The notes beneath the pieces are model-generated. The model was not told the DNA's origin. It saw nothing but the letters and a program-made list of their open reading frames with translations, and did no database searches. Shown here piece after piece: positions 1-64,000 of a DNA stretch of 64,000 nt (position 1 is the stretch's first letter; every line of letters starts with the position of its first letter). Made by a program: the position numbers and the translations under genes. Source of the stretch: Branchiostoma floridae (taxonomy: Eukaryota; Chordata; Leptocardii; Amphioxiformes; Branchiostomatidae); assembly GCF_000003815.2 (NCBI RefSeq), contig NC_049979.1:14803459-14867458 (forward strand). Reading direction: 5' to 3'.

Positions 1-604
1 GTGAAACGCAGTGTGTGATGCTACCACGTTCCATTGATTGCTAACTGCCACATAGTGCACACTTTTATGTTGAAACACCCCTCACAGTAGCACTCAAAAT
101 AACGATCTAACATCTGCCACTCTGACCAACTTTTGCAATTTTCTTGCCCTTTTCAGGTTTCTTCTAGTTCCAGACCTGAAAGGAAATTTCATGACCTGTC
201 CTGACCTTATTTTTTTCAGCTCCCCACCCCACAAAATTCTTCCACTTCCAGTTTGCAGAAAAGATGTATGACTTTTCTCCTGTTTAAGCAAAGTTGAAAG
301 AGTCAAACAAATGGCTAAGTCTGTAAAGTCTTTGAAATGTGGCCCAGATATTTTTAGCAGATGTTTTTCAGCCCTCAGGTCCTGTTTTTCTTAGCCTCAC
401 AATTCCAGACAAGCTTCTAAAGAAGCTTGAATATTGAAATTCATCCCTCGCAAAATGATTCAATTTGTAGCAAAATTACTACTCTCTTTCCATTTTCTCT
501 TGTACTGGCAGTCAGTTTTCTGTGTGTGTTGTTCCAGTCCATGTGTACGAGAGCTCAACATCACTAATTTCCTTACTGACCTACTACTTCTGCCCATCCA
601 CCAG
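1..604 (+). other. Intron sequence upstream of the MARK exon
   Basis: No exon could be recognised here. It ends in a pyrimidine-rich stretch and an AG at 603-604 that fits the acceptor of the first visible MARK exon. The short reading frames present lack splice support or family resemblance. The gene must continue to the left of the window. Confidence 0.6.
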
Positions 605-1767
605 CACGGCTCCAGGGAAAAGGCCTCATCAGCTACCTTCTCCCACCATCCCGTCGTCACAAACACGCTTTCCCCGCGGCACAGTGAACCGCAGTACGTT
701 CCACGGTGGGACCAGCATACGAGAGCGCCGCCACGCCACGTACAATGGTCCGCCAGCCTCCCCAGGCGGCCCCATGGACACAAATAGCGTAACAGGGTCT
801 CGTAGAAGTTCCACGTCCTTCTTCAGTAAGCTGTCATCCAAGTTTAGCAGAAAGTAAGTGTAATGATCCTTGTTGGCTTCTCCAGACGATGGACTCCCGC
901 CTTTACACTTCACACTGCATTCCATATCATGCCATAGTGTTGTAAATATGTTGCTTGTTCTTCTTGAGGTTGAGGTGAAGTAATTAACTTATTAAAGACC
1001 AATGATCAACTCTTTCACATACAATGTGAGAAATTTTGAAAATCCATCCAGATTTCCCCAATTTTTGCTTAAAGTCTCCCCTACTCTCCTTACAGACATT
1101 TGTTTCAAAGGATGACACATTGAAGATAATTGACATACATCACCTTATACATGATATACATCACATTTTACACACATTCTGAGACCTTGAGTTGCACAGC
1201 ATTTTCAGTTATTCTTGCATTTCTGATTCACCTGTTGGCATAAATCTGCATGGGAAAGAAAACAGATTGTATTTGTGATGAAATTAGTAAACTACGGAAA
1301 TCCTCGTGCATGTATGTGTGTAACCCGCCACACAGCCCATTAACAAACACACCCTAACACCCACATATACCATCATGTTGGTCCGCATGCTAAGAATGTA
1401 GCTCACTGACGAAATCAGTCCTTCTTTCCGTGAAAGGTCGGTTGCTGAAGAGACAGACAAGGACAAGCCGCGGTCGCTGCGCTTCACGTGGAGCATGAAG
1501 ACCACGAGTTCTATGGACCCCAACGAGATGATGAAGGAAATTCGCAAGGTCTTGGATGCCAACCAAGTGGATTACGAACAGCGGGAGAAGTACCTCCTGT
1601 TCTGCGTCTATGGGGACGCAAGGGACGACAACCTTGTGCAGTGGGAGATGGAGGTCTGCAAGCTCCCTCGGCTCTCACTCAACGGCGTGCGCTTCAAGCG
1701 CATCTCTGGAACCTCCATTGGCTTCAAGAACATTGCTTCTAAAATAGCAAACGAACTGAAGTTGTAA
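605..1767 (+). CDS. MARK: MARK/Par-1 microtubule-affinity-regulating kinase, C-terminal part (partial gene)
   Basis: MARK/Par-1 is a Ser/Thr kinase that phosphorylates microtubule-associated proteins and controls cell polarity; its C-terminal KA1 domain binds acidic membrane lipids. Two exons are visible: 605-853 and 1437-1767. The first encodes the Ser-rich spacer with the MARK hallmark FPRG...RSTFHGG and the basic [10 protein letters not shown] segment. The second encodes the KA1 domain, beginning near [15 protein letters not shown] and ending in IANELKL then TAA. The join is in frame: exon 1 ends AA, completed by G of exon 2 to Lys, and both splice sites are canonical (gtaagt donor, pyrimidine-rich acceptor). 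Kinase and UBA domains lie upstream of the window. Which vertebrate MARK (1-4) it matches cannot be said; a single invertebrate orthologue is likely. Confidence 0.93.
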
Positions 1768-3165
1768 TGACGTTGCTAGTGTTGACCTTTACTGTGTAGA
1801 CGCTTCCGACTTCAGTGTTGCGCTGTGTGCCGCAGGGGAAGGGATGCTGCAGCACTCACCATCATGTCTCCTTGTTGTGACCTGTACCAAACAAAGCTGC
1901 CAGAAGGGAGGCTTTAAGGTCAGCTAGGGAAGAAACTGTAAGTGCATGTAACAGGTGGAGGAAAAGGGTTAAAAAAGCAAGGTGGCGAGAGAGAGATAGG
2001 ATAATTGCTGTGATGCGACCCAGCGTACTATACTAGAGAAACAGGCGCTGGAGGTCGTAGTCATGAAAATTGGTGTTTTAAGTGTAATTTTCAGAGCATG
2101 TAGGAAAATATTTAACAGAAAAAAACATAGTTTTGACCTCCGTAAATCAGGGCAGTAACAAATCATGCCAAGTAGATGGCAGTCCCACTGTTGATTGTTA
2201 GAGTGTTAGGCTAAGATAAACTGTTGGTCATGAGAAGCTACAGATTACAGACCATAGGAATCTTAGTTCCAACATACCAGATTGTAAATTGGTAAAAGAA
2301 TAATCTGTACATTTTCTATAAGCCACATTAGAACTGATGTGTCAGAGAATCTGCATATCTGACAATGTCTGCAATAGACGTTAGTATAACGAGCTCCCGT
2401 GTCGAAGGGTTGTTTCCCATTCGACATGCGTGCAAGCTGTACCATATCCGTGCAACGAGCCCTCTTCTCTACTTGCCAAAAGTAGAATGATTCTTGCTCC
2501 CATCCACACATGCTGTAAGGTATGCTTGTAAGGTCGCCATTGCCTGCATGTATATATGAGATATCTGGGAGCCCTGCAGAAGGGCAGTGCAACTAGGAAG
2601 GAACCATCGTCACTACTTCTCCTGTTCTGTCAGCACGCTCTGTAGTTACTAACTAGTAGGGAGTATATGCCAGGCTTTGATTACAATGTAGATGTGGTTC
2701 CTGTTGTTTTTTTGCTAGCCACGATGCTGGAGCCATGCATTTTTATTGCCTTCAGATTCTTTACATGGCCTTAGAACCTTGTGTTTGTACTGTTTTTAAT
2801 TCTATTTAGCTGTAGTTGGATTTTTGGAATTCAGTATACAAAACATGTTGCCTATTTCAAACTGCAAGAATTGGACTCGATTTATGTACAAAATCTATTT
2901 ATGGGCAATAATAATGTATATTTGTAAAACAAGTGTCATAGACCAGTCTTGAATTGTGTAAATGTACATATTCTGATGTTAGCAGCCTGTGTTGCATCGC
3001 TCAGAATGTCGGAACCCTAGAATTCTGAAAGGCGGCGTTAAGCCATGCACACTGCAATCCAGGTAGTTATTACAGGCACGTGCACCCCCACCCCTTACCT
3101 ACTGTACATGTACAGACCATTTCATTTTTGGTTTTCTGGTAATCCAATTTTCTGACTCAAATAAA
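1768..3165 (+). other. Probable MARK 3' untranslated region
   Basis: About 1.4 kb follows the stop codon with no plausible coding exon. It is AT-rich and ends near a canonical AATAAA at 3160-3165, so a long 3'UTR is the simplest reading. The reading frames on either strand resemble no known family. Confidence 0.55.
3160..3165 (+). terminator. AATAAA polyadenylation signal, probably of MARK
   Basis: A canonical AATAAA hexamer about 1.4 kb downstream of the MARK stop. Earlier cleavage sites are possible; transcript ends were not available. Confidence 0.4.
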
Positions 3166-3529
3166 GGGTTCCCTTTGACCAAGTGAACCTGAGGAATGGT
3201 GTTGGTGTGTTTGACTGCTTTCATTGAAATGTATGCAACATAAACAAATGTCACGATTAGATCAGCCACACTTTTTGTAGAGCTTTTCACGTCACTTCTA
3301 GGGTGAAGATTCTCCATGCTGATTTGGCAACTGACTTCAACTAGGACTGATTGAAGAATTTGAGGCACAAGGGCAAACTAGTCTTAGAAGTTAGATCCCA
3401 AGGTGTAATATAACCAACTAGAGTTCCACGAACACATACCTTTGCCAAATAACAAGGTTTGTTATGTAGAATGATGTCTGTAGACAAATGCGTTACTCAT
3501 TTCATTTTCTTTATAATCATATGCTTGGA

Positions 3530-4150
3530 GTTGGTTTATAAAATTTCAACATTGATTATGCAAATTAGATCCCAAGTTACCATTAATCGATATCAAATTG
3601 TATCAAGTATTACTTAAGCTATCAGCATACCAAAAATCATGATGATCCTTTGATCCATTCTTGACTTATTCTCTTTCAGTCTTTAATAAAATACACCCCT
3701 TACTCTCTTCCCTCTTTCTCAGTTACATATGTGACAACTTTGATGAAAGTACTATAATGAAATGCAGTGGGTTTTTGTACTTTTCCTAATTGATTATGCA
3801 AATTAGCTGTTGATTTGCATAATTGGTATCTCATTATGTAGGTCTTCACTTACGCTACCTAAATACCAAAAAACATGATGATCCGTCAACATGTTCATAT
3901 TTTCTCATTAATAATGCAAATGAGGTCATCATTTGCATAATTGATATCTATAGCCATTTCTCTCCTTCCCAGCTACATATGTGACAAGTTTTAAAGTCCT
4001 ATCATGGAATGCTGTGGATTTATAAATTTTCCTAATTAATTATGCAAATGAGCTGTTGATGTGCATAATTAGTATCTCATTATGTAAGTCATCACTCATT
4101 CTATCTACATACCAAAAATCATGACGATCCGTCAACATGTTGTAGAGTTA
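3530..4150 (+). repeat. Diverged direct repeats rich in ATGCAAAT-type octamers
   Basis: Around three imperfect copies of a unit of roughly 240 bp can be read by eye. Each contains a 'gattatgcaaatta' or 'attatgcaaatgag' core, a 'catAccaaaaa(t)catgatgatcc' block and an 'acatatgtgacaa' block. The best pair is about 3720-3900 against 3960-4150. The octamer occurs in both orientations. This is probably an old tandemly amplified interspersed repeat; the family is not known to me. Confidence 0.6.
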
Positions 4151-4164
4151 TTTCGTCCAAAGTT

Positions 4165-4357
4165 GAGTTTCTGCTGCAGTACCTTAGCAAGCCGCTAGGG
4201 GGTCCATTATCAAACTTGACCTTCGTTTCCCGATCCCTACCCACCTACCAAATATCATCAGGATCCATCCCAGGCTTCTCGAGTTATGCTGTTAACACAC
4301 ACATAGACACACAAACACATCCAAAACCTAACCTTAGCCATTCTGGCAAAGGTAAAA
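4165..4357 (+). repeat. Interspersed repeat, copy 1 ('gccgctaggggg' family)
   Basis: This copy carries the order: ctgcagtaccttagcaag, gccgctagggggtccattatc, cctacccacctaccaaatatcat, ctcgagttatgctgtt, a CA-rich stretch and 'aaccttagccattctggcaa'. The same order is seen near 6217-6365 and 6490-6692, so it is a dispersed repeat. A SINE-like or MITE-like nature is possible but not shown. Confidence 0.65.
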
Positions 4358-5178
4358 TTGTCGCAGTGGTTTTAGTCTATTGTCCAGGTTTGTGCGGCAA
4401 CCCCTCAGCTCCAAAACCATAACTCCACAAATGTGCGTTTTAGTTGTATGAAACTGTTCAGAAGTCACCCTCAAGCTTAAAGCATCGAGAAACAAGTACC
4501 ATTTCCACCACCCTGTCACAATTGCAAGGGGGTAGGCACTACTTCTAAATTTGCACAAAGCCCACCATACCACATATTTATCTAGAACATTTTATATAAT
4601 ATTCCCTGGAGAATCCCTTCTTTACTTTTTTGTAGACAGTCAATGAAAACATGTCTGGATATATATATCTTTCAACCACATTTTTAACAATGTACATTAT
4701 GTACTTATTGTCTAACTGTGAATTCAGACATCCATAGAAAAAAGTAACCGATATCGTTTCAAATTTCCCTTACGCCTTGTAACCTGAATTCCTTACAGCT
4801 GTTCATCAGTTCATATTCAATTTGATGACAGAGTGATAACACGCCTACTCACAATAGGGGATGTGTTAAAAAGTCCGAATGTTTGAAGTGTAGCCACAAC
4901 TTGACTGTACATTAAATATATGTAAGTCAATTGGGAACAATGTCCCAAGCTCTGCTCTACTACCTCATGTTCCTTGTATCTCTATGTACACCCAAAAGAT
5001 TTTCCACAAAATCACCTCCGTGTAATTTCTGCTGGGTAATTGTCTTCTGAATTAGCTCTGCCCCAAATCTCACAACCATATGATATAAAAGGTAAGATAC
5101 ATGTTCTACATAGTTCAAGCTGACTCTTTGGAGACAGACTTGAATGCATGAAGGCTTTGAGACTGAAAATGGCTTTTA

Positions 5179-5756
5179 CGAGGGGTGTTCAAAAGTAATA
5201 ACTCTGACCCACTTCCAGTTGTCTGATCTAGATGAAATTTTGCATGTGTAATGATTTATATCTCTATACTTTCATGTTGCAAAAAAGAGCTCTGAACTAA
5301 TTGTGGTTTCTGATTTACTGGTGTTTGAACTGAGTTAGGTGTGAAATGGACCAGGTGTGAAATGGAGCCAGTTGAGTGTCGCGCAGTGATCCGGTTTTTG
5401 TATTTGAAAGGACGCACACCAAAGGAGACTTTTGATGAAATGAAAGAAACTTATGGTGATGATGCCCCATCATATGACCTTGTAAAACGCTGGCAACTTG
5501 AATTCAAACATGGCCGGAAGTCTGTGGAAACAGCTCCCAGACCTGGTCGTCCCTCTTCTGCCATTGATGAGGCATCTGTTGGAGGACCAACCTGGGGTGT
5601 CCTACAAAAACGGTGTCCAGAGCTGCATCAAACGATGGGAGAAATACATAACTCTGGGTGGTTCCTATGAAGAGAAAGACTAATAACTGTGCCAAGTTTC
5701 ATTAATCTCCTGCTGTGGGAAATGAGTCAGAGTTATTACTTATTGAACGCCCCTCG
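5179..5756 (+). mobile_element. Internally deleted mariner-type element with TIRs and TA target sites
   Basis: A 578-bp element bounded by TA at 5177-5178 and 5757-5758. The left end reads cgaggggtgttcaaaagtaa; the right end is its near-perfect inverted copy (ending ttgaacgcccctcg). Inverted similarity extends about 30 bp. The TA duplication and the inner sequence, which encodes both ends of a mariner transposase, identify it as a non-autonomous deletion derivative that would need transposase in trans. Confidence 0.88.
5362..5683 (+). pseudogene. Remnant mariner transposase: N-terminal HTH joined to C-terminal tail
   Basis: The frame from 5362 encodes a mariner-type N-terminal DNA-binding region of about 70 residues: CRAVIRFLYLKGRTP, then PSYDLVKRWQLEFKHGRKS and the linker PRPGRPSS. 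Near 5580 the sequence jumps to another frame encoding the family's last ~25 residues (SCIKRWEKYITLGGSY...) and a stop at 5681-5683. The catalytic D,D(34)D domain is absent. Usual length is about 340 residues, so roughly 70% has been removed. It cannot encode an active transposase; expression of the HTH part alone is unproven. Confidence 0.85.
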
Positions 5757-6099
5757 TAAAAGACTACTGCAAGGACAGCTCAAATTGAGACCATGTAGTG
5801 AAAAGAGAGATGACAGTGTACCTACCTCTCAAACTCAAAGGAAGGAGAAGAATACAGACTAAGACCGTTGTTATGTACATAAGCCCATCATTTTGGCTTG
5901 CCAAGTTGATCATATGGCCTAAGGGTCAACTAACACATTTGCAAGGTCTGACCTTTACACCTCTGAAATATCAGGTTGCTCACAGTACTGACTGATCATA
6001 GGCCAGTCCAATTCGTGGACCAGGAACCCCTCAACTGTGGTGACAGCTGCTAAGGTGGAGTGGGGTTGTACTGCTTCAGAAGTTTTCGACAAGAATGCT

Positions 6100-6692
6100 A
6101 TCCCTACACTAGCCGCTAGGGGGCCCAAACTTATGTCACTAACTCCTGAGCACAACAGCTATCTAACACCCAAAACTCGTGGCCATACCATGTTCAGAAG
6201 ATGGAAAAACACACCCGGAAGTTGCGCTGCAGTACCAAGGGAAGCCGCTAGGGGGCCCATTATCGAACTCCCCCTTCGTTTCCCAGACCCCTACCCACCC
6301 ACCAAATACCAGCTGCATCCGTCGAAGTCTTCTCGAGTTATGCTGTCCGCAGACAAAAGTTTGCAATTAAACCGGCGCCCGCACGTCCATGAAAGCCACT
6401 AGGGGGCCCAAACTCGCAGCAATCACTCCCTGCTTTAAGGGCTCCCTAACGCTCAAAAGTCACGACCGCAGCATGTCCGGAACGCGAGATATCAAGCATG
6501 CAGGTCCTGCTGCAGTACCTTAGCAAGCCGCTAGGAGGCCCATTATCGAACTCGACCTTCGTCTTCCACACCCCTACCCACCCACCAAATATCAGCTGCA
6601 TCCATCGAAGTCCTCTCGAGTTATGCTGCTCACAAACGGGGAGAACCACACCACCAAACCGAAAACATAACCTTAGCCATTCTGGCAAAGGT
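6100..6692 (+). repeat. Two further copies of the 'gccgctaggggg' repeat and related fragments
   Basis: Copies at about 6217-6365 and 6490-6692 share the blocks described for 4165-4357, including 'aaccttagccattctggcaaag' at the right end. Two shorter fragments at about 6108-6195 and 6395-6480 share 'gc(c)actagggggcccaaact'. GC content is higher than in surrounding DNA. Reading frames here are repeat-derived shadows. Confidence 0.6.
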
Positions 6693-6699
6693 AATTATA

Positions 6700-8497
6700 A
6701 GTAGCTGTCACCAGGTGTCTGATGCTTGTGTGTTACACTGAAGGGCAAAGCTCATAGTCTTCGATAGCATCATATTCAACTTGTTGATGAACTCACAGCT
6801 TTTGGATCCTGGAAGACAAGGAAAATTTGTGATGATTTGCCCAAGATTCAAGAAAGTAACTTTTATTATAAGTATAGCACAGTGCAATCTTGCACCTGCT
6901 GAAAGTAAGGCATCTTCTAGTGGTGACTTTATTCCTTATCAGCCTCTGCATCAAACTGCAAACCTGAAGGAGGAATATCAAATTATTAAAAAGGCCAATT
7001 TAGTTGCATTCAGGGACAACAGAAAGGATCATGGGGGATTAAAGCGGGAAAATGTAGTGGGAGAATTGCAAAAAAATCACCCATGAAAAAGAAAAGACAT
7101 ATTAAACCTGACAAAAAATGTGCCGTTTTCAATTCTGTAATATGATAATTCAGCACCTGGAGCCAATAATATGTAACAGGTACCGACATTTCTTCATGTT
7201 TACCTTTGCTTTGCAAGACTAGTGGAAACGACTATTGGACAGCAGTCCTTTTGCATGGCAGTGTAAATGTCAACTGATGTTTGGTGGCATCAAAGTGCTG
7301 ATAAGTTAAGGATTAGATTCAGACATGCAAGATTAGCATCTACCCCTACAAAATGGTCATTTGACCTCCACACAATGCCAAAATGTTGGACAACTGTTAT
7401 TCTCCAAGCAGTAGTTAGGTTCGATAGTGGTTGAGATTTCTAAATTCTGCTGCGCTCTCCTTCCAGCCACTACTATCCCAGTGACCATGCCTCTGAAGAC
7501 CATGGTATGATATGAAAGACTTGTCTGCACCTGTCTACAATGGAGGTCAGATGGCAAGGACTTGTGCTGTTGCCATGGCAAGGAGATGTGGTTGGTATCA
7601 CCACAGAGTTCATGGAATGCTGTCACTCATACTAGTCCTGGGCTGCCAGTGCTGAGCCTGACATTTATCCATTGCTGGGTCATCAGCAGTGAAGTAAGGC
7701 TATACCAGCTTACCTGACTTGACATAAATGGACATTCATTGGATGATCTCAAATCAGACCTACACATGTATGATGTACCTCATCATGAAAATAGTTGGAA
7801 GACAAAAGTAGTTGAGAATGCAAAGACTTGTATGTCTTTGTTGGCATCCTAATTGCATAACTGCCACTTTCTGATAAGGGGTCAACAAAAATTAGTCGGC
7901 AGTAGTCAGTATCACTGCTGATGCTAATACAATGAAATATGCCATTGATGGCAGGTGTAGACATGTCAATCATATGGTCTTGGGATGGATGTTCTGTGTT
8001 TGAAATCAATTTTGCAAAACAAATACATGTAGTAGCATGGTATTCATCCCCATTTGAGCTCTAGTTAGCAAAATAGACTGACGAATGAAGCTCAGGACAG
8101 CTATCATTTGGTTATCAACCACATTTATTTTTGTATGCTCTTCAATATAATGCTTCTTTGCCTTAAGGTACACAGTATAGCACAGAAAGTCCAAGCTCTC
8201 ATAGGTACATGTTAATTATATTTTCATATTTCAAAACTGTCACCTGTCAGATGTTGGTTGAACTGCAGAAAGTTGCTCACTCAGCAGCATAAGGTAAAAT
8301 ACCAGTAGTACATACATACACATAATCATAATATATACAAGTTTATGTCAATGTTGACAGGTAGATGTTTGTCATAAATATGTTTGTCATACATTTTCAC
8401 ACAGTACATCCACTGTGAAGTATGATGTAGTGTTAGAAATGTCACAACTTCCAAGCTGCATGACCTACGTTTCCCTGTCATCATCATCCTAGCCCTG
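6700..8497. other. Spacer between the repeats and XRCC3; no gene recognised
   Basis: AT-rich sequence in which no exon with family resemblance was found on either strand. The right part probably contains the 3'UTR of XRCC3, which is transcribed leftward. Short open frames at 6781-7086 and 7357-7626 have no recognisable motif or splice context. Confidence 0.5.
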
Positions 8498-11321
8498 TCA
8501 TCTTAACCCTTTGACCCCCTGCGCATCCACTATGTAATATGACGTAGTGTTGGGGAGATGAGGGGAGAACATGACCTCCAGACTCCGTACCACGGCAGGG
8601 CTGCCGTCAGCACACTGCAGGGTGTGCTCCGTCCTGGATACCATCAGCCGTGTGGTCACCAGACTGGACCACACCAGACCCAGGGCTGGAATCACTTTCT
8701 GGGAGCTGGCAAAAACAGATAAGATAGATGTACTTTAGTTCAATTCAAAACTGAATCAAGTAAAATATTCTTCCTGTACTTGGAAACTTGAAAAGTAGCA
8801 ATAAAACATTGTTGAAAAAGCTTTATCTTGTACATATAATGTATTTGTAATATTTGAATTCTTAAAAGTAGAGTCTACACATAACTTTCAATATTAATAT
8901 CCTTCAAAGAAAAAAGCCAATCCTAAAGGAATCCCAGAGCAAAATGTACTCCAGTGGATTGACTGGAGAGCGTAATTACAATTTGTATAGAATCTAGGAA
9001 TATATGGACATGGATGAATCTAGAGATAAACAGAATCTATACACAACCTTGAGATGTTGCCATTTCCTCTTCTCTTACCGACAACTGCTGACACCTTCAG
9101 AGAATCAGAGGACACATATTATGTTTCAGGTATAGCATGTTGATAAGCTCACATCAACTATTATGAGAATTCATTTCCTCAAGCATGGACTTTTCAAAGT
9201 TGCCATTACTATATTACCCTCATACCCTGCAAAAGTGAGGTATGAAGAGTCATAAACATAATTCACCCAAGGTTTCAAGTGCTACAAAGCCAGCTGGTGG
9301 CCAAGTTCCAAATTCTTTTTATTCTAGTGAAAGCAAAGAGTTACACATTCAACATTCCAAACAGTAGTTTCCATTTGAAAAGAAAAATGCTGAAATCCAC
9401 AGCCTACGCACGTACCTGGTTAATACACACCACTGGCACATTGTACTTCTGGCTGACTGTCCTCAGCTGTGCACCCAGCGACTGCAGGTCCTTTGCCCTC
9501 CTAGTGGTCTCCCGGCTCTCATACTCACCACGAAACAGTGCAGCAATGGAGTCTATCACCACAAGCTTTACAACTCCCCTCTCCAGTAGGATAGGGAGTC
9601 TGGACTGGATACATTTGGACAGTTGGTCCTATTGGACGTAGAAAGTTGGATATTACATGCATTATAATATAATCAATGTAATCAAATACTGTTAACGACT
9701 ACTTCTAGCACTACTACTATTCATTGTGCAAAGATGCATGTTTAAAGGTCAAACATTTTAACCATTCTTAATGGACCCTACATTCAAAAATTTGATCTGT
9801 TCAAACTGAAAATTATGTTATGGCCTGTGACACCTTGTCTGCTGTGTGCTCAACAAATATCTGGTCAGAGAATCTGATTTTCTTGGTGACTTCCAAAGGG
9901 GCGAGGCCTCTTGCAGGAAACTGTTGAGCAATCTGGGCTAGCCTCTTGCTGGGGAAAGCATCCTCTGTACAGATGTACACTGCACCTTGAGTATCAAACA
10001 GACATAAAAGTAACATATTAAAGAGACACAATCACAACAATTATGTACACATATGATAAAGAAAACTGAATTAGGGAATTCTCATACATACCATATCATT
10101 ACTGTTACAGTAATATATGTGTGATAAATCAGTCATAATTAGTAATATTTTATGGCATTACTGTATGAAGTAATTCTTCACTTCCTACCACTATACCAAC
10201 AAGAAACAAAGAAATCTTTACCAACCTGCATCCAGCCCTCCCCATTCCTCTGGCAGTTGCACAGTCAGACACAGCTGCAGCCCAAACTGCGTCTTCCCTG
10301 CACTGCTCTCTCCTGAGATCTCTGTCAGACCCTGGCATGGGATGCCACCTCGCAGGAACTCATCCAAAACTGGACAGCCCAGGCTGAGGAACCTGACCTT
10401 CAGATCAGCTGGGCAGTCACCTAGCAACAGCTGTAATGCTGGGGTTGGAAGAAGACAGTGAGTCGTTAATCTAACACCATGTACTACAGCTGTGTACTTC
10501 ATGTGACATCTGCATCCTACCTAGACTCCAAAGTAGTCTCTACTAAATGATACTGTTTTACTCAGTGTCCCACATCCATGCATGTGTGCCCTGCTGTGTC
10601 TTACCTGTAGCAGCATGGATCCTTTGTCGGACTGCTTCAGACACTTCCCTCACCAGGTGTCCCACATCCTTGGCCGACAGGTGAGTCAGACGCTCCAGGT
10701 CAGCTGAGGAGAACCTTAATACCTCTGCATACCTGTGGAGCTTGGCTGAAGGAGCGCAGATATTAATTAAGTATGTACTACAAAATGTAACTGCCACTGT
10801 ATCCAGATCGTCTTTACGTGTTGGCCAAACAACGTGCAAAATAGTGGTCATAGCAAACTATGATTTTTATTGAAATTTAACGTGAGCTTTTTTGTGACAC
10901 AATCAGTCATCTTACAGTTACCATAACAGGAAACAGCTGCCACTCTTATACTATCAACTCAAAGTCTTGTTAACTTCATTTCTTATACTATCATAAAACC
11001 TAGGCGCGGCGACTGTTGCAGCACTTCATTTGCATCCAGTCTAACGTGTTACATATATAACCAAGTCATATATATGCATTTAATTGCCCTAGCAACAACT
11101 GTTCTAAATCAGTGAAAGAGTTCTAAACCATGTTAGACAAATTATAGGAGAGTGAAATGTACAAACAGCAAGAGTGAAGATCGGGAGCTTACAGGCAAAT
11201 TTTATGCCCATCATCCCGAAGATGGTGTCATGTGAGGATGTATCAGCATTTACTCCACCTTACCTTTCCTGACAGCAGTCAGTATTCTGGGGTGCAGTAC
11301 CAAGCCTTGTACATCTCCCAT
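8498..11321 (-). CDS. XRCC3: XRCC3, RAD51 paralogue of homologous recombination
   Basis: XRCC3 pairs with RAD51C (CX3 complex) and supports RAD51-dependent strand exchange and Holliday-junction processing. Exons in transcription order: 11321-11264, 10745-10605, 10438-10226, 9985-9834, 9628-9416 and last 8705-8498. Phases agree for the first five. The start at 11321 has an in-frame TGA just upstream. Residues 1-60 carry the helix-hairpin-like N-terminus (...[15 protein letters not shown]), Walker A GESSAGKT is at 109-116, then [11 protein letters not shown], and Walker B LVVID ends at Asp214. The last exon encodes VIPALGLVW...[13 protein letters not shown]. The incoming phase of the last exon does not match the Q of VVCINQ at 9416, so at least one short exon (about 15-25 residues) between 8706 and 9415 is not resolved; 9094-9079 has a strong donor but does not restore the frame alone. 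Confidence 0.92.
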
Positions 11322-11730
11322 CCCTCACGGATAAGCAGCTTCGGTTGTATCCCCGCCAGGAGAACTTCTACAGGAGAGCGCACATCTTCACCTTAGACAT
11401 TTTAGCGCCATTTTGAATTTCCCTCTGCGTTGACAACATGAGAAGGCGAATGAATGTTGACAGACTTCTAAAAAATATCCCATCATAATGGCATAATTTG
11501 ATAAGTGCTTTCCTGAATGCAGACTTAAATTCTTAATCTCTTCAAAATACTGTTTTATTTGCAGCAATACGATACTTTATTGATTGTCATCCTTGTACTC
11601 CCTGTTTGTTCTGTGGTGATCACTAATGACGTCACTTTCCAACATGGCAGACGACGTCCAGAAATGAGAGAACTGTTGTTTTTTTCTTTGAAATTTGGCC
11701 AATAAATGTATTCTATTTGCATTCCGAGCC
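11322..11730. promoter_or_regulatory. Shared head-to-head promoter of XRCC3 and RAB3GAP2
   Basis: Only about 409 bp separate the XRCC3 start codon (leftward) from the proposed RAB3GAP2 start codon (rightward). Both 5'UTRs and any core promoter elements must fit here. No convincing TATA box was identified. A bidirectional promoter is inferred from spacing. Confidence 0.5.
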
Positions 11731-14700
11731 ATGTCGTGCACTCTGAGTATAGAAGCAAGCATCCAAAATGTGTCTAGTGTCCGAAAATTCCTGTTCCCAA
11801 GCCTGCTTGAAGAACCGGTGACGAAAAGTCCAGGTTAGTAGAAACGGAAGAAGGGGGTGGGGGGCTAGTGAGGAGCTTGCATCTTCTCTTCCTTCCATAT
11901 TGTTGACAGCTGTGCATTTTAGAGTAGCTTTATTTTCGATGATCATGGCATTTCTTCAACGAAAGCAATTTAAACCTTCCATCTTTCGTTATCCTATAGC
12001 AGACGATGGTTGGGAGGAAGACGACTGGGGCTGGGGAGAAGAGGTAAGTGCATCTCACCAAGCAGGTTCTTTTTCTCCGTCAAAAATTATGTGCCATTTA
12101 ACCTCAATAAAAGAGGTTCACACGAGGAAAATTTCTGGTCGTTCGACAATGACGTCCGTCGTCGTCAGCTTTCTGTTCACACTCACGGTCCAGACCGGGA
12201 CTCCTGCTTTGCCCCATGTTGTGAAAAACTGGAGACCTTGTAGTGACCACATGACCATTTTGGTGGTAAATAAAGAGAAATGTTTATTTGTTTTTTAGTC
12301 CTAGCAGTAGTTTAGCGAACGGCCCCTCATATGCAGAGGGACAGGTGGTACGGTAATTAAGAACAGACGGACTGGAGGCCGGCTAGCGTACGGTCACTCC
12401 TTTCCCGGTTCAAACCAGATCGGCCACGGAAAAAACTTGCGGCGATGGTGGAAAGTTTTGACTTCAAAGTGTGGGCCAGCGAGGCCAAGCTTACGTCCCC
12501 GACGATCAAAAAAATGGAAGAAGCCGATCTCATCGAGGAAGAAGTGCTGAAATGCGTATCAGATTGGTCAAGGACATTATATGTCCTTGGTTTGGTAGTG
12601 AAATATTTTATATCACTTGTACTGCATGAGAGATGATGACTCCATCAACTGGTGTGTTATTTCTCCATATGCCTCCTTGTTTCTCACCATCTCCATTTTG
12701 CTTCTTATCCTGTCGTCGTTCCACAATTTCAAGCAGCAAGTTTTCTCACTGCTCCAGTTTGAGCTGTTGTCCTCTGTCAAAATAACCTTGGTAGATCAAA
12801 CAGCAAACAAAACACAAAACTACAGGGAAATGGAATATAAATTAAGGCCAACAAAAGTACCATGGTTTCAGAGATTTGCGTGGGAGAAAGCGATGGGCGG
12901 CGTGTTTCTGTTCAAATGCAGACCTCCCGCCGGACAGCCAAGAGCAGCCGTACGTCCACCCTGAGGTTGTCGTATGACAGTTTATAAAATGTCTGTCGCG
13001 CAATGCCGCAGGTCTGTACACACACAGCAAAAAACTTGTTGCATGGCAAAGACTGACGACTTTGGTATATGTCCGTGTCATAAGACCAGAAATTTTTCTG
13101 AACCGGTCCTAAGTTGACGGCTCAGTTCTTTTTCATCGTAAGAACTGCTCATGATACCTGTGTTATATAGAAATTTGGGGGAAGATAAACTGTGTTCTTC
13201 CCACTCAGTTTACTGAGGAGACTCAGCAACAGAAGAAGAAGAAGGAAGAAGAGGCCAACTCATGGATGGAGGACTGCTGCATCTCTCTGTCTCCCACCAA
13301 TGACCTTCTAGCACTGGCATTTGAGGATAGGGCTGTGTTCTTATCACGTACGTATGACTATTCCCTAATTTACTAATATACATTATGGGGAAGGCCTTGC
13401 AGAGGTGCATAATCATCTTTTCTTTAAAACAAAAAAGAAACATCTCTTTGGCAAAATGGGTATTGAAATGAAGACAACAGACAGAAATTCAATTTTTTTT
13501 TAAATTAGATAACAAATAGGCATCCTGCAGCTGTACAATAAAGTAAACAAACCAGGCTGATTTAAGTTTGAAAGCATGAATTTTGAAGACATGAGTACGG
13601 TGTACCTTTTTCTGCAGATAAATGGGATTCAGACAAACTGAAGTTCCAGATGAGTTGGAAAGGACCTGTCAATCTGGAAGAAGGGTATGTACCGTACTTA
13701 GTATATGAATGGTCAACTGCTATTGTCATGATTTGAAACTGATGGAAAAACAAACAAATATACTCACATACTGCAAATGTTTATTGATTGACTTGTTTAC
13801 AGGATCATATGATAGACTTTTTTTTTCTATTCAAGGGAGTGTGTCACCAGTATCATGTGCATTCCACTTGCATCCTTGAAAAGGTAAGTGGAGAGAATTA
13901 CTCATTCATGTACTCATTCTCCAAATAATGATTGATTTCAGTGTAATACATAATAAACATGAGAATTCAGAAAAATAAGTGACTTCCCTATGTTTGAAAT
14001 AGATTTAGATTTTTTCTTTTTACATATCGCTCCTATGAATACTCCTCACAATGTTGTCTGATTTGGCCCATTATATTTTGTCAAGTGTCAAGATGTAGAG
14101 GGTTACATGTTAACCAAGGGTCTCCAAGAACAGATTTCTTACATCCTGGACCATAGACCAAACAAAAATCATTGTTTGTCAACCTCACACTGTATTTTTT
14201 CCTTTCATCGCTTTACAGATCTTCCTGGGTAAGGAGGATGCAAATTTACCACTGTAAGAGTTGCTAAGAATGAGTTGTTATTTACTTGTTGCAGAAGCTC
14301 CACAGGAGGCCCAGACTGGACGTGTGTTGTAATGGGGTTCACCTCAGGCTATATCAGGATGTATACAGAGGTGGGTTAGGACATACACAGGTAGTCGGGA
14401 TACATTTCAAATTTACCCTGTTAATTTAGATGAGCTTTTTAAAATCCATTTAATTTTAATGTACAGGCAATGGCTATTGATGCACTCTTATGTGATCTAC
14501 ATAGTTAATGTACAAGAACGTTGATGTAGGTTAGACATCCAGGTAATAGGATACACCAAAAAGTAGTTACTCAAGCAACTGGATATGGTTTTGGAAACGG
14601 TCAGATGTTTCGGATAGAGTCCACTATCCTTTGTCAGTGACACATGAAGCCCAGACTGGACAAGTACAAGTATGTACAAGAACATTTAGCATTAACTGAA

Positions 14701-17700
14701 TTATGTCCTTTTTGTTATACAGTCCAATGTTGCCATTTGACATTTTTTGTATTACTTTGAGAAACACATTTTACCTTCAAGAACATTTTATACAAGATAC
14801 ATTCATATTTCCTGTTATGCACCCCCACGTTGACGCTAAGTTACATACATTTACTGCAGTATGAAAGACAAATGTTGCAGCCTTTTTAAGTTTATTTTAG
14901 CCATCTGGTATTGCCATGTAGTGTTATTACTAGTACATTTGCAAGCATTTCCATTTACAAATATTTCCATTGGATATCTTTATCTGTTGACTTGTAACAT
15001 ACATGAAGAAACAAAGTTGAAACACAGCAGAAGTGGTGCAGAGTGGAGCTATGTCTTTTTCTGTTAATCTATGAATCCCACACCTGTCACGACTTCCGAG
15101 GTTGACACTGAAGTTTCTGCTATGTTGAAGATTCTGCTATCGCCTATGAACATCGCTCTATAGTCTGTGGCAGATAGTAGAAAGCTTGGCTGTATCTCTA
15201 CCCAGTTCATATCATGTATAGGCTAGTTGCGGGTCACTACCATCTCTACCGGGTCACTGCTTCTGTCTGTCTTCCTTTACTTATACTTACAATTTTCAGT
15301 ACTGGATACTTGCTCTGATTCTAACTCTTCGTGTACTATGTCATTTGTGTTTGGGACGGACTCGAATGTCTTCTGTCATTCTGTGTCTGGGTGCTGTATT
15401 TGGTTGATGGTACCTACTAGCTGTGCATGTTGACCTGCCAGCCATGGAACTTTGCCTGTGTTTGGTCTGGACTGGTGGCTTGCTGAAGTGCGAGGTAGCC
15501 ATGGTCGGTTTTTACTTGTTTTGCCTGCATCAGGACTGAACTGGGAGGTGATGCTCACTGGCCACGCATCTCTGGCTCTGCTCCCTATGTTTGGGCTGGA
15601 CTGGGAGCTGGACATGGCGCATGCCAGCCGCAGCTTTCTGCCTGTGTTGTCAGTGCTCGGGATAGACTGAGAGGTACCACATCTCTCTCCATGCTGCCCG
15701 TCTTCCTGGGACTCTTCGTGAGAAGATGGTACTGGTGTAATTTCTTTGCTAGCTGACTCTTCACCATGATCAGGAATACTGAAGACAGCCATCTGTCCAT
15801 GCAGTATGGGTGGTGGAGCCCCAGCAGGTGCCACAGGTCCGTTGAGCCGCATGCCGCACAGTTCCCTTAATGCCCGTCGAAACTCTGGTTGCCTGACACT
15901 GTATATGATGGGGTTGACCATGGATGACAGGGTCAGGTAAAGAATGCTGGCTACTTTCTCAGCTATGTGCTGTGACACTGGTGCATTTTTTTTCGTCAAC
16001 ATGGCCCGTTTCAAGACAAGCATGAACATGAGTGTTACCACCGACACAGCTAGGACAATAATATGAGGAGCCAGTGTTTTGAAGGCCTTAGTCTGACAGA
16101 GCCAAAGGTTGCGGTTCTCGTCCCTCTCCTGCTGTTTCCTGGCTTCTTTGAACACAAAGAAGTAGAGTATGATGATGGCAAGAACAACTAGTATTATCCC
16201 AATTTGGTAAATGTCTCTGAAGATGGCAGCTGCAGAAGTGCTGCTTAAGGGATCCCTATCACATATCAGGCTTCCAGGGCTTTGCAGTTGTTTGATTATT
16301 ACAGGCCCAACTCCAAAGAACAGGGCTAGGACCCTGACTGCAACTATGCCAATTCCCACATTCTTTGCGGTGACCTTGCTGTTGTAATGCAGTGGGTGGC
16401 ATATGAAGTAGTACAGTTCTATTGCCATCAGGAGGTACGTACCAAACATTGAAATTGATGATGGAGGGGCCACTATTCGTTGGAGACCGCATAAAAGCTG
16501 GAGACTGCTTCTGTCTGTACTGAAGAGCACACTAATCTTCATTGGAATCATGCAGCCAGTGAAGATGAGGTCATCTACGGCAAGGTTGCATCGAAGGTAG
16601 TGACGGGGTTTATGGAGATATTCCTTCTTCCAAACCAGAAAAATGAGCAGTAGGCTGCACCCTACAGCCACCACCAGACTGACGATAAGGTATGCTGTCT
16701 GGAGGCCACGAGACAGGAGACTGTCTGACAGGGTACGATACATGCTGTCAGTATCAGCAGAAAAATCAGTGTCTTCCTCTGCCACGTTTTATAATGTCCA
16801 GGCTGAAGATCCGAGAATCTGTTGCTGTTCTGGCAATTTTCTACAGTGCAGACAGACACAACCAAGAAAGTCAAACCAGCACTAACATTGGTTATATCAA
16901 AGGCTTCTTTGCGGATAAGGTGTACGCTGAAGGTTTAGACATGAAATGTGGTTACACACTGTAACAGGAAAATATGTATCTGAAGGGATTATTTTAAAGT
17001 TCATAAAGCAGCTGCCAGCTTGGATTTCCTGAGCAACATGTAGTTGCTAGGTGGTTTTGCGTATCAAAAATGTCAAGAGTCTTTGAGCATCAGGTGTTCA
17101 ATGCATCTGCTGGCATCAGATTGCTAATGGACAATGCTTGACTACATGTGATCTAATCTTCCTCTGCTCTGTGGGTGGGTTAGTGGGCGGGGGAGGGGTT
17201 CAGCTGATTGTGGACAAAGCAGGATTTTTTATCAATTAGAATTAGATTTTGATTACCATCCAATTAGGTTTTGTTCAGAGCTGTTGTTATATGGATCTAT
17301 ATGTCTATGGACAGGATTATGAATAGATTTCTTATCAGACAAATATATGTAATTCCTTAATATTTTTGATCCCCATGAAAAATAGAAATAAAAAAACTTC
17401 AATCAAGTAATAGTTCTGCACTTTTTGAAATCCCTTTCCACACTAAAAAAAAACAGAAAAATGCAATGGTGCAGCTTTTCCTTCCTTTACCTTCCATTAC
17501 CAGTACTCACCCTTATCTTGCTGCAATGCCATCTTTCAAGTGTTTTTTTTTGCTTTATAGAATGGGAACCTTCTGCTGTCCCAACTGCTCCATGAAGACC
17601 CTGTGTTGAAGGTCAAATGCAGCACTTATCAGCCAAGAAGACACGCTGGAGCATCAGAGCAGGTCAGTCTGTTGGGTACCTTACTACTTCTGCCATGGAG

Positions 17701-20700
17701 ATTTACGTTCTCACACATATTTGTCTTTTACAGGGTTGGTTTGTCAACAGGAGGACTAAAAAGTGTGAATGGACTGTCGTCTGTCACATTAAAAAGAGGT
17801 GACAGATTTGGATCCAGGTGCCAATCTAGAAATTGTTTTAATGATTTGAGTAATTTGAACAGAATGGACAGTCCAGTGTCAAACTGCAGATTGCAAGCAG
17901 TAAATGAGGAGTAAACAATACTGCCGTAATAGCCCTGTCTGTACCTGTCTGCTTTATTCTGTGATACAACAAATGAGATACATAACATGCACCTTTATTG
18001 AAGGAGTTAACAACTGAGAGTACCTCTATATAGTTAGCTGGTACAAGATTAGTTGATGGTTTTGATATTTGTGCTTACAGCTGGAGGAGCTGACCATTCT
18101 TTACCCCAATGCCCTGGTGACCATAGATGGCTTCAGCCTGTACCAAAGCCTCAGAGCCTGTAGGAACCAGGTAGCAAGAGGTACGTATGACCCATTGACA
18201 GGCTTTGGACATCTTTTTAGCATTTTATTATGAATTTTGGTTTGTTAAACAGCTGTCATTAACTGATTAAGACTGAGTTAAGTGATTTTAAAGAGGTTTA
18301 AAATCAACCATGTTTCGATATAAGTAGTTGCCAATCCATTGAAAACAAAAGTTTTTATTTTGTTAGCCAATTTCACAAAGCAAAAATGTATATTCTCTGT
18401 TAGAATGTTTTGACACCTATATTCAGGAATATATGATTGTAGTTGTGATACCTTGTTTGATTCACATCTCTTAATGTACTATGTGTCTAGCATTCTGACC
18501 ATATATTCCTAATGGAAAATTGAGTTGCAAAGTTAGAAGTGACTGCTTTCCTCCCCAGCTGCTGCAGGTGGCAGTGATGTTCAGCCTCCTCCTCTGGCCT
18601 ACAAGAAATGGGGACTGGGGGACCAGGGCAACATGGTGGACCATGTCAGCTGTGGTGAGTACAGCACTTAAATACCTGCCAGAGTGCAATCAGTCCTTTT
18701 GTTGGGATGGAGATTCCTGAGACCAACTGACATGCTTAGACTGCAATCATCCTTCATTAATGACACTAGAGTGGTGAGGTTTTCCTTTAGAAAGTTTATT
18801 GAATGTAGCAGACTCCACAGTAGCCTGATTACCAAACCCCAGCCCGATCTCAAGTATCTATCTTTGCGGCGTTTTGTTATCGAGCCCGGGAAGTACCGCG
18901 ACCTTTGACCTCTGTGACGTATTCCGACCACCAACCTCCATACTGCTAAATACGCCAATACGCTATACCACGGCTTTGTCACCACGCTACTCTCCCAATG
19001 ATGGATTCCGGCGACTTGGAGGGAGTAAACGAGTTTGAGGGCTTTGAGGAGTACGAGGGGTTTGACCCACAGAATATAACTCCGTACAACTACCAGCCCA
19101 GGTGCCAAGCGAGATCGGCCGATGAGACTGGGGAGGGCGGCGCCGTTGGAGCTACTTCTGTCGCCCCGTCGACACATCCAGAACTTATCGAGGCTGTCAG
19201 CGTCGTCGAATGGGACGGGACCGATGTTGAAACCTTTCTTGCGGGAGTTACTACAAACTACGCAGGAAGGCATGGCGCCCCCCTCCCCACATTTCAGCTG
19301 GACGAACTCGCGGAAAAAAACCTCCTATTTTCGTACGTCCGTAATACGTTTTGTGCCACAGACGAGGTCGTAACAAACTCTAAATAAAGAGTTCACAAGT
19401 TATGGTCCACATTGGCAAGTCCTTGATTGAGAAAGCCGGACTGGAAAACTCTATTATACGATAAGTTCCCGCGCAGTCAAGATGTGTGCTAGACGTGCGA
19501 GCTGGGGCAGGTTGGTGGTCGGATTACGTCACAGAGGTCAAAGGTCGCGGTACTTCCCGGGCTCGACAACAAAACGCCGCGAAGTTCAAATGTTGTGGAA
19601 ACGCTAATCTATGATGGACTAACGTAAAACAAGTAAAAACTGGACTTTTTGATGTATTTAAAATATTGCAGAATGCTTTACAAGAAAAGGTTTAGTTCCC
19701 CTTTAATGTGTCTGCCAAGCATGTTGACCCTTAGCCTGATTGATCTTAACAAAAACATTTATTGTAATCTGTTACGACCAGGTGTGGTGACCCCCAGCCT
19801 GTTTGACCAGCTGCAGACTGCCTCCATCCTGGGTGGATACGGTGCAACCATCACCCAGAACCCTCCGCCTGCAGCCAGATACATTACCAGCGGCACCAAT
19901 CCTTACGTTGCCTTCTTCTTTGCTGTAGAGGTACTTGTGCTTGTTGTGGTACCAATGGGACACGTTGTATGATTACAATTCAAATGATAGCTTGAACATT
20001 GTAAAGGATACTAGTAGTTTGTGCTAGATTACCCTCCCAGCATAATCTGTAACCTAACCATATATTCTGTGAAGTATCTAACACTTTCCCTGCTCACTTC
20101 TGCCATAGGGAACTGCACCACCTATCATCTCTGAAGTTGCTGCAGCAGTGGCCAGCAAACTGAAGTCAGCTTTGATCTCAGGTGTTGGGTAAGTCTGGCT
20201 GTACAAACTTTATATATTACTCCCTTTATGGATGACACCTTTTTGAAACCGAAAACATCAATTTCAGCTGATGTTGAGATAAGTTCTTTTACAGCGCATG
20301 CTGTTTTTTGTTTGTTAAAAACGAGTGCTCTCATTTTAAAGCTTAGGGCAAATAGCGATTTTTGTATGGTGTAGGCATTGCTACATATCACTGCAGTTTT
20401 CTAGAGGAAATGCATTTAGGAAGAGCTATACCTTGAGCAGGTTTAAATCAACACCATGATAGAAATAGCGACAAGCCCTTGTGTTTTATAGATCTAATCT
20501 ATCAGTTCCCTGTATAGCTTGTGCTTGATACAAAGTACAATTGTATGTCATGTGGCTGTGTGCCATTCATGTAGTACAAATACAATTATTTGCCCCTTGC
20601 TAGAGGATGGCTTGGATGGAAAGGAAAGCCACAAGGTGAAGATCCCAAACAGAAGCCAAAAGTGGAGCCTGCAACTCCTCTTCCACTCAGGTGGGGTGTT

Positions 20701-23700
20701 CTTTTAAATGTACAAGTTACTTTTCATACATCTAGTCTGGATTTCTCAAGAAGTGAACATGTGTTTCAATCTGCCTATAATCAATCAAAGTAATCAATAC
20801 AAACTGGTGTCATGACGGCAGAGGGCCAATGTCTTAACTACTTTAATCACCAAACCTGTCTATAGTGACCACTCAATGGATTTAAAAAGAATGGTAACAT
20901 AGACTGGACCCAAGACTTGGGTCAAAGGCAAAGACAATCTAGGGAACCAAGAAAAGCTGACCATAATAGCCTGGTGGTCCTTTTTTTTAATGCCGTCGTG
21001 AACACTACAACATGCAAAGATGTGCCATACAGTTTTCTAACATTAACTGGAGGCCTATTGCATTGCTGTACAGGTTTGGTCTCCCCGACCTGCGTCGGCA
21101 TGGTGACAGCATTGTCCTGTCGCCTGGTCGTCAGCTGGCGGCCACCACTGACAGCTTTGGGCGAGTCATTCTGATTGACACTGACAAGGGTGTGGCCATC
21201 AGGGTATGGAAAGGTGGGGTCTTTTGTACATTTTTATTTACCTCAACAAAGGAGGTTGTATGTTATTAGACTGTAAGTGGGATTTGGGGGATTCATATAT
21301 TTGGTAATAAAGGTTGTGATAAAGTTATGAATTAATTTTGTATTATTTCTGTGTACGTCTCAGTCCAAGACACAGGAAAGATATGGTATCTTCGTCAGGG
21401 CAGTCCTTGAAGTTCATAGATTGTTAGTCACAAGCATATAGCTCACACCCAATAGATGACAGGTGGGTTAGTGAGTGCTTAATTCATTGGTCAACTGATT
21501 GATAGGCTGATTGATTGATTAATGATATATTCATGGTATTGCAGGTTACAGAGATGCCCAGGTTGGGTGGGTCAAAGTAACCGAGGACAAGGACCGTGAT
21601 GCCATGGCAACCGACATGCCTCCCAGAGAAGCACTCTTCCTCATCATATATGCTCCCAGGAGGGGGATTCTGGAGGTGAGTCTCTCTGCTGTTTTGAATG
21701 CACTTTGATGGTTATCAATGACCAGGAAATAGCCATGGTACAAGAGGTTAGCATTCCCTCCTCGGGAACACAGCATTAACACACAGATTGAGATAAGAAG
21801 CCTCAACTTGCATACAACTGTTCTGTTAGCAATGCTGTCATTTGGAAGTGATGCTAAACCATCAATACCAGGTTTGAGGGGAGCCTCAGGCTTATTGAAG
21901 ACTCAAACAGGAGTAGTGGTTTGCCATGGTGTGCTCAGGCCAAGTCATGGTGGACATTGACATGAGTTACATGACTTGTATGTTGTGCAGGTGTGGGCCA
22001 TGCAGCAGGGACCCAGGGTGGCAGCCTTCAATGTAGGAAAACAGTGCAGGTTAGATTAACTTTCATGGTTGGAGGAAAGAATTTTTTGAATTGTTTATTT
22101 GCACCTTTTGGAGATGTTTCTTAAATGAGATGAGGACTCACAGTTTTATGATGTTTATTACAAAGTTATAAAAATGCTGACCAACCATTCCTTTTGTCCC
22201 ACCCTGCAGACTGCTGTGCCCAGGCTATACAATGATGGGTTTGAACAATGTGACGTTCTACAGTAACAAACCTCATACCTACCAGTGCTGCCTGGTGGAA
22301 CCCTCTGGTGTTGTAAAGATCATTAATGTACCCTTCCATCTCATTCTCAGGTAATGGGCACCTGGATATCTGGCTTAGGGCACAGCAATTCCATTTTCTG
22401 TTTCACAGATGTTTGCATGCTCAGAATAAAGTCTAGACAAAACCCAAAGTGGGAAAAGCTTTGGCAAGCCATTATTTATATCCTACTCTTGAGATTCTAG
22501 TTGTAGGTGACCAACAAACGGTGATGAGACCTTGAATGAAATGACTCTGCAATCATGCAATTAGGTGTATAGATTGAATGGCAAGTGTAAGTGCTGCATT
22601 ATCTCTGTTGCCTTATATGTTCTTATCTTGAAATGTTCTAACTTGTTAACTGTGTTTATCAGAGTATGACATTATTTCTCTCTCTTAAGTACAAGGACTC
22701 ACTTTTCTATTCATTCTCAGTGGTGCAAATAGCAAGAGAGCCAGAGATTTGCACCTGCTGAAGAAGCTGTCCACCATCCTCAGCACACCCAGCTCACATG
22801 AAGGCAGGTTTCTCCTAGTTCTTCTTGTTCCTTTTATTTTACCATGTTATTCATTATGTACTTGTTAGTAGCTTGGTTTGAAGTCAATGTCAGACCTTTG
22901 AATTTGAGAACATATGTAATATCTATGCTTAGAATATTTAGCATAAAGCACATCTGTAACTACATGACAAATAAAGATGCTGTGTAAACCTTAAGATGAT
23001 GGTGAAGAATCCATGACTCTTGAAAAGTAACTGCACATTTACAAAAATGTAATAGTGAATTGAAGTGAAAGACCTACTCCATGCTATCTTTGAAATTTGA
23101 ACAATAGTTTTCTAAAGTTAAAGTGTTAAATGTCTTATGCCTCTGATTTGTACTTTCTGCAGGAGCCCTAGAAAAACAGTTAGTGGACATCATTTCAGAC
23201 ATCAAAATCGTGGCATTAAAAAGACAGGTGAGAAAGCAATTTATTGTATCCTTTATCTTTTCTGGTTTTTCTATATTTTGACATGAAATGGTATATGTTT
23301 GTGAAATCTTGTCCCCTTGTTCCTCCTAAGGGTCTAGAGAAGATTCTGTCCCATAAGATCCTGCCAGCAGAGCTGATGCATCATGTCATCAGGACTGTGA
23401 AGAACAATATACAGCAAGCCCTGGAGAAGGAAGGTTTGTCATCTCTGCATTTACTGACAAAATATTTCAATGTCATGTGGATTCAATATCAGGTTGGTGG
23501 ATAACTTTTATAATTATGAAGATATTTTTATTATTTTTCTCTTTTTTGTAGATAGTTTGAGGTCTCAGGATCAAGTGATTAAATTTTATGGCATAATTGA
23601 ATTCTAAGGATTCTTAGTGCAATATCATAGCATTGGGCATCGACTTTAAGTGTTGTTATAGCCAAAATCTTTTAGTGACTATGTCTATAGCAACATGTTT

Positions 23701-26700
23701 GCTTGGCCTAAAATATAACTGGCAAAAGAGATGAACTTTCCCCTGCACTTATTTTGAACCTGTTACCTGTTCAGACCCAGACTCCATCGCCCCTGAGAGC
23801 AGAGGTCTGCTCCACTTCTGTAAAGTACAGGAGCTGCTGCTGGATGTGTACATCACCATCAGTCAGCTGAACAAGCAGGCGACTCAGGCCATGGGCATGG
23901 CAGAGAACAATCCAGAACAGGTACTGTAAACATAAAAAAATAGATAAACTTTACATTTTCATAGAGGAAACTTTGCATATTGATGACATTTAAGAGGACA
24001 CTTCATTTTCTTTCTATTTGTGTTAGGTTAAATTCTTTAAGTGATTGCTATGTCCATGTCCATGTCCTCAAACATCTGTTTTAAGTGCCGCAAAAACACT
24101 GATAGAGATAGGTGATAGGTGATAAAAGAAGACAGACGTTTGTAGTAATGAATAACCAGTTTGTTCTGTAATCCGCAGACCTTGGCCGCCACCCTGAGTG
24201 TAAGTGTGAGTGAAGCGCTGCAGTACCTCTCAGCCGTCGATGACTTCATGAGGGAGTCAGCAGGCAACAGGGTGCACTTCAAGGACCCCATACACATGAC
24301 CCCTGCAGCCTTCCTGTCCTGTTTCATCTGTCCTTCTCATCATGCAGATGACAATGCACCTACTGTGTCTTCATTGAAAGTCCTCATGAGTTCAGACATT
24401 GATGAGCAGCTGTCACTTAAACTAGGTGAGAAATGTTGTTGTTTTTCTTCTTTCTAGTTACAGTTGATATAGTCAAAGACTTAATATAGGGGAATATCCT
24501 CAGTAAAGTAGTTTCTTTGCTTAGTTCTTGAAATGTCCCACAAAGATGTGGTGTACTGTAGGCTGTAGGATAATTTGATGATCAAATTACATTTGTCTTG
24601 TTTTATTTTTTGCAGGAACATTCCTGTTCAAATGTGGTCTGACGGGAGGTGACTCCATTAGTGCCCTGTGTACCTGTCTGGAAGGGTCAGGCATCCCTGC
24701 TGCTGACCTCATGGTTAGTCGCAAGCTTCTGCCTGGTTTGTACACATGTATGTATGTATGTGTGTGTAGGTGTGTGTGTGAGTTTGTACACATGTATGTC
24801 TTATGACAGGAGATATAGCTCAGGTATCACAAGTGCAGTAGCTTGACAAAATGTGACCACTGTATACTTCTACATAATAGCAGACTAGTACACACACACA
24901 GATGTCATTGAGATTAAAACATATTTCTCTCGTTATTAAGTCATTACTCCTGAGAGTGTGGCTAAGCAGTGAGACTGAGCTGATACGCCCAAGAGATGTG
25001 TCACCCGTCAGCAACCTGCACTGCCTCCTGGCAAGCATCACCAGAACTGCAGGTCAGTCAGACAAATTTGTAAAGGGAAAAAAGGGAAATTGTATGTGGG
25101 TTTGTCGAGAAATTGTTATTGATTTGTGGTATGTGCTAATCATTTCATGAATAGATAAGAATGTATTGCTACAATAATGCCTAATTGCTATCATAACCCC
25201 TGCCTTGTGTGCTGAAAATACTGGATAAAAGGTAACATACGTTTCTGTGTCACACCGTGCACTATTTTTGGTATACTAAGCTAAGTAATACTGACCATGT
25301 CCACTATGCATGCCAACCCCTGGCTGTCTGATGTCTGTCTGATACTAATGAACTAGTAGCCACTATATGGATGTTACAGTAGCAGCACATGTCTCATTAT
25401 GATTTTTTCACAATTATTGATAAAGCTGTCCATGACCCCCTCCTAACACATGATCCAAGTCCCTCCTTAATTTTTTTTCACTTTGTTCTTTTATTTTCGT
25501 TTGCCCCCATTAACCTGTGTGTTTCCTACCCTGTGTGACATGTCCAGATGCCCATGCTATTCATGCAGAGCCCAACACAGCATCCCCCTGGTGGCAGAGT
25601 GTAAGGGACATCTGTACTGCGGCTGAAGCACCTGCCAGCGCCCTGATGGCAGCTGTAGCAGCCAGGAGCGTGGCTGCATCTGTTGTACCAAACAACAGAA
25701 GTGGGAACAAAGAACAGGTGGGACTTCTGAACTTCCTCTGATGTCTGAAAAAGAGGTTGTGTTTGCCTTAGTGTTCGCATTTACAGTTGGATTGGTTATG
25801 AACACGATAGCACAAAGCATTTGAATTTTCGTAAATTAAGAATATTGCAAGTCTCAAAAAGTTGACTTGAAATCAGCTCTTAAAATGAAAAGAGACACTC
25901 TATATGTTGCAATACAGGAAAGTCAAGAAGACAAAGACACAGACCAAGAAGCAATTTCCTTGAGTTCCCCCACCCCAAGCACCACCAGCACTGACACCAT
26001 GGAGGAATGGGAGACTGTTGCCATGGATACAGAACATTGGAACCTGCTGGTGCGGCAGCTGGAGGATGTGGTGGTACTGAGCACGCTCCTGAGGAGTAAG
26101 GTCAGGGACAGTGTGGATCGTCCTCCTTCATATGCTGAAACCATGGGGAAGGAACACAAGGTGGTCTCTGTCAAGGGCCTGCTGGAAGGTGGCAGCGGTA
26201 GGTCACAGGCATACACACACCAAGCACACCGTAACCCACTATTAATGCATCCATTGACCAAATTTGTGCTGTGTGATACTGACACAAATGAAGATGAATT
26301 TGAAATCTACTTTGTTGGACTGTTTTGACAGGATCCATTGCAGCATTGGTTGCTAACTGGGTGGCAAGAACAGGGATTCTACCCAGCATGCTCTCTGTCT
26401 CCCATCATGCTGAGGGTGAGGAGGAGGAGGCTATGGAGCTGGGAACAGATGTGACCTCTGAAGCTGCTCTTCCAGAACTGGAGAGACTAGCTGGTATCTG
26501 ACTGATCATCTTTCTTTGCAAAACTTGGCTGCACAATCTGTATTGTTTTGTGGGCATGTTACTTGCCTCTGAGTAATAAATTGCTCCTAATTAGGAGGTC
26601 ACTGTTGGCTGTACTGATTACCATTTGTTAATCTCTCCTGAAGTGAGGCATGATTGCCACAGAATTGGTGCATTTATTACAGCACTACATCCCAGATCAA

Positions 26701-29700
26701 AATTAGTATTCCACACATCGGATTTCAGGTCTCCAGTAGATGTCATCCATCAAAACCAACTTTGTGTGGCTTGATGGTCATTTCGATTATGACCTGAAAA
26801 AAATTTGCAGGTAGTTTCCCTGCTATGTTTACCAGCAGTTCTGTGTTGTTTTGTCCATGTTAGGCCGTTACCGAAGCCACCTGGAGCGTTTCCCATACAG
26901 CCTGGACCCAGAGGTGCTCCATGCACACTGTACCTGGGAGTATGTGGTGCAGTGGAATAAAGATCCAGAGGTAGGGGAAAGACATCCTTGCATTTCATAC
27001 ATTTTCTTTTGACTTGATAGATGGTATGGAATGCTGACTAATACTAGTAGTGTAAATTATGTCTTTCAGTTGTTGCCCCTTATCTCCAATTTGTGGCCTC
27101 AAGTGGTAACTTAGTCTGCTAAAGATTCAAAGCAAATTTTCTATCATTTCAGGTTGTAGCATTACTGGAAAGGTCCATTGAGCATCTCAAGTTTGTTGGC
27201 AATCCTTATCTGCAACATGGTGAGTTGTTAGTATGTGTGCCTAGTCATGTCTTCGTTCTTGATGTTGATTGGTGCAGTGTATCTCAGTGGTGTTGATTGG
27301 TGGTGTCTGCCCGTAGTACTCATTGGGTCCTTTAGTAGTGGCTGGTTGAGTTTGTGTCCCTAGTATTGATTGGTTGTGTTTGTATCCTTGGTGCTGATTG
27401 GTTGGTTGTGTGTGTGTCCTCAGTACTGATTGGTTGTGCTTGTGTCCTTGGTGCTGATTAATTGGTTGTGTTTGTGTCCTTGGTATTCATTGGTTGGTTG
27501 GTGGTGTTGTGTCCTTGCTGATTGGTTGTGTTTATGCGGTTTGGTGATGCATTAGTTGCAGTTATGTATGAGTTGCAGTTCCTAGTTTTCTTAAACTATA
27601 TTTCTCTATCAAAACTAGGAAAAGAAGAAATGTTATTAAGGAGGCTAGCTAAAACTTTCCCAGAACAAGGTTATATACCAAACTGAATAAAACAAAAGTG
27701 CAAAAGGGGGCTGAAGTGTTGTTTGTCAGCAAAGTAGTTTGAGAATGGGCAGTAGTTATCATGCCTACAGTTCTGATGATACTTCATTGGTTTTGGCATG
27801 TGTCTCTAATACTTATGTTATCATGTTGCTATTGTTGTTGGCTTCTTTTTCCATCATTTAATTCAATCAAACGTGTACATCAGTGACTAAGGGTGTATCA
27901 CATTATTAGTGCAATAATGATATACAAATGTACACCTACTACATAGATTTTGTTGTTGCTTACAGGTCTGGGCTGCATGATGTGGCACACCTTTATGGTA
28001 AAGAGATTCTCAGCAAGTGCTTTTCTCATGGAAAAGGTACGGGAACGCATTATGCCGAGGGATATTTATTTTTTAGTTAGTTGGTTTGCAGGTGTGTAAA
28101 CAGGATAATTGCAAAAGTTTCACCATGGGAACACAGATAGTTTCACCATTTTTGTAGTAGGAGGTAGACCTTTTGAGAAAAACTTGTTCTACAGTCACAT
28201 TGTAAGCATGTCAATTCAACACAGAATGAATTTGAAATTGGCAAACGGATCTGCTCTCTAATTGTTTTCAATCTACAGTGAAGTGTTTTATTTTCATTAC
28301 AGCCAGATTAGGAATTTTTTATTGGCTCCTGAAAGTTTTTTTTTATCTTGTTCATACTGGGTAATCTAAATTGTTCATCATTTTGTGTGTTTTTACATCA
28401 CTCAGGTTGGGAAGGCTCCAAAGGATCGGCTGTGCAGAAAGGTAAGATTTCACATTTTGAACCCTAACGTGCATTGTCAGTAAAAGCTCAACGTGTACAA
28501 TGTGTTCATGCTTTGCCAGCCTTCTTCTATGCAATAATCTTTTGTACCAATTTTTGGCACATAAAAGGACAAAGGCCACTTCAAGGTTACAGATTGCATG
28601 AAAAGTATTGGAGCTGCATCTCTTCTGCCAGACCAAAGACGGGCTCAACACACTGACATAGGATGGGCTGTGAATGCAAGTTAGGAACATTCCCTGCCCC
28701 CTTAAAACAAGAATTGTGTCATCAATAAAGATTTTTTGTTGTCATCTAATGTCTGCCCTGTGTTGATGCTCAGGATGTGGGATTGAGTGATGCAGCCTTA
28801 ACTAACTTCCTAGGACAATGCAACATCCTCTTACAAGTCATATTAGAGGTAAGAATTAACTATTTGGTGTATGTAGCAATGTACAAACTAATGCAAAATA
28901 TCTTGAAAAAGTATTTCCTTCATACTCCTGTTCTAAATGACAGCAAACAATTTGATGCCAGCTCTTGGGCAACCCTGTGATTTTAAGAGATGTACGACTT
29001 ATGCACCTCATAAAGATAGGTACTCTATGTAACTTTAGGTACAAATCAGGTACAAATATGTTTTCTATGTAACGTGTATCACATTACATGTGCCGTCTTA
29101 CATTTGCTACTTCTGTTGGTTATTTTGATGCATTCATAACACTTTAGTCTTACCTCTGTTTCCTTTGTATTTTGTTTTCTTGTCATCATTATTGGTGCTG
29201 TATTTAGATTCTTTCCTTCCCATAAAAGATTCTTGCAGGCATTGCTGGTGTGGGCCATGATTTTCCTTTTTCCATAAGGTGCACATGGTGATTGCAAGGC
29301 ATGGAAAATATACTTTGATATTCATCTCCAAAATTTGTCCTTTTTCATTTGATTTGCATTTTACGACATACTGCATGAAGATGCATCATTAAGGTAATTC
29401 AGTTCCTATGATGACCACTGCCTCAACAATCCCCACGTCCATCCAGCCGTCCCAGTGATAGGGCTACTGTATCCCTTCCGTTGCAGGCGGAAGTAGAGTC
29501 CCCGTACCCATTCTTTTCCTCACAGGCAGAGGTGGAGTCTTCCCATGTGCCCGTGTTTGACATCGAGGACCTGTGGCAGGCCACGCAGGGCCCCACGTCC
29601 ATCGCAGAGCTGGCGGCAGAACAGCGCGTGTCTAACTACCAGCTGCTGCAGCACCACATGAAGCTGAGCAGTATCATGCATGCTGTCATGGTCTTCTCAC

Positions 29701-31497
29701 TCAGGACAGTCAAACCGCTGTCATATTACTTTGATACAAAGGTTGGTTCTTCTCTATCATCAAGTTAACTTTGTTGCCTTGCCCTCAAATATCTATCCCT
29801 TTTCATATCATTTTGACTCAAAGGTTTATCTTTCTTTCAAGCACATTGATAAATAATCAACATTAGCTAGATTGTCCCAAACTGGCATATGCTCTTTTCC
29901 TAGAGGGCCAGGGGGTTGTCAGGGATACTGGTTAATGTAATGACCTAAGTACCTACAAAAAAAAGGATGAAAGGCATTTGAAAATGAATTGAAAGCTTCT
30001 CAAGAGATTTTTGAAAGGAGAATTGTGTTGTTTCTGACCAGGGCAAGAATGCATTCTTCAAGGATCTGCACTCCTACCCCCTCCTACCTGGCAGTGACAT
30101 TGACATCGCCATTACAAGTGCCCGGCAACAGGTAAGAATGTGCAAGTATGGAAATCTCATTCAAAAGGTAGTTGAAGATGGAGACACATAAGAAGTACAC
30201 TATTGCTGAACAAGTTTGACAGGTACAGTCAAAAGGAAACTGAAAATACATTTGTTGTACAACATCTTTTGTTTTATTGACTAACATATTCCCTGACCAA
30301 AGTGTCTGTTTTCTCATAGTTCCTGTGTAGAATAGTGAGTGCAGCAGTTGGAACCCTCCCCACCCCTCCAGCCTATCTCAGCATGGATGATGGTGCTGTT
30401 GCCATGGAGACAGACAAGGAAAAGGAACTGTTGCAATCTGACCTTGATGCCTACCAAACAATGTCAGACAATAAGGTTGTGTTGGAGGCCTGTACGTGGG
30501 CAGACAGGATGCTGGAGCTGGGTCAGAGGTTGGAGGTGGATGTAGACGTGGTCAGGAGACATTACTGTAACGAGCTGTATGGCAGGGGCTATGACTACCT
30601 GGGACAGGAGGTGAGCAACAGTTTTCACTATTTTAAACTCTCTGTGGATAAAGGAAATCTTAAGATATATCCTCTGGAGAAAGTATCTAGATGGACACAT
30701 TGCCTGAAAGTATCACATCTTTGTTGATAGGCCAAATGACAATAAATACATGTAGTATGGAAAATCGTTATAACTTAGAAGTTTTTCTTGATTCAGACAC
30801 TTGCGTTTTATCCTAGGTGCTAAACTCTGTGAATGAACGGTGCCAGCTTGGCTGTGACCTGCTCCTGCTGGTGGGGAAGCGTTTGTCCCACCTAATGTCC
30901 ACAGCAGAACCCAAGAGAAGTGTTCAGCTCCTGTCCAGACTACCCCCCACCCTGTCCACATGGCTCAAGCAGCAGGTAATTACAGCCTGCCATTCTACAT
31001 TTTTGGCTATTCTTACTATAGCATCTGTGTTGGTTTATCAAAGGCAAGTCATTAATGGATTGTATGATTCCTTTTCCTGTCAGTTTGGCTGGGTAACTCT
31101 GAAATAATTAGGATTGGAACAAGGTAGCCTGATTAAATCTAGTTTATAGCTGCCCTCCTCTGCAGGGTGTGGCCAGTTACAGCCCTGGACAGCAGAGTTT
31201 GTTAGTCTAGGAGCAAGGGATTTAGCTTTATACTGTATCCCTTTTTAGTCAACATTACCTTTTGTTCACTACTCCCATATATGGAGATGGAAATTGGTGG
31301 TACAATGATTTATCAGTTGTTTTATCAGTCTGTTAATTCCCTATTTCCAGAGTCCGTCCGACGTCCATTTCCCTGATGTGCCTCTGCTCCTGACTGCCCA
31401 GCTGTTGAGCCAGGTGGTCAGCCTTCTGCCAGAGACACACGGACAGTACAGCCTGGCAATACAACTGGTAGAGTCCATCGATATCATGAGGGACTGA
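11731..31497 (+). CDS. RAB3GAP2: RAB3GAP2, non-catalytic subunit of the Rab3 GTPase-activating complex
   Basis: RAB3GAP2 partners RAB3GAP1; the complex acts on Rab3 and as a Rab18 exchange factor at ER membranes. 36 exons splice in frame to 1428 residues (human about 1390): 11731-11833, 12000-12043, 13209-13347, 13618-13684, 13836-13883, 14295-14370, 17561-17662, 18081-18180, 18559-18654, 19782-19930, 20109-20188, 20604-20690, 21074-21213, 21545-21675, 21991-22049, 22210-22350, 22721-22803, 23163-23227, 23331-23433, 23775-23920, 24179-24425, 24616-24713, 24941-25052, 25548-25717, 25918-26197, 26332-26493, 26864-26970, 27153-27219, 27966-28036, 28406-28441, 28774-28848, 29526-29741, 30042-30131, 30320-30610, 30817-30975, 31351-31497. 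Landmarks: acidic [107 protein letters not shown]. The N-terminal propeller-like and C-terminal helical family regions are both present. The exon 17 donor appears to be GC. Exon 1 ([12 protein letters not shown]) is the least certain. Confidence 0.95.
12445..12555 (+). pseudogene. Isolated SAM-like domain fragment inside RAB3GAP2 intron 2
   Basis: An ATG-initiated frame encodes 37 residues ([20 protein letters not shown]...EEEVLKC) ending at a possible donor (tgc|gtatca). The pattern W..EA.L...TI.K[ML]...DL...E.L resembles the first half of SAM-like adaptor domains often found at the start of proteins in cnidarians and lancelets; that comparison is from memory. The second half was not found nearby, so it may be a stranded first exon, a gene fragment or chance. 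Confidence 0.3.
15376..16785 (-). CDS. Intronless odorant-receptor-like class A GPCR nested in a RAB3GAP2 intron
   Basis: A single 469-residue frame lies on the opposite strand in the 3.2-kb intron between RAB3GAP2 exons 6 and 7. Seven hydrophobic segments fit a rhodopsin-class receptor. Features typical of vertebrate-like odorant receptors: LHKPRHYL...LAVDDLIF...P before and within TM2 (about 56-80), ICHPLHY after TM3 (128-134), KAFKTLAPH entering TM6 (233-241) and [16 protein letters not shown] after TM7 (291-306). The DRY position reads ELYY (123-126), so the conserved Arg is replaced by Leu. The C-terminal tail is unusually long (about 160 residues), Ser-rich and partly repetitive. Amphioxus is known to have intronless vertebrate-like ORs; ligand and expression are unknown. 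Another amine- or peptide-like class A assignment is possible but less likely. Confidence 0.88.
   Translation of the reverse strand: MAEEDTDFSADTDSMYRTLSDSLLSRGLQTAYLIVSLVVAVGCSLLLIFLVWKKEYLHKPRHYLRCNLAVDDLIFTGCMIPMKISVLFSTDRSSLQLLCGLQRIVAPPSSISMFGTYLLMAIELYYFICHPLHYNSKVTAKNVGIGIVAVRVLALFFGVGPVIIKQLQSPGSLICDRDPLSSTSAAAIFRDIYQIGIILVVLAIIILYFFVFKEARKQQERDENRNLWLCQTKAFKTLAPHIIVLAVSVVTLMFMLVLKRAMLTKKNAPVSQHIAEKVASILYLTLSSMVNPIIYSVRQPEFRRALRELCGMRLNGPVAPAGAPPPILHGQMAVFSIPDHGEESASKEITPVPSSHEESQEDGQHGERCGTSQSIPSTDNTGRKLRLACAMSSSQSSPNIGSRARDAWPVSITSQFSPDAGKTSKNRPWLPRTSASHQSRPNTGKVPWLAGQHAQLVGTINQIQHPDTE
18862..19584 (+). mobile_element. TIR element of about 720 bp in the intron between RAB3GAP2 exons 9 and 10
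   Basis: Terminal inverted repeats of about 75 bp, differing at only a few positions, bound this segment: left 18862-18937, right 19509-19584. The outer end reads about ctttgcggcgttttgtt. An acidic ORF lies between them. No clear target-site duplication was seen. High TIR identity suggests recent activity or gene conversion. The superfamily is unassigned. Confidence 0.82.
18998..19387 (+). CDS. Acidic 129-residue ORF carried by the TIR element
   Basis: Starts at ATG 18998 and ends TAA at 19385-19387, wholly between the inverted repeats. The N-terminus is strongly acidic and aromatic ([14 protein letters not shown] then ITPYNYQP). The rest has no catalytic motif I recognise and no D,D,E triad. 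The start is reminiscent of N-termini of some transposon-borne proteins in lancelets and cnidarians, but this is a weak impression. Codon composition is GC-rich compared with flanking intron. It could be the first exon of a larger transposon gene truncated in this copy. Confidence 0.4.
   Translation: MMDSGDLEGVNEFEGFEEYEGFDPQNITPYNYQPRCQARSADETGEGGAVGATSVAPSTHPELIEAVSVVEWDGTDVETFLAGVTTNYAGRHGAPLPTFQLDELAEKNLLFSYVRNTFCATDEVVTNSK
24735..24805 (+). repeat. GT/ATGT microsatellite flanked by direct repeats
   Basis: A tract of alternating tatg and tgtg sits between two copies of 'gtttgtacacatgtatg' (about 24736 and 24783). It lies in the intron between RAB3GAP2 exons 22 and 23. Confidence 0.7.
27240..27545 (+). 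repeat. Degenerate minisatellite ('tccttggtgctgattggttg' unit)
   Basis: About eight to ten imperfect copies of a 28-40 bp unit containing 'gattggttgtgtttgtgtcc' fill most of the start of the intron between RAB3GAP2 exons 28 and 29. Unit length varies through extra 'ggttggttg' blocks. Confidence 0.75.
29487..29525 (+). other. RAB3GAP2: Alternative in-frame 5' extension of RAB3GAP2 exon 32
   Basis: Two acceptors 39 nt apart precede this exon: ttgcag ending at 29486 and cacag ending at 29525. Both are followed by nearly the same coding sequence (AEVES). Using the upstream one adds 13 residues, [13 protein letters not shown], in frame. The arrangement looks like a small tandem duplication of the splice site and exon start. 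Use of either site needs transcript data. Confidence 0.6.
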
Positions 31498-32376
31498 TAA
31501 AGTTTAGTCTAAGTTATCTTTGTAAATGAAGGAAACTGTTAGGAAATGTTAATGTATGCAGGTATTTGTTTGAATCAGATAAATATTTCTATCAGTATCA
31601 CTTCATTACTTGTGGAAATCCTTTTGTTCAAATTAGATATAGAGTATTTGTACATGCAATAAATAAGTCATCTCTACCAAGAAGGTAGTTAGTTGAATGG
31701 TTTTAAGAATGGTTGAAATGCATCTGCGCTATGTTTTAGTGATAGACCCATTATTAGCTCATACCCATGGGCTTGTTTTTACAGGATTATTCAGTGAGAT
31801 AAAATCATGTACCAGCAAAGACGAAGTACATTTGTTAAAATGTAACACTGCTAAATCAATAAGAAGGAATCAATAAATATCAAGTGTCACTTTAAAGAAT
31901 GTATACCACCATCTTCCATACGTTTGATCCTTAAAAAGGCAGGGTGGCTGTTCCATGAGGCATACATGTAAGACAGTAACAAAGACTTTACTTTTGCCTT
32001 TTCAATTCATCGAACTGGTTCTGCAGTTAGTTTTCAAATTGAGCATAAAACTACATTTGTATTTGCATTAATGTAGCACTGTGTCAAATTATCCCATCTC
32101 ATGGTTCACTCCTGCAACTTCTTTCCAATGGCCCAAAGAAAGTAGAGAGGTATTTTGAGACTATCAAGTCATACTCTAAATGAATAGCTCTGACAATTTA
32201 CAGTTAAGCATTCAGCTTTGGCCAATCTGAAGTTGTAACTATCATGGGAAATATTCAAGGCTCAAATATTGACTCAGTAGCTACATGTATCTTATGCTAG
32301 TAATCTACCTACATTGCTAATACAAATGTCTAATAAAAAGAGCACACAAATACACCTTTTGTAGCAGTGTTTTTGT
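31498..32376. other. RAB3GAP2 3'UTR and tail-to-tail spacer to EEF1G
   Basis: No coding exon is visible. RAB3GAP2 (rightward) and EEF1G (leftward) converge here. An AATAAA at 31658-31663 could end RAB3GAP2; a second possible 'caataaat' lies near 31871. Confidence 0.55.
31658..31663 (+). terminator. AATAAA polyadenylation signal, probably RAB3GAP2
   Basis: Canonical hexamer about 160 nt after the RAB3GAP2 stop codon. Confidence 0.5.
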
Positions 32377-32382
32377 TTTATT
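32377..32382 (-). terminator. AATAAA polyadenylation signal of EEF1G
   Basis: The minus strand reads AATAAA about 130 nt downstream of the EEF1G stop, giving a short 3'UTR as usual for a translation-factor gene. Confidence 0.6.
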
Positions 32383-32510
32383 GACAGCTTAGTGGAATAC
32401 TCATGTCTAGCGAGCAAGATTTTCTGTGGGGATGGAGATGTTCGCCCTCCTGGTAGGTGCTGATAAAGTCTACGACATTCTGTATGCAGCGGGGGTCAGG
32501 ATCTGTCCGT

Positions 32511-35500
32511 TTACTTGTAGCACTTGCCCTGGTTGTATTTCCTGTTCCCCATGATCTTGAAGTCGCCCTCCTCAGACCAGAATTCCCGGACCAGCAGCTT
32601 GGTCTCCTCACTGTCTGGGTCCAGCTTTCGCCACGAGTAGCTCTCATAGTCGATTTGCCAGTCTGGGCTTAGCTGCACAGTAGGGAAAGTGAAACTTTTA
32701 GTCCATCTATTGCATGTGACATTGCATTATGATATTCATGTGTTTCTTTGAAGAGAAATATCTGTAGAGAATACTAAATGTGTGGCTTCGCCCACATAAC
32801 TAATATGCATACAGAATGAAAAGAGTAGATCAGATTAGATTTAGGCATGACTTGTAGGCCTGATATACCTCATGCTAGCATGCTATTAGAGGAAGGGTTG
32901 GAAGCCAAGCTAATCTTTCCAGACATTGGACAGAAAACATCACTTAAGATCCAACACTCACAGGGAAAACCAGTTCTTGTCCCCTCATGAGCCAGACTCC
33001 TGCGATCTGGTTGTTCTTGTCCTCACCAAAGATGCACACATTAGCAAAGGCATTCTTCCGCAGCTTCTCCAACCGCTGGAACATTCCTACAGAGGGGAAA
33101 ACCTTTAAGTTAAACTTGACTCAAGAAGGTAGTCACATACTAAGCACAAGTCTTTACAGCCACTTTGCCTCATACATGGACAAGTCAGTCCGAATCAGGC
33201 TTCAGCAAAACACGAGGGACACAGCAGCAGGAGTTGTACACTATAGGTAGTCTTATAACAGCTTGTAAGAAATCTTGCATACACAAAAAACAATTCATAT
33301 ACATACACACAAACATATACATCAAATACTACTGTATTACAATCTCTCTGTTACAAGTTGGTATGGAGCAAATGATTTGAAAGGCCACTCACCGCCGACA
33401 AGGTTGCAAGTCATGAAGATCATGTTTAGATCGGACTGGTAGAGGTACTCAGAGTACCACAGGGAGTAGCCTTCCTTGTCAAAATGCTCCCAGAAATAAG
33501 GCAGCGCTACAGTTAGGGTGTCCTTGTTGGAGTATGTTCTCTTAAACTCGTCCATGTTGAAAGCGCTGAAAAAAACATGCACAAGTAAGTCTCCTGATGC
33601 TTAATAATTAAAAAAACTTATAAAGTTACAAATTGCCTGAGTAAGATCTGAAAAAAAATGTGGTATACAAAATAGAATGCAAACATGGCTAAGCGGTCAT
33701 TCATCTCCTTCAATGGCATAGAGTTTCAATCTGTTTTGTTTCAATTGTACCTCAGAAAAGTGACATTGGGTCATTCTCACTCAGGTCTGTTCAGAGTGGT
33801 GCATGATGTCTCATCATTGGTACATTCATGATTCTTGAGGCTAGAGGCTATTTCTATTTGCCTGATGTTGCTTTCACAACATGGCAGATACATTCTGCAT
33901 AAGACGACTGACATGTTAGGGACTTGCATACACAAAAGCCAGATAAGGTGCCAATTCCAGAATAAACTGGTCCTCTTTGTCCATCCAAATTACTAGGAGT
34001 GGTTGAATCTTTTATGTTCCTATATTTTGTTGTGCATTTCTACATTTCAGTTTGCATTTCTGCATTTTGACTATGATGGAAACAGCAAAAAGACCCAGCC
34101 ATTACCTCTTTGTGGACAATGAAGGATCATGATGAGCAATTTACATACCTCTTTGGTAGAGCAGCAAAAGGGTCAACAGATTTGGGCTCCTTGGGAAGAT
34201 CATCTGCCTCATCCACTTCCTTCTCCTCCTTCTGTTTCTTTTCCTTCTTCTTCTCCTGTTTGGGCTGCTGAGGCTGCTTTTCCTTCTTGCCACCCTTGTC
34301 CTTCTTGGGCGTGAGCTCAGCAAACTTCTTAGCTGTCAACAATACACAGCCAACAATAAACAAAGTGCTTTCAGGGAGCTAATAATTTCGATTAAATAAC
34401 GCTGTCTAGAAAATCACAAATATGTCAATCAATATGCTTGCATCATGCAATTTTAATACATCTGCCCCAATCTGGGGTTATCTATCGTAAAGATTCCACC
34501 TGGGATGACAGATAACCTAGAGGGTGCATCCAATCCATGCACACAAATTTGTAATAGTTATAGCAGAATATTTATAGAAAAAATAGAGGTGTTTGATATG
34601 TTGAAGACCAGCACTAGATTGATTGTCATTGGATTATCACTAATCATTAAATACCTAACACTAGAAACAGCAGCCTAGTATCAGACAGCCTACAGTGATA
34701 TTTCAATATCCATCAGTACTTACCATCAAATTGGGCCATCTTGTCACAAAGCTTGACCACACCAAGGACAGCCTTGAACTGTGGCTGATTGACACATGTC
34801 ACAAACCATCTGTTCACGTTGACGAAGGGTTGACGGAAGGCAGGTTCAAGAACCTTTCAAAAATCAAATATTACATTTATAAATGATCAATTACATACCA
34901 GCAAACAAGTAACAAGTTTGTAACATACAAACAAATCATGCAAAATTTAAAAAGTACTGGGTCTCATCATTTCTCATAATTATTCATTCAGCCTAACAGG
35001 ATATGCTTCTCTGTCTTTAAATTCAAATAGCCTTGAAACTTTCTTTCATCTTAGTACCATAAACTGTCACAACAACTGTTTTGGATGACATTTAGAACAA
35101 GGACTCTCGAGCTCTCAAAATTTCACTGGTGAGCCAAAAAACCAAACAGATACATTTTTCCCTCCTTCCAAAGCATTGTCTCACCCCAAACTCACCTGTT
35201 GATAGGGAAGGAGGAGGTTACAGGCCACAGAGATGTCCGCAAGGGAGACACGCTCATCAACCAAGAAAGTACGCGTCTTCAGGTACTCGTTTAAGACAGT
35301 CAGGACCTTCTTGATGGCTTCCTTGGCTTGATCAGTGTTCTGAGGAGACAAAAAATCAGTAATTATGCATCTGGTACAACAAATATTAACAGGACATTAT
35401 TCCCATGTAAGGTTAACTTCAGGGGGCTTTAATGTGATTTTTTTCTAAGAAAAAATGTTGAGGATGTATGTAGAGCATGTAAGAGTGTCTATCTTAAGCT

Positions 35501-37575
35501 GAATATAGACTACCACACTTTCCCACAAGTAATCCTACAAATGTTAGAGGATCCCTAGCCATAATTGGCCTCTGATATCACCTCTGAACCCATTAAACCA
35601 GACAAAGCCCAAACCATGAGTCTTGGTAAACTTTGAGAAGGAAAAGAGTTCAAAGACAGTATCTGTTTACCCCCTTGTTGTACTGCATGATCCCCAGGGT
35701 TGGGTAGACCCATGCACATGCAGCTGGGAGGATCTCGCTGTCAGCAAAGTTCACCCACTGTTGGACCAGCGCAGCAGACTTGGGACTGGTGCCCCGCAGC
35801 TGATCATTGCCCACTGGAACAAGATTAATATTACGTCAGTAATTATATCAGCGGGATTTTGGCAAGTCTCAAGTACATTGTACGTGCGATTGGGTCAGCA
35901 ATCCTGAGGAAGGCCATATGTATGGTCAGGTATTCATTAAGTCACTTTTCTTACTTTGGATTAGACGTTAAAACATACATCAGGGTAGCAGTCTTGCTCT
36001 TACTGGATTCCAGTGTGAGTTACAATTATTCCATACCTTAAGTACAAGGATAGAAATATACATGTATCTGTATGTTGAAGACAGTTCCCAAATTTTTATC
36101 TAGTTTCTACACGAGCATCAGACCGAGATGTATCATCAGGACTTCAGTATTACGTCCCCGTATAAAATACGGTCATCATTTGCAGGTTGAGTTTTGTTTA
36201 ATTCAATTACAATTCTACAGATAACTGATAAGGCATTGAACATGGCCATCCTTGCCTTCAAATGCTGGGACCTGAAGACGAACAAGAACATGCGATGTAT
36301 GCAATGAGCTATACATATCGTGCAACACTTACTCCTTAAAGAACACCTACTCATAACATTCACTATAAGTGTCAAGCAAGTTTACATTATATAAATTTAC
36401 TTAAGGTAAAACTTCATCCTTTTGCCAAGCAGCTGACTATCAGTTTATGAATCCAATGAAGTAAGAATAAGAAGGCCTTTTCGACAAGACAAAACATTGC
36501 ATAATGCATATTATCATTAGATGTTTTGGAAGCTAATGCTGATGCAAGAACCTGTAATAATACTGCTGTAGAAATTCTACAAGCAGAGGCTGGATGGTGA
36601 AGCAAATTGACTTACAGTAATAAGCGATGGCGTTACTCTCGAAGAGGCATGTGCCATCCTTGCCTTCAAATGCTGGGACCTGAAGACGAACAAGAACATG
36701 TGATGACAATATGTTGGTGATACATTGTATCGAAAGAGCAACATAGTTTTCTTCTTTTTTTTTTTTTTACATTTATTGCAATATGAACTGTAGCAAAATC
36801 TATCATGCAAAGATAGAAAATAACATTTTGGTTTGAATAAAATAGTTTGTATGTAAGATTTCACTGACTACAGTCCACACTCCACAGTAAGGTATGCACG
36901 TGTTTCATGCTATAGATTTATCATACTAGATTTTTCCATGCCCCCCTCCCCCAATAGAGTCTAATAAAAAAAAAAGTAATATGTTTCCATAACTAGAAAG
37001 TGTATAACATCCGGTTACCGATAATCTTAGAATTGTACTGACATGAAAATAAAAACTCAATGCATCAATTACGAGCCGCACATTTCAAGTTAAGCGTTCT
37101 GGCTATTCTTTACACTGAAGTGGTGCTCTAACATTACTGACGTGGCGAACAGACGACTTTTGCAAATATTTTCCGCCATGTGTGATTTGCATGCTGAACA
37201 AATTTTTCCCTGTCTGAAAAAAAAGGAGCACAATCAATAAAGAAATTGACGTACCTTCCCGACGGGGAATTTCTTGAGAAAGTCAGGCGTCTTGTTGGTT
37301 TCGCCGAGTTTGAAGGCCGGCGGGTCCGAGACCACGTTCAGCTGGGCACCGCTGTACTGTGCGGCGACCTGGGCCTTGTAGGCCCGGAAGTTACCCGGGT
37401 AGGTATATAACGTCTGGAAAAACACAATTTCACACACAATCGACAAAATATCAACACAAACACATAAAGTGACATCTTCTCAATATGAAATGACCCAAAA
37501 CTGAGAAGTTGTCATTACATTTAACGCCGGATGGGCGAGATTTGAGCAGAAGTTCCAACTTACACCAGAGGCCAT
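32511..37575 (-). CDS. EEF1G: EEF1G, translation elongation factor 1 gamma
   Basis: eEF1G is the structural subunit of the eEF1B exchange complex that recharges eEF1A with GTP. Exons in transcription order: 37575-37564 (only MASG), 37413-37255, 36679-36616, 35813-35671, 35339-35196, 34853-34724, 34332-34149, 33565-33393, 33086-32962, 32672-32511. All phases agree and give 431 residues (human 437). Residues from about 5 form a GST-like N-domain ([40 protein letters not shown]). A Lys/Glu-rich linker ([20 protein letters not shown]) precedes the conserved C-domain ([55 protein letters not shown]-stop). A TOP-like tract precedes the start codon. Its neighbour PPP3R1 is divergently transcribed. 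Confidence 0.97.
36245..36292 (-). pseudogene. Duplicated EEF1G exon-3 acceptor and exon start
   Basis: 48 bases are identical to 36653-36700, which covers the intron end, acceptor and first 27 bases of true exon 3 (VPAFEGKDG). The copy lies in the following intron, about 408 bp further along the transcript, and diverges after 'gatggc'. Read on, the frame stops within about 10 codons, so as an exon it would truncate the protein. Confidence 0.75.
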
Positions 37576-37584
37576 TGCCGCAAC

Positions 37585-37598
37585 AGGGGGAAAGAGAA
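37585..37598 (-). promoter_or_regulatory. EEF1G: TOP-like pyrimidine tract at the EEF1G 5' end
   Basis: On the minus strand the sequence ttctctttccccct lies 10-23 bases before the start codon. Vertebrate EEF1G mRNAs are known 5'TOP mRNAs controlled by mTOR/LARP1. If transcription starts at a C within this tract the mRNA would be a TOP mRNA; the start site is inferred, not seen. Confidence 0.5.
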
Positions 37599-38797
37599 TG
37601 CGCAGACGGCCGACAGAGGCAACGTGGATTGCGCAAGTTGCAATATGCAAGCAACCAGCAGAGGGCGCCGTTACAAAGTCCAGTTGAATGTTCAAGCAGA
37701 TGTTAGGGTCGTGGCAGGAGGAAATTCGTAAGTCAGATGAACATTTTTTTTTAAATCGAATCTGACCCACAACCCTAACGTTATATAGGGTCCTTGAGTA
37801 TAATCTTTCGGCAATCTGTGAAATGCAGCCTTGGCATAGTTCACAGTTCTGCTTGCCCTAGGCCTGCACTTCTTCATTATTAAAGATAGACCCAGAATGG
37901 CGGCCTTTGTCATTTCCCACTTTTCAAACTTTCAAGCAATTTCAGATTAACTTACCCGTCTCTTCATATTCACCATCATCATACAGATAACTTGTAAGGT
38001 AAGTCCCTCGTGGTTTATTCTTATGATAATAGTGAGGGTCGATTGGATAATTAAGTATAGAGGTGTGGTCATAGCCTCAAACAGGCTAAGCGGTTTTGAC
38101 TAGTGAAAATCAGTAATGTTACAACATATGGCAGATGATTGGCTAGAGAGTCAGCCCACTGTAACTGTGGGCTAACAAATTAGCAAATAAGATCCAGTGC
38201 TGACCAAGCTCCCCCTGGCAAATTATTCTTCCCGCCTGGCCATGGCTAGCTTTTATTCTGCCAGCACAGTCTGGTAAAAGTAGGTTGCAATTATAACGCC
38301 TTGGTCTGATGGAGATATTACATACAACGTATATATGAGGACATACATTTTACTAATGTTTAGTAAGTGGAGAGCACTACTGTGGAAGCCGCGATATTCA
38401 AGATCTTCCAGTCACGTGTTGCCGCAGAAAAGTAAGTTACAACTACAACACTGGTGTTTGACCAGGCAAGGATAAACAGACAAATGTTATACGGATTATC
38501 ATTGATTAAAGCAGAAATTACCTGACGCGTATGGCCACTATGAAAAAGCCAAAACATTCAAGAAGAATGTGGGCTTTACACAGAAGAAGGGAAGAGACAA
38601 GTGGTCATTTATGAACCGTTATGCGTTTTATAGATGAGTCGCTAGAGGCCGCCATTCATCAGCTACAAGCCGATTGGTCCACTTCCGGGATTATCCATAT
38701 TTGGATACCCAATATCCCGGATGTACAATTTTGGGGTTGCTGAGGACAGGGATCGATTTCTGGTCGTAGGGTAGAAAACCGCAGAAAATTAGCCAAA
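37599..38797. promoter_or_regulatory. Head-to-head spacer of EEF1G and PPP3R1
   Basis: About 1.2 kb between the two divergent start codons, no coding exon recognised. It contains a 'gattggtcc' inverted CCAAT-type motif near 38673 and moderately GC-rich ends. The PPP3R1 5'UTR occupies the right end. Confidence 0.45.
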
Positions 38798-41700
38798 ATG
38801 GTAAGTAATGGAGATTTTTGCGTGTATTTGTTAACTACATATTTTTCTTGACATTCTCAAGGTCAGGTCTGAGGGACGGAACGCCTATTTTAGCCGCCAA
38901 ACAGGCGTAACATCCTCGCTATAATCAGCGCGACTGTCCTGCATCTCCAACCCGTGAAGCTCTCGAAAATATCAGGCCGATTTACAAATTCGGGTCAATG
39001 TTATGCCCGTAACACGCCCTCTGGCATATCAACAAATGTCCGGAGATCCTTGAAAAATGTCCAGCATTCTCTCCAGCAAGGCGTGTCTTGGTCGTTGATA
39101 CTATTTTCTGAAGGTGCGAAGCACCGAGGGACGACCGATATTTTTGACATACCGGCTGTGAATATTTAGAGCCCGACCCACCCCAGCCCCAAATCACCGC
39201 TGTTTTGTTCGCCGCTGATTTGTGAATTCCACTAAAAACATACTGGATTTCCAGCCTAGAGACACAGGACTGCAGACAGGGCATGTGCAGGCAATATTGT
39301 CTAATTTTACATCAACAGGTATAATCTGGATAGATTCATGTTGGAAAATATTAGTTTGGGTATTAATGTTTTGGTTTGGGTTCGTGACAGCTTTATGTAA
39401 CGTTATGTTGCCTAATTCACTTGGGGAAGACACATTGCCACAGGCATCATGGCATATTTAATGATTATAAATAATCTACTAGTATTTATTCATCCGCATC
39501 AGTCTTCAGGAAATTAAATCTGTGGTATCTACTTATTGGGCAGCTCATCAACACAGCCACAAGTAAAAGAGAAACACATCTCTAGGCTTTTATATAAAAC
39601 TTCCATATTGACAAATATTACAATACGCTTGTTACACTATTTTCTGCCAACTGTTGACATCTGCACACCATACCTGGACCCCTTTACTGTAAATGCAGAA
39701 ATGTTTGCGGTGGTTTTATGTTTACGGTTTTTGCGTTGCAAATTTACCGCAAACTTAAAACCACCGCAAACATTTTTTCCATGGCAGTAAGAGACTACAG
39801 TGCATGGTGCTACCGCGAACTTAAAACCACCACAAACAGTCCTTTTTCCCCGCTGCCACGAAATTAATTCCCTGCGAACTTAAATGCATTTACAGTAATA
39901 CGCAGTATCCTACCACAGATCACCCCATACCCTCACCCCTTACACAGTAGTTCCCTTCCACACACCTCACCCCACAGGTAATACTTGAGATTTTGTAGCT
40001 AGGTCCAGAAATGCGTATGATATTGCCATCAGTTCTGCCTCAGCAGGTCCCCAGACAGGGTGAAATGTGGAAAGGTCAAACTGATGTATGAAGATTAGAT
40101 GGGCCAGGGGAGGTGAGAAACTGGTGCAGTGGTTTTATCTGTCATCACACACAGAAACTGTGTTTCCTTGGTTCTTGTGGAAGTGCCTTTTGATGGGTCG
40201 GGTGGGGTGAGGAGAAGGTTGACAAGAAAAAAATCTCTTACTATTGACATGGAAGTCCCATCCTTTCCATGATTTCCCTATAGTCACAAATTGCTGTTAT
40301 ACACAGTAACAGTTGTAATTGTTTTTTTTTATCTATAAGAGTATTACATGCATGAGGTGATGATTGCAATCTGCCACAACAGCACTTTCCCTCTCCCAGC
40401 ACCCCTGGATTGGTCATTTCCTCTTCCCAAGGATGCAATCAGTAGAATGAGAAGGTAAATTTGCTCCATGTCACATTATGAAAATAAATCCTTTCTTTGT
40501 CATCAAAAATTAAGAAAGCAAAATCCTATACTAAATGTTTTGCAGTTATTCACAGTGTTAAATTTTCCAGCAAATCACAAGCACATTACATGAGACTTAC
40601 TTCAAATCATATATTTAAAGGAAAGGATGCCTGGTGGTTGGAAAGGCGATACATGTATTTCAAAGTAAAAGAATAATTTCATTATCATGGTTTTGTAAAA
40701 TGTATTTTTAAAAAAATTTAATGGGTCAATCATTCACCAGCTGTGCATTGGACTGGTCTATAACAATTTAATGAAAATTAATGTTAATTGTATTGGAGGT
40801 CCTTTCTGTGCTACAAATACTTTTTTGGCATACTTAAATTTACATAACAATTCAAAGTCTTACTTTATGAATTACATGAGTTAACATCTCTGTATGTTTA
40901 AGGCACGATCTAGACACGGTTTTTCCCGATATCGGCGAGCCAACAACCTCTCACCGACAGCTTTTTTTTCAGCGTCTAGATGGAACTGCAATATCGCCAT
41001 AAAGATATCGGGAAAATTTCTCCCGAAAGGTCCGGACCATTCGTACGATAGCCTAGCAGGGGTCCCCGATAGCTTAGCAGGGGTCCCCGACAGCTTCCTC
41101 GCGCGGGTAGATGTATCCCGACTTCGGGAAGGCTCATTAGCATTCAACGCGGGCTCATTAGGCTATGTAGCTGTTTATGACTGCAAGCGCCATGGGTGTC
41201 CCGTGGCCAACGTTCCAGATCCCTCCCGACACATCCACAGATATCGGTAAAAACTGTGTATAGATTGGGCCTTAGTCTACTGTTGTTGTTTTTTTTGTTG
41301 TTTTTTTTAAACTTTAAACTTAGTCTACTGGTTTGTGTTGACTTGCTTTGCTACACTAGACCAATAGGTCACAATTTAAACCATGGCCATTTCTTCAAGT
41401 ACAAGTGATTTGGACATGGTTTTGTCAGCTGTTTTGTCCTCATATCATCAGTTCTCCACTACCATTTAATCCCCTGGTCGTACTGACAGCTGCTGCAATT
41501 TTCTGACTGTCCCAGCACAGAATAGAAAGGATGCCATTACATTCAAATGTTCCAGATAATAACTGTACCTTTGGGATTTATCAGAACGAATGATTTATCA
41601 GAAAGAATGTATGAACATATTTGTAATTTTTTTGTTGTGTTCGATAGTTCTTGAAAATAGGTTTCTTGAGTTCTATCAATCAGTCATCAAGTTTGTAATG

Positions 41701-44700
41701 ATAAGAGTCATGTCTTACTAATCCTTAGCAAACTGGATCTGCAGAATTTTCATGGGTGTGTCTGCTTCAAACAACTATGTGAGATGTGTTCAACATTTTC
41801 GTGCCACAATGATGCACATTGTCAGATGTTAACACTTTTATTTCTATGGAGACTTCTAGCTTCACATTCATCTGACTTCACAATTGACAATTACCAGAAT
41901 GATATTGGATGAATGATTACAACTAGGCAAGCATTAAATAGAGCCATCTAACTAACCTTTCTGAAAGGTATTTGCCGGAGAATACAAAGTTACCTCCTGT
42001 AAAAATTACATTCCAAATGGGATGGGATATATCCATTTATCTGGCTTGTTTTGTCATCACATTTGTCCTACCTGGAGCAAACTAGTTGATTAAAGTGTTC
42101 CTATGTATAAGACATTCACTCCATCATGTCATTAGATGGATAGTTTGATTACTGGTTAAAAATTCTGCATCAGACCCTCAAGGTCAGAGATGTCACCCAG
42201 AGATGTCACAAACTGCAGACATCTCACAACGTGTCAGCATGTAAGATGGACTACAATGGCCATAAACCTAAATTTACTATGTTTAAATATTAATGTTGCT
42301 TTCCATTGATAACTTTCTCCTAGTTCAGGCAGCCTTTTGGCTCCAAATTTTTTGGTATGATGTCAGACAACCCAGGGGAGGTTAATGTAGTTTTTCTCAT
42401 TTGTCAAATGAGGATTTCAGCTGTGCTAGTTTGAAAGGGCAGCGACAGTGCAAACAATTTTTGTCACCCTCCCTCCATTTCTGGCATTCACTCCCTCCCC
42501 TTCAATTTTGGAAATTTTTTTGAATGCCCCTTCACTTTTGCCTCCCCTCCCTTCCCCCTGCACCTCATGAATGGACCAGTCCTAATTGAAATTCTGTATG
42601 GATGACCCCCAGTTCTCTCCCAGTCCAGGTTATGGGCTAATTAAACATTATGTCACATGTACACACTTTTGTACGCATGACACGAACCCCACCAGACAAT
42701 TTGTACCAAGATTTGACTTGTCACGTACACTGGTGATGAAAATTTAGCTCATGAATGTAATGTCAGGAAGGAAGTACGTACTTCAAACACCACTTGTTGT
42801 AACAGGTAAGGATGGTTTTTTGTGTACTTCGTCAATTACATTTCGAATAGGCACAGCGTTGGCTGGATCAAATGGGAAACACTGATACTAGAAATTAGAA
42901 TGTTACACAGTACAAGTGGGTCTTGGACCTCTTGGTCTAGACTTAGGTAGTATTCACTATAGTTTAGCGTCAAAAATCTTTTGTATGATTTAAGTAATGG
43001 TTGATGAAAACCACTTCACAGCAAGCTTTGTACAACAGTGGACAAAATTAACAGATATTTTTTGTGTTTCCATTTTAGGGGAATGAATCGTCCCTTCCAG
43101 AAATGTGCACACATTGTAAGTATACCAGCTTTTCTTTCTGTCTGAAGAAAATCATGGCATATAACCTGATATAGCCCAGAGAGTACAGTTAGTCGATAGC
43201 TAAGTAGCTCAGATGTATACATATTTTTGTGATATGACATCTTAGCTTTCATATCATCATAAATCAACGGAATCTTTCTTTATCATTCAAGCCTTACACG
43301 TTTCAAAGATTCACAATTGTAATGCTGGTATGGATGACTTTGCCCAACATTGGTGTTTTTCCCTGTTCAGCAGATTCATTGCATAATTAGAACTTGCAGA
43401 TGAACATTGTCACTCTTGAAGATATACCATAGACAGTTGGATTTTTTTAAGGTTATAGACTGTTACTTTTTACCCATATGTATTAGATTTATTAGTATTA
43501 TTCTCACTCTTCTGTAAGCAGGGGGTTAAGTTGACACATTGTTACATGTATGTGATTAGGTAAACAATCAGGACTCAAAATTCATCATGGTTAACTGAGG
43601 GTAAATTTTACAAGTTATCTTCTCTGTGTGACAGACTTGTGAGGATGACAAAGTCACCCAGAATTGTAGTTGCTGTCTGTCCTTTTAATCTTCAAATTTG
43701 ATGTATGGATGAGCAAGTGACAGAAAAAAAAGGTTAAATTATGTGACCATGAGAATAGATATATCTGTCTGTCAAAGAATGCTGTCACATGAGATGCCAT
43801 CATTGTCCGTGCAAACAAAACAGGTAATTTCCTGTCAAGCTATTTTGTTTCAACTTGGCTACAGTATAATCTGTTGTACAAATCATCTCATGAGTCATGA
43901 GAAGCAGGAGTCACTGCATTTTCCCTGACCTCCAGCTCTTGATAAACATCATCCTTGGCACTGCAGCTCCCATTGCAAAGGACTGAAATATTCATCTCTG
44001 ATTTTTTTACTGGGGTAGACCTTACTGTCAGTGTCTGCTTTTCAGGGAGGCACTGCAGGTACATGAACAGTATACCCAGAAGGACAAAATTTTTGCACAC
44101 AGTTCACAACCATAGGAGATACCTGAGACAATGATAACAACACTGTGCCAGTGTTCAGGGGGCAGAAGAGTGCCAGCAGAGAAAGAGAGTCAGAGGCTCT
44201 AAATGTTTAGGTATAAACTTTCCTAATGTGTGCATAAAAGCTCATCTGTATATGTGGGTACAAGTATAAACCTTCCACACATAAGGTATTCAGTATTCAG
44301 TTCAAAACCACAGATGACAAATAAGGTGACTCCCAGATATATATACAGCCTTCAAAGTTGTCCTAATCTAGAAATGGCTGTAGTAGGGAAATTTGCCAAA
44401 TTTTGTTTGTTGTGTTGGAACAAAGTTAAGCTGTTTACAGTATAATCTTTCCGGTATCATAGACCAGTGCTCAGTATTGAGCCGGTATTGGCAGTCAATA
44501 TGTTTGGACCCAAGGGGCAAGTCTTTGGCTGTGGTCCCTTTTGTCCATCCAGCTAATGTTGCACCTGCCCCATCCAATATTTATTTCCTACCTCCTGTAC
44601 AAAAGGTCCCATGATATTCTGAACTGCTTCCCCAAAAGCTTTCATCAAAATTTGTTCACCTTGCCATAATGCTTTAGAAATTCAGTTGATCAGCGCTTTA

Positions 44701-47700
44701 CATAGCACTTACAGTACTTATTGTTGTCATGAAGAAAAATTATGGGAATGAGCAACTAATATTATATGAGTAATGGTAATAAGTGGAACATATATCACAC
44801 AAATTATCTCCCTTTCAGATGACAACATTCATCACATTGAAATGTAACTGTGCTACCATTGTACAATCACATTGTGTATAGGATTCAAAATGTTACTTTG
44901 TACAGTCTTCTCAACCATTGTGACTTGCTGTACTCCTCTTCATAAAGGAGTACACTTTTACCAACATGTTTCATTAAGAGCTTACCAGTGTTTACATCTC
45001 TTTACCCTTTAACTTCCCTACCAGATGAAGAAGGACCAGGCCAGGAATTACTGTGTATGCTTGAATAACAACAAAACCTCTGCACCAAAGACTGCTCCAC
45101 TACCCCACTCACTAACAAGCCAACATGCATGTTACTATTGTTAGACAAAGGCACACCAACTTGGCTTCTTGGATGTCAGCAATCAAGTTCATTGTGCATC
45201 AAGTTCATTGTGCATCAAGTTCATTGTGCATGAGAAGGGAAAACTCTTCTGGTATTCACCTGCTGATAGCAAACTTTCACCATCAAACAAACTTCTTTCA
45301 AAAGATGTCTCTTCTTTTAAATCAGAGTAAGACAGATGGCAGTTTGTTGTGTCTTTAGGTTTTATCACAGGTGGCTTGCATGGTATGTCTCTCTCATGCT
45401 GTGAGAGATACCTTATCTCAGTGTGTTCTTGTAGTCCTGACATTTACCCCCTTTCCTTCAGTTGACCCGGAGGAAATCCGCAGGTTAGGGAAGCGGTTTA
45501 AGAAGCTGGACCTGGACAACTCGGGGTCCCTGTCGGTGGAAGAGTTCATGTCGTTACCAGAGCTGCAGCAGAACCCACTGGTCCAACGGGTTATTGACAT
45601 TTTCGACCAAGACGGCAATGGAGAGGTGGACTTTAAAGGTACCTGCAGGGATGGCTGTGTTGTGATCTGTTGTACATAAACAATACATGCAAGGAATTAA
45701 GGATACTAGTAACAAAAGCATGAACAAGGGAGTCGTGGAAGTTTCTATATTTTTGAAGATGATAAAGATTTCTAGTTTCTATTTGTAGAAGACAGGTGTT
45801 AAGATGGAACAGAACTTGAGCCATGCTACTTGTGGCACGTATGATAGTAGGGGAATATGTTTAGATAGAAGGATAACTCCCTTCAGACTTGGACAGCCCC
45901 TGTTTATTTGAAGTATTTCATGCTGTACAGATTTTATTGATGCAATAGTGTCAGAAATTAGTTTTGTTGTGTATTTTTGATCCTCATGACTTTTGCCTCT
46001 GTTTTAAGTTTTCAGTATTTGCTCCAATCACAGCAGGCCCTTCCACAGAGTCAACTTTTGTGTTTGTGTGTGTATGTGCCATAACACCAGTCACTTTTAA
46101 TACTTTAAAATTTGGTTCTGTAACAATTTGTTGAAGTTGAATATCTGCATATGTTATGTCATCTGGTATAATAATATTGCAGACATTATGACAGAGGATA
46201 AGATATCAAGATATGGCTGGAAACGTACTATTTCAATTAACTTTTCAAAACTTCACAAGACAGTACAGTACAGTACAACTTTCTGCTCTTGAAATTAGTC
46301 GTCTAACTTTTCAAAAGTGACCGGTGTTTGTTGTAGTGGTAGCCGCCTAACTTTGACTTGTCTCTCCGCCTGCAGAATTCATAGAAGGAATGTCGCAGTT
46401 CAGTATGAAGGGAGATAAGAACACCAAGCTAAGATGTGAGTATATAGGTTGGGTTGGCATGCGGCTTTTCCTTTTTTTCCACACTACACCTTTTTCTGCC
46501 TTCTTTCTCCTTCTCATGCAGAGTTTATAGAGGGCATGTCGCAGTTTAGTGTGAAAGGCGACAAGCAGTCAAAACTCAGATGTAAGTACGTGACAAGGCG
46601 GTGTTTCATTGTCGGCACCGTAGATGTAGCGCTCGTAGTGGTAGCTCTGTAGATGGTGTCAGCCCCTGTGACGGTAGCTAGACCCTCAGCCCAGCTGCAC
46701 TTGTCTCCGCCTTTCACGGACCCTGTTTTGTAACCAGTCAGCACCTGGTTCCTTCCTTTGTGTTTCCACAGTCATGTGCTTTTCGTCATGTTGCATATTT
46801 TCTCACAACTTGCATGCAGCACTTGCCTTGTTGTTTATATAATTGTAGCTCTGCACTGTTGCTTTATCTGTTTTTTGTTGTTATGTATTTCATGTATGGT
46901 GATTACAAATAGGTTAAAGGAAAGTCTTTGTGAAAAAGGTCAATGCTCATTTGCATATAACATTAAGTCATATTTTCTACACAAATCACAAAGTACCAAG
47001 ACTTACATTGTAGATATTAGAGACCATCTGCAGATTAAAAGGCTGATAGCTACATTCCACTGTAACTTCCAGGGCAGTTTTTTATGGTTGGTACAAATTG
47101 TGGTAGAATAGGAAATGGAGATAGATCAGGTTGTACAACTTTTTTGTCATGATGAATAATCCAACTGTAGCCACATATATACAGTATAGACATTTTAAAC
47201 CCAGTGCAACATGGCTGCACCTTGGCATCCACACAGACTTTCAGTTTCATATGAAAGTCAGCTCAGTTTACAGCAAAATGGAAATCCTTGCAACTTTGAT
47301 TGCAGAGAGAGTGGTGTACTCCCAATACAGTATAATTTAGGGTTGAAGACATAAATATCTACAGTCCTGTAGCCCCATCTTGGGTAATATTGACACATAG
47401 TTAAGAATTTTGTACTTCATGGATTGTTGATCACTTACAAGAAGCAGTTGATGCAGAGAGAGCTCCTGTACAATCCTACCAACAATTACCTTCAACCTCT
47501 ATGACATGAACAAAGACAGCTTTGGAGTTGTTGAATGATTGCAAGAATCCACAGGTAACACTGAACAAACTGGCACCTTGGCTACATAACTTAAAGGTAT
47601 TTGGAACCATGCCTCCTCTCCACAGTTGCCTTTAAGATTTATGACATGGACAAAGACGGCTACATCTCCAATGGGGAGCTGTTCCAGGTGCTGAAGATGA

Positions 47701-48384
47701 TGGTGGGCAGCAACCTGAAGGACACACAGCTGCAGCAGATCGTCGACAAAACCATCATCAATGCAGACAAGGACGGCGACGGGAAGATTTCTTTTGAAGA
47801 ATTTTGTGAAGTAAGTATCTGTCAATCAGACAACATGTCACTGTTGTTTCCCCAACCTGTTTGTATTAGTGTGCATATTTACAACAGCAGTATCAGTGTT
47901 CTCGCCAGGCCTTTTCAACATAGGGGGTTCCTACACTGTGATTTAGGCTCATACACTGTGATATGCTGTGTTTCAACCAGCAATGGGGGCTTTTCTGTTG
48001 TTTTGTAACAAAGTTTACAAAATGTTGGCTTATGTCAGTACATTTGGCCTGGTGAGAGCACTGAGTATGAGTATGCTTGAGGTAAGCAGTCTATGGTGTG
48101 TAGCCTGGTCCAGCCCTTAAAAGGGCTATTTCTCCCTACAACAAATGTTTGATTATTATGGCTAAATGCCTTTTGACAAGTTCTCATGAACCTCAGGAAA
48201 AGTCAGTGTCCTGGCATATAATGCTGTTGTGTACATGTGCAATAATTCTGATCTTAAATAATATACATGGATGAAATACAATGTAGCTTTCAAACCAGAA
48301 CATTGTCTAAATTCCATTGTCTCCTTTCTGTCCCAGGTTGTTGGAAGTATGGATATCCACAAGAAGATGGTGGTGGAGGTGTAA
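38798..48384 (+). CDS. PPP3R1: PPP3R1, calcineurin B regulatory subunit, with two alternative linker exons
   Basis: Calcineurin B is the EF-hand, N-myristoylated regulatory subunit of the Ca2+/calmodulin-dependent phosphatase calcineurin. Exons: 38798-38800 (the ATG alone, followed directly by gtaagt), 43079-43115 ([12 protein letters not shown]), 45462-45638, then either 46376-46435 or 46522-46581, then 47626-47810 and 48337-48384. Phases agree and give 169 residues (human CnB1 170). Gly2 is kept for myristoylation. Four complete calcium loops: [12 protein letters not shown] (30-41), [12 protein letters not shown] (62-73), [12 protein letters not shown] (99-110) and [12 protein letters not shown] near 140-151. 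It ends [11 protein letters not shown]. The duplicated exon encodes residues 73-92: the last EF2 ligand Glu73 and the linker to EF3. Intron 1 is 4.3 kb and holds two TIR elements. Confidence 0.97.
39685..39897 (+). mobile_element. MITE-like element with 'tactgtaaatgca' inverted ends
   Basis: A 213-bp segment beginning tactgtaaatgcag and ending tgcatttacagta. Inside, gcggtggttttatgtttacgg and ccgcaaacttaaaaccaccgc form an extended imperfect hairpin, with a second partial copy to the right. It has no ORF and lies in PPP3R1 intron 1. Confidence 0.75.
40898..41275 (+). mobile_element. Short TIR element with an internal 21-bp duplication
   Basis: Ends are imperfect inverted repeats: left taaggcacgatctagacac then ggttttt, right aaaactgtgtatagattggg then cctta. 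Inside, a 21-bp unit (agcaggggtccccgatagc-type) is repeated at about 41047-41088. Non-coding, GC-rich relative to flanks, in PPP3R1 intron 1. Probably non-autonomous. Confidence 0.6.
45182..45229 (+). repeat. Three tandem copies of a 16-bp unit
   Basis: The unit atcaagttcattgtgc is repeated exactly three times, 230 bp before PPP3R1 exon 3. Confidence 0.9.
46376..46435 (+). other. PPP3R1: PPP3R1 alternative exon A (mutually exclusive)
   Basis: 60 nt, acceptor ctgcag, donor gtgagt. Encodes [20 protein letters not shown] after completing Glu from the upstream G. The final T completes Phe with the TT of the next constitutive exon. If spliced to exon B instead, the same T plus AG gives TAG. Confidence 0.9.
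46522..46581 (+). other. PPP3R1: PPP3R1 alternative exon B (mutually exclusive)
   Basis: 60 nt, acceptor atgcag, donor gtaagt, only 86 bp after exon A. Encodes [20 protein letters not shown]. It matches exon A at 45 of 60 bases and 17 of 20 residues; most base changes are synonymous. Val83 is the residue found in human CnB1, so B resembles the vertebrate form slightly more. Confidence 0.9.
47489..47538 (+). pseudogene. Decayed copy of the PPP3R1 EF-hand 3 exon
   Basis: The frame reads [16 protein letters not shown] then TGA, aligning with [17 protein letters not shown] of the functional exon 137 bp downstream; about 29 of the first 38 bases match. The base pair before it is AA where the functional exon has the acceptor AG. 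It looks like an old exon duplicate that lost its splice site. Confidence 0.65.
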
Positions 48385-51300
48385 TACTCCACAGTTTATG
48401 TTCAGCTCTTTCAACCACTATACTCACTTTGTGTAACTCTCAACTTTGTACACTATTTTGTCATCCTTGCAACTGGTGTCATTAAGATCCTGTAAGCTTT
48501 ACGTTTCTGTTGTACATGGCATTTGGTACGTGTTATTGTTGCTGCATAATTTATGTTATCCAATCTGGGGAGGCCACCAAGACTGCATTGATGATAAGGA
48601 AATGTCTCAGGTTGAAATCTCACAGGAAGTCAAAGATTTAGCAACAATTTGTGCTAGTAGGAAAAGTTCAAAATGAGGTAGTAAGGATGGGTATGATGTC
48701 TGGATACCTTCAGACCAAAGTTTAAAGCAATACCTTTACATGTCTTGCCGAGCTTTGTATGATTGGGTGCTAGGGTGGGAAAACTGACTTATAGCTCTCA
48801 TAAGGTTAGCTTTTATTCACCATCCTGTGACATACAATTGACTTGATATCAATGCTGTTTTCTGTCATGGAGAAACTACTTTGATATCAAGGCTATTTTC
48901 TGTCAGCAGCAAACTTCAACCTTATCCTGTGCTACATGCCAATGCTCTAGAGGCTGCTTGGGACTACTACATGACAACTGACGATTGGTATCTGAATCCA
49001 AATATGTCCACAAATGAACAACCACATGGCTGACTATCTTATGATCTGGAGCTTGGCATGTTTGCTTGGGGTAACTGGACTTGTTTCAAAAGTCGTCAAC
49101 AATCATAAATCAACAGTCTTAAACTCCATGTAGTGGTTGCACCATAAATACAAATTTGTACCTTGTAGATTTACTAGTCAGCAAATATTTTCTTTGTGAA
49201 ATCATTTCCAGTAGTCAATTACTGAGTGCCAAGTAGATTATGCTGGCTACAAAGAAAAATGTTTTACCGAAGAAATGTAGGAGGGCACAGGAGAAGGATG
49301 AATGTTGCGTACCTCATTATAGCAAAATTTTACTTTGCTCTGGAAAATGCATAATATTATCTACAATTGTGAATAGCACCAGTATTAACTTTTGAAAACT
49401 ACTTCTTGTTAGATTTCTTCCACAAACGTTTTTCTACCACCATCTGTGGACATCCAGTAGTTCCAATGTCACGAGAGAATCTGGGTAACTACCAGACAGT
49501 TCAGTGGACATGATGCATACATTACGTCAGTATCAATGAGGATAGCTATGCTGTGTCGTGAGACAAATTTTATAGAATGTATTACGTATTTTAACATACC
49601 TAAAAGATGATGTTGCTGAAACGCTCAAATTTGCATTTTCAATTCCTAAGACATATCCCTCAAAAAGTGAGCACTACATGAAATCACCATTTTTGTATAT
49701 ACTAATACAAAAAGACAATAACTTAGTTTGTAAATTTCCTTTGGTCATTTGTCAGGCTTGTGAAGGAAGTATTCTTTTTTCTGTTGAGTTCAGTATTGTG
49801 GAATGTTATGAGTAGTTTTTGGTGGTGGAGGGTATTTCTGAACTTAATATTAACTTTGTGGTTAGTGTAATGTTTGTATATATTGTGCGTGTTGGTGCCG
49901 CTGTCCTGTATAACCTAGAAACTGTCCTCCCAAGTATGCTGACAACTTTAATAGCAGTTGAAACCTCTTTTGCCATGGGTTGTTTATACAGAAAAAATGG
50001 ACTGAAGCAGTGACTGAACCAGAAGGATGTGTTTCTACATCCAAACAGGTTTTACACAAGGCAAAAGTGGAATTCATGGACTTGTCTTAATCTTCTTCTA
50101 TTGGACTGGTATCCATAATTCATGCATGCCAGATAAGCAATTTGGAAATTATCTGATTGTTAAAGATGTAGCCTTGTCAGGATTCATTTTCAGTGTCGGT
50201 ATAGGCTGCATGAAAGAAACAAGCATCAGATTTTGCGAAGATCCAGGTGTTTGTTCATCTCAGTGGTAAACAGGCCCATCAAACATGTAGGGCAAGTTTA
50301 CTTGTCTCTTTAGCTTGAAGGTTGACACACCATGGTCAACATAGCTAGATGCTAGATGCTAGACTGGATGTTAAACAAGAAGACATTTTTACTAAGATCA
50401 GACGTCCCTGAATTCCAGCTTTGTCAAACCAAGGAGCTTTGATGTAACCCTTGGTCAAACAGGAAAGATCATCTTGATCAGAGCAGGGGTGGTGCCAGGG
50501 TTGACAGGAGAAAATGGTATATGTAGTCATGCTTGCATGCTTCAAATTAGGGGCAAGAGAAGAGAATATTGATTAATGAACAAATAATTGTAATACTTTA
50601 ATTCTAATACAAAAAAAAAGTAAAGTGATTGGTCTGGTCAAGAGAGTGGTGTGACTTCATTTTGTGATGTTTCTTGTACATTTTGTATATTTATAGTCTC
50701 ACTTGTATAACATCTGGAAAAGTTAGTACAACAAGAATCAGATTTTAATGATTTAAAGTACAGTCATGTACTTCATGTCAATAAAAACAGAATGATTTGG
50801 AAATGCTATGATGTTGAGAAAGGCATGGTATCAGATAAAGAGGGTTTCCAAGCTGAGGTTAGGCTCTGGCATTTTTTTAGTAATACAGTAGTAACAACAA
50901 TACAAGATACAATACAATACAAAATAGAAAGCCCAATAAAAACGACTAAAGAACTCTGCTTGGAGGGTACAAAAGGGTGTCTTTTTTTTAAACTTCTTTG
51001 GTCAGATTAATATTTTCTGCATTCACAGTGTCACTCCAAATCGACCAGTGTCACCATAGATCAAGTCTTTAGACCACATCCATGACAATCATTAACATTG
51101 ACTCTCCAGCCACCATTTTATAACAACCACATTAAAAAAAATATAATAATAACATTGTCTTGGACACCAATATCAGTGTAAATATGTACGTATACCTCAG
51201 GAATACTTTTTGAATCACTTTAAATTCATGTGTTTTTTTCTCGTGTGGCGGTATTATGGCATCTGGTGAACAGGAGTTCATCTACATCTATACTTTACTG

Positions 51301-51628
51301 GGCAAAGCCCCCTTCAGGGGCATCCCGCGCAGGTAATATGATATATGAGATTACTGCTTTGGTCCCATCAAATTGGCATGGCACCAGCTTGCAGGTTCCC
51401 ATGAGAAGAAACAGGTGCAAAACGGTCTTTCCTTCAAAGTGGGTGGTGGACTGGTGGTCCATAACAGTACTGTTCTACCTATGAAGACTGAAACTTAACT
51501 TTATCATCCAAGAAATTGTATTTTTTTCCCGCTCGTCTGAAGTAAAATACGACTCCCAAAAGGGACTAGGTCTGTTCGTACACCCCCAATTCATCGAATG
51601 GACTCGCCTTGGCACGTCAGCAGCTAAA
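48385..51628 (+). other. PPP3R1 3'UTR and spacer to ADPGK
   Basis: No coding exon was recognised in these 3.2 kb. The sequence is AT-rich. An AATAAA at 50780-50785 could end a long (about 2.4 kb) PPP3R1 3'UTR; the last few hundred bases must hold the ADPGK promoter and 5'UTR. Confidence 0.5.
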
Positions 51629-54600
51629 ATGGCGTCCACTGGTTCGGTTGTCGGCGGTATCGTCTCTGTTTTGGTCGTAGTCGCCGCTCTTTACTATGTA
51701 CGACAACCACCTGATGCAATACTACGGGACAGGCTGGAGAAAGTCCTCCTGTCCCTTCTGAAGGCAGAGAAGAAGGCGAGCCTGGCGTCCAAGCCGCGGG
51801 TGGCGGTGGGGCTCGGGGCCTGCCAGGACGCCTTCGTCGACGGACTGGAGCTATTTGACAGGTAACATTATAAAGTAGTCCGGTGTAGAACCGGTTTTCA
51901 GTGCTGGTATTTTGGTCATCTCATCATGTCCCAAGCTGCATGAGTTCTAGAATGAGAGGGATTTTAATGATACAAATGAAAGTAATATCAAACACCAAAA
52001 CTGGCAAAAGATTGCGTTTGTGAACAGGTGAATCGCCGTCAGAATCGTCTAAAGACAAGATATGGTCGACGTAATTTGCAATAAAGCATGACTTTGTTTC
52101 ATCACCGCAGCTTCCTTGCATAGATAGAAAGTTATGTCAATGAAAATGTGGCCAAATCTACTAATTAGACTAAGGACAAATATGGACTTGATTAGACATG
52201 ATTGTTAATTGGTGGTTCCATCACGCGAACATTCCCCATGAAATGGGAAGGGCAACGACCTTTGGCTTGTAATTTGATGTTGGGGATCAAAATAGAAACT
52301 TCAAATATATGGATGGTGCACTGTTACTTCGCATGTCGTGTTGATGCTGCTTAGTATGCTTCTTTAGAAATGAGTTTCAAAAGTCATGGCACCACCCATT
52401 TGTCTTGAAGATAATTATAAGATGAACAAGTATAACAGATTCTAATCTAAAGCAAACAATGCTACTGTAGTTAAACTGTTACCTACCTTTTAAAGGAAAT
52501 GGCCTGAAAGTTGCTAATAAGCCTAAAGGTGATCATATCATTGGGTATATTACTTGAAGTTATGCTCTTGAAACTATGTGATATACAATGCATATTACAA
52601 GGTTATGTTATATGACTGACCTCCCTTTTTAGCCATAGTAAGCAAGATTTGTCCTGGCATTAATTATTTATGATTTTGTTCAATCATTATGATATTGCAA
52701 TAATGATAAGGTTGTATCCTCACCCACAGGTACAATCTGACCCCTCCAGCCCTGAGTGCCCACTATGACTCCATCCATGACCACCAGGAGCTGGCACAGA
52801 TGTTTGCCTACTTCTTCAACCATGGAGCTGCTGCAGAGTGAGTCAGCAAGAATTGCTAAGTACTGTCTAGGACATTACCCTTACCCCTGTACATATGCTG
52901 CTATATAGTATTATATGGGCTACTGTTTTGTGGATCTGCTGCATCATCTGCATTGAATTTACATTCTATTTGGAGGCAATACACAGGGCATCCCAGAGAA
53001 GAAGGCAGGCAGTGCCATCAAACATACATTATGTGTTAATGTACTAGTATCTACGTAGGTCTGCCCTTTTGGATTAACATTATATGATATCATATGACCT
53101 GTCACACATAACCGTAATTAACTGATAAGGTTGCACCAGCAGTACACATGAGAAGCTAATAGTAATGTGGTAACATCTGCATAAAGGAGCTTTACAGTGA
53201 GTTTTTGCTGTTTTACATGCAATTTGGCAGACTCCACCTTAATTATAGACATGTCCGAATACCATAGAACCCGCCCACTTTTGAAACCATGTCCAGATAG
53301 TCAACTAGACAGTAATTGATGTGTCCATAAGAATAATAGTAATAGTAGCCACTTATAAACCTAATAAATAATGTCTTTTCCTCATTTCCAGAAGGTACAT
53401 GGACAACATCACTCTGTTTCGAGACCTCATGGACATTGTTTACAAAATGCCAAATGCTAGGTTCGAGCTGGGTGGAAACGCACCTGTCATGGCAAACAGG
53501 TTTGCTGCTGAAGGTTGCAATGTTCTTCTGGGGGCACATCTTAGCACCGGTCTTAAAGAAGTGATGAGGGAAGGAATTACAGGTAAGGAGCTTGTGGAAG
53601 TCATCAGACGATTGTTATTTGCAGCACATTATAACAACATCAACTTTCAAGTAACACTTGTGTTGTAAAAGCTCTCTAGTAAAGCACACATGATTAGCAT
53701 GGGGTTTCCTGTGGCCAATGCTCTGTGAATATTCCCATAACAATCTCATCATCCTATGCTCTATGAGTATAATATGATACAGCAGTGACTTAATCTCTTT
53801 CTTTCCTTATAAGTTACTGGTGATGAAATAGAAGAAGATGACATCCACTTGATCTTAGAGTACCCACGGCAGAGTAGCTGGGGGAAATACATTTCACCAA
53901 GGGCTAACAGGTGGGTGATACAATGTTGGGGGTGGTACATTTCAGCCAGGGCAGGCAAGTCCAAATTTTGCTAATACATGAATTGTTACCTTTGAGAGTT
54001 TTGATTTGTCAGCTTGGGTAGAATCTGTATATGAATTATTTCTTTCACATGTAAACAATTTTCAATGAATTAGTCCCAAATACATAATTGTTAGGACTTC
54101 CACTATTTGATGGCATTAGGAGATTGTTTTAGCTATGATAGCGGCTAAGCCGAATTATACAAGAGATTCATGTGAAGTCATGATTTAGTAATAAGACATG
54201 AGGGGAGGATGGGAGGAGAATACAAATGTATAACTGAATATTGCAATAAGCCTGTAACCCTTTCAATAACATGGGGAAGTAACATCGTTTCCCTTGTCTA
54301 CAGATTCATTATCCACAGTGACAGGAACAACCCAAGCCTCAACTCTCTGGAGAGCTTCAGTGGGATGCTGAGGGACTTCAATCCTTCCCTGGTAGTGGTA
54401 GGAGGGATACAGATGATGGACAACTTCCCATTCTCAGCAGGTGAGGGACAGCCCAGTTAGACACCATGTACAATATATGTCCAATATGTATCATAATTTA
54501 ACTGAAATCTGTAATATGCTGCTTTGACAGACATGTAGCTTGCTCTGTTATTACCAGGTACAGTGTATACCCTGACAAGTATCATTGCCTTGTTAGTCAA

Positions 54601-55291
54601 ATGCTTGTTCTCTCATTTACTAGGTGAGCGTGAATCCAGGCTGAGACTCCTGCAGCAGATGTTGGTGTCCATCCCTGCAGAGCAGAAGACACACTTTGAG
54701 TTGGCCTCCTTCACGGAGCAGGCACTGTTTGAGGAGGTGCTGAGGTACATCGTTCCCTACATGGACTCCCTGGGCATGAATGAACAGGAACTACCCAACC
54801 TCTACAGCATGCTGCACGGCGGGAAAATCACGCTCATCTCGGACCCGGTGCCCCGTGTTGCCACCGTGCTGGACCACATGAGGAAGGTCTGGGCAACACT
54901 TCAAAAGGCTGATACTGGCGGGTCAAAACGTCGCCTGTCTCGCCTGCACGTTCATACGCTCGCTTTCCAGGCAATCATGACAAAGAAAGACTCTGGTTGG
55001 AAAAACACCATGTCTGCCGCAGCCAAGGCATCTCTAACAGCCAACAGGCATGTGTGCGGGTCCCCAAAGATCGATCTAGGGAAGGCCACAGTACTCATGG
55101 ACGACTCCTTCTCCACCAGTCGGAAGGAGGGGAGCTCTAGGATCCCTTTTAAAGAAAACCGACCAGTGTCCTGCTGGGAGGAACATGATTATGAGATCTG
55201 CATTGCACCTGTGCTGGTGTGCACAGAGGTGCGACAGACTGCAGGGGGAGGGGATAACATCTCGTCTGCCGGCCTTGTTCTGCAGATCTAG
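51629..55291 (+). CDS. ADPGK: ADPGK, ADP-dependent glucokinase
   Basis: ADPGK phosphorylates glucose with ADP as donor, giving glucose-6-phosphate and AMP; in animals it is an ER-associated enzyme. Exons: 51629-51861, 52730-52837, 53392-53582, 53814-53910, 54304-54440, 54624-55291; phases agree and give 477 residues (human 497). The start has good context (gctaaaATGG) and is followed by a hydrophobic anchor (GGIVSVLVVVAALYYV, about 9-24) fitting ER targeting. Family landmarks: RVAVGLGACQD, FELGGNAPVMANRFAAEG, HLILEYPRQSSWG, RFIIHSDRNN, VVVGGIQMMDNFP, HFELASFTE, SLGMNEQELPNL, RLHVHTLAFQ, PVLVCTEVRQTAGGGDNIS. The last contains the catalytic GxGD motif of the ribokinase-like fold. The long last exon encodes nearly half the protein. 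Confidence 0.95.
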
Positions 55292-57152
55292 CTCCCTCTT
55301 TTTATGGGAATCCCTTGGGATCAGAATGATCAACTCCAAAATTATCAACATTCTTGTGATCTCAATAATGGCATACGATTTTGACAATCATTCATTTCTT
55401 TATCAGCACACAAAACAAACTGCCTAGCTTTCTCCATTGTGGAATATGTTTTAACTTTAAAAAATATTCAACTGTGCAACATTGTCATTCATGCCAGTAT
55501 GGACTTCTTTTTGTGTTTTGTTCTGTGTTATCTAGAAGTTGTCTTATAAACTTACAGACTTAAAGACATTTGTGTCACAAACATGATTTGGATGTTTTTA
55601 GCTCTGATGTTTAAGAGAACAACAGTCATACTGTGACTTGTGTTTTAGAAGAGCAAACAAACATTTTAAGCAAGCATTACAAAAGTGTGAGTTTGTATTG
55701 TATCACTGCAATGCAATCTACAATATTGTAGACTACAGATAGTGCAATGTAGACCTTATTGTTAGACAGAGCATAACTATCGTGGAACTTTACTTTTAGT
55801 AACAATGATATGATTCACTTATCTTAGTGCATAATGGAGACAGGTGAAAGTAGATGTCTCATATTGTAGGGGCTAATTTGGCCCCATTTAGGGCTGTTGA
55901 GTACTTCAGATCTCCAAATTGAAAGATGTATAGTTATACCATTACCGTTATAATTACAGTGTGTGTACAGAATAAGAATTATATGTTTCACTTTTGCACA
56001 CCTTCCCATGCAAGGCTGATCCTGTGGCATACACACATTTCTCTTGGTTTCACCCCTGGTTATGAATATTAATAAGCTTACCTGCCGTAGCCAGCCAATC
56101 AGCACCCAGATTGCAAATTTTGAACATATAGAAAACAAACAGAATGTGGTGCTTCTTGCGCAAAGATCTGTTTATTTTTGCACAATGATGATAGTCTGTT
56201 TGTATGTTCAGTAAGCATTTGGTGGAAAGAATTGTGAAACACTATGCTGGTACTGTTCGTCTTGTTCGTCTTGGAATATTTATGAAGGCGCCTTATATAG
56301 CACTTTTGAACAACACAAAAGGCATTTATCTGATTGGCTGCCAGTGCCAGTTGGTTAGTGGCCATGCCCCTGATAGTCTGAATCTGAGGCTGGTTTGGCA
56401 GGAGTGATACTAAGGCATTTGTGTATGCCGTGGGATCAGCCCAGCGTGGAAAGGCACTTTTGCAGGGAGTAATCTAGATACATAGCTGTCCTGTTTTTCA
56501 AGTCTCCCAAATGAAACAGGGTTGCAACTTGCAAAACCAAAAGAAGTAGAGTGGAACTTTATTGCAATATCATAGAAGTTGAGTGGAACTTAAGGTTCTG
56601 GAAACGCAAACGCGATTTTGTGGGATTTCTCCTTGCTGTTGAGCTGGAATTTTCAGCAAGTTGTTATAACAGCAATAAACTGCTTCCTAAGCATGACTTA
56701 AGTATCAATGGTCCGAGGTATGGTGTCTTTATTATAAATTTTAGTCAAACCCTACTTGAAGCAACACTTCCAGGTTGTGCATCTCCAGTCTGTTTCCAAA
56801 CATTGTTTTTCTATCTCTTGCTCCAGTTCTTGTGCAATTCTCCCGTTCTGTGTCTAGTTCCTTCATCATCATCGTCGCGGGCTGTTCCTTCAAGTGTCCC
56901 ATTTTGTTGGTTTTCTCTGTAAAGGGTAAAAAAGAAGCTTTTATACTTTTTAACTATTGAATGATTACACTAACAACAATGTAAATGATCTCCAATACAA
57001 TGCTCAGTAGCCCTTGAAATTTTGATTTGTACTGTACTATCATGCTACAATTACAATAAAGAAATAATGCTACAATAAAACAATAGACTGAGCAAAGGAT
57101 TGGTGTCAAACATAATTTTTGTCACAAGTTTGATACAGGAAATATATAACTG
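55292..57152. other. ADPGK 3'UTR and spacer to the convergent small gene
   Basis: No supported exon on either strand. AATAAA-like hexamers occur near 56677 and 57055. Frames at 56551-56922 and 55824-56138 show no family resemblance or splice context. Confidence 0.5.
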
Positions 57153-57958
57153 TCATGAACTTTTCTCGACTTTACAAATTTGACCTATTCTTCCACATCC
57201 TCCTACGCACGGTTCCCAACGGCTAGCTAACTGACCACAAGGAGTTTCAATACGACTGTGGTCCCTCTGCGTAGGAGAATGTTCTTCCATTGCAATCAAC
57301 ATTTACATGATACTCATAGACATTACTGCTACCACTAGATAAATGCATGCATAGCTGGGAGGTTAAATTGTTCAAAAGGAAGAAGTTCCAAGTACTGACA
57401 GGAACGCTGACTGCCTCCTGTCTATGCTGCTCTGCTTTCTGCTCTGCCTGTTCAGCCAGTTTTTTCCTACGGTAGTGGTTTCCAGGACTGATGTCTATAC
57501 CAGCAAGGTAAGCAGCAAAAGCAGTTCCTACGATACCACATGATATTTTCCTGAAAAACATTGAAACAAAAATCATCAGTCTGGGGATGGATGTGGTGTA
57601 CATTTGTTACCTGAATAAAAGAAACCTGGAATTTGGAAAATATTATATTTCTAAAGGCAATGAGGTTAGAAAAGGACCTCCTTTTTATCCCTTTTTTTAA
57701 CCTACTTGCCTAACCGTAATGTCTTATTCGTGTCAATCTTAATGAAAGATATTCTTTGATTTAGATTAAGATTTTCTAAACTCATAATAATGTATTTCTA
57801 AGTAACAATTGCTAACGTTACAAGCCAACAAAACGGCTAGCCAGTACAGTCTAACACGTGCAAGGCGAATTCCCTTTAATAAATCAAAAGATGGGCCCTT
57901 ACGTAATAATGGACTGCTTTCTCCACCAAGTTCTTACTGTTGTCGTTGCCGCGGACAT
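57153..57958 (-). CDS. Unrecognised small single-pass membrane protein (106 aa)
   Basis: Three exons in transcription order, 57958-57903, 57550-57400 and 57266-57153, join in frame (56+151+114 nt) with canonical splice sites. The first two encode MSAATTTVRTWWRKQSIIT, then a hydrophobic Gly-rich segment (ISCGIVGTAFAAYLAGI, about 21-37), then a charged KKLAEQAEQKAEQHRQEA helix likely to form a coiled coil. The last exon adds a Cys-rich tail (CGQ...CVGGCGRIGQIC) ending at TGA. The basic N-terminus plus one TM and a charged tail is typical of small mitochondrial inner-membrane proteins, but I cannot name a family and targeting is inference. The last exon is the least certain. It is divergently paired with ANAPC1. 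Confidence 0.55.
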
Positions 57959-58148
57959 ACCTCTGGAACTGCGATAACACTGTAAAACGACCAAACGGAG
58001 AGGATTTTGTTGGAAACTTAGTTCGTGTCGTCTGCTAGAGAATGTCCTCGTTGTTTCACTTCCGGGTCGTTGACCCCGCTGCGCAGTAGGCTGCGCACAA
58101 CGTTCAGAATTGATCGCGGGAAAATATGGCTGCTCAAATTTTGGTCTG
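57959..58148. promoter_or_regulatory. Compact bidirectional promoter of the small gene and ANAPC1
   Basis: Only about 190 bp lie between the two divergent start codons. The region is GC-richer than its surroundings and contains an 'acttccggg' ETS-type motif near 58059, common in housekeeping bidirectional promoters. No TATA box was seen. Confidence 0.5.
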
Positions 58149-58149
58149 A
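58126..58149 (+). promoter_or_regulatory. Short upstream ORF overlapping the ANAPC1 start
   Basis: ATG at 58126 has A at -3 and G at +4 and encodes only MAAQILV before TGA at 58147-58149. The A of that TGA is the first base of the proposed ANAPC1 ATG (TGATG), an arrangement suited to termination-reinitiation. It depends on the ANAPC1 exon 1 model being right. Confidence 0.5.
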
Positions 58150-61100
58150 TGTTCAGGTAAGAAACTTGTTTGGTGCTCTGTCTTCAGAAATAAGAGTATT
58201 GGAAGAGCGAATGCTAAGCCAGATGATGTTTACATTTATCTGTGACATGAAATAGCAAACTGGGTCGTTTTGCTGTCCTGTGTTTTATGGTACACACGCT
58301 TGACAGACGTTGTGATGGGGAGGGGGGTACAACTTACATGTAAAAGCGAAACATCAGCTACTTCAACATCGTCACGTTTGAATTCCAAATGATCTCGGGG
58401 ATGTGTCAGGAATACTCGGGATTAAGACCGTTCCCGTTAATAAGCAGAAAAGAAATAAAGAGAAAAAAGAAATTGAAAAACCATTGTGGCATAACAGTTA
58501 AATCTAACGGGAGGGGGCCATACTTCGACAGCCGTTCTAAGTGGATGCGCATGGCTTTTGTCAATGTACATTTTACAGTGAACTCATCAAAAACAAGTTA
58601 AGATCTTGTATGTATCCTTATAACTGTGATTGAAGCTGTACAGATATATATTTCATTTAACGGTAGCGTTCCGCACTGTACTTTGACAGCGCACGAAACT
58701 TACGGCAGGTTTTCGGCTTGCGTCCGAGCAGAACGTTCCAACACAAAAAAGGGGTCCAAACTCCGACATAGTAACAACCAGACCATCGCCGTGCATTTTT
58801 AAACAATTTATGCAAATAGAATAGCACTAAAAGTCTTCATTATAATTTTTTTGTATCAAATATGGGTCATATTTTGTATTACGCGACTTATTCAAATACG
58901 GTGTGTTAATACGTTTAACGTTACCTCTCACGGTGAGACCAACTTGCCGCAAAACGGCAGCGCATTGTTACATTGAACTGTGATGGCATTTTCGCTTTTC
59001 GGCTTCCTTGATTGCCTTTTCATCCTGTCTTTAGGCAGCAGCAATGGCTACAGGATTTTTTAGTCGGTAGGGATCGATTTTTCTTGAATGTTTGTCGCTC
59101 TACGGACGGGTTGGCTGAGTTCAACGTGTTGAGCATCGCTCGGCCGCCGGCGTTCGTGATAGTAAAATGGCGGAGCCCTGACTGGGTGAACATTGTGGCA
59201 TCAGTTTAGCTCCGTTTATCCAACCCAGTTAAAGGGAAAACAGAACACAGGTATTATTTTTCGGAAGGCTAATAAACATCATTTCTATGTGTGGTGGTAT
59301 TTTTTCACATGTCGTATTTTGCAAAGAATAATTCAAGAGTTTCCCGGGCCATGGTCTCGATACGTTCGCTCGTCAACTTGCACGGAAGGCGTCAAACTTG
59401 TGCAAGTTTTTCAATCGTTATCTGTGGGACTTGCTAACTTCTACAAATACCCCGTCTTTGTAGTTATATACAACAAGGTTTAGTCTACAGCTAGTTGTAC
59501 TTCTTATGTGCAGGCATCTATGCATTTCTCCGCAACAATGATTTTTAAAACCTGACGAAGTTTGGACCCCTGTCGAAGTATGGCCCCCTCCCGTTATGCA
59601 TAGCAAGTTTTGAAAAGCTTAGGATAATCCCAAGGGCCCAAATTTACAAGTATTCTGCACTGGTGTTCCAGTGCTGATTCAAATCAAAGCTGTCTCAGCA
59701 CTGGGCGCCCAGTGCTGATGAAAGTTCGAATGGCTGTGCTCTAGTGCTGAAACTCCGTCAGGACAGGAATTCCAGTGCTAAACTTTGTTCCACCACTCAT
59801 TTTACAGTGCTGAAGTAGGAATCTTGCCTTGGAGGACTGTCTTATAATATTTATTTGCCAGTTGCATGTATATGCCACAAACCCTGCCTCTTGAACTTAA
59901 CATGTCTTTCAATTCATGTTACATGTAATTATTTAAAATTATATTATTCAAGACTAGATTATATTGGTAAAGCAAGAGATGCCTGGTCGGACATTGTTAA
60001 GGGCACCTCATATGAGGATGAACTGAACTGAACTGAACTGAAGAGATACAAGCTGTGAGTGCAGTAGGAAGACCCATACACCACAGGCAGTATCAATGTA
60101 TGTTTATACATGACTTTTCCAGCACTTTCCTTCCCGATCCCATACATCGGACTGTAACAATGCAAAGAGACGTCCACAAGATAATCATCTCAGCCTCAGA
60201 GCCTCAGGAGTTTGTACCCTACGGGCGTGAGTACACCTCCTGCCACCCGGATGGCTTTTCTCCACCCTCCCCCACCAGGACGCTGGACGGCACGTCCATG
60301 AGGGAGCATGGTGTCCCCATCAAGTCCTTCAGTGAGGTTTCCATGGCAGACACACCCAAGGTGAGGATTTTTACCGGGTATAAGTTCAAGAACCTCCAGG
60401 ATGGGATAAGTGCAAAAGCGACTAAGGATTTTGAACCTTAAAGTTATGTGTTGTAAGAAAATGGATTTTTGTCATACATATTTATCTCCTTAACAAAGTT
60501 GTACCCTTAGATATTTTCTTATGACACTACATCAACTCTCAGAATGAATGCCCAGCTCTGTGTGACTGTGGAGTTTGAACTAATCTTGTGTCTGAAATAT
60601 GTTTGCAGAATGAAGTGTCAGCTACATACATATAGAAGGATATCATGACTGTTAACACATTAGTTAAAACTGTTCAAGCTTCAAACTCAATCCATATATT
60701 TATAGAGAGAGTCTGACATGATCTGGTTATTTTCCTCCATCAGAAGGAGTCATGGTCCCTTCAGGCTGGGGGAGAGGGGGAGGTGTGTGATGAGGAGCTG
60801 TACACCAGGGGAAACACTGTGGTGTGGAGCAGGGGAGGCCAGAGTGCCACCAGGATGGTCATCAGGTCCTTCACTGTTCCTTCACCAGTCCAAGAGGTAA
60901 GTTGTGGGTCTCTACTGCATCTCAGCACAACACACCAGTTCGGTTCTTAGAGTCACAGTCTGGGTAAGGAACAGATTGGTTCAAGCCATAGCACACCGTT
61001 GGGTAAAATCAACATTTAACAATATGCTTTTCAAGAAGGGGAGTGGTTTCTTTAACATCCTCAAGGTGTGGCTGTCATAAAACATAGGACTAATGCCAGT

Positions 61101-64000
61101 ATGGTTCTCAACACCCACCTCAGAATAGTTTAACCATAAACTTTGTAATCCATTCGGTTTTTAAAGATGATTATGAACCATACAAGCTTGTGATATTGAT
61201 GCATTCACCTTTCCACTCTACTGCAGGCCTTGTGGTGCAGGTTTGAATTTTCTCGAAAGGAGGCAAACAAACCAGTCAAGAAGTCAGGTTTGCGGAATTA
61301 CTAGTAGTATTCTGTTCTACTGATGTAATCGGTATCATTCACATTTAGATATCACCCTTCCACTCTGCTTGATTCTTTCTTTTTAAATGAAAAATATTAT
61401 GGCACAGAGAAAAATAAGTTACCAAACCTTTGGGCTATTTATTAGGTTAAAGCTACTTCAAAAATTTATACTAAAAGAAACACACATAAATCTGACTGAT
61501 GATTGTTCCATTATCCATAGATAAAAAGGTGATGTCAGGTATTGCTGTTGTGGAGACTAGCTGTGTCAACATCTACACCAAGGAAGGGGAGGAGTACATT
61601 GCACCACTGCAGTTCCAGGTGACTCATGATATCTTAATGTCCAAGCTTTCTGTAGAGTATATCTCCCAACTACAGTATACAGACTTTTTTCACATACATT
61701 CCTTAGGCATGTTGACCAAAAAATCATTCAATATTTTTAATGCATATGTTGTACATTGTACATCCCTACAGGCCCAGCATACATGGTCTACTAAATATGG
61801 GCTACTGTTTGAAAGGAGCATCTCAGAGGCAGAAATTACCAGTCCAAAAAGGTTTGTTTGCACTGATTGATTTATGAACTTTTGATTTGTCTACAGGTGA
61901 TAATGCTAGATATTATATCAATGGTCCACTTTTGTGTTAATCAGATAAAACAAGTGTGTCAACACAAGTCATGTTTCGTGTAGTAGGATAGAATGAGCTG
62001 ATGAAAGAATGATATGTTGCAGTACCCTTGTGATCTGCTAGGCAGCATGCTTACTATATCTAACCTTCCCAACCAGGGGTTCTGAGGCCTTACCCAAGCT
62101 GTTCAGCATGTGTCATCCACTGGACGAGCTGTGTCCGGTCGTCTGCAAGTACGGAGGGCCACTTGGCGTCGGAAAACTGTCATATGTCAACGACCCCATG
62201 CAGCATGTGGTGTTTACCAGCGCTGATCCCTCCCTCGTGATGACCTATGACACAGTTCTGGGTGTCCACTCTGTCTGGACACTGAGGACGGCTAGGAATG
62301 AGGTATGTAAGGAGCATTTTGCCTCCTGTAAAGCTTACAGTTAAACAAAATTTGACAGGATAAAATTTCAATATAAGTTATTTCTTAAATTAATTTAGCC
62401 TTAACAAAATTTAATAATGTCCAAACTAAATTGATGTCCAATTTAAATCCAAACATCATGATAAGGAAAGCATAATCCATAGCAAGCAGAGATGTAGGGC
62501 TTTGTCAATATTTTCAGTGTATGAACAGAAATTTTATTCTGTATTGCTGTTGAGAACATTGTTGAAGTCAACGTTTGTTGCATTTTCAGGAAGTTGCTGG
62601 CCTATCCAGCACTCACTACGGTGACACGTCCACCATTCCGAGCATGCCCAGTTCGCATCATGTGACCACGCCACTTGCGGGCCTGAGCTCCAGTACGCAG
62701 TCCCGCCTCAGTCTGAGCCAGTCTCCGAGCCTGTCGCCTGCGTACAGAACCTACAGCCGACCCAGCACACCCGGGTTATCGTCAAGGTCTCACTCACCGG
62801 CTGTTCTCAGCCACATGGCCACTCTCAGGTACATCATTGATAACCTGCTGGGTGTATGTTCACACGTGTGTTTGTGTTTGTGTTTGTGCACACAACAGGT
62901 TATCAATTTTCTGGAGGATTTTACCAGGAAATTTGAATTCAGTCTTGTCATTCACACAATGTATTCTTGAACCTATATGTAGTGTTTGCCCATTTTGTTG
63001 ACATAAACTTGTTACCTCAGCCAGTAGAAAATTGCCTTTCTGGTGAGCTCCACTGGTCAAGTCATTCCATGTTATGATTTCTCTCTCTATAGTCGCTGCC
63101 AGTCCCCAGCACCAAACAACAGCAGTTCCTCCAAATCACTCAGCTACTCCATCTCCTCCCCGTGGGTCTCACGATCGCCCGCAAATATGGCGAGGACCCC
63201 AGCCTCCTCCTGCAGCTTTGCCTCACCCGGTCGCACCTTCGAGTCGTACCTGGAGATGCCGACACCCCTCACACCTGAAGTCTGCATGGACCATGTGTGG
63301 ACAGAAACTATGACAGCAAAAAGGTTCAACGCTACATGTTTACATGACCATGAGAATCTTTGAAACTGTACCCTGCTTTTCAGTTGGTACTCGTCATTGT
63401 GTAAATCACACCAGACTGCTACAAGCTGCAGTATTACACCTTGAACACTGTAAATGCTTCTGCGGTATCAAGTGTATCTGTCAGTAACACATTGTAGTGA
63501 GATAGGGGTCTGAAATCACAGTATGATGATAATGTTTCCTGTCTCCCCAGGGATGGTGTGCAGGGCCAGGCCTCCAAGGCGTTCTTGATGTCAGACGTTT
63601 GTGGACAGAAGTTTCTCTGTTATCTGATAGGAAAGAAACACGAGCTCAGGTTTGCCTTTGCTTCCTTGGTTTTATGTAAATTAGAGATCCATCCTTCTTT
63701 AATAGAGCATTAGGTTTTTTACTTAAGGAGTAATCCAAGAAAACAGAGAGGAGCTGTAAGTACGTGTACTTCATCAAACATCTACAAACCAAAGGAATGT
63801 GGTAGCAAATGTCATATGTTCCCATACATACAGTAAATGGTCTTTTAATACAAAAATCCATTAGAGAATTTACGTTTCCCTACATACCAATTTCACATGC
63901 TATCTGACAGCACCTAAATGTGAAAGTATGACATTTTTTTCTGTCAGATGTGTGAAGTTTGAGCCCAGCAATGACAATAGACAGCTCATCTTTGGAGCCA
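58149..64000 (+). CDS. ANAPC1: ANAPC1 (APC1), scaffold subunit of the anaphase-promoting complex, 5' part
   Basis: APC1 is the largest scaffold of the APC/C ubiquitin ligase that drives mitotic exit. Exons: 58149-58156, 60123-60360, 60744-60896, 61227-61287, 61521-61618, 61772-61851, 62077-62302, 62590-62828, 63093-63323, 63551-63649 and 63948 to beyond the window. All phases agree. Landmarks against human APC1: PQEFVPYGREY near the N-terminus, DEELYTRGNTVVWSRG, ALWCRFEFS, STKYGLLFERS, MCHPLDELCPVVCK, DPSLVMTYDTVLGVHSVWTLR, the long Ser/Pro-rich phosphoregulated loop (exons at 62590 and 63093), CMDHVWTET, DVCGQKFLCYL and RCVKFE...QLIFGA. Only the N-terminal beta-propeller and its loop are inside the window. 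Joining 58156 to 60123 continues the frame upstream (MFSTFLPDPIHRTVTMQRD); if that exon is non-coding the start would be ATG 60160. Confidence 0.94.
58505..59596. mobile_element. Possible TIR element in ANAPC1 intron 1
   Basis: A 26-bp perfect inverted repeat bounds this 1.1-kb segment: 58505-58530 begins taacgggagggggccatac, and 59571-59596 ends with its complement. A further copy of the neighbouring motif 'ggggtccaaact' occurs at 58750 in the orientation opposite to 59560-59570. No transposase-like ORF is visible. Confidence 0.5.
59660..59815 (+). repeat. Cluster of 'ccagtgctga' motifs with a 24-bp perfect palindrome
   Basis: The motif (c)cagtgctga or its complement occurs at least six times in about 155 bp, including a perfect 24-bp palindrome at 59695-59718 (tcagcactgggc and its complement). 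Looks like a compact inverted/direct repeat array. Confidence 0.75.

Follow-up and report, generated by a model that had tools for sequence, protein, structure and literature searches.

A tandem pair of phase-1 calcineurin B exons with an in-frame stop codon at their junction in the lancelet Branchiostoma floridae

The calcineurin B gene and its surroundings

We analysed a stretch of 64,000 nucleotides from Branchiostoma floridae (contig NC_049979.1, positions 14,803,459 to 14,867,458 of the forward strand), which we will henceforth refer to as the window and whose coordinates are used throughout. A gene for calcineurin B, a highly conserved signalling protein, spans positions 43079-48384, as found by joining its exons and comparing the product with solved protein chains (Table 1). 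The joined-exon protein aligned with 1aui_B over 153 residues at an E-value of 1.9e-89, with close likeness throughout (1aui_B and 1mf8_B are mammalian calcineurin B type 1 chains), and the first entry other than calcineurin B among the best 60 of 187 matches was the calcium-binding protein p22, with an E-value of 3.1e-34. Judged by this whole-length match, the gene product is calcineurin B and not calmodulin or CHP. The exon carrying the start codon lies upstream of the first exon in Table 1, and the ATG was supplied by hand in the joined translation. The last base of the constitutive exon that encodes EF1 is the G of Glu73, and the donor of this exon is the weakest of the five that were scored (93rd percentile of GT dinucleotides in the window).

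Table 1. Features of the calcineurin B gene, in coordinates of the window.
Feature	Position	Strand	Basis
Coding exon, 12 residues and first base of next Phe codon, 37 nt	43079..43115	+	joined translation, splice scores
Constitutive exon, EF1 and most of EF2 loop	45462..45638	+	joined translation, splice scores
Exon A, phase 1, 60 nt	46376..46435	+	frames, codon counts, splice scores, local alignment
A-B intron, 86 nt, second half pyrimidine-rich	46436..46521	+	branch-point and splice scoring
Exon B, phase 1, 60 nt	46522..46581	+	frames, codon counts, splice scores, local alignment
Relic of EF3-exon start, including 12 nt of intron flank	47474..47521	+	local alignment
Constitutive exon, EF3 and EF4	47626..47810	+	splice scores, joined translation
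Last coding exon, with stop codon	48337..48384	+	splice scores, joined translation

The calcineurin B gene is followed by a gene at 51629-55291 that is probably an ADP-dependent glucokinase: its open reading frame at 54563-55291 matches Pfam ADP_PFK_GK (E-value 3.7e-77), and its likely first exon at 51629 is without a Pfam match. Upstream on the same strand lie exons of a RAB3GAP2-like gene (25867-30727; Pfam RAB3GAP2_C, E-values 8.9e-16 and 8.7e-10), and the minus strand at 15376-16785 holds an open frame of 469 amino acids for a rhodopsin-type seven-transmembrane receptor (Pfam 7tm_1, E-value 1.1e-25). The window also contains an inverted repeat at 18829-19691, perhaps a mobile element, whose translated arms are 96% alike over 23 residues, and a direct duplicate at 36191-36717, in which an identical translated stretch of 16 residues recurs about 400 nt away; this duplicate is absent from the pairs that passed the 264-kb exon-pair scan described below.

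Exons A and B are adjacent, in the same orientation, equal in length and phase and 86 nt apart, and 17 of their 20 residues are identical. Each begins at the second base of the Glu73 codon and ends one base into the Phe93 codon. Either exon alone is in frame with both constitutive neighbours, leaving out both costs a net 20 residues but does not disturb the frame, and joining A to B or B to A creates an in-frame stop at the junction. The splice dinucleotides AG and GT are present on both sides of each copy; among all GT in the window the donor of A stands at the 98.3 and that of B at the 98.4 percentile, and among all AG the two acceptors stand at 98.7 and 99.9 (splice sites and branch points in this lancelet were scored with approximate human weights). 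An earlier note on this DNA had described a pair of 60-nt tandem duplicates of the same phase with good splice sites, 86 bp apart, either of which joins in frame to both constitutive neighbours; its coordinates, lengths, phase and dinucleotides proved exact, and the joined translations agree.

The resemblance of A and B is not a matter of chance. In local alignment exon A with short flanks scored 82 against B, whereas none of 2110 comparisons with other parts of the window, both strands included, scored above 30, by which chance similarity was ruled out. We also scanned the window together with 20 further 10-kb stretches of its contig, 264 kb in all, for in-order local translated pairs: of the 2788 examined, repeats and redundant pairs included, A/B was the only one that was in register, stop-free and equipped with good splice sites, a figure that describes rarity and is no blind test, as the thresholds were chosen knowing A/B and pairs spanning the ends of the 10-kb stretches are missed.

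In the 513-Mb genome assembly the calcineurin B locus is present once, on a contig of 35 Mb. Searching the genome with the protein gave 31 matches, two of them this gene, and no close calcineurin B paralogue, in a search that may miss diverged or short-exon paralogues (exons A and B themselves escaped it). Among the 29 matches elsewhere, 28 had an identity of 48% or less and one reached 62% over 45 residues. The latter, G000:C1:12170070-12170204, lies on the same contig about 2.7 Mb off, corresponds to residues 111-155 and contains an in-frame TAG; it is possibly a pseudogene or an exon of a relative.

Another duplicate within the gene has had a different fate. A stretch 140 nt upstream of the real EF3 exon (Table 1) shows 77% identity over 48 nt to the start of that exon and the 12 nt before it, with a score of 52 versus a maximum of 44 in 1582 comparisons (i.e., supported, not overwhelming), and it is found nowhere else in the genome. 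In place of the acceptor AG it has AA, five of its 12 codons are replaced (in the loop, an Asp has become Asn and a Gly has become Ser) and one is changed silently, and when read past the aligned stretch it runs into a stop. By these marks it is a decayed tandem duplicate, and thus a picture of what an unused duplicate in the calcineurin B gene looks like.

Divergence and selection in exons A and B

Exons A and B differ at 15 of 60 nucleotides, with ten codons differing synonymously, three differing nonsynonymously and seven identical. The three replaced residues out of 20 (residue of A first, that of B second) are M/V83, N/Q88 and T/S89. A Nei-Gojobori count gave a dN of 0.086 and a pS of 1.03, the silent estimate being coarse because it rests on only 10.7 silent sites. 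When 15 changes were placed at random, three or fewer residue changes resulted in 1 of 200,000 trials, meaning that the pair has been under purifying selection. We further calculated how often one unconstrained copy would acquire at most three replacements and no stop: the probability was 0.0019 for ten free changes, 0.019 for eight and 0.33 for five. A brief unconstrained period of one copy would fit this last value.

Given that silent change is saturated, both copies have probably been held to the protein for a long time. The duplication itself is old, with both copies probably constrained during most of its age, because the copies are so diverged and because the flanking introns, when aligned, revealed no homology around A and B above that of shuffled sequences. 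The earlier note had arrived at long selection on both copies from about ten synonymous codons and 17 of 20 identical residues, with changes confined to residues 83 and 88-89; our counts bear out each of these statements.

The same divergence bears on whether the pair could be an artefact of assembly, i.e., two alleles set in tandem. Lancelet genomes are highly heterozygous, which is what would make such an error conceivable. However, a 25% difference between the exons, together with flanking introns that are unlike each other, exceeds allelic divergence, no additional copy is found on other contigs and the locus has a single place in the assembly. On these grounds we dismissed the artefact, to which we assign hardly any probability.

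Of the two copies, B is the nearer to the mammalian chain, with 17 of 20 residues the same as opposed to 16 of 20 for A, and it has Val83 as the mammalian chain does, where A departs. Exon A therefore looks like the derived copy among the few sequences compared. Met78 is common to A and B and is Val in the mammalian chain, which hints at a duplication later than the split from vertebrates, or else at gene conversion. To our knowledge, vertebrates have a single such calcineurin B exon.

Divergence also speaks to the reading that only one copy is used, the other being a silent remnant or spliced at noise level. The decayed EF3 relic gives this reading a precedent within the same gene. Against it, both copies are open and flanked by good splice sites, and a free copy would be unlikely to combine saturated silent change with so few replacements; we thus consider it very improbable that one of the two is idle.

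A stop codon inherent to the exon

The introns split the Glu73 codon as G/AR and the Phe93 codon as T/TY. An mRNA that includes both A and B consequently reads TAG across the junction after residue 92, which is 243 nt before the last coding junction, and the truncation on double inclusion that the earlier note had read from the sequence appears at this very position in the A+B translation. Since T is always juxtaposed with AR, any tandem copy of this exon gives TAA or TAG at the junction. Of the nine possible point changes in the junction codon, eight abolish the stop, and every one of them costs a residue: Glu73 becomes A, G, V or D, or Phe93 becomes I, L or V. The remaining change is synonymous and turns the stop into TAA. 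In the EF2 calcium loop, Glu73 supplies the final ligand. Both residues are unchanged in the mammalian and the four fungal calcineurin B chains in the alignments compared. The stop is thus inherent to the exon and protected by protein residues, and is not an evolved addition; it need not have evolved, because it follows from the way the two introns split their codons.

The earlier note had gone further, proposing that mutual exclusivity is enforced by the in-frame stop. The stop itself was confirmed as TAG, but its enforcing role holds for one of two outcomes only: the stop blocks double inclusion, while an mRNA lacking both exons is still in frame and escapes. Moreover, the stop acts after splicing and comes with the codon splits, and the short intron between the exons may act earlier. 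For the double-inclusion product, nonsense-mediated decay is to be expected from the position of the stop, because the 243 nt from the stop to the last coding junction exceed the roughly 55 nt cited for decay in PMC7764535.

A related case is that of the exclusive exons of FGFR2, which are enforced by decay through a frameshift both when the two exons are included and when neither is (PMC7764535). In both systems double inclusion gives a premature stop with decay expected. FGFR2 relies on a frameshift, whereas A and B are 60 nt long and keep the frame, so that their stop arises from a split codon and double skipping is in frame. Among the causes of exclusivity named by Ivanov and Pervouchine 2018 are spatial constraint, spliceosome incompatibility, decay and RNA structure; they also state that the decay scenario is inapplicable to exclusive exons of 3n length (PMC6071210). 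The A/B junction stop is in principle an exception to this statement; a split-codon stop between 3n exons is unnamed in the available portions of PMC6071210 and PMC5740500. Exons A and B represent a case that is overlooked when exon length is checked against the reading frame.

How often could an exon behave in this way? Of the 7930 phase-1 exon-like intervals that this coding sequence offers, 294 (3.7%) carry such a junction stop, as do 88 of 7930 phase-2 intervals (1.1%). Symmetric phase-1 exons of 3n length that start within G/AR and end with T would have a stop at every tandem junction, in any copy number and from duplication onward, and would need no evolved regulation for it. Given the 294 intervals, they may constitute a predictable subset predisposed to forming exclusive pairs, a generalisation that in our judgement could go either way. 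The junction stop would also provide a simple, testable rule for exons born mutually exclusive upon duplication.

Probable exclusive splicing of the pair and its two predicted proteins

We consider it likely that A and B are a mutually exclusive pair, with each mRNA carrying one or the other, and that the gene gives rise to two calcineurin B proteins differing at residues 83, 88 and 89. Both copies would then be spliced, possibly under tissue control. The EF3 relic supports such a pair by its contrast with A/B, having five replaced codons to one silent and a lost acceptor. Criteria for tandem exclusive exons have been set out by Pillmann et al. 2011 (PMC3228551) and Hatje et al. 2017 (PMC5740500). 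Like known tandem-duplicated mutually exclusive exons, A and B are adjacent and homologous, agree in length and phase, have consensus splice sites and encode the same stretch of a folded protein.

Exclusion would operate in two layers. In the first, splicing from A to B would probably be disfavoured, because in this short intron the branch-point candidates (about 46-53 nt from donor A) lie so near that donor. In the second, any A-B mRNA that did form would read TAG, end after residue 92 and be passed to nonsense-mediated decay. The first layer recalls exclusive exons of the alpha-tropomyosin type, in which exclusion is steric and the branch point is close to the upstream donor. The short 86-nt intron and its branch-point candidates would fit this type; the candidates differ in being weak and in straddling the limit of about 50 nt, and they are predicted from the letters of the intron. 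Specifically, weak branch-point-like A residues lie 46, 48, 51 and 53 nt downstream of donor A, and a better match sits only 5 nt from the acceptor. Compared with the steric criterion of less than 50 bp from branch point to donor (Hatje et al. 2017; PMC5740500), these candidates are borderline, and with weak candidates at 46-53 nt steric exclusion may also be at work.

If both exons are used, the question arises as to what is gained. The replaced residues, as placed from the known fold, presumably follow the EF2 exit helix in the stretch towards EF3. At sites 83, 88 and 89 the mammalian chain has V, E and Q and the fungal chains compared have S, E, E or S, D, E; because they vary in this manner, these sites tolerate change in the chains aligned. 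The replacements are mild, and the two isoform proteins may be equivalent. The benefit could then reside in splicing regulation or dosage, including a switch by decay of the A-B mRNA, with A and B both in use for what is effectively the same protein. Such an account overlaps with the exclusive pair as to structure. Strong purifying selection and three mild replacements at positions variable between mammals and fungi are in its favour, as are the unequal 3' splice sites, which look like a regulated choice: exon A is preceded by CTAAC 25 nt before its acceptor, and exon B has a strong pyrimidine tract with weak branch candidates ahead of its acceptor. By contrast, all three replacements fall within seven residues with the other 17 identical, and A abandoned the V83 that B shares with the mammalian chain. 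We regard this account as possible though rather doubtful. Within the exclusive-pair reading, isoforms tuned to different functions and equivalent isoforms with separate splicing control would both fit the residues seen, and we have no strong preference between them. The earlier note had raised a tuned Ca2+ response or CnA binding as what two different linkers could provide; the replaced sites are ones that also vary between the mammalian and fungal chains.

If this gene, for which the assembly shows no close paralogue, indeed makes two calcineurin B isoforms, it would add a new layer to calcium signalling in a basal chordate. No report of alternative calcineurin B exons was found in the titles and abstracts of the literature searched, a partial coverage with most subscription journals outside it, and the word "calcineurin" is without occurrence in the available text of PMC5740500, PMC9741552 and PMC9013439. 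New here are the hard-wired stop, the weak branch candidates in the A-B intron, the EF3 relic and the finding of no second close gene.

Finally, we looked for sequence signals that might accompany a choice between A and B. Folding of positions 46340-46620 gave no signal of RNA structure (z -0.04; 90 of 200 shuffles fold as well). As regards competing complementary elements of the docker-selector kind, 45639-47625 contains four inverted repeats, none with an arm in the A-B intron; one of the four joins 16 nt of exon A to the intron before it (88%). Strings for splicing factors (motifs of Rbfox, PTB, MBNL, CELF, Nova and STAR) were near expectation over the same interval, in which TCTT was below expectation (4 versus 10.8); both CTTCT strings and four TTCT strings occur within the A-B intron.
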